Below are positions 1 to 64,000 of a DNA stretch of 64,000 nt, in pieces. Every line of letters begins with the position of its first letter. Position 1 is the first letter of the stretch. This DNA comes from a bacterium. Lineage in GTDB: Bacteria; Electryoneota; RPQS01. The stretch lies in the NCBI GenBank assembly GCA_036504735.1, contig DASXUQ010000016.1, forward strand, positions 1-64,000. Direction: 5' to 3'. The position numbers and the translations under genes were made by a program. The notes below the pieces were generated by a model. That model was not told the origin of the DNA. It was given only the letters and a program-made list of their open reading frames with translations, and searched no databases.

Positions 1-118
1 CCTTATCTTGTCATCTCGTTAGAGTCCGTGGACTCCACCGGAGTCTTCGACCTGCAGACCGTTACCCTTTCACTTGTCATCCTGCAGCCCGTCTGCGGGA
101 TGCAGGATCTCTCGGGGA
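1..118. repeat. Hairpin-rich dispersed-type repeat
   Basis: Two hairpin units lie at the window edge. Positions 22-45 carry overlapping inverted repeats (GAGTCC-gt-GGACTC, then GACTCC-acc-GGAGTC). Positions 79-108 form a longer hairpin: an 8-bp outer stem ATCCTGCA/TGCAGGAT and a 4-bp inner stem CCCG/CGGG. Both units begin with TTGTCATC. The look is that of dispersed extragenic palindromic repeats. Read through in frame, the segment gives no protein-like sequence, although it contains no stop in the frame of the gene that follows. Confidence 0.55.
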
Positions 119-125
119 CTCGCCT

Positions 126-2363
126 ACACCACGCACAGTAAAAGGTCACGTCCTCCGCCTATCCTACCAGAGCGCCAACCCCACCCCCATCTTAACCGGC
201 GAAGACAAACTCCCCAGCTACAGCAACTACTTCCTGTCCAAGGATAGCTGCAAGTGGCGATCCCGTGTGGGCCACTATCGCACCGTCACCGCCAAAGACG
301 TCTGGCCGGGAATCGACGTCCAGTACCGCATCCATATCAATATGAATATGAATGCCAATTCCGTAGGGGCACACAGCAGTGTGCCCGTCGGTGTGCCCGT
401 CGGTGCGCCCGTCGGCATCGAAACCGTCTACCACCTTCACCCCGGTGCCGATCCCAATCAGATCCAGCTCCGCTACGAAGGCCAGGACACCCCCATCGCC
501 GTAGATGCAAACGGCAGTTTGCTCTTGTCCACGTCGCTGGGTACAGTCAAGGAACAAGCCCCCTTTGCCTATCAGAACATTAACCACACCCAGACCGAAA
601 TCCCCTGCCGCTATGAACTGACCGCTGAGGATGGTTACCAGTTTGTGTTAGGGCCATACGATGCGACAAATGAGGTAGTGATTGATCCGGAACTTATCTA
701 CAGTACCTTTTGGGGCACGGGGGGATTTGATAACCCGGGCGTGGTGACGTTGGATTCTGCGGAGTGCCCGATTGTGGCTGGTAGCACCGAGTCGCACAAC
801 TTTCCTACGACGCCGGGAGTCTATGAAGACCACTGGGTCGGCCAGAACGGATTCGTCACCAAATTCAGTCCCGGCGGAGACTCGCTGCGCTTTTCCACGT
901 ATTGTGGCGGAGCCTTTAAGGTGACGCTATCTTTGGACACAGATCAATCGTTGGTGCTGGTCGGCAGCGAAGTATGGAACAATTGGCCGGTGACCGCCAA
1001 CGGCTTTGACACCACATTGGGCGGTAACAGCGATATTGGGCTGGCAGCATTGTCTGCTGATGGCGGTCAGCTTCTTTGGGGATCATATTGGGGGGGCAGT
1101 AGCAGAGAAGATAATGCGGTGAGCAGTCTTGGCCCGGACGGAATCCTCTACATTACCGCGCTGTCCCAGTCTCAGGACTTTCCGCTAACGGAGAATGCGC
1201 TCTATACGACGCCACATGGAAGCGATGCGTCCATATTGGCGGCTTTCGATCTGCATCAAATGCAGGTGTTGTTTTCGTCGTATTTTCCCGTTAACTATCC
1301 CATCCCCTTTGCACAGCCCGGCGGTGCGGTCTGGCTTTGCGGGCAGAGTGATTCATCGGGTCTGCCGGTCACGCCCGATGCTCTCTTTCCTGGATTCGTC
1401 GCGCAGACACCACCTTTCTTTGCGCGTCTCCGTATGCGGCCTCCGACGGTTGAATATGCCTCATACTTCGGCAACCAAATCCCGCGAAGCGGCGATCAAG
1501 TTTACCAGGTTCAGGCGTTGGACAGTTCTCATGTCTTGCTGGCTGGCGTCTCTTGGGCAGCCGCTCCCGGTTTTGCCATGCCAAGCGGGGGGTATCAGTC
1601 GGCTCCTGATTCCCAATTCGACGCCTTTGTGATCGAGGTTGCCTTGCCTTCAACACTAATCGCAGGAACTTTTTTGGGAGGCTCAGGCATGGAAGGCGGA
1701 CCGTCAATTGCCGCGGCTGCGGACAGGTCCGTCCTCATAACCGGATGCACACGCAGCGCCAACTTCCCGCTTTCGCCAGACGCTTACCAGCGCACGTACC
1801 ACCCCGGCGAGTATGAAGCCGCGCTTGATTTGTATGTCGCACGGTTATCTGCGGATTTGTCAACGCTCCTCTATAGTACATATCTCAGTGGCAGCAATGG
1901 CGATGAACCGTGCTATGAACAAAGCATAGCCCTGCATGATTTGCGACATGTCTGGTTCGCAGGCGCAACATGGTCGCCAGATTTTCCCACCACGCCGAAT
2001 GCTCTCATGCCCGGTCCACGCGAAGGGGATTATACGTGGCTGGCCTGCTTCGATCTGCACGACTCAGCGGATGCCGCACCGCCGTCCTTCATCCTTCCGC
2101 CTTCATCCTTCAGCCTTTCCTGCTTCCCCAATCCCTTCAACCCCACCACCACGCTTTCCTTCACGCTGCCCGCATCCTCCGAGGTGACGCTGGAGGTGTT
2201 TGATGTGCTGGGGCGCAGCGTCTATCAGCAAAACTTGGGACGAATGACTGCCGGAGAGCATCAGCACCGCTTTGATGCTACGACCCTGTCCTCGGGCATC
2301 TACTTTGCCAAACTGCAATCTGGAGAATCATCCCAAATTCGCAAACTGGTGTTGCTGCGTTAA
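126..2363 (+). CDS. SBBP-type surface protein with C-terminal sorting domain, 5' end missing or interrupted
   Basis: A predicted exported protein whose N-terminus is not visible. Protein-like sequence begins near 126-132, well upstream of the first usable start (GTG at 267). The reading frame continues without a stop to the window edge, but bases 1-118 are repeat DNA, so the gene is either broken by that repeat or begins outside the window. The middle holds repeated units with the SBBP look (GSTESHNFPTTPG, then FVTKFSPGGDSL-STYCGG), which usually build a beta-propeller. The last 80 residues are a type IX-type sorting domain: PNPFNPTTTLSF, then VFDVLGRSV, SGIYFAKL and a basic end. Known for the family: such proteins cross the outer membrane by type IX secretion and are anchored or released. 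In-frame repeat DNA (367-414) encodes a VPVG-VPVG-APVG insert. Substrate or ligand is unknown. Confidence 0.7.
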   Translation, partial: TPRTVKGHVLRLSYQSANPTPILTGEDKLPSYSNYFLSKDSCKWRSRVGHYRTVTAKDVWPGIDVQYRIHINMNMNANSVGAHSSVPVGVPVGAPVGIETVYHLHPGADPNQIQLRYEGQDTPIAVDANGSLLLSTSLGTVKEQAPFAYQNINHTQTEIPCRYELTAEDGYQFVLGPYDATNEVVIDPELIYSTFWGTGGFDNPGVVTLDSAECPIVAGSTESHNFPTTPGVYEDHWVGQNGFVTKFSPGGDSLRFSTYCGGAFKVTLSLDTDQSLVLVGSEVWNNWPVTANGFDTTLGGNSDIGLAALSADGGQLLWGSYWGGSSREDNAVSSLGPDGILYITALSQSQDFPLTENALYTTPHGSDASILAAFDLHQMQVLFSSYFPVNYPIPFAQPGGAVWLCGQSDSSGLPVTPDALFPGFVAQTPPFFARLRMRPPTVEYASYFGNQIPRSGDQVYQVQALDSSHVLLAGVSWAAAPGFAMPSGGYQSAPDSQFDAFVIEVALPSTLIAGTFLGGSGMEGGPSIAAAADRSVLITGCTRSANFPLSPDAYQRTYHPGEYEAALDLYVARLSADLSTLLYSTYLSGSNGDEPCYEQSIALHDLRHVWFAGATWSPDFPTTPNALMPGPREGDYTWLACFDLHDSADAAPPSFILPPSSFSLSCFPNPFNPTTTLSFTLPASSEVTLEVFDVLGRSVYQQNLGRMTAGEHQHRFDATTLSSGIYFAKLQSGESSQIRKLVLLR
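367..414. repeat. Hairpin plus 12-bp tandem repeat inside a coding region
   Basis: A perfect 8-bp inverted repeat (GGGCACAC/GTGTGCCC, loop AGCA, 367-386) runs into three tandem 12-bp units at 379-390, 391-402 and 403-414 (GTGTGCCCGTCG twice, then GTGCGCCCGTCG). The units are in frame and encode VPVG, VPVG, APVG. A similar hairpin core (GGGCGG-N9-CCGCCC) lies just after the gene at 2403-2423. Confidence 0.8.
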
Positions 2364-2530
2364 CCCGCTGCACTCTAACCGCCCATTCGGCGGTTGTCGG
2401 AGGGGCGGATCTCAGACCCGCCCGCACAAAAAACACACTCGCCGAAACCCCGCTCGGCCTCCCTTTTCCTATTTCCATTTCAAATTTCCCATTTCGCAAT
2501 TCCTAATTCCCTATTTTCCAACTCCACCTC
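2364..2530. other. Intergenic region with two hairpins
   Basis: No gene seen. Directly after the stop codon there is a 7-bp hairpin (AACCGCC/GGCGGTT, 2377-2395) without a T-run, possibly a weak terminator. A second hairpin follows (GGGCGG/CCGCCC, 2403-2423) that resembles the one inside the preceding gene. The rest, to the promoter at 2534, is AT-rich and featureless. Confidence 0.4.
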
Positions 2531-2533
2531 AAT

Positions 2534-2562
2534 TTGACTTCCGGTACAAATGTTCATATATT
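2534..2562 (+). promoter_or_regulatory. Housekeeping-sigma promoter, probably of the YchF-like gene
   Basis: TTGACT at 2534-2539 and TATATT at 2557-2562 with a 17-bp spacer. Transcription would start near 2569, leaving an unusually long leader of about 240 bases before the ATG at 2807. I see no gene or clear riboswitch fold in that leader. Confidence 0.6.
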
Positions 2563-2773
2563 ACCAAACGCCTTTCCCCATCCCCCGAAAATCTTAATAC
2601 GCGGCAGATGCATGATTTACGCAATTTGCGCCTCTAAAAATAACCGCACTAACAACAAAATCAATAAGTAACCCAGTTCGTTTGGTAAAAAATATTTTCG
2701 CGCGCCTTTTTTTCGCACCATGAGTCAAGTCCAATAGCCTTCTTCATTTCAGCCTTTTCAGAGGGCCTTTCTT

Positions 2774-2801
2774 TCATCCTTCATCCTTCATCCCTCATCC
2801 T
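2774..2801. repeat. Four tandem 7-bp repeats directly before a start codon
   Basis: Units TCATCCT, TCATCCT, TCATCCC, TCATCCT occupy 2774-2801 and end five bases before the ATG at 2807, where a ribosome binding site would normally sit. The tract is pyrimidine-rich and offers no Shine-Dalgarno sequence. Confidence 0.75.
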
Positions 2802-2806
2802 TTCTT

Positions 2807-3880
2807 ATGAATATCGGTATCATCGGCCCCGCGCGGTCCGGCAAAACCACCACGTTTCACCTGCTCACCGGCACCATCCCCAAGCCGGAAGATGCCTTCA
2901 AGCATGAAGTCCAGCACGGCGTTACGCACGTGCCCGATGCCCGCGTGGACAAGCTCTCCGAAATGTCCAGCTCCAAAAAGAGCATCTATGTCACCGTCGA
3001 GTATGTGGACACTCCTGCCCTCGAAGCCGGAGCATCCAAGACCGACTGGTTCCGCGCCGCCATGGACGGCGGCATCAAGACCACCGATGCCTTGCTGCTC
3101 GTCGTGCGGGCCTTCGGCGCCGAGGACCAGCCCGGCGGCGTTAATCCGCTGCGGGACATCATCGCCGTGCAGGATGAACTTGTCCTCGCCGACATGATCA
3201 TTCTCGAGAACCGCCTCGAACGCTTGCAGAAACAGCGCCGCGTCAAAGCCCCGCTGCCCGAAGAGAAGGCCGAATTGGACCTGCTCACCAAGGCCCATGC
3301 TCACCTCGGTGAAGGCAAACCTCTACGGATTCTCGAACTCGAGCACAATGAGCAGAAGGCTCTGCGCGGCTTTCAGTTTCTCTCCGAAAAACCGCTGCTG
3401 GCCGTGGTCAATGCCGCCGAAGACATGCTCGCGTCCACCGATCTCCACAAGCTGGGCGACGACCTCAAACACTATCACATTCAGGTCATCGCTCTCTCCG
3501 CCGCCCTCGAAGGAGACATCGCCCGCCTGCCCCGCGATGAGCAGGAAGCCTTCATGTCCGATCTCGGCGTCACCGAACTCGCCCGCGACCGCGTGCTCCG
3601 TGCCAGCTTCGATCTGCTCGGCCTGCAGAGCTTCCTCACCACCGGTGACAAAGAGTCCCGCGCCTGGCCGATCCACAAGGGCGACACCGCGCAGGAAGCC
3701 GCCGGAGTGATTCATACCGACCTCGCAAAGGGTTTCATACGGGCCGAAGTCGTCCACTTCGATGACTTCGTACGGGAAGGGGGTTACCCCGGCTGCAAGG
3801 CCAAGGGCCTGCTACGGCTCGAAGGCAAGGAGTACCCGGTGAAAGACGGCGACATCCTCGTGATCAGGCACAGCGGTTAG
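2807..3880 (+). CDS. ychF: YchF/OLA1-like P-loop nucleotide-binding protein
   Basis: A cytoplasmic P-loop NTPase of the TRAFAC/Obg-related YchF group, 357 residues against about 363 for typical YchF. Family members bind ribosomes and hydrolyse ATP rather than GTP. The P-loop is at residues 7-15 (GPARSGKTT), differing from the usual GLPNVGKST. The base-specificity motif reads NAAE (within VVNAAED) where YchF normally has NMxE and true GTPases NKxD, which fits relaxed or ATP specificity. A charged helical region is present around residues 120-170. The C-terminal ~85 residues look like the TGS domain (AAGVIHTDLAKGFIRAEVV, then YPVKDGDILVIRHS). Flanked by a long leader upstream and a strong terminator downstream, so probably monocistronic. 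Family call is firm; orthology to E. coli ychF is less so because of the P-loop divergence. Confidence 0.85.
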   Translation: MNIGIIGPARSGKTTTFHLLTGTIPKPEDAFKHEVQHGVTHVPDARVDKLSEMSSSKKSIYVTVEYVDTPALEAGASKTDWFRAAMDGGIKTTDALLLVVRAFGAEDQPGGVNPLRDIIAVQDELVLADMIILENRLERLQKQRRVKAPLPEEKAELDLLTKAHAHLGEGKPLRILELEHNEQKALRGFQFLSEKPLLAVVNAAEDMLASTDLHKLGDDLKHYHIQVIALSAALEGDIARLPRDEQEAFMSDLGVTELARDRVLRASFDLLGLQSFLTTGDKESRAWPIHKGDTAQEAAGVIHTDLAKGFIRAEVVHFDDFVREGGYPGCKAKGLLRLEGKEYPVKDGDILVIRHSG

Positions 3881-3906
3881 CAGACGTTACAGCGACCTCT
3901 CGCACA

Positions 3907-3933
3907 AAACCCGGCCCTATGGCCGGGTTTTTC
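3907..3933 (+). terminator. Intrinsic terminator after the YchF-like gene
   Basis: Perfect 10-bp stem AAACCCGGCC/GGCCGGGTTT (3907-3916 with 3921-3930), loop CTAT, followed by TTC. It separates the YchF-like gene from the pilus locus. Confidence 0.85.
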
Positions 3934-4049
3934 GTTGTTTGCCCTTCCACTCGCACACCGCTCTCGCACGCGCCCCTCTCAGCGCATCGTCTTTGAAGCA
4001 CGTTTCCCCTTCGCAGCGCCCTTGCAGAATCCCGCGCGCTACCGCTCCG

Positions 4050-4065
4050 TGGTATGCGATTTGCA
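4050..4065 (+). promoter_or_regulatory. Candidate sigma54 promoter of the pilB operon
   Basis: TGGTATG-N4-TTGCA at 4050-4065 keeps the invariant GG (4051-4052) and GC (4063-4064) with the exact 10-base spacing of -24/-12 promoters. It lies 66 bases before the pilB start. Two sigma54 activators are encoded in the same locus. The -24 element is weaker than at the other two sites in this window. Confidence 0.5.
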
Positions 4066-4131
4066 AAGTCTGGAGCGGATCAATTGCAGGATGCCAATGA
4101 CGTTTGATAACGGAAACGGATCGACGGCCCC

Positions 4132-5826
4132 ATGAACTCGCGCGTTCCAAACCTGCTGATGAACAACAGTCTCATCAGTCAGGAACAGTATCTGCTTTTC
4201 AAATCCCGGCAGAAGGACTCCGGCAACTCGGTCGTCACGGAGCTGTGCAAGCTCGGCGTGATCACGGAGGAGCAGATCGCGTCTTTTCTGGCGAGCTACT
4301 ATGATTTGCAGAGAATGGACCTTGAAGGCGTCGAGGTTCCCGAGGTCGTGCGCAAACTGCTCTCGCCCGAGTTCGTCCAGAAATATCAGGCGCTGCCCGT
4401 CAAACGCACGGGCAAGATTCTGCAGGTCGCGCTGGTGGATCCGAGCATTGATTTCGTCGTTGAGGACATAAAGTTCATCACGGGCTTTAACGTTCAGCCG
4501 GTCGTCGTCACCGAGACGCAATTCCTTCGCGCCATCGAGATGTACTACCACATGGGCGGGACGCTGGACAAGATCCTCAAGGACATCGGCGATGATGTTG
4601 GGGCGGAGATCGTGCCCGACCGGCAGGAAACGGAAGCGGACAAACTCAAGGAAGAGATCGAAGCCGCGCCGGTGGTCAAACTGCTGGACGGCATCATCGC
4701 CGACGCCGTGCAGAAGGGCGCGTCGGATATTCATATCGAGCCCTACGAGACCCAGCTTCGCATCCGCTTCCGTGTGGACGGCATGCTGACCGAGGTCATG
4801 TCGCCGCCGCTGCACATGCGCAACGCGATCATTTCCCGCGCCAAGATCATGGCTAACCTCAACATCGCGGAGCGCCGCGTGCCGCAGGATGGCCATATCA
4901 AGATGAAACTCTCAGACCGCACCATCGACCTCCGTGTCTCCACGCTGCCCACGCTGTTCGGAGAGAAAGTCGTGATGCGTATTCTGGATAAGAGCAACCT
5001 GACCCTCGATCTCTCGACCTTCGGATTCGAAGAGCATGCCCTGGAAGATTTCGCGCGGGCCATCCGCCTGCCGTACGGCATGATTCTCGTCACGGGTCCC
5101 ACGGGATCGGGCAAGACCACCACACTGTACAGCGTGCTGGCCAAGCTGAATACGCCGACGGTAAACACAATGAGCGCGGAAGACCCGGTGGAGTACAACT
5201 TCTCCGGATTGAATCAGGTGCTGGTGCGCGACGAAGTGGGCTTGACCTTCTCAGCGGCGTTGAAAGCGTTCTTGCGGCAGGACCCGGACATCATCATGAT
5301 CGGCGAAATCCGTGATCTGGAGACAGGCTCGATTGCGGTACGCGCGGCGCTCACCGGGCACTTGGTGCTCTCAACGCTGCACACGAACTCGGCCTGCGCG
5401 ACCATTTCACGACTGACGGATATGGGAATCGAGCGATTCCTTGTGTCGTCGTCGCTGTCTTTGATTGTAGCCCAGCGGCTCATCCGGAAGATCTGCACCA
5501 AGTGCAAGGCTCCGGTCGAGGTGCATCCCGAGGCGCTGACGGAGGCAGGAATCGATCCCGAGCAGGCGCGCGGGAAGATATTCTATCGAGGAGCCGGATG
5601 CATCGAATGCAACAACTCCGGCTACCGCGGACGATCAGGTATTTATGAAGTGATGCCGATCACGCCCAAGCTGCGCACCATGATTCTCGACGGGAAGCCG
5701 CCTGCGGAATTGGAGGCGGCGGCGGTCAGCGAAGGTATGCTGACACTGCGGACCGGAGCCATCAAAAAATTTGAGCGAGGCATAACCACCATTGAAGAAG
5801 TTCTCCGCGTGACAGGAGACACATGA
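4132..5826 (+). CDS. pilB: Type IV pilus extension ATPase PilB
   Basis: The cytoplasmic motor that powers pilin polymerisation at the inner-membrane platform (PilC). 564 residues, the usual length. Residues ~1-150 form the MshEN/T2SSE N-terminal domain (ISQEQYLLFK, then VITEEQIASFLASYY, then VALVDPS). The ATPase core has Walker A GPTGSGKTT at 322-330, a Walker B region (DPDIIMIGEIRD) and a His-box (LSTLHTNSA). A four-cysteine zinc motif (C455-x2-C458 and C490-x2-C493) is typical of PilB/GspE and absent from retraction ATPases. First gene of the pilus locus, 66 bases after a candidate sigma54 promoter. GspE of a type II system is the alternative, but the company of pilT, pilC, pilMNOPQ settles it. 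Confidence 0.95.
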   Translation: MNSRVPNLLMNNSLISQEQYLLFKSRQKDSGNSVVTELCKLGVITEEQIASFLASYYDLQRMDLEGVEVPEVVRKLLSPEFVQKYQALPVKRTGKILQVALVDPSIDFVVEDIKFITGFNVQPVVVTETQFLRAIEMYYHMGGTLDKILKDIGDDVGAEIVPDRQETEADKLKEEIEAAPVVKLLDGIIADAVQKGASDIHIEPYETQLRIRFRVDGMLTEVMSPPLHMRNAIISRAKIMANLNIAERRVPQDGHIKMKLSDRTIDLRVSTLPTLFGEKVVMRILDKSNLTLDLSTFGFEEHALEDFARAIRLPYGMILVTGPTGSGKTTTLYSVLAKLNTPTVNTMSAEDPVEYNFSGLNQVLVRDEVGLTFSAALKAFLRQDPDIIMIGEIRDLETGSIAVRAALTGHLVLSTLHTNSACATISRLTDMGIERFLVSSSLSLIVAQRLIRKICTKCKAPVEVHPEALTEAGIDPEQARGKIFYRGAGCIECNNSGYRGRSGIYEVMPITPKLRTMILDGKPPAELEAAAVSEGMLTLRTGAIKKFERGITTIEEVLRVTGDT

Positions 5827-5839
5827 CAGGATTCGTGCC

Positions 5840-6733
5840 ATGAGAAGCCGACTTTCACTCTGCCTGAACGATCTGACCCTCGACGAGATTTTGCATCTCG
5901 AAGAGGAGTTGGATCGCCGCAAGGAAAAATACCGCCGCAACTATGCGGTGCTCTCGGTGCAGGCCGACCGTGTGGTCCTGCAGGCGGAGCACGCGCCGGA
6001 TCTCGGGTTGTTCGCGCGGGAAATGCGCCGCTATATATCGGCGAGCGCGGCGGCGGGCGGCGGCACCTTGCTCGCCTATTCACCGGAGGTCAGCGTTCTG
6101 CTGTTCAATTCGGTGCAGGGATCGAGCCGCACCTGTGGAGCATTGCTCAGCGGGCTGCCGGAGTTTAATGGGCGCTTCGGACTCCAGACCATGCGCATCG
6201 GCGTGAAGCTGGGGCTGGCATCGGGGGTGGATATCCTTGCGGCGGGATCTCTGCGCTGTGTGCGCGCTTCGGGGCTGGTGCGGCGCGCCAATCAGGCGGC
6301 GTGGCGGAGCGCGGCCAACAGCCTGCTGATGGACGAGAACAGCTATCAGGAGTGGCCGGACAAGTTCTCGGCGGTGCCGGCGCCGTTTGACATTGACGGC
6401 CAGCACATTTACCGGCTGATTCCGGGCTCGCTGGGGATGAACAACAGCAAGTGGGATAATGAGCCGATTCTGCGATTTCTGAAGCGCGTCACCGATGCCG
6501 GCATCCTGACTCTGAAATATGACATGGAGCGGGTGCCGGACTCGACGCCGGGAGAAGAGGCGCTGCAGTTGGTCATCGAGGGATATGATGCACAGCATGA
6601 CATCAACCTCGTCCTGACGGAGCGAATCGTCGCCGCGGAGTTTGCGGACAGAATGGACGTGGTTAAGCGAATGCTGAGTTCGACGGGATTGGCGCTGGTT
6701 CGCCACGAGCTGATCGCCAACTCAGGGGTGTAA
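5840..6733 (+). CDS. Unknown protein between pilB and pilT, possibly a degenerate cyclase-type fold
   Basis: 297 residues, no signal peptide or membrane segment, so presumably cytoplasmic. Residues 14-35 are a charged helix (LDEILHLEEELDRRKEKY). Residues ~40-170 show a pattern reminiscent of class III nucleotide cyclase or related ferredoxin-like folds: a hydrophobic strand with VSVLLFNS, a helix, RIGVKLGLASG, then a VRASGLVRRANQAA helix and LLMDENSYQEW. The metal-binding aspartates of active cyclases are not visible, so any such domain would be catalytically dead and perhaps a ligand sensor. The C-terminal ~90 residues are charged and helical. It sits 13 bases after pilB and 28 before pilT, so it is co-transcribed with the two opposing motors and may modulate them. 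The fold assignment is inference; I recognise no named family. Confidence 0.6.
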   Translation: MRSRLSLCLNDLTLDEILHLEEELDRRKEKYRRNYAVLSVQADRVVLQAEHAPDLGLFAREMRRYISASAAAGGGTLLAYSPEVSVLLFNSVQGSSRTCGALLSGLPEFNGRFGLQTMRIGVKLGLASGVDILAAGSLRCVRASGLVRRANQAAWRSAANSLLMDENSYQEWPDKFSAVPAPFDIDGQHIYRLIPGSLGMNNSKWDNEPILRFLKRVTDAGILTLKYDMERVPDSTPGEEALQLVIEGYDAQHDINLVLTERIVAAEFADRMDVVKRMLSSTGLALVRHELIANSGV

Positions 6734-6761
6734 GAGCGCGAATACTATCAAGGAGCATGGA

Positions 6762-7877
6762 ATGAGTCTCGACATACGAACCTTGCTGCGCGAGCTGATC
6801 GACGCCCACGGCAGCGACCTGCACATTACGGTGAACAGCGCGCCGCGCATCCGCGTCGACCAGCAGATTGTGGCGCTCAAATACGAACCGCTCTCCCCGG
6901 AGCAATGCAAGGCCCTGGCCTACAGCATTCTGACGGACAAGCAGCAGAAGCGGCTGGAGATGGATTTCGAAGTGGACTTTGCCTTCGGCGTGGACGGGCT
7001 GTCCCGTTTCAGAGGCAACGTCTTCTTTCAGCGGGGCTCCCTGACGACCGTTATCCGCGCGATCCCCTTCAAGATTCCGACCATCGAGCAGCTCAAGCTG
7101 CCCAAAATCTGCCAAGCCTTTCCGATGAAGCCCAAGGGGCTGGTGCTGGTGACGGGGCCGACGGGTTCGGGCAAGTCCACCACGCTGGCGGCGATCATCG
7201 ACCGCATCAACTCCGAACGGCCGGTGCATATCATCACTATCGAAGATCCGGTGGAGTACATCCACGCGCACAAGCAGGCGATTGTCAACCAGCGTGAAGT
7301 CGGCGCGGACACGAAGAGTTTTGCCACGGCCCTCAAATACGTGTTGCGGCAGGACCCCGACGTGATCATGGTCGGTGAAATGCGCGACCTTGAAACCATT
7401 CAGGCGGCGCTTACCGCCGCGGAAACCGGCCACTTGGTGTTCGCGACGCTGCACACCAACTCAGCCACGGAGTCCGTCAACCGCATTATTGACGTGTTTC
7501 CGCCGCACCAGCAGGGACAGGTGCGCGCGCAGCTTGCCATGACGCTGGAGGCGGTGATGACGCAGAAGCTGCTTCCCAAGAAGGCGGGCAACGGTGTGAC
7601 CATGGCCGCAGAGGTCATGGTATGCACACCGGCGATCCGGGCGCTGATCCGGGAGAACAAAGTCCACGAAATGTACGGCGTGCTTCAGGTTTCGCAGAAA
7701 TACGGTATGCTGACGTTGAACATGTCGCTGCACGATCTGGTGACGAATGGCCAGGTGTCGGTGGAGCGCGCGCTCAACGTTTCGAACCTTCCGGAAGAAC
7801 TGGAGCGGATGTGCGGAATGGCGCGGCCCAATCCGGGAGACCGGGCGCGCAATTTGGCCGGTCGAATGGACAGATAA
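6762..7877 (+). CDS. pilT: Type IV pilus retraction ATPase PilT
   Basis: Hexameric cytoplasmic ATPase that depolymerises the pilus, giving twitching and DNA uptake. 371 residues, slightly longer than the usual ~345 because of a basic C-terminal tail. N-terminal PAS-like region (GSDLHITVNSAPRIRV), Walker A GPTGSGKST at 132-140, Asp-box/Walker B (DPDVIMVGEMRD), His-box (FATLHTNSA), and the PilT-specific C-terminal helix AIRALIRE. There is no zinc tetracysteine, unlike PilB. Clear ribosome site AAGGAG six bases before ATG. Lies between the unknown 297-residue protein and pilC in one operon. A second PilT-type ATPase is encoded at 24162-25283. Confidence 0.95.
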   Translation: MSLDIRTLLRELIDAHGSDLHITVNSAPRIRVDQQIVALKYEPLSPEQCKALAYSILTDKQQKRLEMDFEVDFAFGVDGLSRFRGNVFFQRGSLTTVIRAIPFKIPTIEQLKLPKICQAFPMKPKGLVLVTGPTGSGKSTTLAAIIDRINSERPVHIITIEDPVEYIHAHKQAIVNQREVGADTKSFATALKYVLRQDPDVIMVGEMRDLETIQAALTAAETGHLVFATLHTNSATESVNRIIDVFPPHQQGQVRAQLAMTLEAVMTQKLLPKKAGNGVTMAAEVMVCTPAIRALIRENKVHEMYGVLQVSQKYGMLTLNMSLHDLVTNGQVSVERALNVSNLPEELERMCGMARPNPGDRARNLAGRMDR

Positions 7878-7895
7878 GAAAGCGAGAGGGATACC

Positions 7896-9098
7896 ATGCC
7901 GGTCTTCGTATATAACGGTCGCACACAGGGCGCAAAATCCGTCGCGGGCGAGATCGACGCGAAAGATAAGCAGGACGCCATTGCCAAGCTGCGGCAGCGA
8001 AAGATTGTCGTTGCCGACGTGCGCAACAAGCCCAAGGATCTGGCCATGGGTGGCATGGCCAAGAGTGTCGGCGTGAAGGATCTGAAGATCTTTGCCCGGC
8101 TTTTCGGCACCATGGTGAATGCCGGTCTGCCCATTGATATGTGCTTGCAGATTCTGGTGGATCAGACCAAGAACAAGACGTTCCGCAAGGCTATTGCGGA
8201 CGTGCACAATTCCGTTTCCGGTGGTACGTCGCTGGCGGAAGCTATGGCCAAGCAGAAGAAAGTCTTCGACAATCTATTTGTGCACATGGTGGCCGCAGGC
8301 GAAGCCGGCGGCGCGTTGGCCATGGTCTTTCAGCGGCTGGCGGTCTATCTTGAAAAGGCCGACGCCCTCGCGCGCAAGGTGAAGGGCGCGATGATTTATC
8401 CGGCGGTGATTGCCTGTGTGGCCTCGGGAGCAACGATCTTCATGCTCATCAAGGTCATTCCGGTGTTCGCCAAGATGTTCGCGGACCTGGGCGCCGAGCT
8501 GCCCGGACCGACAAAGTTCGTGCTCGCGCTGTCCCTTGTCGTGCGCAAGACATTTCTCCCCGGCCTGGGCGTGATGATTATCGGGTTCTTCATGTTTAAG
8601 CGCTGGCGCAAGACAGATTCGGGAAAGCTGGCCGTGGACAAGTTTCTGTTCAAGTCCCCCGTGATCGGCAAGGTCATTCAGAAGACGGCGATTGCCCGTT
8701 TCAGCCGGACATTGGGTGTGCTGATTTCCTCGGGCGTGCCGATTCTGCACGGATTGGACATTACCGCCAAGACGGCGGGCAATATGGTGGTGCAGAACGC
8801 GATCGACAAGGTGCGGCGTTCGATTTCAGAAGGTAAGAATATCACCTCACCGCTCGGAGAATCGGGAGTATTTCCGCCGATGGTTGTGCAGCTTGTGGCC
8901 GTGGGCGAGCAGACCGGACGTCTGGCGGAGATGCTGGGCAAGATCGCCGACTTCTATGATGAAGAGGTGGACGCTGCCGTGTCGGCGATGACGGCCTTGA
9001 TCGAGCCGGTGGTGATCGTGCTGATGGGCGGCGTGATCGGCGGCCTGCTCGTGTCCATGTATTTGCCGATGTTCGATATGATTGGCGCGATTAAGTAA
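7896..9098 (+). CDS. pilC: Type IV pilus inner-membrane platform protein PilC
   Basis: The polytopic inner-membrane platform on which PilB and PilT act. 400 residues, standard length. Two T2SF domains are visible: residues ~68-190 (LKIFARLFGTMVNAGLPI, GEAGGALAMVFQRLA) and ~270-390 (FSRTLGVLISSGVPILHGL, VGEQTGRLAEML). Membrane segments occur around 168-190 (MIYPAVIACVASGATIFML), 210-230 and at the end (PVVIVLMGGVIGGLLVSMY). Follows pilT by 18 bases and precedes pilS by 5, all one transcription unit. Confidence 0.95.
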   Translation: MPVFVYNGRTQGAKSVAGEIDAKDKQDAIAKLRQRKIVVADVRNKPKDLAMGGMAKSVGVKDLKIFARLFGTMVNAGLPIDMCLQILVDQTKNKTFRKAIADVHNSVSGGTSLAEAMAKQKKVFDNLFVHMVAAGEAGGALAMVFQRLAVYLEKADALARKVKGAMIYPAVIACVASGATIFMLIKVIPVFAKMFADLGAELPGPTKFVLALSLVVRKTFLPGLGVMIIGFFMFKRWRKTDSGKLAVDKFLFKSPVIGKVIQKTAIARFSRTLGVLISSGVPILHGLDITAKTAGNMVVQNAIDKVRRSISEGKNITSPLGESGVFPPMVVQLVAVGEQTGRLAEMLGKIADFYDEEVDAAVSAMTALIEPVVIVLMGGVIGGLLVSMYLPMFDMIGAIK

Positions 9099-9103
9099 TC
9101 GGT

Positions 9104-10648
9104 ATGCGCATCACCTTCGGAACACGGGAGAATTTCTCCACCTTTCTTGCGGCACGGCTCGTGTTTGCGACCGTGCTGCTGGGAGTCGGCGGGCTGTTCC
9201 GCACAGAAGCGGACAGCGCCTGGCCTTATTGGGGATTGTTCTTTGCCAATACCACGCTGAGTCTCGGCTGCTGGGAATGGTTTCACCGGCGGCCGCCGGC
9301 CAAGGCTCAAAGCTGGTTTGCGCTGACCGGGGCGGTCGTGCTGGACACCCTGATTCTGAGGTATACCGGGGGCGCGCGCAGCGAATTTGTCTTCCTCTAT
9401 TTCTTTTCCATCGGCTCGGCGGGGCTGTTGACAGGATTACCGGGAAGCTTATGGACGGCGGCGCTCTCGTCGGCGGGTATTGTCTGGCTGTATTATGGGC
9501 TGTCGACACAGTTCATGGCGGAGCACAGTCTGAATGCGTTCATCTATGCGGTGAACTTCCTGCTGACGGCGGTGCTCTCCTCTTATGTGTTCGAGAAGCT
9601 GCGGGATCGTGAACGGACGCACCAGCGCACACTGGGCGAACTGGAACGGACACGGCTCGACACGCAGGCGATTCTGGATTCTCTGGGCACGGGCGTAGTC
9701 GTACTGGACAGCGAGGACAAAACCCTGTACGTGAACCCGGCCAGTCTCTCTGTCCTGGGGCTTGACGCCACAACATCGGCTCCTGACGTCGAACCGGTGT
9801 TTGCGGCGGATGTTCCTGTGGGGAAGGCCTATCGCGATTGCTGTTTGCAACTGGATGATGGGGGGAAGGCAGAGGAAGAGCTGCTTCTTCCCGCCAGCAA
9901 AAAGCCCGTGGGGATCTCGGTGTCGGCTCTCATGACGGCAGACGGGCAGCGACGCGGCCATATTGTACTGCTCAGCGACCTGAGCCGGATGAAAGAGGCG
10001 GAGCGGCTGGAGCGTGACCGGGAGCGGCTGGCGGACATCGGCAAGCTCTCGCAGGATTTGGCGCACGAAATCCGCAATCCACTGGCGACGGTGCGTGGCT
10101 GCGTGGAGGTGATCAAGCTCTCGGAGAAGGAACCGGGCGAGATGAGCCCGTACCTGGAACTGGCGCTGCGGGAATCGGACCGGCTGAACGGACTTTTGCG
10201 GGACTTTCTGGTCTTCTCACACATGGAGCCGCCGCGCAAGCAAAAGGGAGATCTGAGGGCATTCGTTCAGGCACGGATGCACGATGCCGGCCCGGGGATC
10301 GTGGCCAGAGATATGCTGGGGCGCGACCTTCCGGCGGAGTTCGACGGCGATCAGTTGACGCTGGTGGTGGAGACGGTTCTGCTTACTCTGGCGGAGTGGG
10401 CGGAGGGGAAGGGAGAGATCCGGATTGAAGAGGGCGAGCTTCGCGGACGAAGCGTGCGCTTCACTCTGTGTGACAAAAGCATTACCGCTGCGGCCCGCGA
10501 GGCGGCCTTCCGGCCCTTCTCGGAATCGCATCGGTTATCGAATGGGCTTGCGCTTCCAACGGCCATGCGCGCAGTTCACGCGCATGGCGGCAAGCTCACA
10601 TTGCACAGCGAGCCGGGAGTTGGGACCTGGTTCGAATTAGCCATATAA
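9104..10648 (+). CDS. pilS: PilS-type membrane histidine kinase with degenerate ATP-binding domain
   Basis: Sensor kinase expected to control pilR and thus pilin transcription. 514 residues. Six hydrophobic segments span residues ~15-165 (for example VFLYFFSIGSAGLLTGL), then a short coiled region, a PAS domain (~187-290, ILDSLGTGVVVLDSEDKTL) and a HisKA helix with an intact H-box, AHEIRNPLATVRG, His321. The C-terminal ATPase domain has its fold outline (FRPFSES, AVHAHGGKLTLHSEPG, GTWFEL) but the catalytic boxes are gone: the N-box asparagine is missing (ETVLLTLAEWAEG), DxGxG reads DKSIT, and GTGLGL reads SNGLAL. It may therefore be unable to bind ATP and depend on another kinase or act mainly as a phosphatase. 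Directly followed by pilR (6-base gap). Confidence 0.85.
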   Translation: MRITFGTRENFSTFLAARLVFATVLLGVGGLFRTEADSAWPYWGLFFANTTLSLGCWEWFHRRPPAKAQSWFALTGAVVLDTLILRYTGGARSEFVFLYFFSIGSAGLLTGLPGSLWTAALSSAGIVWLYYGLSTQFMAEHSLNAFIYAVNFLLTAVLSSYVFEKLRDRERTHQRTLGELERTRLDTQAILDSLGTGVVVLDSEDKTLYVNPASLSVLGLDATTSAPDVEPVFAADVPVGKAYRDCCLQLDDGGKAEEELLLPASKKPVGISVSALMTADGQRRGHIVLLSDLSRMKEAERLERDRERLADIGKLSQDLAHEIRNPLATVRGCVEVIKLSEKEPGEMSPYLELALRESDRLNGLLRDFLVFSHMEPPRKQKGDLRAFVQARMHDAGPGIVARDMLGRDLPAEFDGDQLTLVVETVLLTLAEWAEGKGEIRIEEGELRGRSVRFTLCDKSITAAAREAAFRPFSESHRLSNGLALPTAMRAVHAHGGKLTLHSEPGVGTWFELAI

Positions 10649-10654
10649 GTCACC

Positions 10655-12019
10655 ATGGCCAAAGAAAAGATCCTCATCGTGGACGATGAGCGCAGTATGG
10701 GCGAGTTTCTCACCCTGCTGCTGAGCAAGGATGGCTACCGGGTACGGGCTACGACCTCCGGGCGAGATGCGCTGACGCAGCTCGAGGAGGAGTCCTACAA
10801 TATGCTGATCACCGATCTGCGGATGCCGGAAATGAACGGCATCGATCTGGTGCGGGAGGCACGACACCGGTATCCGGAACTCGGCGTGGTGGTCATGACC
10901 GCCTTTGCATCGCTGGACTCGGCGGTGGAGGCACTGCGGCTGGGCGCCGCGGATTACATCACCAAGCCGTTCCAGGTGGAGGAGATCCGCTCGGTGGTGG
11001 AAAAGGCGTTGGATGCTATCGCGCTGCGCAAGGAAAACCGGAAACTGAAGGCGAAACTGCTGGAAGAAGGCGGTGTTCCGCGGCTGATCGGCGGCTCTCC
11101 GGAGATGCGCGCGCTGATGGATCTGATTCACCGCGTCGCTCCGTCGGACTCTACGGTGCTGATTACGGGAGAGTCCGGCACGGGCAAAGAGGTGGTGGCG
11201 CAGGTGATACATCAACTCTCGGAGCGATCTCTCGGTGAATTCGTCACCGTGAATTGCGGCGCGCTGCCGGATACGCTGCTGGAAAGCGAACTCTTCGGGC
11301 ACGTGCGTGGGAGCTTTACCGGCGCGGTGCGGGATAAAGAAGGGCTCTTCAAGGTGGCCAACGGCGGGACGCTATTCCTCGATGAAGTGGGAGATATGTC
11401 TCCGGCGCTGCAGGTCAAACTGCTGCGAGCGCTGCAGGAACGGGAGATTCTGCCTCTGGGTGCGACGCGTCCGGTGAAGATCGACGCGCGGGTGATCGCC
11501 GCGACCAACGCCGATCTGGAGGAGAAGCAGCGCACAGGGGAATTTCGCGCGGATCTGTTCTACCGGCTATCGGTGATTCCGATCCATATTAAGCCGCTGC
11601 GGGAGCGACGGGATGATATTCTGGAATTGACGGACCACTTTCTTGACCGCGCGTGCCGGCGGCACGGGTTGACACGCAAGACGCTCTCCGAAGAGGCGCG
11701 GCGGCTGTTCATCAGTTACGGATGGCCGGGAAATGTGCGGGAGCTGGAGAACACCATTGAACGGGCGGTAATCCTCTCCGAGGAGATGGTATTGGAAGCA
11801 TCGATCCTGCCGGGGAAGATCCAATCGGCGCAGAGCGGCAGTTATGCCGGCAACGGTGACGGGGGTCACGGGACACTTGAGGATGTGGAACGAGCCTATT
11901 TGCTGCGGGTGCTCGAGGAGACCGGCTGGCAGAAGAAGAGAGCGTCGGAGATTCTGGGTATTGACCCATCGACCATTTACCGGAAACTGCAACGGTACGG
12001 GATTGATGTGCCGAAGTAG
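10655..12019 (+). CDS. pilR: Sigma54-dependent response regulator PilR
   Basis: NtrC-family transcription activator, 454 residues. Receiver domain at 1-120 with the acidic pair DDE near residue 10, phospho-acceptor Asp54 (ITDLRMPEMNG) and conserved Lys (YITKPF). AAA+ domain has Walker A GESGTGKE at 172-179 and the sigma54-contacting loop as GSFTGA at 219-224, a variant of GAFTGA. The C-terminal Fis-type helix-turn-helix (ILGIDPSTIYRKLQRYG) is complete. By position it should be the partner of the upstream PilS and activate the sigma54 promoter of pilA, which lies about 155 bases downstream. Confidence 0.92.
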   Translation: MAKEKILIVDDERSMGEFLTLLLSKDGYRVRATTSGRDALTQLEEESYNMLITDLRMPEMNGIDLVREARHRYPELGVVVMTAFASLDSAVEALRLGAADYITKPFQVEEIRSVVEKALDAIALRKENRKLKAKLLEEGGVPRLIGGSPEMRALMDLIHRVAPSDSTVLITGESGTGKEVVAQVIHQLSERSLGEFVTVNCGALPDTLLESELFGHVRGSFTGAVRDKEGLFKVANGGTLFLDEVGDMSPALQVKLLRALQEREILPLGATRPVKIDARVIAATNADLEEKQRTGEFRADLFYRLSVIPIHIKPLRERRDDILELTDHFLDRACRRHGLTRKTLSEEARRLFISYGWPGNVRELENTIERAVILSEEMVLEASILPGKIQSAQSGSYAGNGDGGHGTLEDVERAYLLRVLEETGWQKKRASEILGIDPSTIYRKLQRYGIDVPK

Positions 12020-12174
12020 TCGGGAAACGGCGACGGGAGGTTTATCTGCACGCGGCGAGATGCATGACACGTTGCAAAATGCCCGCGCGAATCGCAGGGG
12101 AAAGGCGGATCAGCAGAGCGTGAGGGAGAGCTAAGTGTTGAACGACGGTGAGATTAGGCGGCGACGGCAGGGAC

Positions 12175-12190
12175 TGGCACAAGCCTTGCC
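12175..12190 (+). promoter_or_regulatory. Sigma54 promoter of pilA
   Basis: TGGCACA-N4-TTGCC at 12175-12190, a near-perfect -24/-12 element with GG and GC ten bases apart, 58 bases before the pilin start codon. Sigma54 control by PilR is the classic arrangement for pilA. The 150 bases upstream, between pilR and this site, are non-coding and would hold the activator sites. Confidence 0.85.
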
Positions 12191-12248
12191 AATGTAAATA
12201 ACAGAACGCGAAACCAACCAGTAACACAATAGACCATTCGGAGGAATC

Positions 12249-12668
12249 ATGTTGAAAGCCATTCGCAGCAAGAACGCCCGCAGAGGTTTTACCCTGATCG
12301 AATTGTTGGTCGTGATCGTGATCATCGGTATTCTGGCCGCCGTTGCCGTTCCGCGCTTCATGGGTGCGCAGGACCGTGCGCGTGTCGGTGCCGCCCGTGC
12401 GGACCTTGACCAGTATCGTCAGGCCCTCGGAATGTACGAAATCGACTATGCGGACTATCCGGCTGCCATGACCCAGGCGAACGCCCCGACGGTGCTCGTG
12501 GATCCGCAGGGAAATCCGTACATGTCGCTGCCTTCGGGAGCGAACTTCGCGGCCTTTACGTACACGTATAACGGTGGCGCGACCCCGACGACCTATTCGA
12601 TTCAGGTGACGGCGCTGGACAACGCAGCGTCGGTGCTGACGGCGACACCGGACGGCGTGGCGCAGTAA
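12249..12668 (+). CDS. pilA: Type IV major pilin
   Basis: Structural subunit of the pilus fibre. 139 residues with a 13-residue positively charged leader and prepilin peptidase site RRG|FTLIE, Glu at +5, followed by the hydrophobic polymerisation helix (ELLVVIVIIGILAAVAVP). The globular domain is short and has no cysteines, so it lacks the disulfide D-loop of many pilins. The stretch DPQGNPYMSLPSG recalls the DPWGNPY strand of GspG-like pseudopilins. Good ribosome site GGAGG at 12239-12243, five bases before ATG. Sits alone between a sigma54 promoter and a strong terminator, as expected for an abundant structural protein. No prepilin peptidase gene is in the window. Confidence 0.93.
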   Translation: MLKAIRSKNARRGFTLIELLVVIVIIGILAAVAVPRFMGAQDRARVGAARADLDQYRQALGMYEIDYADYPAAMTQANAPTVLVDPQGNPYMSLPSGANFAAFTYTYNGGATPTTYSIQVTALDNAASVLTATPDGVAQ

Positions 12669-12737
12669 CGACGCGCCTCCATCATGGGCCGCGCACAGGC
12701 GCGGAGATGATATAACAAACAGTAGGGTTCAAGCCAG

Positions 12738-12770
12738 AGAGCCTCCGGAAAACGTCCGGAGGCTCTTGTG
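12738..12770 (+). terminator. Intrinsic terminator after pilA
   Basis: Perfect 12-bp stem AGAGCCTCCGGA/TCCGGAGGCTCT (12738-12749 with 12755-12766), loop AAACG. The downstream tract TTGTGCGTTT is only moderately T-rich. Confidence 0.8.
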
Positions 12771-12793
12771 CGTTTGGACAGGGCAGGAAGGCA

Positions 12794-12885
12794 CCGCACT
12801 GTGCGGCAATTTGCGCCGTGCACTCTGCACGCGGTTGCGAGGCGGCAACGGAGTACACCCCCCTCGTCCCTGCAATTGATTGCAG
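12794..12885. promoter_or_regulatory. Cluster of palindromes, candidate activator-binding (enhancer) sites
   Basis: Four inverted repeats stand between the pilA terminator and the next sigma54 promoter: CCGCAC-T-GTGCGG (12794-12806), CGTGCA-CTC-TGCACG (12817-12831), GTTGC-N6-GCAAC (12834-12849) and CTGCAAT-TG-ATTGCAG (12870-12885). They lie 30-121 bases upstream of the -24 element. The TGCA-containing half-sites are related. Position suits upstream activator sequences of an NtrC-type regulator; which of the two regulators binds is unknown. Confidence 0.5.
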
Positions 12886-12914
12886 AGTTTGACGTTGCGA
12901 ATCCCGATTGCATA

Positions 12915-12930
12915 TGGCACACGCCTTGCA
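12915..12930 (+). promoter_or_regulatory. Sigma54 promoter of the second activator and Ig-protein operon
   Basis: TGGCACA-N4-TTGCA at 12915-12930, matching the -24/-12 consensus with exact spacing, 49 bases before the ATG at 12979. Because the downstream gene is itself a sigma54 activator, autoregulation or a PilR cascade is likely. Confidence 0.85.
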
Positions 12931-12978
12931 AAACGTTGCACTGACAGGTCCTCATTCCACTAAAGCAGCCGGGTGTCC

Positions 12979-14352
12979 ATGTCAGACGTCAAGATCCTGA
13001 TCGTAGAAGATGAACAGGACTATCGTGACTTCCTTAAGCATCATCTTGAGGAGCACGATTACCAGGTGGTCACCGCCGGTGACGGCACGGCGGCGCTGGA
13101 TGCGTTCACTGAAGAGGAGTTCGATCTGGTGTTTCTCGATCATCGTCTTCCGAATAAGGACGGGGTTGAGATTCTGGTGCAGATGAAGACGGTGAACCGT
13201 GAGACGCCGATTGTGATGATGACGGCCTATGGCTTTGTGCACAGCGCGGTTCAGGCCATCAAGTCGGGTGCGTTCGATTACGTGGCGAAAGAAGATTTGA
13301 CGCCCGAGATGATCGACATGACCATCGCCAAGGCCCTGGAGCGTCAACGTTTGCGGCTCGAGAATGCGCGGCTGCGGCAGGAGGTCGGTGATCGCTACTC
13401 CTTCGATAATGTCGTGGGAAAATCGCAAGTGATGCGTGACATTTTTCAGAAGGTGGAGCGGATCGGGCCGTTCAACAGCACGGTGTTGATTACGGGGGAA
13501 TCCGGGACGGGCAAGGAAGTTGTGGCACGGCTGGTGCATCTACGCAGCCGGGTGCGGAACAGCCCCTTCATAACCATCAATTGCGCGGCGATTCCGGAGA
13601 CGCTGCTGGAGTCCGAACTGTTCGGCTACGCAAAGGGCGCGTTCAGCGGCGCGGTTCGCACGAAGAAGGGATTGTTCGAGGAGGCCAACGGGGGGACGCT
13701 GCTTTTAGATGAGATCGGCGAACTGCCGCTTTCCTTGCAGGTGAAGCTGCTGCGCGTTCTGCAGGAAGGCAAAATGCGGCGGCTGGGGGACACGAACGAA
13801 ATCACTGTAGATGTGCGGATCATCGCCGCCACATCGCGGGTGCTGGCAACGGAAGTACGGGCGGGGCGGTTCCGGGAGGATCTCTTCTACCGGTTGAACA
13901 TTATCCCCATTGTGATGCCGCCACTGCGCGAGCGCGCGGAGGACATTCCACTGCTGGTACACCATTTTCTGAAGAAATTGAATCGCGGGCCGGACACGGT
14001 GGACGTTTCGCCGGACGCGATGCAGCTCTTGGTGAAGTACGCGTGGCCGGGCAATGTGCGCGAACTTCAGAACATTATTGAACGGGCGGTTGTGCTGTGC
14101 GATTCAAACACAATCACCGCGGATTCCTTACCGCAGGAAGTGAAGCGGGCCTCCGAGGATTTCCACGTGGATATTCCGGATGAACGGCTCAGCATCAAGC
14201 AGGCTCTGGCCGAGTTGGTTCCGCGCATCGAGCAGGAACTGATTGCGAGGGCGCTGAAGCTGACGAACAATAACCGCACCCGCGCGGCGAAATTGCTGGA
14301 AATTTCGCACCGGTCCCTGCTGTACAAGCTCAAAGAATACAACTGCTCATAA
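12979..14352 (+). CDS. Second sigma54-dependent response regulator (NtrC family)
   Basis: 457 residues. Receiver domain 1-122 with EDE near the start, phospho-acceptor Asp54 (VFLDHRLPNKDG) and the conserved lysine in a changed setting (YVAKEDLT instead of the usual KPF). AAA+ domain with GESGTGKE and sigma54 loop GAFSGA at 220-225, Thr replaced by Ser. C-terminal Fis-type helix-turn-helix (LLEISHRSLLYKLKEY). ATG at 12979 chosen; a GTG two codons upstream is possible. No kinase is adjacent; the orphan PAS kinase at 27770 or PilS are candidate partners. It heads a unit driven by its own sigma54 promoter and is 12 bases upstream of the giant Ig-repeat lipoprotein, which is probably in its regulon. 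Confidence 0.9.
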   Translation: MSDVKILIVEDEQDYRDFLKHHLEEHDYQVVTAGDGTAALDAFTEEEFDLVFLDHRLPNKDGVEILVQMKTVNRETPIVMMTAYGFVHSAVQAIKSGAFDYVAKEDLTPEMIDMTIAKALERQRLRLENARLRQEVGDRYSFDNVVGKSQVMRDIFQKVERIGPFNSTVLITGESGTGKEVVARLVHLRSRVRNSPFITINCAAIPETLLESELFGYAKGAFSGAVRTKKGLFEEANGGTLLLDEIGELPLSLQVKLLRVLQEGKMRRLGDTNEITVDVRIIAATSRVLATEVRAGRFREDLFYRLNIIPIVMPPLRERAEDIPLLVHHFLKKLNRGPDTVDVSPDAMQLLVKYAWPGNVRELQNIIERAVVLCDSNTITADSLPQEVKRASEDFHVDIPDERLSIKQALAELVPRIEQELIARALKLTNNNRTRAAKLLEISHRSLLYKLKEYNCS

Positions 14353-14364
14353 GGAGGATTGGAC

Positions 14365-17300
14365 GTGAAGCAGAGCCGTAGGGCATATCGTGTGTGGCTC
14401 CCGGCCTTGACGCTGGCGGCAGTCATGCTCTGGCTTGGCTGTGAGCAAAAGGGAGACATCAGCCCCACAGGCACAAACCGACAGGTTCTCACGTTCCTGG
14501 ATACGGTGTTTGTGGATCCTGCGATTGTCGTTCCCGGCGGAACGGCCACCGTGAATGCGCTGGTCTTGAATGAGAGCAATGAACCGGCAGTCAGCGAAAA
14601 CGTGCGGTTCAGCGTGAGTCGCGGCGCGCTCGGCGGAAATCACGCCGACACCACCATCCACTGCGATCAGGCGGGATGGGCGCGCGCAACGATCACGGCC
14701 CCCGCCGACAGCGGGGAGATTCTGGTGCGGACAGAACTGCTGAGTATGGCCGAAATGCGGACGAATGCGATCCGCGTCAGCGCCATTCCCGCGGGCGAAG
14801 GGCTGCTCTCGCTGTGGGTGGACTCGGATACGCTTTTTGCGGACAACGGCGTCTCGCGCACGCGGGTCTACGCCCGTCTGCGCAATGAGGCGCATAATCC
14901 GATTGTGGGGGCAGAAATCTTCTTCTCCACCAGCATCGGGTCCATTACGTCTCCTGTGATCACGGACTCCTTATCGGGTACAGCCGTTGCCACTCTGGTT
15001 TCCACCACGGAAATCGGCATCGCGGTAGTGGGTGCGACGCACAACTCGACTCAGGACAGCTTGCGGGTCTCTTTTCTGCAGCCTGCGGCGGCAAGCGATA
15101 TCCGGCTTAGCGCGGCCAAACCGACGCTGAACGCCGGAAACGACAGTACAACAATTACGGCCTATGTGCTGGATGCGAGCAACCGGCCCATCAGCGACAA
15201 TACGGTAGTCTTTTTCGGCACGACGCGCGGCACTCTCAGCAATTTGACGGCGCGGACACAATCCGGCGTGGCGACTGCGGTGCTGCACTCGTCTCCGACG
15301 ACGGGCATGGCCACGGTGAGTGCCACCACGGGCGGCACGGTGCAGGGCAGTACGGACGTAGCCATTGTTCCGGGACCCGCGACATCAGTGCTGGTGAGTT
15401 CGACGGCGGACACTCTGTTTGCCGATAATAGCAGCACCGCGGCCATCAGCGCACTGGTGCGCGATTCGTACGGCAATCCCGTGTCGGAAGGCACTCCGGT
15501 GAGCTTTACGGCGCAAGGGGGCACAGTTACGGAAGCCTCCACCACCGGGCCGGATGGCCGGGCGGCGGCGATTTTCCGCGCGGGGCTGGCGATTGGCCCG
15601 GCGACGGTCGTGGCCACTCAGGGGAATGCCCACGGCAACGCCAACATCTATTTGAAGGCCACCGTTGCGGCAACGCTGAGTCTCAGCGCCAATCCACTCC
15701 AATTGAGTGCGGACGGCACATCGCAATCCGCGCTGCGCGCGGCCGTGCTGGACGTGGAAGGGCGGCCCGTTTCGGACGGCACTCCCGTAACGTTCAACTC
15801 GCACCTCGGTGTGATTACCGCGACTGCGACGCCGCTGCTCCAAAAGAGCGGTAACCTCACGATGGCGCGCAGCAGCGCTTGGAATCCCGTGCTGGCGCGC
15901 AACCGCAAAGACAACCCGAACGCCGCGGCGAAATCCGTGCGGCGCGCGGACAGGCCCGGACGAACGAACTCTCTGTACACGACGACCACCGAAGGCGGAT
16001 ACGCCTATGCCACATTGACCAGTCCGACCCAGGTGGGACCGGATACGATTACGGCCACGGCGCAGACGTTGAGCGATATGCGCGTGGTGACGTACGTGGC
16101 GGGTCCGGCGGCTCTGATTCAGGTGACGCCCACGGACGCGCAGTTGCCGGCGGATGGCACCAGCCATACGCGGATCACCAGCCGTGTGACGGACGCATTC
16201 GGAAATCCGCTGTCGGGCGGCGTGGCCGTCTCCGTGACGTCTACTCTTGGACAGGTGAATCCGGCGTCGGGCTTCACAGGCACGGATGGAACCTTTACGA
16301 CGAATCTCTATAGCTCACGGCAGTCCGGTCTTTGCGGCGTTGTGGCCTCGACGAGCGGCGCTTCCGGATACGGCGAAGTGACCTTCACCGTGCCCGACGT
16401 CGCGGGCGTGGCTGTGTTTTCCAGCAGCCCCAGCGTACTGGCGGACGGCATCTCCACGGCGATGATGACCGTGCTGGCGTCCGATGCCGGCGGCCTTCCG
16501 GTGCAGGGGGCGGGAGTCTCGTGGCACTACGACGCGGGACTTGGACTCCTGATCGGCGGAACGACGATTACGGACTCGGCGGGACAGGCGCATGCGCTCT
16601 ATGTGAGCGGCGCCTCGACCACGGATGCCACGCAAAACGTCAGCGCCACCATTGGCACGCACTCGGATACGCGGGTGATGCGGCTGCTGGGTGTGAGCCT
16701 GACGGCGTGGGCCGATACCACGGACCTGCCGGCAGACGGTCAAAGCACGACCAACGCGAATGTGCTGGTGCGCGAGACGACCAGCGGCTTTGCCGTGCCC
16801 AACGCCACCGTGCATTTTGCGGCGAGCATCGGCGCGATTGTCGGCACCGGCGTGACCAACAGCAGCGGCATTGCGACGGCAACCTACCGCAGCGCTCCGC
16901 AGGAAGGTGATGTTTCCATTACGACCGTTTACGGCGATACGCTGCGCGCTCAGACCGGGCTGCGCCTGACGGGAACGCTGGCGGACACGCTGTTTGTGAC
17001 GGTGGGGCAATACGAGCTTCTGGCGGACGGTGTCTCTTCGACGCCGGTCACCGCGATTATCTTCAATCCGAGCGGGCAGCGTGTGCCGAACACCGCTGTG
17101 ACGTTTACGGCAACGGGCGGCGGAACCTTCGATCCGCCCAGCTCCATGACCGACCAAAACGGACAGGCTATTGCCACGTATTACAGCGCGCCGATGGACC
17201 ACGATCAAAACGTGGACCTGACGGTGGCGATTACCCGCGACAGCGACCTGAAGCAAATGTTGCTGCGCGGCGTGCGGTTGGACGTGACCGCTGCGGAGAC

Positions 17301-19242
17301 GACGCTTCCGGCGAACGGCACGTCGGCGACACAGATTACCGCCCATCTGGTGCGCGCAAGCACGATGGTCGCGATTCCGGGCATGGCGGTGAACTTCGGA
17401 TCCTCCCTGGGTTCTATTCCCGCGAGCGGCATGACGGATTCCTCCGGGCGGGCCACCGTAACGTTGACGTCCGCCAATACGGCGGGCATCGCCACGGTCA
17501 TCTCGCGCTTCGGCAACGTGATTACCGACACCGCGACCGTAACGTTCTACGCTTCGACACCGACAACCCTGTCTCTTTCGGCGACGCCGACGGTGCTGCC
17601 TGCCAACAATTCGGCGAGCTCGACGGTAACGGCGGTGGTCACAGATCAGGACGGAAACCCCGTGCCTGACGGCACTCAGATTCATTTCTCGATTCCGCCG
17701 CAGTACGGTTCCCTCGAAACCATGCGCACGACTCATGGCGGCGTGGCAACGAACGTTCTGACCTCGGGAAGCACGCCGGGCTCGGTGCGCGTGACCGCAT
17801 GGTCCGAGGCCAACGCCAGCGTGCGAGACAGCGTATCGCTGACCTATACGGTGGGCGATCCGGGGGCGATTGTGCTGACGGCACAGCGGGACACGCTGAG
17901 CGCCAACGGCATTGCCGTGGATACGATGACGGCGCATGTCACCGACGCGATCGGCCATGCACTGGCCAACGTGGAGGTCCACTTTACCACGACCATCGGC
18001 AACATTACCGCCAGCCGCGTGACGGATGCCGGCGGCAATGCCCGTGTGGCCTTTACGTCTTCGCAGACCGGCGCGGCGCAGGTGACCGCGTTCATCGGCG
18101 GCATTCAGGACAATTACACGGTCTACCTGATTCCCGGCGGAGCCAACAGCATTTCCATGAGCTACAACCCGGGCTCGGTGGGCGTACGCGGCAGCGGTCG
18201 CAACGAGACGCTGCTGATCACGGCGACGGTGCGCGACGCCAACAACAATCCTGTGGTTGACGGCACGGCGGTGACGTTCAACATCGCCAGTTCGCCGGGT
18301 GGAGGAGATTTCCTTTCGACGACGGGCGTGGTGTCCACGATCAACGGACAGGCTTCCGTGGCTTACAGCAGCGGCACGGTGTCGGGCAGCGCGCGAATTC
18401 GCGCCATCTGCGGCAGCGTGAGCGCGGTGTCGACCGAGATCCTCGTCTATGCCGGCCCGCCTTACATGGAAGACCTGACGAATCCCTGCGAAACCAGCCA
18501 CATGTCCTTGGCCCCGAGCCCGTGCAACATGTTCGGTATGGACGTGGTGGGCGATTCGGTGAGCCTCGTGGCACTGGTAGGCGACCGCTACAACAACCCG
18601 GTGACCGCGGGAACGGCGGTGTATTTCACCACGTCGGGCGGCGTGATTACCACGGCGACGGGTTACACCGATTCGCTGGGCTTCGCGCGGGTAACGCTCT
18701 ACTCGGGACATCCGCTGCCGAGCATCGACCGCTGGCTGAACACGCTGACGGATCCGAACCAGGCGGGAGCGATTCTCTGTTCTCCCACGCCGACCATGCC
18801 GGGTGTGGCCAAGGTGATGGTGTCGTCCGCGGGAGTGAATGCCGCAGGCGACAGCATTACGGTGTGGGCGACGACGGATGTGCGGTTCAATTACGGCCAG
18901 CCCATTCTTGAAGTGCGCAGCGCCACCGTCAACGGCAGTGACACAACGCGGACGTTGTTCATCGGCCAGAATGCGGTGATTACGGTGGCGGCCTTCGATC
19001 CGGACTTCTGGCCGCTCGTGGCCGGGTCCACGTTGAGTTTCTCGGCGAACCACGGAATGATTTATCCGAGCGAGATCACGGTGGGGTGTCCGGGCGACAC
19101 GAGTTTCGCCATCAGTTTCTTCAACAACCTGACCGTAACCGATGACGACGCGGCTTCACCGGTACTGATTACCGTGGACACGAGGCAGGCCGACGTCTAC
19201 ACGTTTACCGAGACGTTTACGCTGCGAGCGGCATTGCCGTAG
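14365..19242 (+). CDS. Giant lipoprotein of bacterial Ig-like (invasin Big_1-type) repeats
   Basis: About 1625 residues. The GTG at 14365 is chosen because AAGGAGG stands seven bases upstream. The N-terminus has a basic leader, a hydrophobic stretch (ALTLAAVMLWLGC) and a lipobox-like Cys, so probably lipid-anchored. The rest is at least 13 tandem Ig-like modules of ~90-110 residues, each opened by an LxADGxS-xxxxTAxVxDAxGNPV signature and containing V-F-x-TTxGxI-S-x-x-TDxxGxA and A-x-L-x-S strands, as in invasin/intimin stalks. One module carries a ~45-residue basic, Asn/Arg-rich insertion (around 15850-15970). No enzymatic domain is evident. Embedded between a pilus regulator and minor pilins, it is likely a surface stalk or adhesin that works with the pilus; that role is inference. 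Confidence 0.85.
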   Translation: MKQSRRAYRVWLPALTLAAVMLWLGCEQKGDISPTGTNRQVLTFLDTVFVDPAIVVPGGTATVNALVLNESNEPAVSENVRFSVSRGALGGNHADTTIHCDQAGWARATITAPADSGEILVRTELLSMAEMRTNAIRVSAIPAGEGLLSLWVDSDTLFADNGVSRTRVYARLRNEAHNPIVGAEIFFSTSIGSITSPVITDSLSGTAVATLVSTTEIGIAVVGATHNSTQDSLRVSFLQPAAASDIRLSAAKPTLNAGNDSTTITAYVLDASNRPISDNTVVFFGTTRGTLSNLTARTQSGVATAVLHSSPTTGMATVSATTGGTVQGSTDVAIVPGPATSVLVSSTADTLFADNSSTAAISALVRDSYGNPVSEGTPVSFTAQGGTVTEASTTGPDGRAAAIFRAGLAIGPATVVATQGNAHGNANIYLKATVAATLSLSANPLQLSADGTSQSALRAAVLDVEGRPVSDGTPVTFNSHLGVITATATPLLQKSGNLTMARSSAWNPVLARNRKDNPNAAAKSVRRADRPGRTNSLYTTTTEGGYAYATLTSPTQVGPDTITATAQTLSDMRVVTYVAGPAALIQVTPTDAQLPADGTSHTRITSRVTDAFGNPLSGGVAVSVTSTLGQVNPASGFTGTDGTFTTNLYSSRQSGLCGVVASTSGASGYGEVTFTVPDVAGVAVFSSSPSVLADGISTAMMTVLASDAGGLPVQGAGVSWHYDAGLGLLIGGTTITDSAGQAHALYVSGASTTDATQNVSATIGTHSDTRVMRLLGVSLTAWADTTDLPADGQSTTNANVLVRETTSGFAVPNATVHFAASIGAIVGTGVTNSSGIATATYRSAPQEGDVSITTVYGDTLRAQTGLRLTGTLADTLFVTVGQYELLADGVSSTPVTAIIFNPSGQRVPNTAVTFTATGGGTFDPPSSMTDQNGQAIATYYSAPMDHDQNVDLTVAITRDSDLKQMLLRGVRLDVTAAETTLPANGTSATQITAHLVRASTMVAIPGMAVNFGSSLGSIPASGMTDSSGRATVTLTSANTAGIATVISRFGNVITDTATVTFYASTPTTLSLSATPTVLPANNSASSTVTAVVTDQDGNPVPDGTQIHFSIPPQYGSLETMRTTHGGVATNVLTSGSTPGSVRVTAWSEANASVRDSVSLTYTVGDPGAIVLTAQRDTLSANGIAVDTMTAHVTDAIGHALANVEVHFTTTIGNITASRVTDAGGNARVAFTSSQTGAAQVTAFIGGIQDNYTVYLIPGGANSISMSYNPGSVGVRGSGRNETLLITATVRDANNNPVVDGTAVTFNIASSPGGGDFLSTTGVVSTINGQASVAYSSGTVSGSARIRAICGSVSAVSTEILVYAGPPYMEDLTNPCETSHMSLAPSPCNMFGMDVVGDSVSLVALVGDRYNNPVTAGTAVYFTTSGGVITTATGYTDSLGFARVTLYSGHPLPSIDRWLNTLTDPNQAGAILCSPTPTMPGVAKVMVSSAGVNAAGDSITVWATTDVRFNYGQPILEVRSATVNGSDTTRTLFIGQNAVITVAAFDPDFWPLVAGSTLSFSANHGMIYPSEITVGCPGDTSFAISFFNNLTVTDDDAASPVLITVDTRQADVYTFTETFTLRAALP

Positions 19243-19303
19243 CCACGCTGGGCGGAACGGATCGAAGGTGGATTGCACGCAAACGGAAACAATGAGGGTT
19301 TTC

Positions 19304-20047
19304 ATGAAAACCGTTTTTATCGCCGCAACGCTAATCCTCTGTGCCTGCACGGCGTGGGGCATGGTGGGCGGCCCGATCTTCCCGGTAGGAAGTCAGATGA
19401 CCGCGATGACGGTGGAAGCGTCGAAGGTGACGTTGAAGACGGTCTCGCCGTCGGGAAGCGGATCGCAGGAGGGCACATCCGACCGGATGTTTCTGTCGGC
19501 GCGCTACGGAGTGCTGTCCAATGTGGACCTGTCGGCGATGTTGGGGACGTCGAATCTTGGGTTCAACAATCTGTACGGCGGCTATTCGGATTTCCGCTCG
19601 AACTGGTCGTTCGCGTGGGGCGCCGGGGCGCGGGCGGGATTTCCTCTGGGATCACCGCGGTACCAGGCCATTTGCGGGCTGCAGTACACGGGATTTCAAC
19701 CCAAGGGTAGTTCGTCGAATGGCATTCAGACCGTGAGCAGCAAGTACATCTGGCATGAAGTTGCGCCGTCCGTGGCGGTGGGCGCGCGTGTGGGTCCGCT
19801 GGTGCCGTATCTGGGAGTGGCCAAGCCGTTCTTCTTCGGACGGCGCGACGTGATGGTGGCCATGCATGGCCGGGCCTTTCCGGCGGCGGGCGGGCAGACC
19901 AGCTATGCGGACGGGCAGCAGCCGGTGCGCGGGATTCTCGGTCTCGAATGGAAACTGCCCGACGGCTATTCGCTGACGGCGGAAGGCATGACGACGCCGG
20001 CGGGAATCTGGACGCTCAGCCTCGGCGTGGCGCAGGTGCTGAAGTAG
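19304..20047 (+). CDS. Predicted outer-membrane beta-barrel-like protein
   Basis: About 247 residues from ATG 19304, which has GAGGG five bases upstream; earlier in-frame ATGs exist at 19292 and 19268. N-terminal signal peptide (MKTVFIAATLILCACTAWG). The mature part alternates short polar turns with amphipathic strands rich in Tyr, Gly and aromatic residues (LSARYGVLSNVDLSAMLG, NWSFAWGAGARAGF, AVGARVGPLVPYLGVAKPF) and ends in strand-like GIWTLSLGVAQVLK. No named family recognised. Follows the Ig-repeat lipoprotein and precedes minor pilin genes in one unit, suggesting an export or anchoring role for that surface apparatus. Confidence 0.7.
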   Translation: MKTVFIAATLILCACTAWGMVGGPIFPVGSQMTAMTVEASKVTLKTVSPSGSGSQEGTSDRMFLSARYGVLSNVDLSAMLGTSNLGFNNLYGGYSDFRSNWSFAWGAGARAGFPLGSPRYQAICGLQYTGFQPKGSSSNGIQTVSSKYIWHEVAPSVAVGARVGPLVPYLGVAKPFFFGRRDVMVAMHGRAFPAAGGQTSYADGQQPVRGILGLEWKLPDGYSLTAEGMTTPAGIWTLSLGVAQVLK

Positions 20048-20073
20048 ATCGCGGCAGGAGTTGAACGGAGGTC

Positions 20074-20445
20074 ATGATGAAGCGGATTCGGCGCAAACAA
20101 TCGGGGCTCGGCATGCTGGAGATCGTCATCACGATCTTCCTCGTGACGCTTGGCCTGCTGGTGGTGATGTCCTCCTTTGTGGCGATTTCGAAATCGGGGC
20201 GGTACGGCGAGCGGATGAACGTGGCCACCACGCTGGCGCGGCTGGAGATGGAGCGGATCCGCAACCAGCCCTACGCGGCGGTGCAGAATGCCACCGGCGC
20301 AGACGGGGAGTATCCGGATCATCCCGGCTACTACCATGCGGTGCAGGTTCATGAGACCGGCACGGTCAAAGAGGTCGTCCTGCAAGTATTTTTCGAACAC
20401 GGGCGGCGTCGGGCGGAAATGCGAACCTATGTGAGTAACCTGTAA
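20074..20445 (+). CDS. Minor pilin, PilV-like
   Basis: 123 residues with a basic leader and prepilin cleavage motif QSG|LGMLE, Glu at +5, then the hydrophobic helix (IVITIFLVTLGLLVVMSSF). The small soluble domain includes a helix (ARLEMERIRNQPYAAVQ) like PilV/GspI minor pilins. GGAGG lies just upstream; ATG at 20077 is an equally good start. First of three consecutive prepilin-type genes. Minor pilins prime fibre assembly and may sit at the tip. Confidence 0.85.
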   Translation: MMKRIRRKQSGLGMLEIVITIFLVTLGLLVVMSSFVAISKSGRYGERMNVATTLARLEMERIRNQPYAAVQNATGADGEYPDHPGYYHAVQVHETGTVKEVVLQVFFEHGRRRAEMRTYVSNL

Positions 20446-20468
20446 GGATGAGTCGCGAGGAGGCGCAC

Positions 20469-21245
20469 ATGAGCGGTTTGGTGGATCGGTTGCGGAGCGG
20501 GCGCGGCAAACTGCCGCGGGCCTCGGGCGTCAGTCTGCTGGAAATGATCATTGCCATGTCGCTGGCGATGGTGCTGATGGCCTCGCTCTTTTCCCTCTAC
20601 TATGGCGCGGCGCACGGGATTGCGAAGGAAGAGAACGCGATGTCGGCGGACCGGGAAGGGCGCCTTGTCGTCCAGCACCTCACGCGGGATTTCCGGCTGG
20701 TGGGTCTGATGGCCCTGCAGGATGTGAACGGCGACACCAACGACATCCGGCGCGACGTGCCTTATCAGGCCTGGAGCGATTCGATCCGCCAGGACTTCGA
20801 ATTCGCGAACACCTACAGCGTGGTCTTTACCGCGGACATCGACAATGACGGCCGGACGGAAACGGCCCGCTATTATCTGGACCCGACCGCCCACATCCTG
20901 AAGCAGCAGACGTGGGTGTGGTCACGCGACTCGGTCAGGTGGCGGACGCCGACAACGCGCAACATTGCATCGCACGTCGATTTTCTGATGTTCCGCTATA
21001 TCGACAAGGACGGACTGACGATTCCCAACCCGATTGCCTACCCGGCGGGCGGATACACGCTAACGGCAGGCGAGCGGGTGAGGATTACGGCGGTGGAGAT
21101 CACCGTGGTGACGAAATCCGAACAGGCCGGAGACGGCCGCCCGGAATTCGTCCTGATGCCGGACGGCACTTACTGGCAGGACCGCTTCAAGCGGAATATC
21201 CAGCGATTCTTGGTACGAGGAAGAAATTTGAGCCTCGGAGCGTAA
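20469..21245 (+). CDS. Minor pilin, PilW/GspJ-like
   Basis: About 258 residues. ATG 20469 is preferred because GAGGAGG lies five bases upstream; an in-frame ATG at 20448 would overlap that site. Prepilin motif ASG|VSLLE with Glu at +5, hydrophobic helix MIIAMSLAMVLMASLFSLYYG, then a mixed domain with an acidic turn (DIDNDGRTETARYY) and repeated mentions of strand-forming segments typical of PilW/GspJ. Operonic with the PilV-like gene (gap 23 bases) and the PilX-like gene (gap 27). Confidence 0.85.
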   Translation: MSGLVDRLRSGRGKLPRASGVSLLEMIIAMSLAMVLMASLFSLYYGAAHGIAKEENAMSADREGRLVVQHLTRDFRLVGLMALQDVNGDTNDIRRDVPYQAWSDSIRQDFEFANTYSVVFTADIDNDGRTETARYYLDPTAHILKQQTWVWSRDSVRWRTPTTRNIASHVDFLMFRYIDKDGLTIPNPIAYPAGGYTLTAGERVRITAVEITVVTKSEQAGDGRPEFVLMPDGTYWQDRFKRNIQRFLVRGRNLSLGA

Positions 21246-21272
21246 TCACAGCCTCTCGCAGGAGACAATTCA

Positions 21273-22931
21273 ATGCGAACAGCATGGACCATCGGGCGAG
21301 ACGGGCAGGGCAAAGGGCGGCAGGCGGACCAGCGGGGCTTTGTAATGCTGGTGGCGCTGATACTGCTCAGCGGGTTGGTGTTCATTGCGGGATCGGCGGC
21401 GATCCGTTCGACCCGGCAAACACAGGTGTCCAGCGCGGAGTTGGACAATGCGCGGACGTTCTATGCGGCGGAAGGAGCGGTGGAATTCGGATCGGATCAG
21501 TTGCGCACGCTGCTGAACAACGTGCTCGATCCGACACAGGGGCAACTGGATGCGATTACGGCGCCCACGATTCCGGGATTCACCATCACCAATTATCATG
21601 TCACCAAGGTGGGCGCCCTGACGTCCGAGCGGATCACGTCGGGAGACTACACCGGCCTCGACGGTTATGTGCAGCGGTACAACGTGGAGGCGGACGCATC
21701 CAGCGAGCGGCGCAACACCCACATCGTACGGGAAATCCAGCATCAGTACATCCCGCTTTTTCAGTTCGGTGTGTTCTATGAAAAGGATCTGGAAATCTTC
21801 CCCGGTGCGGATATGACCTTCTCGGGGCCGATTCACACCAACGGCGACCTGTATATGGGCTGTGACGGGGCGACGCTGCGCTGCCAGTCCACGGTGACGG
21901 CGGTGGGACGGTACTGGCATTACCGGAAAGACAATTCGCACATCGATCTGAGCGGGCCGGTTTACATCAAGGATACCTTCGGCACGTGGCAGAACGTCTG
22001 GCGGGGCAGTTACTGGCTGGACAACCGCCGGGTCACCTGGGCTTCGGATGCGCTATCGCTTTGGGGCGGGAATTTCCGCGACGCGTCGCACGGCTTGTCC
22101 ACCTTGCGGCTGCCGTTGCCGGCCACGTCCGATCAGCACGAGGTGATCGAGCGCGGCGTCGCCGGAGACAATGCGATGCAAAAAGCTTCGAAGTACTGGT
22201 ACAAGGCTACCGTGCGCTATGTGGACGGAGCGTTGAAGGACAGCGCGGGGCACGTCTTGACCCAACCGGGTGTGTACACCTATACGCAGAACAAGTTCTA
22301 TGACGCGCGTCAGAACAAAAACATGGACGTTGTGGACATCGACGTGGCCGCGATGATCGCGGGACACTACGTTCCGCCGAATAACATTCTCTACATCAGC
22401 AACTCGTCGGGCGACGCGCCCTGCGTGCGTCTGAAAAATGCGGCCACGCTGCCGTTGGGCGGCCTGACCGTGGCCACGGACCTGCCGTTGTACATTATGG
22501 GGAATTACAATTCCGTTTCCAAGAAGGGTTCCTCGCTGCTGTGCGACGCGATTACGATTTTGTCGCCGGCATGGACGGACGGCAATTCCGCGCAGCCCAT
22601 CGGAAACCGGATTGCCACCCCCGTGACCGTCAACGCCTGCGTCATGGCCGGGCACGTGAACACACCGAACGGCGGAACGTACAGCGGCGGACTGGAGAAC
22701 ATCTTCCGCTTTCTGGAATCCTGGTCGGGAGTGACGGTAACCTTCCGGGGCAGCATCATCGATTTGTGGTTCAGCCGCCTGGCGACGGCGCCATGGGGGC
22801 AGGGGAATGTCTATAATCCTCCCAACCGAAACTGGGGCTATGATACGGATCTTTTGTCGCCTACGAACTGGCCTCCGGGCGCACCGAAGGTGCATACGGT
22901 ACAGCGCGGCACGTGGCGGCAAATCAGTTGA
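21273..22931 (+). CDS. PilX/GspK-like prepilin-type protein
   Basis: 552 residues. Leader ends QRG|FVMLV followed by the hydrophobic helix ALILLSGLVFIAGSAA. Val replaces Glu at +5, as in PilX/GspK-type minor pilins that cap the fibre. The helix continues into STRQTQVSSAELDNARTFYAAEGAVE, a signature of the PilX N-terminal family. The large C-terminal part contains strand-rich modules (GPIHTNGDLYMG, NGTPVTVNACVMAGHV-like segments) of unknown function, possibly a beta-helix like the DUF4900-type modules seen after PilX N-termini. AGGAGA eight bases before ATG. Large size suggests a tip subunit. Confidence 0.78.
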   Translation: MRTAWTIGRDGQGKGRQADQRGFVMLVALILLSGLVFIAGSAAIRSTRQTQVSSAELDNARTFYAAEGAVEFGSDQLRTLLNNVLDPTQGQLDAITAPTIPGFTITNYHVTKVGALTSERITSGDYTGLDGYVQRYNVEADASSERRNTHIVREIQHQYIPLFQFGVFYEKDLEIFPGADMTFSGPIHTNGDLYMGCDGATLRCQSTVTAVGRYWHYRKDNSHIDLSGPVYIKDTFGTWQNVWRGSYWLDNRRVTWASDALSLWGGNFRDASHGLSTLRLPLPATSDQHEVIERGVAGDNAMQKASKYWYKATVRYVDGALKDSAGHVLTQPGVYTYTQNKFYDARQNKNMDVVDIDVAAMIAGHYVPPNNILYISNSSGDAPCVRLKNAATLPLGGLTVATDLPLYIMGNYNSVSKKGSSLLCDAITILSPAWTDGNSAQPIGNRIATPVTVNACVMAGHVNTPNGGTYSGGLENIFRFLESWSGVTVTFRGSIIDLWFSRLATAPWGQGNVYNPPNRNWGYDTDLLSPTNWPPGAPKVHTVQRGTWRQIS

Positions 22932-22939
22932 GGTCATTC

Positions 22940-24133
22940 ATGAAGAACTTGTTCGGCGATAAGGGTAATCCGGAGTTGCAGGCGCGAGACGCCATGCGGC
23001 AGAAGAAGTGGGGCAAGGCGCTCGAGTTCTACAGCAAGCGTCTCGAGGAGAATGAGCGGGACTTTGCCCTGTGGAATCTGGTGGGCGACCTGCACATCAA
23101 CAATCGCTCCCGTGCCCAGGCGGTGGAAGCCTGGCGGCGCGCGCTGGAAGGCTTCGCACTGGAAGGATTGTACGAAAACGTGCTGGGCATCGCGCGGAAA
23201 ATCCTGCGCCGTACCCCCGAGGAAGAGGACGTGCATCTGCTGTTGGCCGAGGCGTATCTCGGGCTGGAGTATCAGGCGGACTGTCTGGCATCCTTCCGCA
23301 GTTACCTCAAGCTGTCGCGTCATCGCTCCGAAAGCGATATGCGCTCGCTGTTCAAGAAGATCCTCGACCAGCCGATCCGGCACGCGCATCTGCTGCACGA
23401 ATTGGAGGCGCTTTGGAAGGAGTCGGCCATCGAGGACTTCGAACTGGAGCAGCGCCTGCTGGAGTACGTGAAGACCGGACTGGAACACGCGGTGTCTCAC
23501 GCTCCGGCGGAACCGGACGAGGATGCGGACCGTCCTTACGGCGAAACTGGGAGACGCGCGGCGGCGGAGTCTTCGGAGGAGAATCTGATCACCCTCGACG
23601 GGCTGGATTCCTTCCCGGAAGACATTGCGATGGACACGTTGTCCTACACACCGCCGATGATGAACGTCGATGTGCCGCCGGCCCGGCCCGCCCCGGTGCA
23701 ATATGAAGCGGTTTCAGGCGAAGAGGCCGAGGAGCAGCCGACGGGCGCGGGGCGTGACCATTACGATCTGGGAGTTGTCTACAAAGAGATGACGCTCTGG
23801 GACGCGGCCATGGCCGAATTCGAACAGGCACGGCAGGACAAGTCGATCCGTGCCCGCGCTACCCTGGCCCTGGCGGAGTGCCTGCAGGAGTCGCGCGATC
23901 TGCAGGGTGCGCTGGAATTGCTCGAGAGCGAGTCGCAGCAGTCGGACGGATCTCCCGTGGAACAGCTTACCGTCATCCACCAACTGGGAATAGTGCACGA
24001 GCTGTTAGGCAATCTCGATCAGGCGCTGAACCTGTTTAAGACCGTACACGACCGGCATCCCGGATACGGCGACGTGGAAACGCGGATTTCGGCTCTTCAA
24101 AGCCGTCTCGAAAACGACAGTCCGGCGGAGTGA
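22940..24133 (+). CDS. TPR-repeat protein of the pilus accessory module
   Basis: 397 residues from ATG 22940 with TGAGGT just upstream. No signal peptide, so cytoplasmic. Residues ~15-150 form TPR-like helical pairs (KKWGKALEFYSKRLEEN, RAQAVEAWRRALEGF, EDVHLLLAEAYLGLEYQADCLASFRSYLKL). Then an acidic linker (~185-275), then a second TPR block to the C-terminus (YDLGVVYKEMTLWDAAMAEFEQA, LGNLDQALNLFKTV). TPR proteins scaffold complexes; PilF-type pilotins are TPR lipoproteins but this one lacks a lipobox. First gene of the accessory module between minor pilins and pilMNOPQ. Confidence 0.75.
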   Translation: MKNLFGDKGNPELQARDAMRQKKWGKALEFYSKRLEENERDFALWNLVGDLHINNRSRAQAVEAWRRALEGFALEGLYENVLGIARKILRRTPEEEDVHLLLAEAYLGLEYQADCLASFRSYLKLSRHRSESDMRSLFKKILDQPIRHAHLLHELEALWKESAIEDFELEQRLLEYVKTGLEHAVSHAPAEPDEDADRPYGETGRRAAAESSEENLITLDGLDSFPEDIAMDTLSYTPPMMNVDVPPARPAPVQYEAVSGEEAEEQPTGAGRDHYDLGVVYKEMTLWDAAMAEFEQARQDKSIRARATLALAECLQESRDLQGALELLESESQQSDGSPVEQLTVIHQLGIVHELLGNLDQALNLFKTVHDRHPGYGDVETRISALQSRLENDSPAE

Positions 24134-24161
24134 ACTGAGCGCAGTCAGGGCATAAGGACAC

Positions 24162-25283
24162 ATGGATTTACGCGGATTACTTGAACTACTGTTCGTGAAG
24201 AAGGCGTCGGACCTGCATCTGCGGGCCGGAGCGCTTCCCGTGCTGCGCATCAATGGCGATCTGTTTGCCACCCGGCCGGAGAAGGTGACCGCCGAGGAGA
24301 TGGATACGCTGCTGAAAGATGTGCTCACTCCGCAGCAGCTTGAAGCACTGTACCGGGACAAGGAACTGGACCTGGCGCTGACGGTGCCGGGGCATGGCCG
24401 TACCCGCGTCAACGCATTTTTTCAACGGGGCTCCGCGGCATTGGCGTTTCGCGCCATCAAGACCCAGATTCCGTCCTTCAAGGATCTGATGCTGCCGTCG
24501 GTGCTGGAAAAACTGGCCAATCTGCGGCGTGGGATTGTGCTGTTCACCGGCGCGACGGGCTCGGGCAAGTCCACCTCGCTGGCGTCGCTGATCGAATATA
24601 TCAACATCCATCGCAGCACCAACATCCTGACGATCGAAGATCCGATTGAGTACATCTTCAGCAACAAGAAGTCGCTGATCGCCCAGCGCGAAGTGATGAT
24701 CGACACGCTGACCTTCTACAGCGCGCTGGTCCATGCGCTGCGCGAAGACCCCGACATCATCATGGTGGGTGAGACACGGGATCCGGAGACGATGAAAGTG
24801 GCGTTGCAGGCGGCGGAGACCGGCCACCTTGTGCTGACGTCGCTGCATACTCTGAATGCCGTGGAAGCCATCAACCGCATTATTTCTTTCTTCCCGCTGA
24901 ACGAGCAGATGCAGATCCGGTCGATTCTGGCGGGGACGGTGCAGGCAATCATTTCGCAGCGGCTGGTGGCGCGCTCGGACAAGCCGGGGCGTGTGCCCAT
25001 CGTCGAGGTTCTGGTAAGTACGGCGGCGGTGCAGGAGTGCATCTCAGATCCGGACAAAATGCATTTGCTGCAGGGATTTCTCGAAGACGACCGCGGCACA
25101 CACGGCATGCAGACCTTCGACCAGTCCATCCTGTCCCTGCTGCGAAACGGCACGGTCTCTTTCGAGACGGCGATGGAAAGCGCGACCAACCCGCACGATT
25201 TGGAAATGGCGGTGCGGGGAATCAATTCTTCGGGCTCACGGTTCGCGGCGGCGGCTGCGAACAACGCGGAGACCCGGCAATGA
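24162..25283 (+). CDS. Second PilT-type retraction ATPase (PilT2/PilU-like)
   Basis: 373 residues. Same architecture as PilT: N-terminal KKASDLHLRAGALPVLRING, Walker A GATGSGKST (Pro of the usual GPTGSGKS replaced by Ala), Asp-box EDPDIIMVGETRD and His-box LTSLHTLNA. The C-terminus reads MQTFDQSILSLLRNG, a signature of PilT/PilU-type ATPases, but the AIRNLIRE-type helix of PilT is not conserved (AVQECISD). PilU-type ATPases assist PilT and usually cannot retract alone. It sits away from pilBTC and next to the MshEN-DnaA-type fusion, so it may be governed by that module. Confidence 0.85.
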   Translation: MDLRGLLELLFVKKASDLHLRAGALPVLRINGDLFATRPEKVTAEEMDTLLKDVLTPQQLEALYRDKELDLALTVPGHGRTRVNAFFQRGSAALAFRAIKTQIPSFKDLMLPSVLEKLANLRRGIVLFTGATGSGKSTSLASLIEYINIHRSTNILTIEDPIEYIFSNKKSLIAQREVMIDTLTFYSALVHALREDPDIIMVGETRDPETMKVALQAAETGHLVLTSLHTLNAVEAINRIISFFPLNEQMQIRSILAGTVQAIISQRLVARSDKPGRVPIVEVLVSTAAVQECISDPDKMHLLQGFLEDDRGTHGMQTFDQSILSLLRNGTVSFETAMESATNPHDLEMAVRGINSSGSRFAAAAANNAETRQ

Positions 25284-25343
25284 CCCTTGATCTGTTTGTG
25301 CCGCCGGGCAGGGCGGCGTAGGGCTGGGCAGGAGGAGAGGAAC

Positions 25344-26033
25344 ATGGGCAAGAAAGAGACGACGCTGGGCAATCTGGATGAACGGGGTGTGCTGCCTGTC
25401 ATCCGGGCGATTTTCCATGACGAATGGGGCGGAGTGCTGCGGGTGCGCACGGCGGGCCGCAACTGCTCCCTGTGGTTTGTGAAGGGCCAGATCGCCCATG
25501 CCCTTCTTACGGAAGGCAAGCAGCGTGTCGACGGCGTGGCTGCCCTGGAGAAAGTGGCCTTGTGGACGAAGGGCACGTTCATGCTGGATGCGGGTGAACT
25601 TCCCCCGGCGCGGAGCATCCGGCTGGCGATGGACGACATCCTGAGTTTCCTTGAGCACGAGGCGGGCGCCGTTACCGAAGCCGCGGCGGAACCGAAGCTC
25701 GACCATCTGGAAAGCGTGCTGGAGAGTCTGCGCGAACGCGTTCCCGGCCTGGAGTCGCTGAGCGTCATGAACGGCGCGCTGGTGGAAGCGACCACGGCCC
25801 TCGACCTCAAGGAACGCGGATGGCTGAGCGAGCAGCTCCGTTCCTATTGCGGCGAGGACTCGGTCAAACCGGAGAAGTTGTTCCTTCAGCAGGGAGACCA
25901 TACGCTGCTGATTCTGAAGCGCGGGCAACTGGCGACGGTCTTGTCGGCGCGGACAGGAACGGCTCCCGAGGCACTGTTCTGGGCGGGGGAAGAGGCACGC
26001 AAACGCGTGATGACGGAAGAGACGAAGGACTGA
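25344..26033 (+). CDS. DUF4388 protein with possible roadblock/LC7 domain
   Basis: 229 residues from ATG 25344, with GGAGGAGAGG just upstream. N-terminal ~110 residues match the DUF4388 (PATAN-like) pattern: LDERGVLPVIRAIF, GVLRVRTAGRNCSLWFVKGQI, then KGTFMLD. Residues ~120-229 resemble the roadblock/LC7 fold (VPGLESLSVMNGALVEAT, LLILKRGQLATVLSA). Both domains occur in small-GTPase and polarity systems of gliding bacteria (for example MglB is a roadblock GAP), but no Mgl-type GTPase is in the window. Cytoplasmic. Thirteen bases upstream of the MshEN-DnaA-type fusion gene. DUF4388 call fairly firm, roadblock call tentative. Confidence 0.7.
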   Translation: MGKKETTLGNLDERGVLPVIRAIFHDEWGGVLRVRTAGRNCSLWFVKGQIAHALLTEGKQRVDGVAALEKVALWTKGTFMLDAGELPPARSIRLAMDDILSFLEHEAGAVTEAAAEPKLDHLESVLESLRERVPGLESLSVMNGALVEATTALDLKERGWLSEQLRSYCGEDSVKPEKLFLQQGDHTLLILKRGQLATVLSARTGTAPEALFWAGEEARKRVMTEETKD

Positions 26034-26046
26034 AGCAGCGAGGACT

Positions 26047-27381
26047 ATGGCCGTGGGCGCGAAACAGCAGACCCTTTCCACAGTACTGACCGAGAAGAAG
26101 GTGATCAGCGAGGAGCAGTACGCTCAGGCGTGCGACTATCAGAAACAGCACAGCGTCAGCCTGGACCAGGCGCTGATGGATCTGAACATTCTCGCGCAGG
26201 AGGATTTGATCGCCCTCTACCGCGATGTGCTGCAGGTGCATTTCCTCAAGCTGGAAGACGTGGAAATCGACCGCGAAGCGGTGCGGCACGTGCCGGCATC
26301 GGTGGCCCACCGGCATCATTTGATTCCGGTGCGGCGCAGCGGGAACTCCCTGGCCGTTGCCATGACCGACCCGACCGATCCGCAGGCGATGGCGGCCCTG
26401 CGCAGCGTCACCGATTTCGAAATCATTCCCTTTGTGGGGCGCTATGACGCCATTGAGCACGCGCTGTATGTGCACTATGGCGATCCGGCCAATGCCACGG
26501 ACGCGGCGGACGTCTCACCGGGCGATCACGTTATCCGCGCCCGTGCGCTGCTGGAGGATGAACGCATCGGGCAGGTGGGGAAGAGCGTACAGCTTAACCG
26601 CAGTCAGACCTTCGACAGCTTCGTCGCCGATACGGCGAATGAGTTTCCGTTGAACGTGGCCCGCTCCATCAGCGATTTGCACGGGGACGAGGAGTACAAT
26701 CCCTTCCATTGCTGGGGTGCGGAAGGCTGCGGCAAGTCGCATCTGCTTCAGGCCATCGCCAATCATGTGCTGGCGCATTCCCCGTTGAAACGGTGCGTGC
26801 TTACCAGCGGGCAGCGGTTTGTGGATGAACTCTTCGCCAGCATCCGCGACAAGAAAGTGAACTTCTTCCGCTACCTGTACGGCGAACTGGACCTGCTGCT
26901 GATCGACGACGCGGAAGCCCTGCTCACGCGGGACTGGGCGCAGCGCGAACTGGGGGAGACGTTTCGCAATCTGCAACGCAAGGGAAAGCGGCTGGTGGTG
27001 GCCTCGCGGCACAACCTCGCGACGGAGCCGCGCCTGATTCCCGACCTGCGGGTGGCGCTGGAATCGGGAGTCATCGCCGGGTTTTCGGCCTATTCGGTGC
27101 TTGCGCGGATGGACATTGCGCGGCGCCACGCCAACGGTGTGGACCTGAAAGACGATGTTCTGAGCGAACTAGTTGCGCGCAGTAACACCAGTCAGCGCGA
27201 TCTGCTGGACCTGTTGCAGCAGGTGACTGTGATGGCCGCGCTGTCGCAGAAAGAAGTCACGGTGGAACTGGTACGGGACCTGATTAACCTGTGCGGCAAG
27301 GTGGCGGCGGAAACCCCGGCGGATCGCGCACGCACTCTCTTTGACCTGAGCCCGCTCGGAGGCGCGAAGAACAGCTTATGA
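26047..27381 (+). CDS. MshEN domain fused to a DnaA-type AAA+ ATPase
   Basis: 444 residues, cytoplasmic. Residues ~5-145 are an MshEN/T2SSE N-terminal domain like that of PilB: VISEEQYAQACDYQ, ALMDLNILAQEDLIALY, VPASVAHRHHLIPV, VAMTDPTDPQAM. After a linker, residues ~185-430 follow DnaA domain III step by step: TFDSFVADTANEFPLNVA, then YNPFHCWGAEGCGKSHLLQA (Walker A, Lys230), FVDELFASIRDKK, Walker B LLLIDDAE (Asp287-Asp288), sensor 1 (LVVASRHN) and a sensor 2-like NTSQRDLLDLL. The arginine-finger segment of DnaA (SRF) reads ALE, and the DNA-binding domain IV is absent, so it is not a replication initiator; in that respect it resembles Hda. It overlaps the next gene by four bases. An adaptor for a pilus motor is the obvious guess. 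Confidence 0.85.
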   Translation: MAVGAKQQTLSTVLTEKKVISEEQYAQACDYQKQHSVSLDQALMDLNILAQEDLIALYRDVLQVHFLKLEDVEIDREAVRHVPASVAHRHHLIPVRRSGNSLAVAMTDPTDPQAMAALRSVTDFEIIPFVGRYDAIEHALYVHYGDPANATDAADVSPGDHVIRARALLEDERIGQVGKSVQLNRSQTFDSFVADTANEFPLNVARSISDLHGDEEYNPFHCWGAEGCGKSHLLQAIANHVLAHSPLKRCVLTSGQRFVDELFASIRDKKVNFFRYLYGELDLLLIDDAEALLTRDWAQRELGETFRNLQRKGKRLVVASRHNLATEPRLIPDLRVALESGVIAGFSAYSVLARMDIARRHANGVDLKDDVLSELVARSNTSQRDLLDLLQQVTVMAALSQKEVTVELVRDLINLCGKVAAETPADRARTLFDLSPLGGAKNSL

Positions 27382-27770
27382 GCACTCTGAAAGTTCTGGT
27401 GGTCGACGACGACCCCCGCTATCTCGAACTGCTTGAGTTCACGCTGGAAGGCGAGGGCTTCGACGTGCGCACGGCGCAGGATTCGACGACGGTGCAGGAT
27501 CTGGCCGTGCAGATGCAGCCGGATGTGATTGTCACGGATGTGACCATGCCGGCGATGGACGGCTATGCACTGGCGGCGGGGTTGAAGTCCGATCCGCGAA
27601 CCGCGCAGATTCCGCTGATTTTTGTCACGGCTCGAGGGATGGACGGGGAGCGTCAGCAGGGCCTAAATGTCGGAGGAGTGGATTACCTGATGAAACCGTT
27701 TTCGGTGGGAGACCTCGTGGCGCGTATCCGGCGTGTAGCCTGTCAGACTCCGGTGCGGGGGGAGCAGTGA
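27378..27770 (+). CDS. Single-domain response regulator (CheY-like)
   Basis: 130 residues, receiver domain only. Acidic pair VVDDD at the start, phospho-acceptor Asp54 (VIVTDVTMPAMDG), Thr in FVTARG and conserved Lys in YLMKPFS. No output domain, so it should act by protein contact, as PilG/PilH or CheY do. Start ATG overlaps the end of the MshEN-DnaA-type gene, and its stop overlaps the start of the next kinase gene (TGATG), so the three are translationally coupled and probably work together. Confidence 0.92.
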   Translation: MSTLKVLVVDDDPRYLELLEFTLEGEGFDVRTAQDSTTVQDLAVQMQPDVIVTDVTMPAMDGYALAAGLKSDPRTAQIPLIFVTARGMDGERQQGLNVGGVDYLMKPFSVGDLVARIRRVACQTPVRGEQ

Positions 27771-28948
27771 TGGAGACTGAACGGGCACGGGAAAAGGGCG
27801 GAGGCGCCGCGGGACCGGAAGTGTGGCAACACCTGATCGAGACCTCGCCGGACATCGTCTACGTGTTGAGTCCGGACGGTGTGTTTCTCGACGTCAATCC
27901 GCAGTTGTGCAAGATCCTGAAACTGCCGCGCGAACGGGTGATCGGCTCGAAGATCGGTGCGCAACTGGACCGCGACCACGTGGCGCTGGCCGAGCGCGTG
28001 CTGAAGAGCATTGTCGAGCGGCGGACGGTGGAACGCTCCACCCGGACCTATCATCCGTCGGGCGGGGACGCGCACACGTTTGAAGTGGTGGAAACGCCGC
28101 TGGTGCGCGACGGACGGGTGTGGGCGGTTGCAGGCATCGGACGTGACATCACAGAGGATCTGACGCTGGAGCGCAAGCTGTGGGATACCGCTGAAAGCCG
28201 GCACTCGGCTGTGGACTTCGCGCTGCGGACATCGTTGGGCCTGGTCAAAGGGTACGTGTACACTCTCGGACAAAGCCACGCCATGGATGACGTGCGGCGC
28301 GCGCGCTACGTCCACATCATCGAGGAAGAGATTGACCACCTGGCCAAGATCATTGAAGACATGCTGGATGTGCGGCGGATGGAGATCGGCGACCATCAAT
28401 ATGACGAAGAGATCGTGGACGTGGCGGATTGCGTCGCCTACGCGGTGCGGCAATGCGAGGAAGAATCGCAGCGGCGGGAGATCCGGGTCACGGTACGGAT
28501 CAGCGAGCGGATGGATCCGGTCTACACCTCGCGTGAAGGACTGATCCGCGTGCTGCTGAATCTGGTGCAGAACGCCATTCACCACACCTTGCATACCGGT
28601 GAAGTGCAGGTGGAGGCGCAGGACCACGAAGCGTACGTGGAATTTATCGTCAAGGACAACGGAACGGGCATTCCCGAGAATGAACTGCCGTATGTATTCG
28701 ACAAGTACTATCGCGCCAAGAGCAGTGTGGCGTCTCCGGTGCAGGGCACGGGCCTTGGGCTTACCATCTCCCGCACGCTGATTGAGGCGATGGGGGGACG
28801 GGTGTGGGCCACCAGCCGGGTGGGAGCAGGTTCGGAGTTTCGAGTGGTATTGCCGCGGCGTCCCGTGGAAACGGGTGGCGCGGGCGAAGGCGAAGCGGAG
28901 TTTCCGGGGTTCGCATCCCTGCCGGCGAAATCAGCATCTACTATCTGA
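27770..28948 (+). CDS. PAS histidine kinase lacking the phospho-acceptor histidine
   Basis: 392 residues, no membrane segments. PAS domain at ~20-135 (ETSPDIVYVLSPDGVFLDVN, GIGRDITED). The dimerisation helix follows, but the H-box HELRTPL reads FALRTSL: Phe150 stands where histidine should be; the nearest His is residue 145, off register. The ATPase domain is complete: N-box LLNLVQNAIHH, G1 VKDNGTGIP, F-box YVFDKYYRA, G2 GTGLGL. So it should bind ATP but cannot phosphorylate itself at the usual site. Coupled to the upstream single-domain response regulator. Compare with PilS (9104), which shows the opposite loss. Confidence 0.88.
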   Translation: METERAREKGGGAAGPEVWQHLIETSPDIVYVLSPDGVFLDVNPQLCKILKLPRERVIGSKIGAQLDRDHVALAERVLKSIVERRTVERSTRTYHPSGGDAHTFEVVETPLVRDGRVWAVAGIGRDITEDLTLERKLWDTAESRHSAVDFALRTSLGLVKGYVYTLGQSHAMDDVRRARYVHIIEEEIDHLAKIIEDMLDVRRMEIGDHQYDEEIVDVADCVAYAVRQCEEESQRREIRVTVRISERMDPVYTSREGLIRVLLNLVQNAIHHTLHTGEVQVEAQDHEAYVEFIVKDNGTGIPENELPYVFDKYYRAKSSVASPVQGTGLGLTISRTLIEAMGGRVWATSRVGAGSEFRVVLPRRPVETGGAGEGEAEFPGFASLPAKSASTI

Positions 28949-28960
28949 GGGCGATTGATT

Positions 28961-30664
28961 ATGGCAAAGCGTGCCAAGGTGGGCATAGGGCTGGACGTGG
29001 GAAGCCGCAGCATTCAACTGGCGGTACTCCGCCAGAAGAAGAACGGCGTCACGGTGGAACGCGTGGCCTCGAAGGAGTTGACCCACGACGCGATTGTCGA
29101 GGGGATGGTGATGGATTCGCAGGTGGTCTGCGACACCGTCGCGGCGCTTCTGAAGGAGAATCACGTGGCGGGCAAAGAGGCCGCGATTTCCGTGAGCGGC
29201 CGCCGCGTGATGATCAAGAAGATTGCCACGGATGAGATGAGCGACGATGAACTCGACGCCACCATCGCCTATGAAGCGAAGAGCAATTTGCCCTTCGACA
29301 CCAGCGAAGTGTCCATGGATTATGCGCGTCTGCCGCAGGATGTGGACAGCGGGCGCATGGAACTGCTGCTGGTCGCCGCAAGGAATGAGATTGTCTTCGA
29401 CGCCGTGGAGACGCTGCGCTGGGCGGGCGGTAAGCCGGTTCTGCTGGAAGCCGAACCGTTTGCTTTGCAGGCGGCGCTGTCGGAATCGGGGTACCTCGAC
29501 GATCAGTCGACGGTGGCCGTGCTGCAGATCGGATTTCAATCCACCGATGCGGTGCTGTTCGACCGGGGGCAATACGAGAGCAACCGCGATCTGAGCGTGG
29601 GCGGCAAAACGTTTGTCGAGGGACTGATCAAGGAGCTCGGAATCAGCTTCGAACGCGCGGTGGCTCTGCTGGCGCACCGGGACTACAGCCCGGAGGAGCA
29701 AGAGGTTGTCGCCCGGGTTGCGCAGCATGTGAGTTCCATGCTCTGCGATCAGGTAGAGCGCAGCTTCCCGGAATTCTTCGGTCCCAATGCGGAGAGTGCG
29801 GGTTTGCGCATTCTGCTCTGCGGCGGGGGCGCCTATCTGCCCGGCCTCGAAGCGGAACTTAGGCAACATTTCGGGGCGGACGTGGAAATCGTCAACCCTT
29901 TCCGCCGCCTCGAGGTGAATGTGAAGTCCGTGGACGCGGCGACCGCCGAATCGGGCACGGACTACACGGCGGCCGTCGGGCTCGCGCTGCGGGCACTGGG
30001 AGACGATCATCCCGGGTTCAATTTGCTGTTTGCCAGCGACAAGCCGAGTTATAAGAAACGCAACTACGCGGGCCTGAAGACCGTGGTTCCGGTGGTCGGT
30101 TTCTCGGCAATGCTGTTCGGCATGGGCATGATCTATCTCAGCCAGGAAAACACGCTGAACGGTTTGAACCAGAAGCTCAAATCGATCCGCAAGGAGACCG
30201 ATCTCTACCGGGACAAGATCGCGCTGGTGGAGGAACTGACGCGCAAGCGCGCGGATGTGTCCGCCAGAATCGACGTGATCTCCGAACTGGACCGCAATCG
30301 CTTTGCCCGCGTCAAGGTGATGCAGCTTGTGAATAATTGCCTGCCGGAACTGACGTGGCTGGTGGATGTGCAGGAGCTTCCCGCGGGGCGGGGGGCGGGC
30401 CTCAGCATTACGGGTCTGACCAGTTCGAATCTGAAGGTTTCGCAGTTCATGACGAATTTGCTGCAGTCGAAAGACGTGCGCGGAGTGGATTTGCAGGTGT
30501 CGGAGCAGACGGAGCTTGCCGGCGCGACCGTGACGCGTTTTACGCTGCAGGTTGCGGTGCCGGATCTGGGATTGTCCGGTCCGCCGCCGGCGCCTCCCAC
30601 CGACGCGGCCAAAAAGAGCGCCGCGAAAGCTAAGGCGAAGGCGGACGCCAAGTCGGGGAAGTAA
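28961..30664 (+). CDS. pilM: Fused PilM-PilN alignment protein
   Basis: 567 residues from ATG 28961 (TGAGGG upstream). Residues 1-345 are the actin-like PilM: GIGLDVGSRSIQLAVL, AISVSGRRVMIKKI, VAVLQIGFQSTDAVLF and RILLCGGGAYLPGLEAEL. PilN follows without a stop. Its conserved N-terminal NLL motif, which docks into PilM in separate proteins, is at 354-356 (FNLLFAS). A membrane helix spans ~370-390 (VVPVVGFSAMLFGMGMIYL), then a periplasmic coiled coil and ferredoxin-like domain (NNCLPELTWLVDVQEL), and a Pro/Ala/Lys tail. This covalent layout equals GspL of type II secretion. The PilMN-PilO-PilP complex links the cytoplasmic motors to the secretin. Confidence 0.9.
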   Translation: MAKRAKVGIGLDVGSRSIQLAVLRQKKNGVTVERVASKELTHDAIVEGMVMDSQVVCDTVAALLKENHVAGKEAAISVSGRRVMIKKIATDEMSDDELDATIAYEAKSNLPFDTSEVSMDYARLPQDVDSGRMELLLVAARNEIVFDAVETLRWAGGKPVLLEAEPFALQAALSESGYLDDQSTVAVLQIGFQSTDAVLFDRGQYESNRDLSVGGKTFVEGLIKELGISFERAVALLAHRDYSPEEQEVVARVAQHVSSMLCDQVERSFPEFFGPNAESAGLRILLCGGGAYLPGLEAELRQHFGADVEIVNPFRRLEVNVKSVDAATAESGTDYTAAVGLALRALGDDHPGFNLLFASDKPSYKKRNYAGLKTVVPVVGFSAMLFGMGMIYLSQENTLNGLNQKLKSIRKETDLYRDKIALVEELTRKRADVSARIDVISELDRNRFARVKVMQLVNNCLPELTWLVDVQELPAGRGAGLSITGLTSSNLKVSQFMTNLLQSKDVRGVDLQVSEQTELAGATVTRFTLQVAVPDLGLSGPPPAPPTDAAKKSAAKAKAKADAKSGK

Positions 30665-30703
30665 GCAACAACGCAAGGTGCCTTGAACGGCACGGAGGAT
30701 ATC

Positions 30704-31138
30704 ATGACAGGAAAGTTGGCCGTTATCGCGGGCGTCGCACTTGCCTTCCTTCTGTTGGGCGTGGGCTGCGACCAGGGTGTTGATGATTGGAGCAGTTCCG
30801 CACGGGTGACGGGCGAAGTCTTCACCGACGCCACGCACACGCACGGCATTCCGGGGGTACGCGTGATTCTTGAGGGAGATCCGAGCGCCGACCATCCCTA
30901 CGATGGCCCGGACCGCTGGACGCAGACCGACAACAACGGTCATTTTGAAGGAGCCGTGTTTCTCGGCAACAAGGACGGCGCGTACACCTACCTTGCCGAC
31001 ATGAGCGTGGGCTATTTCTACGGCAACAAAGCCTTCACGTGGAAGGGCGGCATCACGGTGGGGCCGGGCAGCGTGTTTACGCTTCCACCGGTGGATACGA
31101 CGATGTTCAGCCCGCTCGCCGGCAACGGCGGACAATAA
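30704..31138 (+). CDS. Lipoprotein with carboxypeptidase-regulatory-like fold between pilMN and pilO
   Basis: 144 residues from ATG 30704, with CGGAGG eight bases upstream. Signal peptide LAVIAGVALAFLLLGVGC with lipobox-like Cys. The mature part begins SSSARVTGEVFTDATHTHGIPGVRVILEG and continues with TQTDNNGHFEGAVFLGN, the pattern of CnaB/carboxypeptidase regulatory-like beta-sandwiches. Not a known component of the pilMNOPQ set. Its position (39 bases after pilMN, 9 before pilO) argues for a role in the envelope-spanning complex, perhaps as a pilotin or periplasmic spacer; that is inference. Confidence 0.7.
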   Translation: MTGKLAVIAGVALAFLLLGVGCDQGVDDWSSSARVTGEVFTDATHTHGIPGVRVILEGDPSADHPYDGPDRWTQTDNNGHFEGAVFLGNKDGAYTYLADMSVGYFYGNKAFTWKGGITVGPGSVFTLPPVDTTMFSPLAGNGGQ

Positions 31139-31147
31139 GGGGATCGC

Positions 31148-31852
31148 ATGCAGATTAACTTACGCAGCCCGGCCACTCAGAAGCTGATTATCATTACCGC
31201 GCTCGCCTTCGGCGCCGTGTACGGCTATGCGAACTTCATGTTCGTGCCGCGCCGCGAGAAGGCCAAGACTCTGACCGCCGACATCAAGAAGGAAAACGAG
31301 CTGCTGACCAAGGGCAAACGGGTCGCCGCCAACTTCCAGTCGGTGCAGGATGACTACGCGCGGTTGATGCAGAGCTGGGAAATTGCCCATGAACTGCTGC
31401 CTACCCAGAAGGAGATGGAGGGCTTGCTGAAGAACATCACCCTCGAAGGGCAGGAGCGCAATGTCAATTTCCTTCTGTTCCGGCCCCTCGATCCCATCGA
31501 GAAGCCCTACTACTGGGAAAACCCGATCCAGATCAAGACTCTGTCGACGTATCATGATCTGGGGGATTTCCTGTCGGCGGTGGCGTCGCTCGACCGCATC
31601 GTGAATATCAACGATCTGAAGCTCACCGCGTATAAGCCCAATCGCGGGCGAAGCGCGCAGACGGTGACCGCCGAATTCACGGCGAGCATCTACATCTTCA
31701 AGGAATTGGGGACGCCGACGTCCGACGTGGCCAAGCCTGCGGATGGCGCGGAGGCGGACGCTCCGGCTGCTGCCGGTCAGAAGCCCGGCGCCAAGGCGCC
31801 GCCCAAGGCGAAAACGCCGCCCGCCGCTAAAGACAAGGAGCATCAGGCATGA
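31148..31852 (+). CDS. pilO: Type IV pilus alignment protein PilO
   Basis: 234 residues. Short cytoplasmic N-terminus, one membrane helix at ~13-31 (LIIITALAFGAVYGYANFMF), a periplasmic coiled coil (~35-90) and the ferredoxin-like domain with the PilO hallmark LLKNITLEGQERNVNFLLFRP, then YHDLGDFLSAVASLDRIVNI. An Ala/Pro/Lys-rich tail of ~45 residues is unusual and resembles the tail of the fused PilMN. Partner of PilN in the alignment complex. Overlaps pilP by four bases. Confidence 0.9.
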   Translation: MQINLRSPATQKLIIITALAFGAVYGYANFMFVPRREKAKTLTADIKKENELLTKGKRVAANFQSVQDDYARLMQSWEIAHELLPTQKEMEGLLKNITLEGQERNVNFLLFRPLDPIEKPYYWENPIQIKTLSTYHDLGDFLSAVASLDRIVNINDLKLTAYKPNRGRSAQTVTAEFTASIYIFKELGTPTSDVAKPADGAEADAPAAAGQKPGAKAPPKAKTPPAAKDKEHQA

Positions 31853-32406
31853 GAATCGCCGTAATGATCCTCAGCGCCGTGCTGATCATGGCAGGCTCGG
31901 GGATGCCGGCTCCCGCCGCACCCAAGCATGAGACCCAGGGGCCGGAATTGTCCACGCCGCTCAGCGCCACCGATTCCTTGAACGTGGCGGGTGACAACTC
32001 GGCCACCACGCCGGACGGTGACGCGCACCGGACGCATCTGGAAAGCACGATCTTCCGCCGGGAGAATCCGGTGGAATACGAAGCCAACGGCCGCCGTGAT
32101 CCGTTCCGCGCCCTGCTGGTCGACGAGAAGAAGACGGGCGAGGTAGAGACCGAACTGCTGCAACTGGACGACGCCGTGCTGACCGGAGTGGTTTGGGCCG
32201 AAGGCCAGTACCTTGCGCTGGTGCGGGACAAAGACGGAAAGAACTTCTTCCTGCGCGAGGGCGACCCCGTCTACCAAGGGCATGTCTCGCTGGTGACGCA
32301 GTCACAGGCGACATTCGAAATCAGTGATTTTGGCGACTACCAGAACGTCGTCCTTAAAGTCCGGGTTCAGGGCAAGGGCCGGGGCGACAAGAAGGACAAG
32401 GGGTAG
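31849..32406 (+). CDS. pilP: Type IV pilus periplasmic protein PilP
   Basis: 185 residues. N-terminal hydrophobic signal (MILSAVLIMAGSGMPAPAA) without a clear lipobox, although PilP is normally a lipoprotein. A disordered linker (~25-70) is followed by the PilP hallmark NGRRDPFRALL and the HR/GspC-like beta-domain (LTGVVWAEGQYLALVRDKDG, FFLREGDPVYQGHV). Connects PilNO to the PilQ secretin in the periplasm. Starts inside the end of pilO and ends 53 bases before the chosen pilQ start. Confidence 0.88.
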   Translation: MRIAVMILSAVLIMAGSGMPAPAAPKHETQGPELSTPLSATDSLNVAGDNSATTPDGDAHRTHLESTIFRRENPVEYEANGRRDPFRALLVDEKKTGEVETELLQLDDAVLTGVVWAEGQYLALVRDKDGKNFFLREGDPVYQGHVSLVTQSQATFEISDFGDYQNVVLKVRVQGKGRGDKKDKG

Positions 32407-32459
32407 CCGTGAACAGAGAGCAAACCAAGTTATCTCCGAACCGGGGAAAGGTGCCGGAC

Positions 32460-33692
32460 ATGCGAACCCTGCTATCAGCCCTACTGCTTCTGGGCGTGCT
32501 GTATCTTCCGTTTAGCGCGACGGCGCAGACCGTTCCATACAACGGATCTGCGGGACGGATCTCGATGAATGTCGAGGAGGCCGACGTGCGCGCGGTGCTC
32601 CGCAGCATCTCGGAATTCTCCGGCATGAACATCGTCGCCGGCTCGGAAGTCAAGGGAACCGTGACCGTGCTGCTGCACGACGTCCCCTGGCGCGAAGCGC
32701 TCGACAATATTCTCAAGATGAACGACTTCGTGGCGACCGAGCAGAGCGGCATTATCCGCGTGGCGACGCACAAGGATTTCGAAGCGGCCCGCAAGACCGA
32801 GAATCTGCAAACCACGATCTACCAGATCAAGTATGCCCGCGCCGATAAGCTGCAGTTGGTGGTCGCGAAGCTGTTGACGGATCGCGGCAAAGCCCAGGCC
32901 GACATCCGCGCCAACGCGCTGATTGTGACGGATATTCCGCTGGTGATCAGCAGCATGGATTCCATCGTGCAGACGCTGGACAAGCCCACGGCGCAGGTGC
33001 TGATCGAAGCCAAGTTCGTCGAGGTGGACGTCAACACCAAGGCGGAGTTGGGCGTGAACTGGTCTGTAGGCAACCTCGGCAATCCTCTGGCGAACACCCG
33101 GGCGGGCGCGTCGGTGGACGCCGCGGTGAACAGTCCCGCGGGTTCCTTCACCTTTGGCAAACTCGAGAATGGTGTGGATATTTCTGCCAAGATCAGTGCG
33201 CTCGAGGATGACCGCAAGGCGGAGATTCTGTCACAACCTTCGGTGCTCATCAATGACAATGAGGAAGCGCGAATCCTCTCGGGCAAGAAGATTCCGATTA
33301 ATGTGCTGGATCAGGCGGGAAACCTCGTGACGCAGTTCTTTGATGTCGCGGTGCGCCTCACCGTAACGCCGCACATCAATCCGGACAAGGATGTGCTGAT
33401 GGCCCTGAATCCGGAAGTGTCGGACCTTTCGGGCGAGGCCACCGTAGCCGGAGGCATTATCATCCTCACCTCGGAAGTGAATACGACGCTGATGGTCAAG
33501 GACGGCGAGACGGTGGTTATTGGCGGTGTGATCCGGTCTAAAGACGGCAAACTGGAACGGAAAGTGCCCCTGTTGCACGCGATTCCCCTGTTCGGACGCC
33601 TGTTTTCGTATTCGGCCAAGACCACGGACAAGACGGAAATTCTCGTGTTCGTGACGCCCCACGTTATTCCGGCGCGGGTCGCGGCCAAGTAG
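32460..33692 (+). CDS. pilQ: Type IV pilus secretin PilQ (short form)
   Basis: Outer-membrane channel through which the pilus extends. ATG 32460 gives a proper signal peptide (LLSALLLLGVLYLPFSATA); a GTG at 32409 is the upstream alternative. About 410 residues, short for PilQ because the N-terminal AMIN peptidoglycan-binding domains are missing. It starts with the STN/N0 domain (ISMNVEEADVRAVLRSISEFSGMNIV), one N1 domain (YQIKYARADKLQLVVAKLL) and the secretin core with VLIEAKFVEVD, the N-terminal gate region, VTPHINPDKDVLMAL and VVIGGVIRSKDGKLERKVPLL, ending ILVFVTPHVI. Last gene of the pilus locus, followed by a terminator. Confidence 0.92.
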   Translation: MRTLLSALLLLGVLYLPFSATAQTVPYNGSAGRISMNVEEADVRAVLRSISEFSGMNIVAGSEVKGTVTVLLHDVPWREALDNILKMNDFVATEQSGIIRVATHKDFEAARKTENLQTTIYQIKYARADKLQLVVAKLLTDRGKAQADIRANALIVTDIPLVISSMDSIVQTLDKPTAQVLIEAKFVEVDVNTKAELGVNWSVGNLGNPLANTRAGASVDAAVNSPAGSFTFGKLENGVDISAKISALEDDRKAEILSQPSVLINDNEEARILSGKKIPINVLDQAGNLVTQFFDVAVRLTVTPHINPDKDVLMALNPEVSDLSGEATVAGGIIILTSEVNTTLMVKDGETVVIGGVIRSKDGKLERKVPLLHAIPLFGRLFSYSAKTTDKTEILVFVTPHVIPARVAAK

Positions 33693-33875
33693 CGGCTTAG
33701 ACAGGGCAGATTCTAAAACAACCTGTAGTCAGGCAGTCGCTGGCAAAATCTTGCATAGTGGCTGTGCATAATCTATTCGATAAAAAGCCTCATTGCGAGG
33801 CTTTTTCTTTATTTATCTTTGACTTATGGTCTCGCCCCAAATTTGCATTATCGCTTTGGAATAGACCGGCGGAGA
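33693..33875. other. Intergenic region with terminator
   Basis: No gene seen. Holds the pilQ terminator at 33782-33810 and, before it, AT-rich sequence. The 5' region of the next gene, with its promoter, begins at 33876. Confidence 0.6.
33782..33810 (+). terminator. Intrinsic terminator of the pilus locus
   Basis: Perfect 10-bp stem AAAAAGCCTC/GAGGCTTTTT (33782-33791 with 33797-33806), loop ATTGC, continuing CTTTATTT. It would also work on the opposite strand. Confidence 0.9.
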
Positions 33876-33904
33876 TTGACTTTAGGGACATAATTTGTTA
33901 AATT
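33876..33904 (+). promoter_or_regulatory. Housekeeping-sigma promoter of the first protease gene
   Basis: TTGACT at 33876-33881, 17-bp spacer, TAAATT at 33899-33904. Transcription near 33911 rules out translation from any in-frame codon upstream of that point and supports the ATG at 34033. Confidence 0.65.
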
Positions 33905-34032
33905 GTTTAGATTTTGCCCCACCTTCGCAGCAATCCATGTCAGGACCACAGGGTCTGTTGTCTCCTTTTTGTTTTTGCTGCATTTGTCGGCTTCGTTACT
34001 ATTCTTCTCTTCGTCAAATTCCGGAGTTTGTT

Positions 34033-36753
34033 ATGCGACACTGGCTGGCTTTGCTCCTGACTCTGCTTGTGGTCTGCTCCCTGTCTGTCAGTGCGCGTGA
34101 ATCGGACCGATGGGCTCAAGCCGAATTTCTGCCCGGGCGCTTGATCGTGGATTTTACGCCGCAGGTTAAGGTCCATGCGTCGAGTGTGGATGACGCTCTG
34201 ATGGCCACCGGTGTCGAATCGCTGGATGCGCTGTTCACGGAATATGAAGTCAGAGCGGCCTGGCGGCTGGTGCCGGACGGCACTCTGTCGCGGCTGAAGG
34301 TGGCGCCCGATCTGTACAGCACGTATGTGCTCGAGTTCAACGAAGGCGCGCTGGTGCTGGATGCGCTGGACCGTTTCGCGGCGGATTCTCATGTGCGGCG
34401 CATCGAGCCGGATGTGGTTTGCCGTACGTTTCGCACTCCCAATGATTCGTATTGGACTCAGCAGTGGGACAAGCGCATTGTCGGCGCGAATACGGTGTGG
34501 GACGTGGCGACGGGCACGCGGGCGATTGTCTGCGCCGGGATCGACGTCGGTGTGGACTGGCGGCATGCGGATCTGACTCCCAACCTGTGGGTAAATCCGG
34601 GCGAAGACGTGACCGGAGACTCGGTCGCGTGGACCTCCACCGACTATCCGGGTGACTGGAACGACGTGGACGGTACGGACAACGACAGCAACGGCTACGT
34701 GGACGATCTGCTGGGATGGGATTTTATTCAGGGCATTCATGGCTGTGCGCAGGGGGAAGACTGCGACGGTGCGATGGATAATAACATGCTGGGGTTGAAT
34801 TCGCACGGCACCCACGTTGCGGGACTGATGGTGGCGCGCGGCAACAACGGCATCGGCGTGGCCGGAATGAGCTGGTACGGGCGGCTGATGGCATTGCGCG
34901 CAGGCTACGAAGATGAATCGGGGAATGGCTATATTCCGGAAAGCGCGTCGGCTCCGGCCATTCTGTATGCCGCGGCCAATGGCGCGAATATCTTGAACAT
35001 GTCGTACGGCGGCCCGAGCATGTCCGAGTACGCGCAGGAAGTCATCAACTCCGCGTGGGACCAGGGGTGCATACTGTTTGCTGCATCGGGCAATGACGGT
35101 TCCACGACGCCGCAATACCCGGCGAATTTTGCGAATGTGATTGCCGTGAACTCCACGGATAACGATGACGGCCTGTCCTACTTCTCCAATCGCGGCACGT
35201 GGACGGATCTGTGTTCACCGGGCGGCGATCCGGGCATTATGAGTACGGTGGTCGGCAGCTACGGGATCATGGAAGGAACCTCGATGGCCAGCCCCAATGC
35301 GGCGGGCGTAGCGGCGCTGGTCTGGTCGATTTTTCCGCAGATGACGAACGCCCAGCTTCGGGATCTGCTGTTCAACACAGCAGCGGACATTCACGCGCAG
35401 AATCCGAGCATTCCGGTATCTTACCTCGGGCATGGGCGGATCAGTGCGCGCAACGCCGTTGCATCCCTTTACCCCCAGATGCGGATCACCACCTCCACGT
35501 TCAGCGATTCTGTGGGCGGCGATAACGATGGCCGGCTCGAAGCCGGAGAGACCGTGCGGTTGTATCTGACGGTGACCAACGTGACCGGCTGGGCCAATGG
35601 CGACAGTTTGACGGCAGTGGTCTCGGCGGCCGATTCCAATTTGACGATTACGAATAACAGTTGGTACCTCGGAGCTATGGCCACCGGCCAGAGCCGGAGC
35701 AACAGTTCGTCGCCGGTTTTGATCCGTGCAGCCGGCACGCTGGACACGGCGTACTGGCGGGACATCCATGTGATCTTCAGTTCGCCGAGCGGTTATGCAG
35801 AGACGCAGTCGCTGACCATCCGCATCGGACGCGGGCGCGTCCTGGTGGTGGACGACGACGGCACGGCGAACTATGAGCAGTACTATGTAACCGGGGCGAC
35901 GACGAGCGGAGTGTCATCGGATTTGTGGAGCGTAAACACCGACGGAGTGCTGCCCGAAGCGGAAATGAGCCGGTACCCGGTTTTGATCTGGAGTTGCGGC
36001 GACCGTTCGTCGTCCACTCTGACCGCCGAGGATCAAGGCAACTTAATGACCTATCTGGACGCCGGCAATAAGCTGATTCTGATCGGACAGAATATCGATG
36101 AGGATCTGCGCACGTCACCGTTCTACGCCAATTACCTGCATGCCCAGAGCGAACAGCTTGCGGGTGAACGGCAGGTGGGCGGCATCAATGGAAATCCGGT
36201 GTCGGAAGGCATGAGCCTGTTGCTGGTCGGAGCCTTGTGCGCCGGTAACGGCAGCTTGAGCCCGTCGCGAATTCTGCCGCGCGATGGCGCGGTCGCAATG
36301 TTCGACTATGCCGGCGGCGGGACCGGCGCGATCCAGTATGAAGGAACCTACAAATTGGCGTACTTTGCATTCGCCCTTGAAGCCGCCTGCGGGTCCAACA
36401 ATACCAACCGTTATGATGAGGTGATCTCGTCCGTGTTGAACTGGATGGGCGCCCTCGACGCCCGGCCTGCGGTGCACACGCCGCAGCCGCTGTCGCTTGC
36501 CTTGCATGGAAACTATCCCAATCCTTTCAATCCCAGCACGACCATTTCCTTTGACGTGGCTACACCTGCGCGTGTGACGCTGCGAGTCTACGATATTCTC
36601 GGTCAATCGGTGGCCACGCTGGTGGATGGACCGCTGTCTGCGGGCAGCCACAGCGCCGTCTTCGACGGCTCCCGGTTGGCCAGCGGTGTGTACCTGGTGC
36701 GCCTGCAGTCCGGCGCCGTTTCGCTGTCCTCCAAGATGGTTCTGATGAAGTAG
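34033..36753 (+). CDS. Secreted subtilisin-family (S8) protease with sorting domain, copy 1
   Basis: 906 residues from ATG 34033, chosen because it gives a clean signal peptide (LALLLTLLVVCSLSVSA) and GGAG six bases upstream. A propeptide-like region (FLPGRLIVDF, ~35-145) precedes the catalytic domain. Triad: Asp171 (IDVGVD), His258 (SHGTHVAG) and Ser417 (GTSMASPNAAG). Next a beta-sandwich (DNDGRLEAGETVRLYLTVTN, ~500-590), then an alpha/beta domain beginning VLVVDDDGTANYEQYY with LNWMGALD at its end, resembling class I amidotransferase-like folds. The C-terminus is a sorting domain (NYPNPFNPSTTISFD, VYDILGQSV, SGVYLVRLQSG). Expected to be exported by type IX secretion and to digest extracellular protein. 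The next gene is a paralogue with the same domain order. Confidence 0.92.
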   Translation: MRHWLALLLTLLVVCSLSVSARESDRWAQAEFLPGRLIVDFTPQVKVHASSVDDALMATGVESLDALFTEYEVRAAWRLVPDGTLSRLKVAPDLYSTYVLEFNEGALVLDALDRFAADSHVRRIEPDVVCRTFRTPNDSYWTQQWDKRIVGANTVWDVATGTRAIVCAGIDVGVDWRHADLTPNLWVNPGEDVTGDSVAWTSTDYPGDWNDVDGTDNDSNGYVDDLLGWDFIQGIHGCAQGEDCDGAMDNNMLGLNSHGTHVAGLMVARGNNGIGVAGMSWYGRLMALRAGYEDESGNGYIPESASAPAILYAAANGANILNMSYGGPSMSEYAQEVINSAWDQGCILFAASGNDGSTTPQYPANFANVIAVNSTDNDDGLSYFSNRGTWTDLCSPGGDPGIMSTVVGSYGIMEGTSMASPNAAGVAALVWSIFPQMTNAQLRDLLFNTAADIHAQNPSIPVSYLGHGRISARNAVASLYPQMRITTSTFSDSVGGDNDGRLEAGETVRLYLTVTNVTGWANGDSLTAVVSAADSNLTITNNSWYLGAMATGQSRSNSSSPVLIRAAGTLDTAYWRDIHVIFSSPSGYAETQSLTIRIGRGRVLVVDDDGTANYEQYYVTGATTSGVSSDLWSVNTDGVLPEAEMSRYPVLIWSCGDRSSSTLTAEDQGNLMTYLDAGNKLILIGQNIDEDLRTSPFYANYLHAQSEQLAGERQVGGINGNPVSEGMSLLLVGALCAGNGSLSPSRILPRDGAVAMFDYAGGGTGAIQYEGTYKLAYFAFALEAACGSNNTNRYDEVISSVLNWMGALDARPAVHTPQPLSLALHGNYPNPFNPSTTISFDVATPARVTLRVYDILGQSVATLVDGPLSAGSHSAVFDGSRLASGVYLVRLQSGAVSLSSKMVLMK

Positions 36754-36763
36754 ATCATTTGCC

Positions 36764-36788
36764 AAGCCGCCATCACCGGCAGCTTTTT
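36764..36788 (+). terminator. Probable weak terminator between the two protease genes
   Basis: Stem AAGCCGCC/GGCAGCTT (36764-36771 with 36778-36785) with one mismatch, loop ATCACC, followed by TTT. Some read-through into the second protease is likely. Confidence 0.5.
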
Positions 36789-36816
36789 CTGTTTACTCTG
36801 AAGGAGAGAAAGTCTC

Positions 36817-39582
36817 ATGAAGCGTTATTTGATCGCTGTGATGTTGAGTGTATTATGTAGCGGGTCGGCGCTGCTGTGGGCCGGTACCGATTACACCGGA
36901 GCCGAGTACTTATCGGGGCGGCTGATTGTCGGTTTTTCCGACCAACTGGGCCATTCCCTGAATCCGATAGATGGAAACGGTCAGGTGGTGTCGGTGGGCA
37001 TTCCCGCAGTCGACGAACTGCTTGCCCGCTATCACGTGACCGAGATGCGCCGCATGGTGCCCAACGAGACGCTGGACAAGCTGGATTTCCCGCCGGACTT
37101 CTACCGCACCATGATCCTGCTCTGCCCGGACAACACCGACATCCTGAAGATGATGGCCGATTTCGAGCAGAATCCTTATGTCGAAACCGTGCAGCCCGAT
37201 CTGCTGTCGCATACCTACGACCGCACGCCGAACGATTCTTTCTGGGGAAGCCAGTGGGACAAGCGCTTGATGCATTGCCCGGCCGTTTGGGAATTCTCGA
37301 CGGGTTCGCGGGATATTATCTGTATCGCCGTGGATGGCGGCAACTGGTGGAAGCATAACGATCTTCACGACAACCTGTGGGTCAACCCGGGTGAAGACAT
37401 CACCAACGACAGCGTTGCCTACTCCGATACGACGTATCCCGGCGATCAGAACGATATCGATGGCGAAGATAACGATCACGACGGCAAGATCGATGACCTG
37501 CTGGGCTGGGACTTCGTACAGGGACCGATCAACAATCCGCCGTGCGCGCCGGGTGAAGACTGCGACAACACGCAGGACAACGATCCGGTCAGCCTCAGTG
37601 ATCATGGAACGCATGTGGCCGGGATCATGGGCGCCGTCGGAAACAACAACAACGGCGTGGCCGGCGTCAATTGGAACGTGAAGGTTATCGCCGCCCGCGC
37701 CGGTTATTTGCCGAGCAATGGGCAAGGCGGTTTGATCGTCAGTTCGTCGGCGGTCAATTGCATGCTGTGGGCCGTCACGAAGGGCGCGCGCATCATCAAT
37801 ATGTCCTACGGCTCGACGTACAACAATCCCGCGGAGCAGCAGGCGATTACGTCCTGCTGGAATCAGGGAGCTATTCTGTGCGGCGCGGCGGGCAACGACG
37901 GTGACAATCAGGATTCCATCCGCCTGCACTATCCGGGCGCGGACGCCAACGTCGTCTGTGTCGGCTCGGTAGATGACGGCGATAATATTTCTTACTTCTC
38001 GTGCCGTGGCACGTGGGTCGATCTCTATTCCCCGGGCAATGGCGTAACGTCGACGGTTATCCCCGGTTATGCGGCGTATCCCGGCACCTCCATGGCCAGC
38101 CCCAACGCGGCCGGCGTGTTTGCCCTGTTGTGGTCGCTGTTCCCGGAAATGAGCAATGCAGAACTGGTGGATTTTGTCTTCCAGCACTGCCAGGACATTG
38201 GCGCTCAGAATGAGGGTGAAAACCCGGCGTATTTCGGCATGGGCCGAATTGACGCGATGCTGCCCTTGGCTGCCGTGCGGCCGAATGTGACGGTGACCAA
38301 CAATCAGCTTACGGGTGACACGGATCACGATGGCCGGTTGGAAGGCGGCGAAACGGCGAGCCTGACGGTCACGGTTCGCAATGATCCGGCATGGGCCGTG
38401 GGCCAGAATGTTCAGGTTGTGGTTTCGACCGATGACCCGGCTCTGCAGCTCTCCAACGCTTCGTTCACGATCAGTTCTCTTGCTCCGGGCGCCACGGCGG
38501 ATAACGCCGGCAGTCCGGTGCAGATTACAGCGGGAGCCATTCCCAATGCTTACTGGTCGACCCTGACGGCGACGATCACCGCTGACGGCGGCTTCATTGC
38601 CCATCGCACGTTCACGATCCGCGTCGGCCGCCCGCAGGTGCTGGTTGTGGCCGATGACGACGATGACCTGTACCAGAATTACTTCATGACCGCTTTGACG
38701 ACGCCGGATTACTACTACAACTACGATGCGTGGAATGTGCGCACGGACGGCGATCCGACGCTGGCGAATATCGCGGAATACGGTGTGATCATCTGGGTAT
38801 GCGGCAACGAGAACACGTCGACGCTGACGGCGGACAACCAGACGATGTTGTCGCAGTGGCTGGACAGCGGCAGCAAGCGTCTGTTGCTGGCGGGCCAGGG
38901 TATCGATCAGGATATTTCCGGGACGAACTTCTATTCGAATTATCTTCACGCTCAGACCGCGTCGGCGCTGGGTGGCCGTAACCTTGTAGGTATCAGCGGT
39001 GATCCGATTTCCGAAGGCACCACGCTGCTGCTGATCGGCGGCGGTTGCGGCGGTAATGGCAATATTCATCCGTCGCGGATCACCCCGGTGAACGGCGGCG
39101 AAGCGATCTACAATTACGGTACGGCTGCGAATCCGGACGGTATCGGCGCGGTGCGTTTTGCCAATGACACCTACAAAGTCGCCTACTTTGCCTTTGCCAT
39201 TGAGGCGGCGTGCGGTGCGACCAACACGACTCATTACTCCACCGTGCTTCATCATGTGATGGAGTGGTTCGGTGCAACGGCGACGGGTGCGGAACCGCGG
39301 CAGACATCCACGCTGCCTGCCGGATTTGCCCTGCATGCCAACTATCCGAATCCCTTCAATCCTACGACCACGCTGGCGTTCGATCTGCCGCGCACGTCGA
39401 AGGTCACGCTGACCATTTTCGACATGCTGGGCCGCCAGGTCGCGGTGCTGGCGAATGGTCCGATGCCTGCCGGATCGCATAACGTCAGTTTTGATGGCAG
39501 CGATCTGGCCAGTGGAACGTACCTCGCGCATTTGCAGGCTGATGGCTTCAGTGCCACGCAGAAGATGCTGCTGCTGAAGTAG
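36817..39582 (+). CDS. Secreted subtilisin-family (S8) protease with sorting domain, copy 2
   Basis: 921 residues; GAAGGAGAG stands upstream of the ATG. Signal peptide LIAVMLSVLCSGSALLWA. Same order as copy 1: propeptide-like YLSGRLIVGFSD, catalytic domain with Asp173 (AVDGGN; the usual DTGVD surroundings are altered), His263 (DHGTHVAG) and Ser425 (GTSMASPNAAG), beta-sandwich (DTDHDGRLEGGETASLTV), alpha/beta domain (VLVVADDDDDLYQNYF), and sorting domain (NYPNPFNPTTTLAFD, IFDMLGRQV, SGTYLAHLQADG). The shared layout and phrases such as NLWVNPGED mark a tandem duplication. The changed Asp setting may alter activity or specificity. Surface or secreted protease by inference. Confidence 0.92.
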   Translation: MKRYLIAVMLSVLCSGSALLWAGTDYTGAEYLSGRLIVGFSDQLGHSLNPIDGNGQVVSVGIPAVDELLARYHVTEMRRMVPNETLDKLDFPPDFYRTMILLCPDNTDILKMMADFEQNPYVETVQPDLLSHTYDRTPNDSFWGSQWDKRLMHCPAVWEFSTGSRDIICIAVDGGNWWKHNDLHDNLWVNPGEDITNDSVAYSDTTYPGDQNDIDGEDNDHDGKIDDLLGWDFVQGPINNPPCAPGEDCDNTQDNDPVSLSDHGTHVAGIMGAVGNNNNGVAGVNWNVKVIAARAGYLPSNGQGGLIVSSSAVNCMLWAVTKGARIINMSYGSTYNNPAEQQAITSCWNQGAILCGAAGNDGDNQDSIRLHYPGADANVVCVGSVDDGDNISYFSCRGTWVDLYSPGNGVTSTVIPGYAAYPGTSMASPNAAGVFALLWSLFPEMSNAELVDFVFQHCQDIGAQNEGENPAYFGMGRIDAMLPLAAVRPNVTVTNNQLTGDTDHDGRLEGGETASLTVTVRNDPAWAVGQNVQVVVSTDDPALQLSNASFTISSLAPGATADNAGSPVQITAGAIPNAYWSTLTATITADGGFIAHRTFTIRVGRPQVLVVADDDDDLYQNYFMTALTTPDYYYNYDAWNVRTDGDPTLANIAEYGVIIWVCGNENTSTLTADNQTMLSQWLDSGSKRLLLAGQGIDQDISGTNFYSNYLHAQTASALGGRNLVGISGDPISEGTTLLLIGGGCGGNGNIHPSRITPVNGGEAIYNYGTAANPDGIGAVRFANDTYKVAYFAFAIEAACGATNTTHYSTVLHHVMEWFGATATGAEPRQTSTLPAGFALHANYPNPFNPTTTLAFDLPRTSKVTLTIFDMLGRQVAVLANGPMPAGSHNVSFDGSDLASGTYLAHLQADGFSATQKMLLLK

Positions 39583-39608
39583 GCCGGAAATTGGAAGAGT
39601 GAATGCAG

Positions 39609-39640
39609 AAGGGGCGGCTCGCGAGGGCCGCCCTTTCGCA
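39609..39640 (+). terminator. Intrinsic terminator after the second protease gene
   Basis: 10-bp stem with one G-U pair (39609-39618 AAGGGGCGGC with 39627-39636 GCCGCCCTTT), 8-base loop. Short T-run. Confidence 0.75.
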
Positions 39641-39756
39641 TGCGGACGGGTATTCGGAGGCATTGCCGCGCAATCATCGGCCCGGATCTGTCCGCTGCTC
39701 GCTTAGTGAACATATAAACAACGGATTGGAATAAACAGCCGGAGGCATGTGAAATA

Positions 39757-39785
39757 TTGACAAGGCGGGAAATGCGGCGTATATT
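39757..39785 (+). promoter_or_regulatory. Housekeeping-sigma promoter of the dinB operon
   Basis: Consensus TTGACA at 39757-39762, exact 17-bp spacer, TATATT at 39780-39785. The predicted start of transcription falls in the LexA-type box immediately downstream. Confidence 0.85.
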
Positions 39786-39789
39786 ACAT

Positions 39790-39805
39790 CTGAACGTAGG
39801 TTCAG
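39790..39805. promoter_or_regulatory. LexA-type SOS box (GAAC-N4-GTTC class)
   Basis: CTGAACGTAGGTTCAG, a perfect 6-bp inverted repeat around GTAG containing GAAC-N4-GTTC, the operator class known from Gram-positive LexA/DinR. It overlaps the transcription start of an operon ending in DNA polymerase IV. A half-site GTTCAG recurs at 39813-39818. Confidence 0.8.
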
Positions 39806-39864
39806 ACCATGCGTTCAGATTTTGTTAGGTTAGTTCTTGTTTATTTAGATAATCGGGTCCGACC

Positions 39865-40119
39865 ATGCGCATCGAGGAGATTTTTGAATCGGTAGAAGTG
39901 ATTGCCCTGTTCAGATCGGGCAAGTTGTCGCCGCTGAAGTTTCGCTGGCGGGACAAGGTGTACCGGGTGGACCGGGTGAACGGCAACTGGTCGGTGGAAG
40001 AGGGGACTGTGCGGTTCCACCATTTTGCGGTGATGTGTGAGGGGCCGGATGTGTATGATCTGGCTTATAACGCGCACATGCATGACTGGAAGCTGGAAAA
40101 GGTTTCTCTGGCGGGATGA
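39865..40119 (+). CDS. Small DUF6504-like protein upstream of dinB
   Basis: 84 residues. The core FRSGKLSPLKFRWRDKVYRV, followed by a WSVEEG turn and YDLAYNAHMHDWKLEKV, matches the pattern of the small DUF6504-type beta-domain proteins that occur beside Y-family polymerase genes in other bacteria. No catalytic residues evident. First gene of the SOS-controlled unit, four bases before dinB, so probably a polymerase accessory or DNA-binding factor; the function is unknown. Confidence 0.7.
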   Translation: MRIEEIFESVEVIALFRSGKLSPLKFRWRDKVYRVDRVNGNWSVEEGTVRFHHFAVMCEGPDVYDLAYNAHMHDWKLEKVSLAG

Positions 40120-40123
40120 CGTG

Positions 40124-41359
40124 ATGACCAGGCTCATTTTCCATCTGGACATGGATCAGTTCTTCGCGGCGGTGGAGTTGCGGCATCACCCGCATCTGCG
40201 CGGCAAGCCGGTGATTATCGGCGGCAGTCCATCGGGACGCGGGATTGTGACCACGTGCACCTACGAGGCGCGCCGCTTTGGCGTGCGCTCGGGTATGCCC
40301 GCAAGTGATGCGATCCGGCTGTGTCCGCAGGCAATTTTTGTCCGGCCCAACGGCGATAAGTACATCGATGTGTCGCGCCGCATCTTTGCTCTATTGCGGG
40401 AGTTCACGGATCGCGTCGAGCCGGTCTCGGTGGATGAAGCCTATATGGACATGACTGACGTGGTGTGGAAGGAGCATGGGGTGGAGGCGCTGGCGATGAA
40501 GATCAAGCAGCGCATCAAGGAGCGGGAAGAGATCACCGCGACGATTGGCGCAGGGGCAAACCGGCTGGTGGCTAAGGTAGCTTCGGGAATGCAGAAGCCC
40601 GATGGTTTCACGTATCTGCCGCCGGAGCGCGTGGCGGCGGTGTTTCAGAACATGCCGGTAGGTGATCTGTACGGCGTAGGCAGGGTCACGCAACGGACAC
40701 TGGAGGCCTTCGGGATCCGCACGGCGGGGCAGCTTGCGGCGTTCCCCGTGGAGGTGCTGCGCCGCCGCATGGGGAAGTTCGGCGAGGAACTGGTGCGCAT
40801 TGCCCGGGGTGAAGGGGACGACACTGTGGCCATGCCGCATGAGCATGCGCAGGAGCGCTCGATGGGACATGAGCACACCTTTGGGCAGAATTACAGCGAT
40901 GAGGCGATTCTGCTGGGTCGGCTGAATCTGCTGTGCGAGAAGGTGGCACGGCGGCTGCGCGCCGCCGGTCTGGCCGGGAAGGTGGTGAATGTCAAGATCC
41001 GCTACAAAGGCTTCGAGACGGTGCTGCACGGCCACAAACTCAAGCAGTATGTGCAGCACGAGATGTACATTTACCCCGTGGTGGAAAAGCTGTTCCACGA
41101 GAGTTACCGGGCTGGAGAACCGGTGCGGTTGATTGGGGTGCATCTCGCGGGGCTGATGTCTACGGAGGAGATTCTGCAGCAGGAGTTGTTTGCTCCACCG
41201 GATACACCGTCACTGCTTGGCGACGCCTGCGACAGCATCAAGCAGCGTTTCGGCGAGGACGCGATTGGCTTTGCCAGCGGCACATTTCTGAACGGCTCGC
41301 GCACGAGGTCGCAGAAGAAGACGTTCAATCCGTTTTTTACGAATCTGCTGAGGGCATGA
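40124..41359 (+). CDS. dinB: DNA polymerase IV (Y-family, DinB)
   Basis: Translesion DNA polymerase induced by DNA damage. 411 residues from ATG 40124. Palm metal ligands Asp9 (HLDMDQFF), Asp104 and Glu105 (SVDEAYMDM); steric-gate aromatic Phe at 14. Fingers segment with CTYEARRFGVRSGM, helix-hairpin-helix NMPVGDLYGVGRVTQRTLEAFGI, and little-finger domain (VNVKIRYKGFETVLHGH). The extreme C-terminus is QKKTFNPFF rather than a beta-clamp motif of the usual QLxLF type, though QQELF occurs at ~365. Under the LexA-type box at 39790. Ends before a bidirectional terminator. Confidence 0.95.
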   Translation: MTRLIFHLDMDQFFAAVELRHHPHLRGKPVIIGGSPSGRGIVTTCTYEARRFGVRSGMPASDAIRLCPQAIFVRPNGDKYIDVSRRIFALLREFTDRVEPVSVDEAYMDMTDVVWKEHGVEALAMKIKQRIKEREEITATIGAGANRLVAKVASGMQKPDGFTYLPPERVAAVFQNMPVGDLYGVGRVTQRTLEAFGIRTAGQLAAFPVEVLRRRMGKFGEELVRIARGEGDDTVAMPHEHAQERSMGHEHTFGQNYSDEAILLGRLNLLCEKVARRLRAAGLAGKVVNVKIRYKGFETVLHGHKLKQYVQHEMYIYPVVEKLFHESYRAGEPVRLIGVHLAGLMSTEEILQQELFAPPDTPSLLGDACDSIKQRFGEDAIGFASGTFLNGSRTRSQKKTFNPFFTNLLRA

Positions 41360-41415
41360 GTGTAGACGGGACTGAAGGCGCACGGCAGGGCAGCGCGAGA
41401 CTTCGTGATCGTTAT

Positions 41416-41458
41416 GAGACAGGAAAGCCCGATCCAATGGACCGGGCTTTCCTGTCTC
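41416..41458. terminator. Strong bidirectional terminator between convergent units
   Basis: Perfect 16-bp stem: GAGACAGGAAAGCCCG (41416-41431) with its complement at 41443-41458, 11-base loop. It ends dinB on the + strand and the Trm112-like/aldolase unit on the - strand. Confidence 0.85.
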
Positions 41459-41474
41459 AACTATGTGGAGTTGC

Positions 41475-41693
41475 CTATTCTTTCAGGCAGCGCTCCATGA
41501 TGGTTTTCCACTCGGCTTCGCTGAGTTCCTCGGACTCATCTATCAGGAGATTGGGGATGCCGTCCACGATGCGGTAGCGCCGGCGGGTTTTGGCATCGGT
41601 GGAGACCAGAGCATCTCCATCCTGCACCAGCGGGGCGTGGGAGAGGGGGCAGACAAGAATCTTCAGGAACTCGGGATCGAGAGTGGTGTTCAT
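41475..41693 (-). CDS. Trm112/YcaR-like small protein
   Basis: 72 residues. ILVCPLSHAPLV near the N-terminus and YRIVDGIPNLLIDES are the Trm112/UPF0434 hallmarks; only one Cys of the usual zinc-binding set remains (LVCPLS), so metal binding is doubtful. In other organisms such proteins stabilise methyltransferases or sit beside LpxK/KdsB. Here it follows the aldolase gene by nine bases; its AAGGAG ribosome site overlaps the aldolase stop codon, indicating coupling. Ends before the bidirectional terminator. Confidence 0.85.
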   Translation of the reverse strand: MNTTLDPEFLKILVCPLSHAPLVQDGDALVSTDAKTRRRYRIVDGIPNLLIDESEELSEAEWKTIMERCLKE

Positions 41694-41702
41694 GGTCGCT
41701 CC

Positions 41703-42758
41703 TTAAGCAATCGTAACGGCGGGATCGGCGTACACATCCTGAATGGCGTTGAGCAGTTCGACGCCGGTCTTCATCGGCTTCTGGAAGGCCTTGCGACCGC
41801 TGATCATTCCCATGCCGCCGGCGCGCTTGTTGATAATCGCGGTGCGGACGGCGTCGGCGAGGTCATTCTGCCCGGCAGCGCCGCCGGAATTGATGAGACC
41901 CTGACGGCCCATGTAGCAGTTGACGACTTGCCAGCGCGTCCAGTCGATAGGATGATTGGCCATGAGGGATTCGGGAATCGCCTTCTTAATGGCCTTGTCG
42001 AAATTCAGCGCGGCAAAGCCGCCGCTGTTCTCGGGAGCCTTCTGCTTGATGATGTCGGCGGCGATGGTCACGCCAAGGTGATTGGCCTGGCCGGAAAGAT
42101 CGGCGGAGACATGATAGTCCTTGCCTTCGACCTTGAAAGCCGCATTGCGCAGGTAGCACCAGAGCACGGTGAACATGCCGAGGCGGTGGGCTTCTTCGAA
42201 CATCACGCGGACTTCCTGAATCTGGCGCGCGCTGTTGTCGGAGCCGAAATAGATGGTCGCGCCCACACCGGCAGCGCCCAGATCATAGGCCTGCTCGACC
42301 GAGCCGAACTCGATCTGGTCGAAGCTGTTCGGATAGGTGAGAAGCTGGTTGTGGTTGAGCTTGACGATGAAGGGGATCTTGTGCGCATACTTGCGGGCGA
42401 TGGATCCGAGGCCGCCCATGGTCGATGCGACGGCATTGCAGCCGCCTTCGATGGCCAGCCGGGCGATGTTCTCGGGATCGAAGTAGATGGGATTGGGAGA
42501 GAACGACGCCGCTCCGGAATGCTCGATGCCCTGATCAATGGGCAGAATGGACAAATAGCCTGTGCCGGCCAGCCGCCCATTATTGAACAGACGGTGAAGG
42601 CTGTTGAGCACAGGAATCGGACGGTCACTCAGGGAGACCACCCGATCCACAAAATCCGGTCCCGGAAGGTGCAGTTGCTCCTTGGGGATTCCCTTGCACT
42701 GGTACGTTAGAAGCCCGTCAGCGTCGGCCCCTAAGACCTCTTGGACTCTTGCTAACAT
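41703..42758 (-). CDS. fbaB: Class I fructose-bisphosphate aldolase (FbaB/DhnA type)
   Basis: Cytoplasmic glycolytic/gluconeogenic enzyme cleaving fructose-1,6-bisphosphate to two triose phosphates through a Schiff base. 351 residues, usual for the family. Seen: [10 protein letters not shown] (phosphate/active-site Asp), [21 protein letters not shown], an alpha/beta-barrel pattern and C-terminal [11 protein letters not shown] and [13 protein letters not shown]; the lysine of the last motif is the expected Schiff-base region or near it. Promoter TTGATT-N17-TATATT upstream and GAGGG seven bases before ATG. Co-transcribed with the Trm112-like gene. Confidence 0.92.
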
Positions 42759-42811
42759 TTTTGCCCTCGTGAATTTGGTTCAGGACATGGTTCAGCCTTA
42801 CTTAGCAAGCG

Positions 42812-42840
42812 AATATACCACATCTAAATGGTCAAATCAA
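42812..42840 (-). promoter_or_regulatory. Housekeeping-sigma promoter of the aldolase unit
   Basis: On the minus strand: TTGATT (42840-42835), 17-bp spacer, TATATT (42817-42812). Transcription would begin near 42805, about 47 bases before the start codon. Confidence 0.7.
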
Positions 42841-42887
42841 GTCTTGTTTCGCGGTCTTTCCCGGTCGCAGCGGTTCGCCGGAACGAA

Positions 42888-42919
42888 AACCGGGGCTGGA
42901 GATGCCTCCAGCCCCGGTT
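42888..42919 (-). terminator. Intrinsic terminator of the large secreted-protein gene
   Basis: Perfect 14-bp stem AACCGGGGCTGGAG/CTCCAGCCCCGGTT (42888-42901 with 42906-42919), 4-base loop; on the minus strand it is followed by TTTTCGTTC. Confidence 0.9.
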
Positions 42920-42938
42920 CTACTTCAATCATCGTGCC

Positions 42939-45767
42939 TTAGAAAGCGCGAGCTTCCGTAAAGCCGGTCTTGGTAACGCTTTCGCGAACCGGACCGACCG
43001 GGCTCGAAACGGGACGGAGGGTGCTGACCGACGTCGGCTTGCCCAACCGCTTGCTGAACGGAATCAGCGTGGATTCGCCGGTGGCGTCGTTCCTTAAGAC
43101 AAGGCTCGGAACGTGCGGGGCCGGGGACGGCCGGGTGTTCACGTCACAGGACTGCACACCGGAAGCGGCACGCACCGGGATGCTGTTGTCTGCCGCCGTA
43201 ATCAGCGAGCTGGTCGGGAGCACCGGCATGGTTTCCGGGACCTGAACCGACAGGCTGACCAGATTGGCAAGGAACTTCCCGAAGAAGTAGTTTGGCGACG
43301 TTCCCGGGTAGACATATGTAATCGGGGACACCGTGAACGGGCTGCCGGCGACGAGGGTCTGCGCGCCGGTCCAAGGGTTGGACACGTAGAGATTCATCGG
43401 ATAGGGCAGCGCGCCGCCGGTGCCGGCTTCCTGCACGTAGATCATCGCCGCCGTGTTGCTGTTGTTCGGATAGACGGCCAGGTGCGGCGCAACCGGCGTA
43501 CTGAAGCCAATAGCACTCACCATAAGCGTGCCGTTGCTGTCCGGCTGAAGAGCCCACGTGCCGGCGGTGGCATCAAACGCGTAGGTCGTGCCGTGGCCGA
43601 GGGAATCGAAAGTCCAGCCTTCTACTGCCGGAGCGACCGCGGTAGCGGGGTTGCCAATGGCGATGTAGAAGGTGCCGCTGTTAATGGTGAGTCCCGACGG
43701 GAAGAAGACCACGTTGGCGAAGTGATTGGCAAACGTGGTGTCGGGGTACCCGCCGCAGACATTGCCGATGGAACCGGTCACCTGGCTGTAAAGCTCGGTT
43801 CCGGGAAGACCGCCAGCGCCGTCACCGGCAAACACTTTGACTTCAATCTGCTCATGGGCGGCATTGGGCCAGCCATTGAGGATGCCGACTTTCGCGCCCG
43901 TCAACACGAAGGGATAAGAAGCGGGAGTGAAGCGTTCGGCATCGAGACTGGCGAGGTTGAAGTAGTAATGCGCGTTAGTCCAAGTGCCGTTGTGATGGGT
44001 CAATTCGGTCGCTCCCATCGCGGTCTGCACTTCGAACGTGTAGGTGCCCGCAACCGGCCAGCGTGTGGAGCCGTGAGCATCCTGCGCGGTCAGGTAATAA
44101 CTATAGCTGCCGGCGCCGGACAGGAAGGCGCTGAAGTTCAAACAGAAGTTACCGCTGCCTGCGGGGGTTTCCGTCATCGGATAGTTCGCCACCACGCCAT
44201 TCAATGGCGTGATGTGAGCGGTGATGGTAAACGGATCGCTGTTGGCGTCGAAGGCGCTGGCGGTGATCTGCTGATCACTGGCGAAGGCATCGCCGCGCGG
44301 ATCGGCCATGGTGAAGGACGGCGGAAGCTGCGGAACATCGCTGACATTGATATCATCCAGATACCAGAGGTCGGCATCGGTGCCGGCATACTCGAAACCG
44401 ACTTCGAAGCGGCGGAAGGCGGAGTCAATCCCGTTGATGTACCACGTCGTCGGGTAGTCGGCCCACTCCTGCGTGGTATTGGCCAGACCCAGTGTATCCA
44501 GCACGTAGACGTTGGTGTCGGAGTCCGCTACCACCAAGCCATGCAGGAAAACGAACGAGGGGAAGAGGGTCTGCTCGCGCCAGTTGACGCGGATGTTGTG
44601 GCTGGCGGGTGCCTGAAGGAAGGGGGTAAGGACCACATCGTCGACTGGCGGAACGCTGGCTGCGGTGTAGGGGTGACCAAGAGCGATGTTGCAGAAATTG
44701 TCGCTGTGGCCGCCATTGTAGTAGAGGCCCCATTGAGCCGCGCTGGTGTCATTGCCGAAGCGATAGATCGGCCAGCCGTTACCGTTGGCGTTCCACCAGT
44801 TTTCGTAAATCAGCAGATTGGTGTGGGAGATACCGCGGCCCCAGAGCATCTTGGTCGAGACTTGAGAATTCGGGACATTGTCCGTGAAGGTCAACGTCGC
44901 CGTATCTTCGCCGGCTACCGTAGGCGTGAAATGCACTCCGAGCTTGCGCGTTGCACCGGGCGCGATGACGATTCCTGCGCCGACCGGATCGGTGGTGAAA
45001 GAGGCAAGATCACTGGCAATGCTCTGAACGGTGAGAGAGGTGCCGCCCGAGTTGCCGAGTACGAGGGTATCGGTGACGGTTGAATCGAGAGCGGCGCCAC
45101 CCATGCCTTCGAGCGTGCCGAGGGTCAAGTGACCGGGAGCCGCTGCGCCAATCCGCCAGCCTTTTGCCTGAATGTACTGCGGGCCGGGAGTCGTGGTGAA
45201 CATGGCTTCATTGTCACGAATGCCGGCAGCAGCCTGATAATTCCAGTACTGGTCGCAGCACGTGATCAGCGTGGACTCATTATCCCACAGGATCGACGGG
45301 TACGCTCCTGTGCCTGTGATGGAGACGTACTTGATGCCGACGATAAACGCCCCTGCGAGTGTGTCATGAGGAACCGCGAAGGCGAACCACTTGGTCCCAA
45401 CCGCTGTTCCCCAGTTCATGGCAAAAGTTCCCGTCGCGCTGGGATACTGACGCAGGACCGTGCCCGGGCCTGTTGTGCAGCCACACGCACCATTAGGAGG
45501 GGTTCCGGTGGCGGAGAAGATTTCAATGCGGATATTCAACTGGGCCGCGTATGCGGTACTGGCGCGATAGCCGAAGACCTTGATGGAATCAAGACGGAAC
45601 TGAGCGCTGGTCGGGACGAGTTTCACGTACCCTTCCGCATTTGCGCCCCAGCCGCCAAAGAACGATTCGGGAGCGCCATCGGTATTGCACTTCAGCGTGT
45701 CATACTGCGCGAACGCTAAGGCCGGCAGGATGAACAGACCCAACACAAGAATCCAAAAATTTCTCAT
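42939..45767 (-). CDS. Large secreted multidomain protein with HYDIN/ASPM-like domain
   Basis: 942 residues, signal peptide FWILVLGLFILPALAFA. Region ~20-190 is a strand-rich module (SIKVFGYRAST, IEIFSATGTPPNG) repeated in related form near residues 590-760 (GAKVGILNGWPNAA, GTFYIAIGNPAT). Residues ~195-300 resemble the HYDIN/ASPM-type choice-of-anchor domain (LTLGTLEGMGGAALDSTVTD, FTPTVAGEDTATLTF). Residues ~305-470 look like a jelly-roll of the cleaved-adhesin kind (WPIYRFGNDTSAAQWGLYY, DLWYLDDINVSD). No sorting domain at the C-terminus, which is basic and unstructured, so secretion route differs from the other surface proteins here. Monocistronic, with its own promoter and terminator. Function unknown; surface or matrix protein by inference. 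Confidence 0.8.
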   Translation of the reverse strand: MRNFWILVLGLFILPALAFAQYDTLKCNTDGAPESFFGGWGANAEGYVKLVPTSAQFRLDSIKVFGYRASTAYAAQLNIRIEIFSATGTPPNGACGCTTGPGTVLRQYPSATGTFAMNWGTAVGTKWFAFAVPHDTLAGAFIVGIKYVSITGTGAYPSILWDNESTLITCCDQYWNYQAAAGIRDNEAMFTTTPGPQYIQAKGWRIGAAAPGHLTLGTLEGMGGAALDSTVTDTLVLGNSGGTSLTVQSIASDLASFTTDPVGAGIVIAPGATRKLGVHFTPTVAGEDTATLTFTDNVPNSQVSTKMLWGRGISHTNLLIYENWWNANGNGWPIYRFGNDTSAAQWGLYYNGGHSDNFCNIALGHPYTAASVPPVDDVVLTPFLQAPASHNIRVNWREQTLFPSFVFLHGLVVADSDTNVYVLDTLGLANTTQEWADYPTTWYINGIDSAFRRFEVGFEYAGTDADLWYLDDINVSDVPQLPPSFTMADPRGDAFASDQQITASAFDANSDPFTITAHITPLNGVVANYPMTETPAGSGNFCLNFSAFLSGAGSYSYYLTAQDAHGSTRWPVAGTYTFEVQTAMGATELTHHNGTWTNAHYYFNLASLDAERFTPASYPFVLTGAKVGILNGWPNAAHEQIEVKVFAGDGAGGLPGTELYSQVTGSIGNVCGGYPDTTFANHFANVVFFPSGLTINSGTFYIAIGNPATAVAPAVEGWTFDSLGHGTTYAFDATAGTWALQPDSNGTLMVSAIGFSTPVAPHLAVYPNNSNTAAMIYVQEAGTGGALPYPMNLYVSNPWTGAQTLVAGSPFTVSPITYVYPGTSPNYFFGKFLANLVSLSVQVPETMPVLPTSSLITAADNSIPVRAASGVQSCDVNTRPSPAPHVPSLVLRNDATGESTLIPFSKRLGKPTSVSTLRPVSSPVGPVRESVTKTGFTEARAF

Positions 45768-45918
45768 AATTCTTCTCCATTCAGTCTACTTAACGTGGAC
45801 GATTCGAACGTACTATGCTCTTATCAACTTCAGGTACAAAATCGGGTGAGATCGGTAAAGAGGCAGTCTGTCGATCCGCAGGGGATCAAGACAGGGAGCA
45901 CAGCTATGGAGCAATGGA

Positions 45919-45947
45919 AATTTAACACTGCAATGCCCCATTGTCAA
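45919..45947 (-). promoter_or_regulatory. Housekeeping-sigma promoter of the large secreted-protein gene
   Basis: On the minus strand: consensus TTGACA (45947-45942), 17-bp spacer, TAAATT (45924-45919). Leader of about 145 bases before the ATG; GGAG stands seven bases before the start. Confidence 0.75.
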
Positions 45948-46316
45948 CAAGTGTTGCACAGATCATAAAATATTCTTTCATGGTACGGCGCGGGTCCCTA
46001 CAACTTGATCAAAACATGACCAGTGCCGCAAGAACCATAATGACCCGCGCGTTCGCGGATGAATACTCCACACCGTTATTTTATCAGCATCTGCCCACTT
46101 CTTGGCGAATTTTCGACCTTGTCAGGAGCGCGTTGGCGCGAGCAAGTGATATAAAGTCGAGCCGCGCGCATTTCGCGCCCCAAATTGCGGTCTTGGAGAG
46201 GCGTGCTCACCGGGCTTGGGTACTTTACGGGACAGCAATTCTGGGGAACTGTCTGAAGTGTATCATAGTTACAATTGTGATCTTATTCCTGTCACAACAT
46301 TGAAAGGGTCGGAACC
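45948..46316. other. Intergenic region without convincing gene
   Basis: An open frame on the + strand (45941-46303) starts only at TTG, overlaps the promoter of the divergent gene, and gives no recognisable protein; I do not call it. AT-rich sequence before 46303 probably carries the promoter of the barrel-protein gene that follows. Confidence 0.5.
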
Positions 46317-46787
46317 TTGAAGAAGACATGGCTGCTTGTCCCTATGACTTTGGCGCTCCTGACGGGCGCTGCTTACGCTGCTGCCCCGGCATCATTGGAA
46401 TCGCGCAATGAATTTGGTTTGGGACTTATCCTTGGTGAGCCTTCAGGTGTCAACGCACAGTTCTATTGGGCTAACCGTTCCTCTCTAAGTGTCACTGCGG
46501 CTTGGTCCACACGCGATTGGTTTTTCGTTGCCGCCGACTATCAGATCATGAACCGCTTGGGCGATTCGCCTCCGGAGTGGAAGTGGTTTTATGGTCTGGG
46601 CGGCTATCTGGCAACGCCGCACAACTCTCATGGACTGATTGGTGCCCGGATCCCGCTGGGTATCAAGTATCGGATTCCCAAATCGGTAGTAGACATTTGG
46701 GGCGAAGTTGTTCCTGCTATGCAACTTGCACCGGATACACAGGCCGAGATCCAGGGAGGAGTTGGTATTACCTTCTGGATCAAATGA
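46317..46787 (+). CDS. Small outer-membrane beta-barrel-like protein
   Basis: 156 residues. The start is TTG at 46317, with AAAGGG eight bases upstream; it gives a textbook signal peptide (KKTWLLVPMTLALLTGAAYA) and no ATG fits. The mature protein opens with FGLGLILGEPSGVNAQFYW and continues in alternating strands (SSLSVTAAWS, WFFVAADYQIM, WFYGLGGYLA, IPLGIKYRI) to IQGGVGITFWIK, a pattern of small eight-stranded barrels. Similar opening motifs occur in uncharacterised barrel families. No neighbours in the same unit for certain; the mutase gene starts 72 bases later. Confidence 0.75.
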   Translation: MKKTWLLVPMTLALLTGAAYAAAPASLESRNEFGLGLILGEPSGVNAQFYWANRSSLSVTAAWSTRDWFFVAADYQIMNRLGDSPPEWKWFYGLGGYLATPHNSHGLIGARIPLGIKYRIPKSVVDIWGEVVPAMQLAPDTQAEIQGGVGITFWIK

Positions 46788-46859
46788 TCGAAAGGTCTTG
46801 CATCCATGCCGATAAATTTGTAGATTCTGAACAAACGGTGAACTTACGGAACAGGACGC

Positions 46860-48530
46860 ATGACACCTCTCGAAAAACTGCTGGCGGCGCGCCGCAAGTG
46901 GGAGCAGGCATACCAGACTGAAGGACGGGTTCCATCCGGCAAGAGATTTGTTACGACTTCAAGTCTTGAGGTGCCGCCACTGTCCTGGACGGAAGATCCG
47001 GCTCAGGCCGAGGAGTACAACGAGAAGCTCGGCTTTCCGGGGCAGTACCCGTTTACGCGGGGAGTGCATTCCTCCATGTATCGCGGCAAGCCGTGGACGA
47101 CGCGCCAGTTCTCGGGATTTGCCAGTCCGGAAGAGACCAACGCCCGCTACCGCTATTTGATGGAGCACGGCGCTGAAGGGTTGTCCGTTGCCTTTGACCT
47201 GCCGACACTGATGGGACGCGATCCGGATAATGAGTGGTCGCTGGGTGAAGTCGGGAAGTGCGGCGTGTCCGTGGCCTCACTGGAGGATATGGAGACGCTG
47301 TTCAAGGATATTCCTATCGGCAAGATTACGACGTCGATGACGATCAATGGACCGGCGGCGATTATCTGGGCGTTCTTTATTGCGGCGGCGGAGAATCAGG
47401 GGTGGAAACGCGAGCAGATCGGCGGGACGCTGCAGAATGATATTCTGAAGGAATTCATCGCGCAGAAGGAGTTCATTTATCCGCCGGAGCCGTCCGTAAA
47501 GCTGGTGGTGGACACGATTGAGTTTGCCACGCGTCAGATGCCGCGATGGAATCCGGTATCGATCAGCGGGTATCACATCCGCGAGGCGGGATCGACGGCG
47601 ATTCAGGAGCTGGCCTTCACGCTGGCGGATGGATTTACTTATGTGGAAGAGTCCATCAAGCGCGGTCTGGACATTGATGAGTTTGCGCCGCGGTTGTCGC
47701 ACTTCTTCAATTCGCATCTGGACTTTTTTGAAGAGATCGGCAAGTTCCGCGCGGCGCGACGGATCTGGGCGCGGCACATGAAGGAGAATTACGGCGCGAA
47801 GAGCGAGCGGTCAATGCTCTGCCGTTTCCACACCCAGACGGCAGGCTGCAGCCTGACGGCACAGCAGCCGGAAGTGAATCTGATCCGCACGGCGACGCAG
47901 GCCCTGGCGGCGGTGCTGGGCGGCACCCAGAGCCTGCACACCAACTCCATGGACGAAACACTGGCTTTGCCCAGCGAGAAGGCCGTTACGCTGGCAATGC
48001 GTACTCAGCAGGTGATCCGCCATGAAGTGTTTGCCGGAGCGCCGATTGATCCGCTGGGTGGTAGTTACTTTGTGGAGTGGATGACGGACACAATGGAGAA
48101 CGGAGCCGAAGACTACTTCCGGAAGATCGAGGCGATGGGCGGCGTCATTGCCGGGATCGAGCGCGGCTTTTTTCAGCATGAGATCGCCAAAGCCGCGTTT
48201 ACGTATCAGCAGGAGATCGACCGCGGCGAGCGCGTGATTGTGGGCGTCAACAAATATGAGATGGAAGGCGAGCAGTTGGAGATTCCGCTGCTGAAGATCG
48301 AGGCGACGGAAATTCAGCGCGCGCAATCCGAGAAGTTACAGGCTCTGCGCCACCGGCGGGATGCGGCGAAGGCGCGGGAATGTCTGGATAACATCAAGCT
48401 GGCTGCCGGTCAAAATGAAAACGTAATGCCGCACCTGATTGCCGGCGCGCATGCGTACTGTACGCTGGGCGAGATGGTGGACATTTTGAAGGAAGTCTAC
48501 TCGGAATACGAGGAGCCGGTGACCTTTTAA
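46860..48530 (+). CDS. Methylmalonyl-CoA mutase-type large subunit (catalytic barrel only)
   Basis: 556 residues, the size of the catalytic subunit of two-part acyl-CoA mutases. Family: adenosylcobalamin-dependent carbon-skeleton rearrangement, usually succinyl-CoA/(R)-methylmalonyl-CoA. Seen: YPFTRGVHSSMYRGKPWTTR, GLSVAFDLPTLMGRD, TTSMTINGPAAIIWAF, GTLQNDILKEF, FHTQTAGCSLTAQQPEVN, LGGTQSLHTNSMDE. The C-terminal B12-binding domain (DxHxxG) is absent and no separate cobalamin subunit, epimerase or MeaB chaperone is encoded nearby, so these must lie elsewhere. Isobutyryl-CoA or related mutase activity cannot be excluded by eye. Followed by a clear terminator. Confidence 0.9.
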   Translation: MTPLEKLLAARRKWEQAYQTEGRVPSGKRFVTTSSLEVPPLSWTEDPAQAEEYNEKLGFPGQYPFTRGVHSSMYRGKPWTTRQFSGFASPEETNARYRYLMEHGAEGLSVAFDLPTLMGRDPDNEWSLGEVGKCGVSVASLEDMETLFKDIPIGKITTSMTINGPAAIIWAFFIAAAENQGWKREQIGGTLQNDILKEFIAQKEFIYPPEPSVKLVVDTIEFATRQMPRWNPVSISGYHIREAGSTAIQELAFTLADGFTYVEESIKRGLDIDEFAPRLSHFFNSHLDFFEEIGKFRAARRIWARHMKENYGAKSERSMLCRFHTQTAGCSLTAQQPEVNLIRTATQALAAVLGGTQSLHTNSMDETLALPSEKAVTLAMRTQQVIRHEVFAGAPIDPLGGSYFVEWMTDTMENGAEDYFRKIEAMGGVIAGIERGFFQHEIAKAAFTYQQEIDRGERVIVGVNKYEMEGEQLEIPLLKIEATEIQRAQSEKLQALRHRRDAAKARECLDNIKLAAGQNENVMPHLIAGAHAYCTLGEMVDILKEVYSEYEEPVTF

Positions 48531-48557
48531 GGTGGCAGGGAAGAGGCATGTTGCAGG

Positions 48558-48583
48558 AAGGCGGCTGTATTGGCCGCCTTTTT
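48558..48583 (+). terminator. Intrinsic terminator after the mutase gene
   Basis: 8-bp stem AAGGCGGC/GCCGCCTT (48558-48565 with 48573-48580), 7-base loop, then TTT. Confidence 0.85.
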
Positions 48584-48595
48584 CCATGTCCAGAC

Positions 48596-48623
48596 TTGAC
48601 AATTCCAGAATTAAGTCTAAATT
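48596..48623 (+). promoter_or_regulatory. Promoter of tRNA-Arg
   Basis: TTGACA at 48596-48601, 16-bp spacer, TAAATT at 48618-48623, placed 20 bases before the tRNA 5' end. Confidence 0.7.
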
Positions 48624-48642
48624 CAAGCATTCCAATTTGTCA

Positions 48643-48716
48643 GCGCCCATAGCTCAACTGGACAGAGCACAAGCCTTCTAAGCTTGGGGTTCCGCGTTCG
48701 AGTCGCGGTGGGCGCA
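48643..48716 (+). tRNA. tRNA-Arg (anticodon UCU)
   Basis: 74-base cloverleaf: acceptor GCGCCCA pairs with TGGGCGC, anticodon stem CAAGC/GCTTG encloses loop CTTCTAA with anticodon TCT, T-arm has GTTCGAGTC. Discriminator A; the 3' CCA is not encoded. Reads AGA codons, rare in these GC-rich genes. Confidence 0.95.
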
Positions 48717-48723
48717 CTGAAGA

Positions 48724-48755
48724 AAAACAGAGGCTTAGGCCTCTGTTTTGGTTTT
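48724..48755 (+). terminator. Intrinsic terminator of tRNA-Arg
   Basis: 11-bp stem AAAACAGAGGC/GCCTCTGTTTT (48724-48734 with 48739-48749), loop TTAG, then GGTTTTG. Confidence 0.85.
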
Positions 48756-48824
48756 GCAGGGTTGTCATAGAAGGGCAATCCTGGTGGAGACTGACGCGAA
48801 ACTTCAGGTGCTTGTGCATTTCAC

Positions 48825-48853
48825 TTGACAAGTTGGGGTCAGATTGCTTAATT
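48825..48853 (+). promoter_or_regulatory. Probable promoter of the surface-repeat gene
   Basis: TTGACA at 48825-48830, 17-bp spacer, weak -10 TTAATT at 48848-48853. Leader of about 135 bases to the ATG at 48995. Confidence 0.45.
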
Positions 48854-48994
48854 TGTGAAGTGAAAGTGGCGGATCGTCCTGCTCACGCATGAGCCGTGAT
48901 GAAACCGTATCCCTGATTTCGTCGGGACGAGGAGATGTCCCGTTTTCCTTCTACACATGGCGGTGGATTACTGCCAAAACTGAGGTGTGAATTC

Positions 48995-49483
48995 ATGAAG
49001 GCTTCTTTAACGATTCTTGTTCTGCTCGTTGCCACCGTGTTCGCCGTTATGCCCGTTCAGGCTGCGGACAAGCCGATTCAGCTCTCGCTGGTCGATCCTT
49101 TACAGCTTTTCAGCAACAACACTTCGGTTGGCGGTCTGCGTATCAGCGTGCTTTACGGACGTAATACGGATGTCACCGGGTTGGACTGGGGCCTGATCAC
49201 CAAGACCACGGGCAAGTTGACCGGTCTGCAGGGATCGCTGGTGGGCATGGTGGATGGCGGCGGCGCGGGTCTCCAGTGGAATTTCATCACCCTTGACAAG
49301 GGCACGTTTACCGGCCTTCAGTACGGCTTTTACAATTCGACGGAGCACATGGTTGGCTTGCAGCTCGGCTTCATCAACACCAGCGAGTCGATGACGGGCG
49401 TGCAGCTTGGCCTGGTGAATATCATCCACAAGGGCGGCCTTCTGCCGTTCTTCCCGGTGATCAACGTTGGCCTTGGAAAGTAA
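48995..49483 (+). CDS. Secreted protein of short surface repeats (LA_2272-like)
   Basis: 162 residues from ATG 48995 (TGAGGTG seven bases upstream; an upstream in-frame start at 48935 would put the signal peptide internally). Signal peptide LTILVLLVATVFAVMPVQA. The mature part is a run of ~20-residue repeats of the form G-L-Q-x-G-x-x-N: VTGLDWGLITKTTGKLTGLQ, AGLQWNFITLDKG, TGLQYGFYNSTEHMVGLQ, LGFINTSESMTGVQLGLVN. This is the pattern of the LA_2272-type surface repeat proteins of spirochaetes and FCB bacteria, thought to form beta-structures in the outer membrane. Own promoter and terminator. Function unknown. Confidence 0.8.
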   Translation: MKASLTILVLLVATVFAVMPVQAADKPIQLSLVDPLQLFSNNTSVGGLRISVLYGRNTDVTGLDWGLITKTTGKLTGLQGSLVGMVDGGGAGLQWNFITLDKGTFTGLQYGFYNSTEHMVGLQLGFINTSESMTGVQLGLVNIIHKGGLLPFFPVINVGLGK

Positions 49484-49501
49484 CAGGCTTTGGAAGTTGG
49501 G

Positions 49502-49542
49502 AGTGGCCGATGCCTCCGGGGCATCGGCCACTTTTGTTTTGT
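49502..49542 (+). terminator. Intrinsic terminator of the surface-repeat gene
   Basis: 13-bp stem (49502-49514 with 49520-49532; AGTGGCCGATGCC and complement), loop TCCGG, then TTTGTTTTG. Confidence 0.9.
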
Positions 49543-49588
49543 AGGCCACCCGCTGAGTGCATGGCACCTCGGAAGCAAAACGAGCACA

Positions 49589-49619
49589 AAAAACCCGTCG
49601 GGTACTCCGACGGGTTTTT
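49589..49619 (-). terminator. Terminator of tRNA-Leu (works on both strands)
   Basis: 13-bp stem AAAAACCCGTCGG/CCGACGGGTTTTT (49589-49601 with 49607-49619), loop GTACT. Lies just downstream of the minus-strand tRNA. Confidence 0.85.
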
Positions 49620-49641
49620 AAATGCCTGATTATCAGGCCCT

Positions 49642-49728
49642 TGGTGCTGGAGGCGGGACTCGAACCCGCACGCCCTTGCGAGCACTAGGTCCTGAACCTA
49701 GCGAGTCTACCAATTCCACCACTCCAGC
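49642..49728 (-). tRNA. tRNA-Leu (anticodon CAG)
   Basis: 87 bases including an encoded CCA. Acceptor GCTGGAG/CTCCAGC, anticodon loop TTCAGGA (anticodon CAG) on stem CTAGG/CCTAG, a long variable arm (TGCTCGCAAGGGCGT) typical of class II tRNAs, T-arm GTTCGAGTC. Reads CUG, the dominant leucine codon of the genes in this window. Confidence 0.95.
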
Positions 49729-49741
49729 GATGAAGAACCGC

Positions 49742-49770
49742 AATCTACGATTTTTCGGAGAGTTTGTCAA
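49742..49770 (-). promoter_or_regulatory. Promoter of tRNA-Leu
   Basis: On the minus strand: TTGACA (49770-49765), 17-bp spacer, TAGATT (49747-49742), 14 bases before the tRNA 5' end. Confidence 0.75.
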
Positions 49771-49856
49771 GCGCCGCGATGGATTTGGGCTGGGTCAGGG
49801 CTGCGGACCGAAGTGAGGTTTTGCTGTCGGAAGTGAGGCTCTGAGGGGCTATCTGC

Positions 49857-49884
49857 TTGCATTTCCAGTAAATTCTCCTTAATT
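49857..49884 (+). promoter_or_regulatory. Possible promoter of smpB
   Basis: TTGCAT at 49857-49862, 16-bp spacer, TTAATT at 49879-49884, only 9 bases before the ATG. Weak; a leader this short would explain the absence of a ribosome-binding sequence. Confidence 0.35.
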
Positions 49885-49893
49885 TCCTCTTTC

Positions 49894-50370
49894 ATGGCAG
49901 AAAAGGAACCCTTCAAAACCGTTGCGAAGAACCGCAAGGCCTGGCACGACTACCATATTATTCAGAGGTACGAGGCCGGGCTCGCTTTGCTCGGCACGGA
50001 AGTCAAGTCGGTGCGGGCGGGGCACGTGGGTCTGAGGGACTCCTATGCGCAGTTTGATAAGGGCGAACTCTTCCTGTACAATGTGTCTATCGGGGCGTAC
50101 CGCGACCGGGGTTACACAGAGCACGAAGAGCGCCGCCGCCGCAAACTGCTGCTGCATGGCGACGAACTGCGCAAGCTCAGACGGCAGGTGGAGGAGAAGG
50201 GCAACACGATCATCCCCTTGCAGCTCTATTTTAAGGGGCCATATTTGAAGGCCGAGATTGCCGTAGCGCAGGGCAAGAAGGAATATGACAAACGGCGGCA
50301 GAAGGAAGAGGCGCGTATGGCGCGCGAACTCGACCGTGAAGTGAAAAGCCGCATAAAGATAAGCCGATGA
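49894..50370 (+). CDS. smpB: SsrA-binding protein SmpB
   Basis: Partner of tmRNA in trans-translation, which rescues stalled ribosomes. 158 residues, typical length. Hallmarks: [27 protein letters not shown], the RDSYAQF strand, [27 protein letters not shown], and a basic C-terminal tail (KSRIKISR) that fills the mRNA channel. No Shine-Dalgarno sequence before the ATG. Overlaps tyrS by four bases, so the two are translationally coupled. The tmRNA gene itself is not in the window. Confidence 0.97.
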
Positions 50371-51593
50371 ACATGACGTTTCCGCCGGTCAAAGAGCAAT
50401 TAGACATTCTGCAGCGGGGAGCCGAGGAGATTATCTCGGTCGAGGATCTCGAGCGCAAACTGGAGAGGTCTTTCCGCACCCGTACGCCGCTGACTATCAA
50501 GGAAGGTTTCGACCCTACCGCACCGGATTTGCATGTCGGCCACACGGTGTCGATCCGCAAACTGAGACAGTTTCAGGATCTGGGGCATCAGGTGGTGTTT
50601 GTGATCGGCGATTTTACGGGCAGAGTGGGGGACCCGACAGGCCGCTCCAAAACCCGTCCGCCCATGAGTGACGAGGACATCGAGCGCAACGCGCAGACGT
50701 ACCGCGAGCAGGTGTTCAAGATTCTCGATCCGCGGAAGACGCAGATCCGCTTCAACTCCGAGTGGCTGGGCACGCTGACTCCGTACGATTTTTTGCGCCT
50801 GACCAGCCACTACACGGTGGCGCGAATGCTGGAACGGGATGACTTTGAGAAGCGTTTCAAGTCCAACCAGCCGATTGCGATTCTCGAATTCCTTTACCCG
50901 CTATTGCAAGCGTACGATTCCGTGTGCCTGAAGTCCGACGTGGAACTGGGCGGCACCGATCAGAAATTCAATCTGCTGTTGGGGCGCACGTTGCAGGAGC
51001 ATTTCGGGCAGGAGCCGCAGATCTGCATGATGCTGCCGCTGCTGGTGGGGTTGGATGGCAAGGAGAAGATGTCGAAGTCGCTGGGCAATTACATCGGCAT
51101 CAACGAATCGGCGCAGGATATTTACGGCAAGACACTGTCGATTCCGGACCATCTGATTGTCTCTTACTTTGTGCTGTCGACGGACGTCGCAACGTCTGAG
51201 ATTGAGCGGATAGCCGACGATCTGAAGCATGGAACGGTCAATCCGCGCGACCCTAAACGCAGATTGGCCCGCGAACTGGTGGCCTTGTACCATTCGAAGG
51301 AAGCGGCGGAGCAGGCGGAAGCGGAGTTCGACCGGATCTTCTCGAAGAAGGAGATTCCCGATGTCGTGCCGGAGTATGCGGTGCTCGCTAATGGTGAAAT
51401 TCCGCTGGCAAAACTGATTGTAGATGCGGGCGGCGCCAAGAGCAACGGCGAGGCCCGGCGCCTGATGGAAGGCGGCGGCGTACAATTGGATGGCGAGAAG
51501 GCGGCGGATCCGATGATGCGGGTGACCATCGACAAGCCGGTGCTGCTCAAGGTCGGCAAGCGGTTTTTTGTGCGATTGATTCCTTCCGCATGA
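50367..51593 (+). CDS. tyrS: Tyrosyl-tRNA synthetase
   Basis: Charges tRNA-Tyr. 408 residues. Class I signatures: HVGH ([13 protein letters not shown]) and KMSKS ([11 protein letters not shown]); tyrosine-pocket segments [17 protein letters not shown] and [10 protein letters not shown], then [15 protein letters not shown]. The C-terminal S4-like RNA-binding domain is at ~345-405 ([31 protein letters not shown]). Sequence style fits the TyrZ-like branch (HVGH rather than HIGH). Start ATG lies in the stop region of smpB. Confidence 0.96.
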
Positions 51594-51641
51594 TCGGAGT
51601 GCAATCCAGATGCGGGCAGGCAGACATAACAGGATGAGGTA

Positions 51642-52673
51642 ATGGGTATGACGCGCAAGCGGGTTTACGGAGCAATTTGTCTGGCGGTACTCCTGTCGGG
51701 CGTCCTGATGCTTGGCGGCTGCGGGAAGACGAAAGGGTATCCGTCGGAAACGCGCAACGTGATGGGCACAAGTGTGACCGTCACCGTGTACGACGCGGGC
51801 ATGAAGCAGAGCGACCTGAAGCCGACCTTCGATGAGATGTTTGCCCTGATGGCCGATTGGCAGAAGAAGACCCTCGATCCCGGCGCGGAGAATCAGGTGC
51901 TGGGGATTTCGAAAGGCGCGGGCAGCCAGTCGATTCCGGTGGACGCTCCCGTGTTCGAAATGCTGATGAAGGCACTGCGCCTGTACGACCAGACCGGCAA
52001 GGTGTTCGATATCCGCTACGGTCCGCTGCTTGACTTATGGGGCTTCGACAAAAGCCCGCGCGTGCCCAGCGGCGCCGAGCTGGATTCGATGAAACTGCTG
52101 GTGTCCGAAGGCGGGATGTTTATCGCCGGGAATTCGATTCTGCTGGCGAAGAAGGGCATGCGCTTTGACGTGCGCGAGATTGCAGTCGGTCACATCTTCG
52201 ACGTGGTGGCGAACAAACTGGCGGAGAAGGGGATTCGCACGGCCAGCATCTGTTCGCCGCGAGTTTGCCGTACGATGGGCGATCCGCCTGACAAGCGCGG
52301 GTTCGAAATGAAGCTGGCCAATCCGACGAAGCCCGGTCAGCCGTGGGCTACCGTGTGGGTGCCGGTGGGCGGCACGGCCTACGCCCCGGCGAGTCTGGGA
52401 CGCTTCGAGTCCGGCGGCAAGGCCTACAGTGCGCTGTTGGATCCGCGGACGGGAACGTCGGCGAGCCCCTGCGTGGGAGCGATTGTGCAAGCCCCCGATG
52501 CGGCCACGGCGCAGGCGCTGGCGTATGCGGTCAACGTCACAGGCGGCATCGATGGTTTCGACAAGGACGGCAAGGCGGCAGTGGGCGGCAGCGTGATCAT
52601 CCGTGATCAGGGCGGCAAGACGCAAGTGGCAATGAACGGTTCTCTGGCCGATCATTTTGAAGAATCCAAGTGA
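51642..52673 (+). CDS. ApbE-like lipoprotein, degenerate FAD:protein FMN transferase
   Basis: 343 residues (ATG 51648 is an alternative start). Signal peptide with lipobox LGGC near residue 27, so lipid-anchored and periplasmic. The ApbE fold is recognisable: NVMGTSVTVTVYD, KVFDIRYGPLLDLWGFD, GKAYSALLDPRTGTSASP. Key residues of the enzyme are missing: the D-x-G-x-x-A-K-G motif reads FDVREIAVGH, the GG of the flavin site reads SICSPRVC, the His of HIIDP is Ala, and the Mg-binding Asp and Thr of xDAxxTAxx are Gln and Tyr (AQALAYAVNV). It is therefore probably not a flavin transferase but a structural or binding relative. Overlaps the next glycosyltransferase gene by 17 bases. Confidence 0.8.
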   Translation: MGMTRKRVYGAICLAVLLSGVLMLGGCGKTKGYPSETRNVMGTSVTVTVYDAGMKQSDLKPTFDEMFALMADWQKKTLDPGAENQVLGISKGAGSQSIPVDAPVFEMLMKALRLYDQTGKVFDIRYGPLLDLWGFDKSPRVPSGAELDSMKLLVSEGGMFIAGNSILLAKKGMRFDVREIAVGHIFDVVANKLAEKGIRTASICSPRVCRTMGDPPDKRGFEMKLANPTKPGQPWATVWVPVGGTAYAPASLGRFESGGKAYSALLDPRTGTSASPCVGAIVQAPDAATAQALAYAVNVTGGIDGFDKDGKAAVGGSVIIRDQGGKTQVAMNGSLADHFEESK

Positions 52674-53718
52674 CGGCGTAGAGGACTCGGCGGATGAGCG
52701 GATTCTGGTGGTTCGCTTTTCCTCTCTGGGAGACATCCTGCTGACGGCTCCGGCGCTGCGCGCGTTGCATGCGCGCTTTCCGCACAGCCAGATTGACTTA
52801 TTGGTGGCATCCGAGTTTGAAGCTGCCGCGCGGTTGATTCCCGGTCCGGACCGTGTTCTGACTTTTGACCGCCGCACAGGGATTGCGGGTTTGCTGAAAC
52901 TGCGCTCGGCACTGGCAGGACGGTATCACCTGTTTGTGGATCTGCAGAACAGTTCGCGCAGCGCGTTTCTGCGGGCGACAACCTTTCCTACGGTGTGGGT
53001 GAAGGCGCGGCGCTACCGGGTTCGCCGCTGGCTGCTGATCAAATTCAAGCGCTCTTTCTACAAGGCTCTGCGACCGGTGCCGCTGCGCTATCTGGATGCG
53101 CTGGACCTGGTGGGAGTGGAAGATGACGGCGAAGGCTTGAACCTGCAGGTTACCGCAACCATGAAGGAATGGGCGCGAGATTTCCTGGCTGCGCGTTGCG
53201 ACCTGTCCAAGCCATTGATTGTGCTCTGTCCCGGTGCGCGGCATACCACCAAGCGCTGGCCGGCGGACCGCTGGGTGACGCTGGGCGGAGATCTGGATCT
53301 TGCGGGTTATGCGGTGCTGGTGATGGGCGCATCGTCGGAAGCCGAGCTGGTCCGCGAAATTTCGTCGCAGATTCCCGGTTCTGTTCCTGTAACGGATCGC
53401 TCGATTCCCGAAGCGGCGGCGATTCTGTCGCTGGCAGCGACGGTGGTCAGCAACGATTCGGGATTAATGCACCTGGCCGGAGGAGTCGGCGCTCCGGTGG
53501 TGGCGATTTTCGGGCCGACGGTCGAGGAATTCGGATTCTATCCGTTTCGCTCGAAGCACATTGTACTCGCACATTCCCTCTATTGCCGTCCCTGCACGGC
53601 GATGGGCAGCGCCCGCTGTCCAGAGGGCCATTTCCGCTGCATGCTGGAAACGGCTCCCGCCGCCGTACGTGAGGCTGTTCACCGTCTGCTGCCGCCTGAA
53701 AGACCATCGCTGCCGTGA
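52657..53718 (+). CDS. Glycosyltransferase family 9 (LPS heptosyltransferase-type)
   Basis: 353 residues; starts at TTG 52657 inside the end of the ApbE-like gene, the only usable start before the conserved ILVVRFSSLGDILLTAPALRAL. C-terminal nucleotide-sugar half with LCPGARHTTKRWPADRW, VVSNDSGLMHLAGGVGAPVVAIFGPT and a Cys-rich end (LYCRPCTAMGSARCPEG) usual for heptosyltransferase II-like enzymes. Cytoplasmic face of the inner membrane; adds a sugar, probably heptose, to the LPS inner core. Overlaps waaA by four bases, so it belongs to the same core-assembly unit. Confidence 0.88.
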   Translation: MKNPSDGVEDSADERILVVRFSSLGDILLTAPALRALHARFPHSQIDLLVASEFEAAARLIPGPDRVLTFDRRTGIAGLLKLRSALAGRYHLFVDLQNSSRSAFLRATTFPTVWVKARRYRVRRWLLIKFKRSFYKALRPVPLRYLDALDLVGVEDDGEGLNLQVTATMKEWARDFLAARCDLSKPLIVLCPGARHTTKRWPADRWVTLGGDLDLAGYAVLVMGASSEAELVREISSQIPGSVPVTDRSIPEAAAILSLAATVVSNDSGLMHLAGGVGAPVVAIFGPTVEEFGFYPFRSKHIVLAHSLYCRPCTAMGSARCPEGHFRCMLETAPAAVREAVHRLLPPERPSLP

Positions 53719-54995
53719 GTTCTTCCTTTTATCGCCAGTCTTACAATAACCTGATCCTCCCGGCCATCTGGGGAGGATCTCGTGTGTTTTCCCCGTTCGC
53801 GAGCAAGATCCGTACGGGCCTTGCGGAGCGAGTAGGACTGACCGGACGCGTGGCGGCATTCCGCAAACGGATCGGCGACAAACCGGTGCTGCTTTTTCAC
53901 TGCGCGTCGGCGGGGGAACTGGAAGCATTGAAGCCGCTGGCGCACCGTTTCGATAAGAACGGCGTCGCCTTGGCGGTGAGCTATTTTTCGCCTTCGGCAC
54001 GTTCGGCGCTGAAGAAATCGGACGAATTCGATTTCAGCGACTATAGCCCGATTGATTCTCAGACGCGAGTGAAGCAGTATCTCGATGCGCTGCGGCCTTC
54101 CGTGATTGCGATTACCAAGCACGACATCTGGCCGAATCTGGTGTGGCAGGCCCACGACCGCGGGATTCCCGTGTTTCTGATCAATGGAAATTTTCACGCG
54201 GACTCGCTGCGGCTGTGGCCGGTGGTGCGGCAGTTTCACGCCAGCATTTACACGGCGTTCACCGAGATTATGACCGTCTCCGAGAAGGACGCGCTTCAGG
54301 CACACCGCTTTGTGGGTAAGCAGGTTCCGGTGCGGGCGATGGGCGATTCACGTTTTGACCGGGTGCTGGCGCGGGCACAGCGCAGGGCGGAGTTGCCTGC
54401 GGGAATCGAGCAGGCCTGCGCGGGAAAGCCGGTGATTGTGGCCGGGAGCAGCCATCCCGACGATGAGCAGTTGCTGCTGCCTGTGCTGACGAAACTTGCG
54501 GCCGCTTTGCCGGGACTGCTGACGGTCATCGTGCCGCACGATCCATCGCCCAAAGCGCGCCGCAGAATTCTGGATATGTGCGGGCAGCACAAGTTGAAGG
54601 TGCATGATCTGGAAGCGGGAGCGGTTCCGAAGGACACGCGGGTGATTCTGATCAATCGCACAGGGATTCTGGCGGACCTCTATCGCGTGGGACAGGTTGC
54701 CTATGTGGGGGGAGGGTTCGGCAAGGGAGTGCATAGTGTGCTCGAACCCATGGCGAACGGGCTGCCGGTGATCTGCGGGCCGAATATCGTCGTCTCCAAT
54801 GAGGCGGGTATAGCGAAGGAGAAGGGAATTCTCTCGGTGGTGGCGGGGCGGAAGCCGCTTGAGACGCAGCTTCTGGAATGGTTCAATAAGGATGTGCTGG
54901 CGTCGCTGCGGGAGCGGGTGCAGGTGTTTGTCAAAGAGCACACCGGTGCGACAGACCGCATTGCGGCGCGGTTGAACGAGGCGCTGCATGGCTGA
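53715..54995 (+). CDS. waaA: 3-deoxy-D-manno-octulosonic acid (Kdo) transferase WaaA
   Basis: Transfers Kdo from CMP-Kdo to lipid A, the first step of LPS core assembly. 426 residues; GTG start overlapping the preceding stop. Membrane-associated N-terminus, then FHCASAGELEALKPL (the conserved catalytic Glu region), a nucleotide-binding half with VIVAGSSHPDDEQLLLPVL, VIVPHDPS and the hallmark VGGGFGKGVHSVLEPMANGLPV with NEAG. One WaaA is enough for mono- or bifunctional transfer; which applies cannot be read from sequence. Proves an LPS-bearing outer membrane. Confidence 0.94.
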   Translation: MSSSFYRQSYNNLILPAIWGGSRVFSPFASKIRTGLAERVGLTGRVAAFRKRIGDKPVLLFHCASAGELEALKPLAHRFDKNGVALAVSYFSPSARSALKKSDEFDFSDYSPIDSQTRVKQYLDALRPSVIAITKHDIWPNLVWQAHDRGIPVFLINGNFHADSLRLWPVVRQFHASIYTAFTEIMTVSEKDALQAHRFVGKQVPVRAMGDSRFDRVLARAQRRAELPAGIEQACAGKPVIVAGSSHPDDEQLLLPVLTKLAAALPGLLTVIVPHDPSPKARRRILDMCGQHKLKVHDLEAGAVPKDTRVILINRTGILADLYRVGQVAYVGGGFGKGVHSVLEPMANGLPVICGPNIVVSNEAGIAKEKGILSVVAGRKPLETQLLEWFNKDVLASLRERVQVFVKEHTGATDRIAARLNEALHG

Positions 54996-55668
54996 ACTGG
55001 CTGCCGAACAGGTCACATTCGGCTATGACGGCGCTCCTCTGCTGCGCGACATCAGCCTGACGCTGCGGCAGGGTGAGTTGACCGTCTGTCTTGGCGGAAA
55101 TGGATCGGGAAAAACCACGCTGCTCCGGCTTATGTCGGGGCTTTTGACTCCTGCCGGCGGGCACGTCGTCGTGCGGGGAATGGAGAATGCACTGCCGCGT
55201 CAGCAGACGGGCATGCTCTTTCAGAATCCCGATCACCAGATGCTGGCGGGCAATGTCGAGGAAGAGATTGCACTGGGTTTGGAATTGCGTGGCACACCGC
55301 CTGCGCAGATCCGGGAGACAGTTGAAGCTTTACTGAGCCGGTTTCAGATAACGTCGCTGCGCCATCATCCGCCGCAGGCTCTGTCCGGCGGCCAGAAACA
55401 GCGCGTGGCGCTGGCAGCGATTATGGCGGCCAAGCCGCGATTTTTGCTGCTGGATGAGCCGGACTCCTTTTTGGATGCTCCGTCGCGCCGCGAGTTGATG
55501 AGTGCGGTGGATGAAGTGCGAGCGGAGTGCGGGATCTTGTGGATGACGCCAAGTCCCAAACGCATGCCGGCCGCTGACAGGCATTGCCTGCTGCGCACGG
55601 GGATGCTGCGCGAGTGCTCGCGAGAAGAGTTGCACAGCGTGGCCGATGCGGAGTGTGTTCCACGATGA
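54988..55668 (+). CDS. ECF-type ABC transporter ATPase, first subunit
   Basis: 226 residues, coupled to waaA (8-base overlap). Walker A GGNGSGKTT, Q-loop FQNPDHQMLAG (the pattern of energy-coupling-factor ATPases such as CbiO/EcfA), intact signature LSGGQKQR, Walker B FLLLDEP with D-loop SFLD. The switch histidine is missing: the strand that normally ends ITHD reads ILWMTPSP. With the second ATPase it should form an asymmetric heterodimer. No EcfT membrane subunit or substrate-binding S component is in the window, so the substrate is unknown. Confidence 0.88.
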   Translation: MAELAAEQVTFGYDGAPLLRDISLTLRQGELTVCLGGNGSGKTTLLRLMSGLLTPAGGHVVVRGMENALPRQQTGMLFQNPDHQMLAGNVEEEIALGLELRGTPPAQIRETVEALLSRFQITSLRHHPPQALSGGQKQRVALAAIMAAKPRFLLLDEPDSFLDAPSRRELMSAVDEVRAECGILWMTPSPKRMPAADRHCLLRTGMLRECSREELHSVADAECVPR

Positions 55669-56357
55669 GCCTGCTTGTAGAAAATGTTTCCTACACTTGG
55701 ACTTTTCGCGGAGGAAGGAAGACCGCGCTGGAATCGATTCAGGCGGACTTTGCGGCGGGAGTTCCGCACCTGCTGTGCGGGCCTTCGGGCTCGGGCAAGT
55801 CTACGCTTGGCTATCTGCTGTCGGGTTTGATGACGGCGGATGTGGGGAGAATCTTGCTGGATGGCGAGGACATGCTCCACTGCCGGACGCGCGCCGCGCA
55901 CGTGTTTCAATCTGCGGAAACGATTTTCTTTGAAGATACTCTTGCCGCGGAGCTGGAGCAATTATCGAATGGTCACGGGGCCTTGGATATGACGTGGTTC
56001 GAGCGGTTTGGGCTCTCCGTGGAAGACTTCGCGCCGAAGCATCCGTTTCATTTGTCGGCAGGGTACGGGCGGTTGTGGGCCACGGCGATGCAACTGGCGC
56101 GGAATCCACAGGTACTGGTGCTCGATGAGCCGACCATTGGTCTGGACTGGAGTTTTCAGCGGCGCATGCTGGATGCGGTGAAGAGTTGGATCAACCCGGA
56201 GCGGACACTGATTGTGATTACGCATGATCTGGACGTGATGCGCGAACTGGGCGGCCATGCCTGGGTGCTGGAGGAGGGACGGCTGGCGTGGAACGGCGGC
56301 ACGACACACTTGCTTGCGGATCACACTTTGCTGGAAGCATACGCTCTGGCGGAATAG
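55665..56357 (+). CDS. ECF-type ABC transporter ATPase, second subunit
   Basis: 230 residues from ATG 55665, overlapping the previous stop (ATGA). Walker A GPSGSGKST, Q-loop VFQSAETIFFED, Walker B VLVLDEPTIGLD and switch His in VITHDLDVM are intact, but the signature LSGGQ reads LSAGYGRLW. This mirrors the first subunit, which keeps LSGGQ and lacks the His. Together they would have one competent ATP site (this subunit's Walker motifs and His with the partner's LSGGQ) and one degenerate site. Followed by a bidirectional terminator shared with the convergent OPT gene. Confidence 0.87.
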   Translation: MSLLVENVSYTWTFRGGRKTALESIQADFAAGVPHLLCGPSGSGKSTLGYLLSGLMTADVGRILLDGEDMLHCRTRAAHVFQSAETIFFEDTLAAELEQLSNGHGALDMTWFERFGLSVEDFAPKHPFHLSAGYGRLWATAMQLARNPQVLVLDEPTIGLDWSFQRRMLDAVKSWINPERTLIVITHDLDVMRELGGHAWVLEEGRLAWNGGTTHLLADHTLLEAYALAE

Positions 56358-56378
56358 AATAGAAGGCGTGAAATGAGA

Positions 56379-56410
56379 AAGCCCGAAGATTGCGTCTTCG
56401 GGCTTCTGCG
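56379..56410. terminator. Bidirectional terminator between convergent genes
   Basis: 11-bp stem AAGCCCGAAGA/TCTTCGGGCTT (56379-56389 with 56395-56405), loop TTGCG. Serves the ABC ATPase unit (+) and the OPT transporter (-). Confidence 0.85.
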
Positions 56411-56430
56411 TTTTGAACTGCGGGGAATCG

Positions 56431-58335
56431 CTACACCGGTTTGGGCTTGGAGGCAGCCCAGAGAGTGTAGATCAGGGCGGCAAAGACGAGCAACGTCACC
56501 AGCACCTCGGATACTCCCGTGAAGGTGCCCGCTGCAATATCATAGCTGATCTTCAGACTGGCCAGAATGGCAAAACCAATTCCGATTAATGCTTCGCCGG
56601 CAATGAGACCCGAACTGAAGAGCACGCCCGGATCTTCACCGCTCTCTTCGGCGTTGATACCCGCTCTTGCCCAGCGCACCAGGCCGCCAACCATTACGCC
56701 CACCGCCAAACCAACGGGGAGGTAGAGCCCCACGGCGAAGGCCAGCGACGAGACGCCGAACAGCTCCACGATCAGCGCGAGGAAGGCGCCGAGGAAGATC
56801 AAATCCCAGGGCAGCTTGCCATGCATCACGCCGTCAATGATCATCGCCATCAAATTCGCCTGCGGAGCTTGCAAGGCGTTGGGGTGCGCCGCGTTGGTGA
56901 CGAAACCGAACGTATTGCCCAGCAGATAGACGATGCCGCCGATCACCGATGTTCCCGCGACGATTCCGACAAACATTCCAAGCTGCTGTTTCCAAGGTGT
57001 AGCCCCGAGCAGGAAACCGGTTTTCAAATCCTGCGAAATGTCGCCCGCGGTGCAGACCGCTACGCAGACTATGGTGCCCACCACCAGTGCGGCTACCATG
57101 CCTGCGGTGCCCACATAGCCCATGCCCACAAACAACACGGTGGTGCCGAGCAGTGTGGCGATGGTCATTCCGGAAACCGGACTGGACGATGATCCCACCA
57201 GGCCGACGATCCGCGAGGTGACGGTTACGAACACAAAGCCGAATACCATCACCATGAAGATCACGGCAGGATTATCCGGCGCGAGTGTCCAGCTCAACAG
57301 GCCAATCGCCAGAGATCCTGCCAGCACCACCCAGCCGGGAAGATCGTGATCGGTGCGCACAGGCTCCGCTTTGACAGACGCTCTGATGCGGGATGCCGCC
57401 GAGGCCAGCGAACGCAGCAACGCGGGCAACGCCTTCAGCAGACTAAGAATGCCGCCCATGGTGACCGCACCGGCGCCGATGTAGCGAACATAGGTGGAAC
57501 GGATGGCCTCGCCGCTCATGGCGGACACGGTCTGGTCGAGGGAGGGGAAGATCGGATTGGCATTTCCCGATCCGAAGAAGGCAATCATCGGCACCAGCAC
57601 TGCCGTTCCCAGCGCGCCGCCGGCAAGCATGACCGCCGAAATGCGGGGGCCGAGAATGTAACCGACGCCGAGCAGCGCGGGAATGGCATCGAGTCCAAGA
57701 AATCCTTTGGAGGGGGCAGGAAGTTCAAGCGTCAGGCTCTCCTTCCACAGCGCGATCTGCGTGCCGATTTTGTAGATCGCGCCCGCTCCCACGCCGAAAA
57801 TGACCTTCTTCGCCATGTCGCCACCGCGCTCTCCGGCAATCAACACTTCGGCGCAGGCGGTACCTTCGGGATAGGGGAGAGTGTGGTGCTCATCGCGGAT
57901 GAGCAGACGGCGCAGCGGAATCATCATCAGAATTCCCAGCGCACCGCCCATAATGGAGATGAAGCTGATCTTCGCGATGCTGGGAATGGCGATGTCGCCG
58001 CGTGTCTCGTGCCAGATGAAGAACGCGGGGATAGTGAAGATGATGCCCGAGGCGAGGGATACTCCCGCCGAGGCAATGGTCTGCACCAGATTGTTCTCGA
58101 GAATACTGCCCGTTTTCATCAGCTTGCGCAGGATGGCCATCGAGATGACAGCGGCGGGAATCGAGGCGCTGACGGTCATACCAACATACAGGCCAAGGTA
58201 CGCATTGGCCGCGGTGAACACGACGCTGAGAATGACTCCCAGCACGACGGCGCGAACAGTACCTTCGGTAACGTTCTCTTGAGACGAAACGTACGGCTTG
58301 TGGGCGGGAGGCGCGGCGGATTCAATCTTTGCCAA
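56431..58335 (-). CDS. OPT-family oligopeptide transporter
   Basis: About 634 residues, polytopic inner-membrane transporter with some 14-16 hydrophobic segments. OPT signatures: NAYLGLYVGMTVSASIPAAV, LENNLVQTIASAGVSLASG, PYPEGTACAEVL, TAGDISQDLKTGFLLGATP, and IGAGAVTMGG. Family members import peptides or metal chelates with protons. TTG at 58335 is preferred: AAGGAG stands six bases upstream, inside the longer frame beginning at TTG 58350; no ATG is available. Lies downstream of the glycosyltransferase operon on the same strand, gap about 50 bases. Confidence 0.93.
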   Translation of the reverse strand: MAKIESAAPPAHKPYVSSQENVTEGTVRAVVLGVILSVVFTAANAYLGLYVGMTVSASIPAAVISMAILRKLMKTGSILENNLVQTIASAGVSLASGIIFTIPAFFIWHETRGDIAIPSIAKISFISIMGGALGILMMIPLRRLLIRDEHHTLPYPEGTACAEVLIAGERGGDMAKKVIFGVGAGAIYKIGTQIALWKESLTLELPAPSKGFLGLDAIPALLGVGYILGPRISAVMLAGGALGTAVLVPMIAFFGSGNANPIFPSLDQTVSAMSGEAIRSTYVRYIGAGAVTMGGILSLLKALPALLRSLASAASRIRASVKAEPVRTDHDLPGWVVLAGSLAIGLLSWTLAPDNPAVIFMVMVFGFVFVTVTSRIVGLVGSSSSPVSGMTIATLLGTTVLFVGMGYVGTAGMVAALVVGTIVCVAVCTAGDISQDLKTGFLLGATPWKQQLGMFVGIVAGTSVIGGIVYLLGNTFGFVTNAAHPNALQAPQANLMAMIIDGVMHGKLPWDLIFLGAFLALIVELFGVSSLAFAVGLYLPVGLAVGVMVGGLVRWARAGINAEESGEDPGVLFSSGLIAGEALIGIGFAILASLKISYDIAAGTFTGVSEVLVTLLVFAALIYTLWAASKPKPV

Positions 58336-58384
58336 GGTATGCTCCTTCAACAGATGAAGCGACCTAAACGAATGTGCGGGAGGC

Positions 58385-59257
58385 TTAAGCCGAGCGCCAT
58401 CTTCGCCGCGCGGAAAGGAAGGCGCGCAGAAAAGCCGGGCCGGACAGGAGGACGGACGCGGTGAGGTGATACAGCAGCGACAGCGTGTGAAGCGGTTTCA
58501 GATGCGCGGGCAGGTGGCGCCAGGCAAAGAGCAGGCGGTTGCGCATCGTCAGTTCTCGAATGAGCGCAGCGGAATGCCGGGTGCGGATTGCTCCGTCTTC
58601 ACCGTGCATCACGCGGCACTCGGGACAGTATGCGGACGCCCAACCGCGACGCAGGGCGCGCGCACAGATATCCACGTCTTCCCAATAGAACGGCTCGAAG
58701 AGCGGATCGAAACCGTCGAGGGCGGCAAAGAATTCCTTGCGGTATGCGGCATGTCCGCCAACCGCATAGGCGGAAGGATGGAGGCCATTCACCGGCGGCA
58801 ACTGGTCGCGCTCACCGTGGAGAATGCGTGGGAATCCCATAGGCCACACCAGCCGCTTGGCGCCTTCGCGAAACGCGCCGTCCTCGCGCTGAGACCGAAA
58901 GGTGACGGCAAACAACGCGGGATCACGGAAAAGCTGCTGCAACTGCGGCGCAGGATCGGACAGCAGCAGCACGTCATCATTGAGCAGCACCACGATGTCG
59001 GCCTGGCAGGAGAGGACAGACTCGGAAGCGGAGGGACCGAACCCTTGATTCTGCTCGTGCAGGACCCACTGAATGTCGGGAAAGCTCGCCCGCAACGTGT
59101 TGGCGACACTGCCGTCACCGCTGTCATCCACGACTACGGTCCGAGGGAGCAGGGCGGGAGCATGCTCCGCGATGGAGCCAAGGCAGCGGCGAAGTTTATC
59201 GCAATCCTTATACGCGGGTATGGCTACGCCAAGAGAGAAATCGCCGGAGATGCTCAC
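58385..59257 (-). CDS. Glycosyltransferase family 2 (rhamnosyltransferase-like)
   Basis: 290 residues from GTG 59257, whose GTGA overlaps the stop of the preceding gene; longer frames upstream run through that gene and look artefactual. GT-A fold: GVAIPAYKDCDKLRRCLGSI, VVVDDSGDG, DIVVLLNDDVLLL (the DxD-like metal motif as NDD), FYWEDVDICARALRRGW and HGEDGAIRTRHS. The C-terminus has hydrophobic and basic segments suggestive of membrane contact. Last gene of a five-gene LPS/saccharide operon; adds a sugar, identity unknown. Confidence 0.88.
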   Translation of the reverse strand: MSISGDFSLGVAIPAYKDCDKLRRCLGSIAEHAPALLPRTVVVDDSGDGSVANTLRASFPDIQWVLHEQNQGFGPSASESVLSCQADIVVLLNDDVLLLSDPAPQLQQLFRDPALFAVTFRSQREDGAFREGAKRLVWPMGFPRILHGERDQLPPVNGLHPSAYAVGGHAAYRKEFFAALDGFDPLFEPFYWEDVDICARALRRGWASAYCPECRVMHGEDGAIRTRHSAALIRELTMRNRLLFAWRHLPAHLKPLHTLSLLYHLTASVLLSGPAFLRAFLSARRRWRSA

Positions 59258-60270
59258 GTCCGCCTCTGGATGGCAACAGGCACGGGCGGGCCGGCGATCT
59301 TGCTGACGGTGGCGATCAATGCAGCCCATGCTTTGTCATCGTCGGGGGAAGCGGGGGGAACAAGCGGGTGTGCGAGTGGGGAAGGCGGGCACCATTTGCG
59401 GACCTCGGCGGCCACGCGCGCGTCGGGACGGAAGAAGATGATTTCGGGGACCCGCACCGCGGCGGCGATGTGCGCGGGACCGGAGTTGAAGCCGATGAAA
59501 AGGCGGCTGCGCTCGATCAGCGCGGCGGTGGTGCGAAGCGGCAGACCGCACATGGGCCGCGCATTGGGAAACTGTGCGGAAATCTCGTCGGCCCATGCCT
59601 GCTCCGCGGCACCATGTCCGATCAGTAGCACCCGTCCAGTCTTGCCGGCAATCTGGCGGAGAACGTGCAGGAAGCGGCGCAAGGGCATGAAATCCGGCGG
59701 CGTGGTGAGGCCGCCATAGTGCGCGATAACAAATGTCTTGTCCGCAAACCGCAACGCGTGGAGCAGATCCGCCGCCGCGTCGCGATCTTCCGGTGCGAGA
59801 AACAGTTCAAGGTCGCGGCCATCGGGAGTTGCGCCAAGGCGCTCGCTGAGGCGCAGATTCAAGTCGACAACCGGCACCGATTCATCATAGGGCACGGTGA
59901 GATTAAGAAACGGGGCGCGCTCGTTCGTCTTGAATCCGGCGCGAACGGCAGCACCGGAGAGCCGCGCCAGCAGTCCATTGCGAAAGAATCGCTTGAAGAG
60001 CACGGCATGGGATGGGTGGAGCGCCCGCAGTTCCCGAATAAGCTGCGCGTGTGCCCGAACGCCGCGATGAGCGCCGTGTTTTTCATAGACGATCAGGCGG
60101 TTGATCCACGGGCAATGCTCGAGCAATTGATAGCCCACCGGATCTACCACCACGGCCAGCGATGCCGACGGAAAACTCTTGCGCAGCGCGCGTAAGGCGG
60201 GCACGGCGACGAGAGTGTTGCCGATGGACCCGTTTCGGAAGCAGAGAATGGAGGTAGGCGCGCCGGTCAC
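59254..60270 (-). CDS. Glycosyltransferase family 9, heptosyltransferase-like
   Basis: 338 residues; GTG start overlapping the stop of the upstream GT9 gene by four bases. N-terminal ILCFRNGSIGNTLVAVPALRAL, central LIGHGAAEQAWADEI and FIGFNSGPAHIAAAVRVPEIIFF with Arg-rich end, the GT9 pattern in which SGPAHIA follows the sugar-nucleotide site. The usual acceptor-side motif is more diverged than in the neighbouring GT9. Cytoplasmic; likely a later core sugar. Confidence 0.85.
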   Translation of the reverse strand: MTGAPTSILCFRNGSIGNTLVAVPALRALRKSFPSASLAVVVDPVGYQLLEHCPWINRLIVYEKHGAHRGVRAHAQLIRELRALHPSHAVLFKRFFRNGLLARLSGAAVRAGFKTNERAPFLNLTVPYDESVPVVDLNLRLSERLGATPDGRDLELFLAPEDRDAAADLLHALRFADKTFVIAHYGGLTTPPDFMPLRRFLHVLRQIAGKTGRVLLIGHGAAEQAWADEISAQFPNARPMCGLPLRTTAALIERSRLFIGFNSGPAHIAAAVRVPEIIFFRPDARVAAEVRKWCPPSPLAHPLVPPASPDDDKAWAALIATVSKIAGPPVPVAIQRRT

Positions 60271-61247
60271 GGCCTGTCCCTTTCGAGCATGGCGCGCACC
60301 GCATCGTATACCGCGTGAGGCTGCACGTCGGCCACGGACGCCCGGACGCTCCGCGCTTCCGCGCCGATAGTGGCGTGAATGGCGGTGTCGGCGGGTGTCC
60401 AGTAAACGGGAGAGTCGGGGCCGAAAATCGTAACGGTCGAGACCCCGAGCGCCACGGCGATGTGCTTCGGACCGCCGTCATTGCCGACCAGCACCGCGCA
60501 ACGCTCCAGCACGCCGCCCAGATGGCCCAAATCCCGCACGGGCAGCATATGCTTTTCGGACAGATCGCCGCGCGCGCGCAATTCGGCCACCGCGCTCTCG
60601 TCACCCGGCGTAATCAGCACCAGTGGTGTTGCCAACCGGTCCTCGTGCATCCGCTGCAACACTTCGCGGAAACAATCGAGGGGCCAGCGTTTGTGGTCGC
60701 GGCGGCTATGCACGAAGAAGGCGGCGACACGAGTCTCCGCCGACCATCCGCGCTCGGCCCATGCCGTGGCCGCATATTCGCGATCATCCTTTGTCAGATA
60801 AAACTCCGTAGCCGTATCCGCAGCGCGAACTCCGAGCGCCGTCACCAGCCCGAGTTTGTGCTGCGCACTGTACATCGGATGTTGCGCCTCCTGACGAGGC
60901 ACCGTGCGGGTGTAGACCCAGTTCATGCCACGCCGCACAAATCCCACCCGCTGTTTGGCGCCGCTCAAACGAGTGGCGAGGGCGCTGCGCGGATCGGAGA
61001 GAAAATCCAGCAGGAAGTCCGCCTTGCCGTGACGCCGCGCGGCTCCCGCCAGCGAGAGGGCCGATGGGCCGCGTTTGATCGTTACTACGTTGTCGATGTG
61101 AGGATTGTGGGCAAACACCCGCGCCACCTGTGGTTCGCACACGACGGAGAGCTCGCTGTCCGGATAGCGGTCCTTAATGGCCCGCAAGGCCGGCGTGGCG
61201 AGCAGACTGTCACCGATGCGTCGAAAGAGAAAGGCTACAATGCGCAT
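60267..61247 (-). CDS. Glycosyltransferase family 9, heptosyltransferase-like
   Basis: 326 residues, ATG start. RIVAFLFRRIGDSLLATPALRAI at the N-terminus, AAFFVHSRRDHKRWPLDCF in the middle and VLVGNDGGPKHIAVALGVSTVTIFGPDSP, a close match to WaaC/WaaF-type enzymes. Ends with a segment on VRASVADVQPHAVYDAVRAML. Third in the operon, 18 bases after the WaaE-like gene. Transfers a heptose or related sugar to the LPS core; order of action is not readable. Confidence 0.88.
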   Translation of the reverse strand: MRIVAFLFRRIGDSLLATPALRAIKDRYPDSELSVVCEPQVARVFAHNPHIDNVVTIKRGPSALSLAGAARRHGKADFLLDFLSDPRSALATRLSGAKQRVGFVRRGMNWVYTRTVPRQEAQHPMYSAQHKLGLVTALGVRAADTATEFYLTKDDREYAATAWAERGWSAETRVAAFFVHSRRDHKRWPLDCFREVLQRMHEDRLATPLVLITPGDESAVAELRARGDLSEKHMLPVRDLGHLGGVLERCAVLVGNDGGPKHIAVALGVSTVTIFGPDSPVYWTPADTAIHATIGAEARSVRASVADVQPHAVYDAVRAMLERDRP

Positions 61248-61265
61248 CGTCGGAGGGAGGGGACG

Positions 61266-62045
61266 TTAGTGGTCATGGTGTGTGGCCTGCGTCATGGTCA
61301 ATTCGCGCAGCAAGGCATACTTGGTGAAGGTATACCAGCCGGCGACCGTGGCGATCACCAGTCCGTAAAATCCATCTAAGAATCCGCGCTGCATGACATA
61401 CGCGCGGAAAAACGCCCAAGGGCCGCGAAAGACCAGGTCGAAGGTTGTCGCCGTGCGTCCTTTGCGGTGCATGGCGGCGGCGGAGCCGACGGCGAACGCG
61501 AAGTTCTTCTGGATATGCTGGCGGACACCCGAATAGGTGTAGTGATAGAGATCGCCATCGTGCAGTCTGCGCTTGCGGCCATGGCGTAGCACGGGCAAGG
61601 GATGGGGTTCGGCGTCGTCCCATTCGACCTTGCCTTTGCGGTACAGAAACAGTTTCCATTGCGGGTACCAGCCGCTGTGGGCAATGGCTTTTCCCGCGTA
61701 GAAATTGCGGCGGTTGATTTCGAAGGCATCGCAGGAAGGATCTTCGGCAAAGGTCTCGATCAGGCGCTCGCGCATGGCATCGGAAATTTCTTCATCGGCA
61801 TCAATGCACAGCACCCACGGCTGCGAGGCCTGCTGCGTGCCGTAATTTTTCTGGTCGCCATAGCCGGTCCAGGCACGGTGCAGGATTGTCGCGCCAAAGG
61901 AACGGGAGATGTCGAGAGTGCGATCTGTCGATCCCGAATCCACCACAATCCGTTCCGCGCAACATTGCGCCGACCGCAGGCAGCGCTCGATATTTGCTTC
62001 CTCATTGAAGGTAATCACGACCAGCGAAATGGGCAGCATGGGCAT
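61266..62045 (-). CDS. WaaE/KdtX-like LPS-core glycosyltransferase (family 2)
   Basis: 259 residues. SLVVITFNEEANIERCLRS, IVVDSGSTDRT, ATILHRAWTGYGDQKNYG and WVLCIDADEEIS (DAD metal motif) are the hallmarks of WaaE/KdtX-type beta-glucosyltransferases. Also GWYPQWKLFLYRKGKVEW and an amphipathic C-terminal stretch (FFRAYVMQRGFLDGFYGL). Its ATG shares bases with the stop of the upstream GT4 gene (TGATG), and GAGGT lies eight bases before it. Adds a hexose to the inner core, by family analogy. Confidence 0.9.
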   Translation of the reverse strand: MPMLPISLVVITFNEEANIERCLRSAQCCAERIVVDSGSTDRTLDISRSFGATILHRAWTGYGDQKNYGTQQASQPWVLCIDADEEISDAMRERLIETFAEDPSCDAFEINRRNFYAGKAIAHSGWYPQWKLFLYRKGKVEWDDAEPHPLPVLRHGRKRRLHDGDLYHYTYSGVRQHIQKNFAFAVGSAAAMHRKGRTATTFDLVFRGPWAFFRAYVMQRGFLDGFYGLVIATVAGWYTFTKYALLRELTMTQATHHDH

Positions 62046-63187
62046 CAGGCATGACCTCGTGACGTACGCAGACGTGCCTGTTCATAGAACGCGACGGTCT
62101 GCTCGATTTCGTGGCCAAGACTGAAGGCGGAATGGACCATATCGCGTCCTGCGGATCCGAGACGGTTGGGCTCATCGGCGTGCCGCAGCATGGTTCGCAG
62201 GCCTTCGGCGAGAGCGTGGGCGTTGCGATTGGGAAAGGTCAAACCGTTGCGGCCATTCAGCACCACTTCCGGAAGAATATTCACGTCACTGGAAATTACG
62301 GGAATGCCGAAGCTCATATACTCCAGCGCCACACGGCAGATGGCTTCACTGCGCACGGAGGTTACCACGCCCACGTCCAGTTCCGACATGAGGGGCCGCA
62401 CGTCGTCGAGCCGCCCAAGGAAGCGGATTTGCCGTTCCACGCCGAAGAGTTTGGCAATCGTTTTCAAGTCCTCATGATTCCGGTCACGGGTATCTTCTCC
62501 TGCCAGAACACAGACGATCCGGCTACGCTCCTCGGCGCTCAACAGCGCGAGCGCTTCCAGCAGCACCTCCTGCCCTTTTTCGGGCGACATGCGCGCAATG
62601 ATGCCGATCAGGAGCTGCTCGGGTTTCAGGCCGTAGCGCTTGCGATAACCGCCGGCGCGGACACCGTCCACGAAGTCATCGGCCCGAAATCCGGGCAGAA
62701 TGACCTGATGATTTAACCGCCGCAAATCCACGAAGGGTTCATAGCGGCGCTGGGAAGATGCGGTCGTAAAGATCAGACCATCGGTGAATCGGCGGTGTAA
62801 AAGCCAGTTTGCCGGATTGTTAGAAGGCGGGCGCGGGTCGGCAACGGTGCGGATCAAGGGCACTCTCAATCTGCCCAGAGAACGCAGCAGCGCAAGGAAG
62901 GAGTGCCCGGGCGGGCAGTGCGGGTTCAGAACATCAGGCCGGAAATCGTGAACGATCTGCCGCAGCGCCTTGTAACCGGGCAACAGCCCACCCGCGCCGG
63001 TGCGGTCAAGCTCCAATTCGGAGTTGACGGGAAAGGGCGCGCCTTCCGACCAGCGGGCCAGAAACGAGTCCTTTTTGCAGCAGAGCAGCACGGAATGCCC
63101 CGCCGCATGCAGGCCGCGGGCGACTTCAAGGGCGTGCCAGGCCAGTGCGTTTCCGAAGCGGACATAGGCGGTGATGACGACTCTCAG
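62045..63187 (-). CDS. Glycosyltransferase family 4 with a probable CTG start codon
   Basis: 380 residues. The conserved GT4 N-terminus RVVITAYVRFGNALAWHALE is encoded upstream of the first GTG; the frame opens after a TGA and offers no ATG, GTG or TTG before it. A CTG at 63187 preceded by GAGGT six bases upstream (63198-63194) fits as start. C-terminal GT-B half: IGIIARMSPEKGQEVLLEAL, VLAGEDTRDRN, IRFLGRLDDVRPL, EAICRVALEYMSFGIPVIS and N-G-L-x-F-P-N. First gene of the LPS-core operon. WaaG-like by context; sugar unknown. Confidence 0.88.
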   Translation of the reverse strand: MRVVITAYVRFGNALAWHALEVARGLHAAGHSVLLCCKKDSFLARWSEGAPFPVNSELELDRTGAGGLLPGYKALRQIVHDFRPDVLNPHCPPGHSFLALLRSLGRLRVPLIRTVADPRPPSNNPANWLLHRRFTDGLIFTTASSQRRYEPFVDLRRLNHQVILPGFRADDFVDGVRAGGYRKRYGLKPEQLLIGIIARMSPEKGQEVLLEALALLSAEERSRIVCVLAGEDTRDRNHEDLKTIAKLFGVERQIRFLGRLDDVRPLMSELDVGVVTSVRSEAICRVALEYMSFGIPVISSDVNILPEVVLNGRNGLTFPNRNAHALAEGLRTMLRHADEPNRLGSAGRDMVHSAFSLGHEIEQTVAFYEQARLRTSRGHA

Positions 63188-63235
63188 AACCGGACCTCAT
63201 GCAGGTAGCGCGGGCGGTTCAAGAGCCGCAAGGTG

Positions 63236-63264
63236 TTGCATCCGCCGGAGGAAAGATGTATATT
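63236..63264 (+). promoter_or_regulatory. Promoter of the 5'-nucleotidase-family gene
   Basis: TTGCAT at 63236-63241, 17-bp spacer, TATATT at 63259-63264, 25 bases before the start codon. Divergent from the glycosyltransferase operon. Confidence 0.65.
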
Positions 63265-63289
63265 ATTCACAGTAAATGAAGGAGGGATG

Positions 63290-64000
63290 ATGCGGAATTT
63301 GATGATCGCGTGGGCGATCCTTGTGGCTGGAAGCGCGTTATGCAGCGCGGCGCCACGCGAAGTCGTGATCTTCCATACGAATGACATTCACGGACATTTC
63401 ATGCCCGAGCCTGCGAGCTGGCGCAAGGATCATGCATTAACGGGCGGCATGGGTGCGCTGTTCGAGCAGTTGCAGCAACTGCGCGCACAGCATCCGAATT
63501 CTATGTATCTGGATGCGGGAGATGTGATGACGGGCAACCCCGTGTGCAACATTGAGTACAGCGGCGTGAAAGGCGGTGCGTTGCAGGAAATGCTCAGGCG
63601 CTGCGGAGTCGCTGCCGAGTGTCTCGGCAACCACGAGTTCGATCTGGGATCGGACCATCTGCGCCAGTATGTTGCCGCGGCCAAGTACCCGGTAGTTTGC
63701 GCAAATCTCCGCGAGAAGAGCAGTGGCAAACCACTGACTGCATCATCTCATGTGTTTGAAATCAACGGGCTGCGCGTGGGAATCATCGGTCTGATTCTGG
63801 ACAATCTGTCCGGGGTGGCCGCTCACACCGCCGTGGAGCCGTTCCGGGTAGAAGACGTGTTCACTACAGCGCAGAAGCAGATTGACGAACTGGCACCGGC
63901 GACGGATCTGATTGTCCTGCTGACGCATGAAGGCGTCGAAGAGGACAGCATCCTGGCCATGCACACGCGCGGCGCGCAGGTCATCGTCGGCGGTCACAGC
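63290..64000 (+). CDS. 5'-nucleotidase/UshA-family metallophosphoesterase, 3' part outside the window
   Basis: 237 residues visible, cut by the window end. ATG 63290 is chosen (AAGGAGG four bases upstream; ATG 63287 is also in frame). Signal peptide MIAWAILVAGSALCSAA. Metallophosphoesterase motifs in order: VVIFHTNDIHGHF (first metal ligands DxH), LDAGDVMTG, CLGNHEFDLG (GNHE), LLTHEGVEED and IVGGHS. Family enzymes hydrolyse extracellular nucleotides or UDP-sugars in the periplasm. The C-terminal substrate domain is not visible. Own promoter; divergent from the LPS operon. Confidence 0.92.
   Translation, partial: MRNLMIAWAILVAGSALCSAAPREVVIFHTNDIHGHFMPEPASWRKDHALTGGMGALFEQLQQLRAQHPNSMYLDAGDVMTGNPVCNIEYSGVKGGALQEMLRRCGVAAECLGNHEFDLGSDHLRQYVAAAKYPVVCANLREKSSGKPLTASSHVFEINGLRVGIIGLILDNLSGVAAHTAVEPFRVEDVFTTAQKQIDELAPATDLIVLLTHEGVEEDSILAMHTRGAQVIVGGHS

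Follow-up and report, generated by a model that had tools for sequence, protein, structure and literature searches.

The choice between extension and retraction motors at the base of the type IV pilus is an open question. The extension ATPase PilB docks in PilM, with contacts between PilM and the N1 (MshEN) part of PilB inferred from T2SS homologues, and the extension and retraction motors compete for the PilM stator (review PMC11656802). PilF of Thermus has three GSPII (MshEN-type) domains, of which none is essential for PilMN binding and one, GSPIIC, is needed for stimulation (PMC6325625). Non-motor proteins that control extension at the cytoplasmic base are also known, namely the FimX/PilZ regulators of PilB and SgmX (PMC11656802, PMC7519303), and they are confined to some bacteria. 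The MshEN domain itself serves as a module on various output domains: the text of PMC5013675 describes fusions to REC, HD-GYP, CheA, CheX, cyclase and Ser/Thr kinase domains and names no DnaA-type AAA+ partner. Our literature search found no paper naming MshEN, DnaA and type IV pili together, nor one reporting such a fusion.

The window analysed here, a 64,000-nt stretch of a bacterial contig, carries within a pilus operon a gene whose product joins these parts (Table 1). Residues 63-147 match MshEN (Pfam PF05157, E 2.6e-18; 66.2 bits against a gathering score of 23.1, which all six other fusions scanned also exceeded) and residues 183-341 match Bac_DnaA (PF00308, E 3.4e-32), followed by a weak Hda_lid match at residues 359-412. 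With the NCBIfam models, DnaA (TIGR00362) scored 146.9 bits over residues 179-414 (curated cut-off 343.9, not reached) and Hda (TIGR03420) 85.2 bits, below its curated cut-off of 194.8. By sequence, the nearest solved structures are PilB, PilF and MshE for residues ~9-155 and DnaA domain III for residues 182-412. An AlphaFold2 model (mean pLDDT 78.8; linker 150-176 disordered) found its best fold matches in DnaA domain III (2z4r and 8bv3, target TM 0.87-0.90). Since profile, solved-structure and fold matches agree, the first-pass annotation, which had read an MshEN N-terminal domain and DnaA domain III in one protein and had proposed structure prediction as a check, was right on domain composition. 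It was equally right that domain IV is missing: Pfam gave no match to the C-terminal, helix-turn-helix DNA-binding domain of DnaA in the fusion, which stops ~30 residues past the lid.

The protein thus differs from each of its closest relatives. It shares the N-terminal MshEN domain (residues 9-155) with MshE and with PilB of Geobacter, Myxococcus and Thermus, but has a DnaA-type AAA+ domain in place of the T2SSE motor domain (PF00437), for which Pfam gave no match; this absence rules out the fusion as a pilus motor. With DnaA it shares the AAA+ core, the initiator-specific helices and the lid of domain III, but it is devoid of domains I, II and IV and has lost the arginine finger, the box VII Arg and sensor 1. 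A second real DnaA is likewise ruled out, because domain IV is missing and another site of the genome (G000:C9) encodes a complete DnaA in its own right (TIGR00362, 483.7 bits). Hda, the regulatory inactivator that stimulates the ATP hydrolysis of DnaA jointly with the sliding clamp, resembles the fusion as a DnaA-paralogous AAA+ protein without domain IV, and the weak Hda-lid match fits this likeness; the fusion nevertheless scores lower to Hda than to DnaA, has no arginine finger, is joined to MshEN and is linked to pilus genes. To FimX/PilZ and SgmX we found no sequence or domain relation, although the TPR gene three genes upstream is weakly SgmX-like. One ortholog (L010, in G032) bears an additional C-terminal starch-binding CBM_20 domain (residues 464-544, E 4.9e-11).

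Table 1. Features of the pilus locus and of the fusion protein in the window
Feature	Position	Strand	Remarks
PilB of same pilus cluster	4132..5826	+	MshEN-bearing
TPR protein	22913..24133	+	Weak match to SgmX; in syntenic operon
PilT2, second PilT/PilU-family retraction ATPase	24162..25283	+	Syntenic operon
DUF4388 protein	25344..26033	+	Listed ORF starts at TTG 25287; ATG 25344 likelier, orthologs begin there
MshEN-DnaA fusion gene	26047..27381	+	444-aa ORF, uninterrupted
MshEN_N subdomain of fusion (residues 9-62)	26071..26232	+	c-di-GMP motif degenerate (28.5 bits; cut-off 38)
MshEN_C subdomain of fusion (residues 63-147)	26233..26487	+	Highest conservation within the fusion protein
DnaA domain III AAA+ core of fusion (residues 182-345)	26590..27081	+	P-loop 224-232 intact
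AAA+ helical lid of fusion (residues 346-415)	27082..27291	+	Sensor 2 Arg384 present
Stand-alone receiver-domain response regulator	27378..27770	+	Active-site Asp and Lys conserved
PAS histidine-kinase-like protein	27767..28948	+	Without phosphoacceptor His (H-box DFALRTSLG, Phe151)
PilM-PilN fused protein	28955..30664	+	PilM_2 12-347, PilN 455-534; candidate docking partner
Small conserved gene	30683-31138		Between PilM/N and PilO in gene order

An ortholog search of 39 genomes of the same phylum recovered the fusion in 11 of the 12 genomes that have this pilus locus, comprising 10 of the 11 genomes of the family and one of the two of a sister family. The family genome without it is 56% complete, and the pilus operon itself was not found there. 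In the other 26 of the 39 phylum genomes this search did not find the fusion, and none of ~880 genomes from outside the phylum (Gemmatimonadota, Myxococcota and two further groups) gave a match spanning both domains at E <= 1e-30, the matches that passed being confined to the DnaA part. Over these 39 and ~880 genomes, the instances found thus fall in one order of one small phylum. A scan of genome contigs with the fusion alignment, in which ordinary DnaAs (by their P-loop pattern) prevail among the matches listed, says nothing on the presence or absence of the fusion in those genomes. Two hits were set aside, one an ordinary DnaA from the ortholog search (G003) and the other an extra Bac_DnaA match in G037 that reads as an IstB-like transposase helper adjoining a transposase rather than as a sister case. 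The first-pass annotation had suggested looking for the same fusion and neighbourhood in other genomes; the 10 orthologs, from separate genomes and with the same neighbours in the same order, rule out chance as well as an assembly artefact.

Gene order is nearly invariant among these loci: pilin, PilW, PilX, TPR protein, PilT2, DUF4388, fusion, response regulator, kinase-like protein, PilM/N, small conserved gene, PilO, PilP, PilQ and S8 peptidase. Wherever the fusion occurs, it is preceded by PilT2 or DUF4388, followed by the response regulator or the kinase-like gene, and located upstream of PilM/N; one genome (G025) lacks DUF4388 only, and another (G028) has no recognisable response regulator. 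The location between a second PilT and a CheY-like regulator that had been proposed at the outset is accurate on the regulator side, but the DUF4388 gene separates PilT2 from the fusion. A natural empty site occurs in G026 (L107, G026:C18:306000-325900), where the gene next to PilT2 is that of PilM/N: the locus lacks the genes for DUF4388, the fusion, the regulator and the kinase-like protein, and the remaining pilus operon is intact. These four genes thus behave as one dispensable cassette, gained or lost together. Within it, the start of the response regulator gene overlaps the stop of the fusion gene (TTATGAGC) and the start of the kinase-like gene overlaps the stop of the response regulator gene, in both cases by a few bases, which suggests translational coupling of the three. 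The Asp and Lys of the response regulator are retained in all 10 copies aligned. In the kinase-like protein, Phe or Tyr replaces the phosphoacceptor His in 11/11 copies, three of which have a degraded ATPase part as well; the missing His makes a simple chain from kinase-like protein to response regulator to adaptor doubtful. The PilM-PilN fusion is found in the other members of the order as well.

Orthologs are 56 down to 25% identical to the fusion of the window, and the conservation is unevenly distributed: 44-75% in MshEN_C, 22-44% in MshEN_N, 23-62% in the AAA+ core (23% in the three most distant orthologs) and 13-51% in the lid. MshEN_C contains residues that are invariant throughout the fusion family (His81, VTD 121-123 and Glu137) and missing from the PilB of the window. 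Between congeneric genomes, the dN/dS of the fusion gene is 0.14-0.20 (~0.07 for PilT2), values indicative of purifying selection. The genome encodes only three MshEN proteins, i.e., the fusion, the PilB of the same cluster and a second PilB, and the MshEN domain of the fusion is closer to the former PilB than to the latter. The second PilB belongs to another type IV pilus cluster (L108, G000:C5:674000-693900) that has its own PilT, PilM and PilQ, and there PilM is separate from PilN.

To define the state of the AAA+ active site, we compared all 11 fusion proteins in one alignment with 61 distinct DnaAs, of which 60 come from other genomes, and placed the functional positions through this alignment and E. 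coli numbering. Residue names and roles are those given for E. coli DnaA in a review (PMC5742627). The three Gly and the Lys of the P-loop, together with the next His, are invariant in the fusions and in the DnaAs, and the GxxGxGK(S/T)H stretch is unchanged in 11/11 fusions. The first-pass annotation had correctly placed Walker A at Lys230 and Walker B at Asp287-Asp288, and both motifs are intact in 7 of the 11 members; Walker B is altered in the remaining orthologs L005, L007, L008 and L011 (L005 has Lys for Asp288, L007 has Ala for Asp287, and L011 has neither Asp). Sensor 1, which had also been claimed, is absent: the Asp of 59/61 DnaAs is Arg321 in the fusion and is kept in a single family member. 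The sensor 2 Arg is indeed present in the protein of the window (Arg384), but only 5/11 members carry it. As for the arginine finger, the whole segment had been reported missing; the segment is there, and it is the functional residue that is gone (Ala337 in the window; Arg in 60/61 DnaAs and in none of the fusions). The box VII Arg is Asp333 here and is retained in 1/11 fusions. The AID-1 Arg equivalent, absent from the protein of the window, is retained in 10/11, and in 8/11 a Trp stands where E. coli DnaA has its B-motif Arg. The lid is shortened in the orthologs of two genera (L011-L013); in a model of L012 the AAA+ core fold survives, and its first match is still DnaA domain III.

The invariant P-loop indicates that ATP binding is probably retained, and the loss of the arginine finger, box VII Arg and sensor 1 makes DnaA-like self-assembly and hydrolysis unlikely. 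This pattern of residues agrees with a domain in which nucleotide binding persists and DnaA-like assembly and hydrolysis have ceased. It upholds, in part, the Hda- or DnaC-like AAA+ switch proposed earlier, inasmuch as nucleotide binding is probably kept, but the elements on which such a switch would act through assembly are gone. The fusion may still act in the manner of DnaA/Hda-class nucleotide switches, and given the altered Walker B of four members and the short lid of two genera, this may not hold for the whole family.

We favor, with about even confidence, the view of the fusion as a regulatory adaptor at the type IV pilus base, with a nucleotide-dependent AAA+ switch fed by the regulator and kinase-like genes of the cassette. 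Fixed gene order, unit-wise presence or absence of the cassette and the MshEN domain support a role in regulating the pilus machine; a regulator of the motor site is the best reading because the protein keeps only the docking part of a motor and its gene neighbors include PilM/N and a second PilT. Its MshEN domain, of PilB-type motor origin, would dock the protein on the pilus base, most likely on the PilM moiety of PilM-PilN, whose gene is the third downstream, or on PilB itself. Such docking is not assured, since the GSPII domains of Thermus PilF are dispensable for PilMN binding. Having only the docking part of a motor, the bound fusion would occupy or mark the motor site and thereby favor, block or time the engagement of either motor, extension or retraction. 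The domain taken from DnaA would bind ATP and serve as a signalling platform or nucleotide-dependent switch rather than as a self-assembling ATPase, or alternatively offer a surface that receives the response regulator; input would come from this regulator and the kinase-like PAS protein. We propose more tentatively that the AAA+ domain is an ATP-dependent motor gate, in which MshEN would compete with PilB for the PilM socket, and nucleotide state and response regulator would jointly choose between extension and retraction.

Other roles for the AAA+ domain account for parts of these data. It is rather unlikely, in our judgment, that the domain is only a protein-binding surface or localisation tag, with catalysis lost and nucleotide playing no regulatory part. 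The three lost catalytic positions, the degraded Walker B of several orthologs, the low core identity of the three most distant members, the truncated lid and a kinase-like neighbor likewise without its catalytic His would all be expected of such a scaffold; yet the P-loop signature stays fixed in every fusion while the domain around it diverges to ~23% identity, which argues that nucleotide binding is selected. The converse possibility, a DnaC/Hda-like loader or remodeller that hydrolyses ATP to assemble, remove or disassemble PilB or PilT hexamers, appears unlikely to us. Domain III is complete, lid included, in most members, both Walker motifs are intact (Walker B as DD) in the majority noted above, and the gene is near that of a retraction ATPase, but no fusion has the trans-acting arginine finger, 10/11 have no sensor 1 Asp and fewer than half keep sensor 2. 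A finger may be supplied by another protein. A nucleotide-binding switch or pseudo-ATPase adaptor is thus likelier than an active loader or unloader. Of the unrecognised mode of pilus-motor control envisaged in the first-pass annotation, the regulatory role is therefore supported by gene order, cassette linkage and MshEN, and active loading or unloading is the less likely part.

Two further readings concern what the fusion might sense, and we rate both as improbable. The first makes it a c-di-GMP effector, MshEN_N sensing the nucleotide and the DnaA-type domain being the output for pilus control. On the model for c-di-GMP-binding MshEN domains with two RLGxx...Q motifs (NF053729, cut-off 38 bits), the sister-family member L009 (50.8 bits) and L004 (40.7) pass, but the fusion of the window and five others tested (18-36 bits) score below the cut-off, and MshEN_N is much less conserved than MshEN_C. 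The PilB of the second cluster passes the same test (63.2 bits) and that of the window does not (24.6). From these scores, c-di-GMP may once have been an input to the fusion. Slightly less probable still is a coupler to the cell cycle, in which the DnaA-type domain would bind cellular DnaA or origin single-stranded DNA and tie pilus activity to replication. The higher score to DnaA than to Hda, the initiator-specific helices and the widely kept AID-1 Arg, though not in the protein of the window, are compatible with it; against it stand the absence of domain IV, the loss of both arginine finger and box VII, Trp in place of the B-motif Arg in most members and the rapid drift of the AAA+ core. 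A tie to replication status, offered earlier as an alternative, found nothing positive in its favor, with domain IV and arginine finger missing and the genome encoding its own DnaA.

Returning to the adaptor reading, a regulator at the pilus base is as such a known kind of protein, and the unexpected element is the DnaA-type part: domain III appears to have left replication altogether. If the gate reading is true, an initiator AAA+ domain of the DnaA type was drawn out of replication into dedicated pilus-motor control. A lineage with a motor docking domain on a replication-initiator ATPase, together with a natural operon without the fusion, offers a testable new route to motor control.

Two other elements of the locus are recorded here. 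Upstream of the minor pilin genes, and conserved in the same operon order, lies a gene for a 1627-aa Ig-like repeat protein (14359-19242), possibly a pilus-associated adhesin. PilQ is followed by two large S8-type peptidase genes (33895-39582) whose products have C-terminal sorting-like tails, and the first of them stands after PilQ in nearly all related loci.
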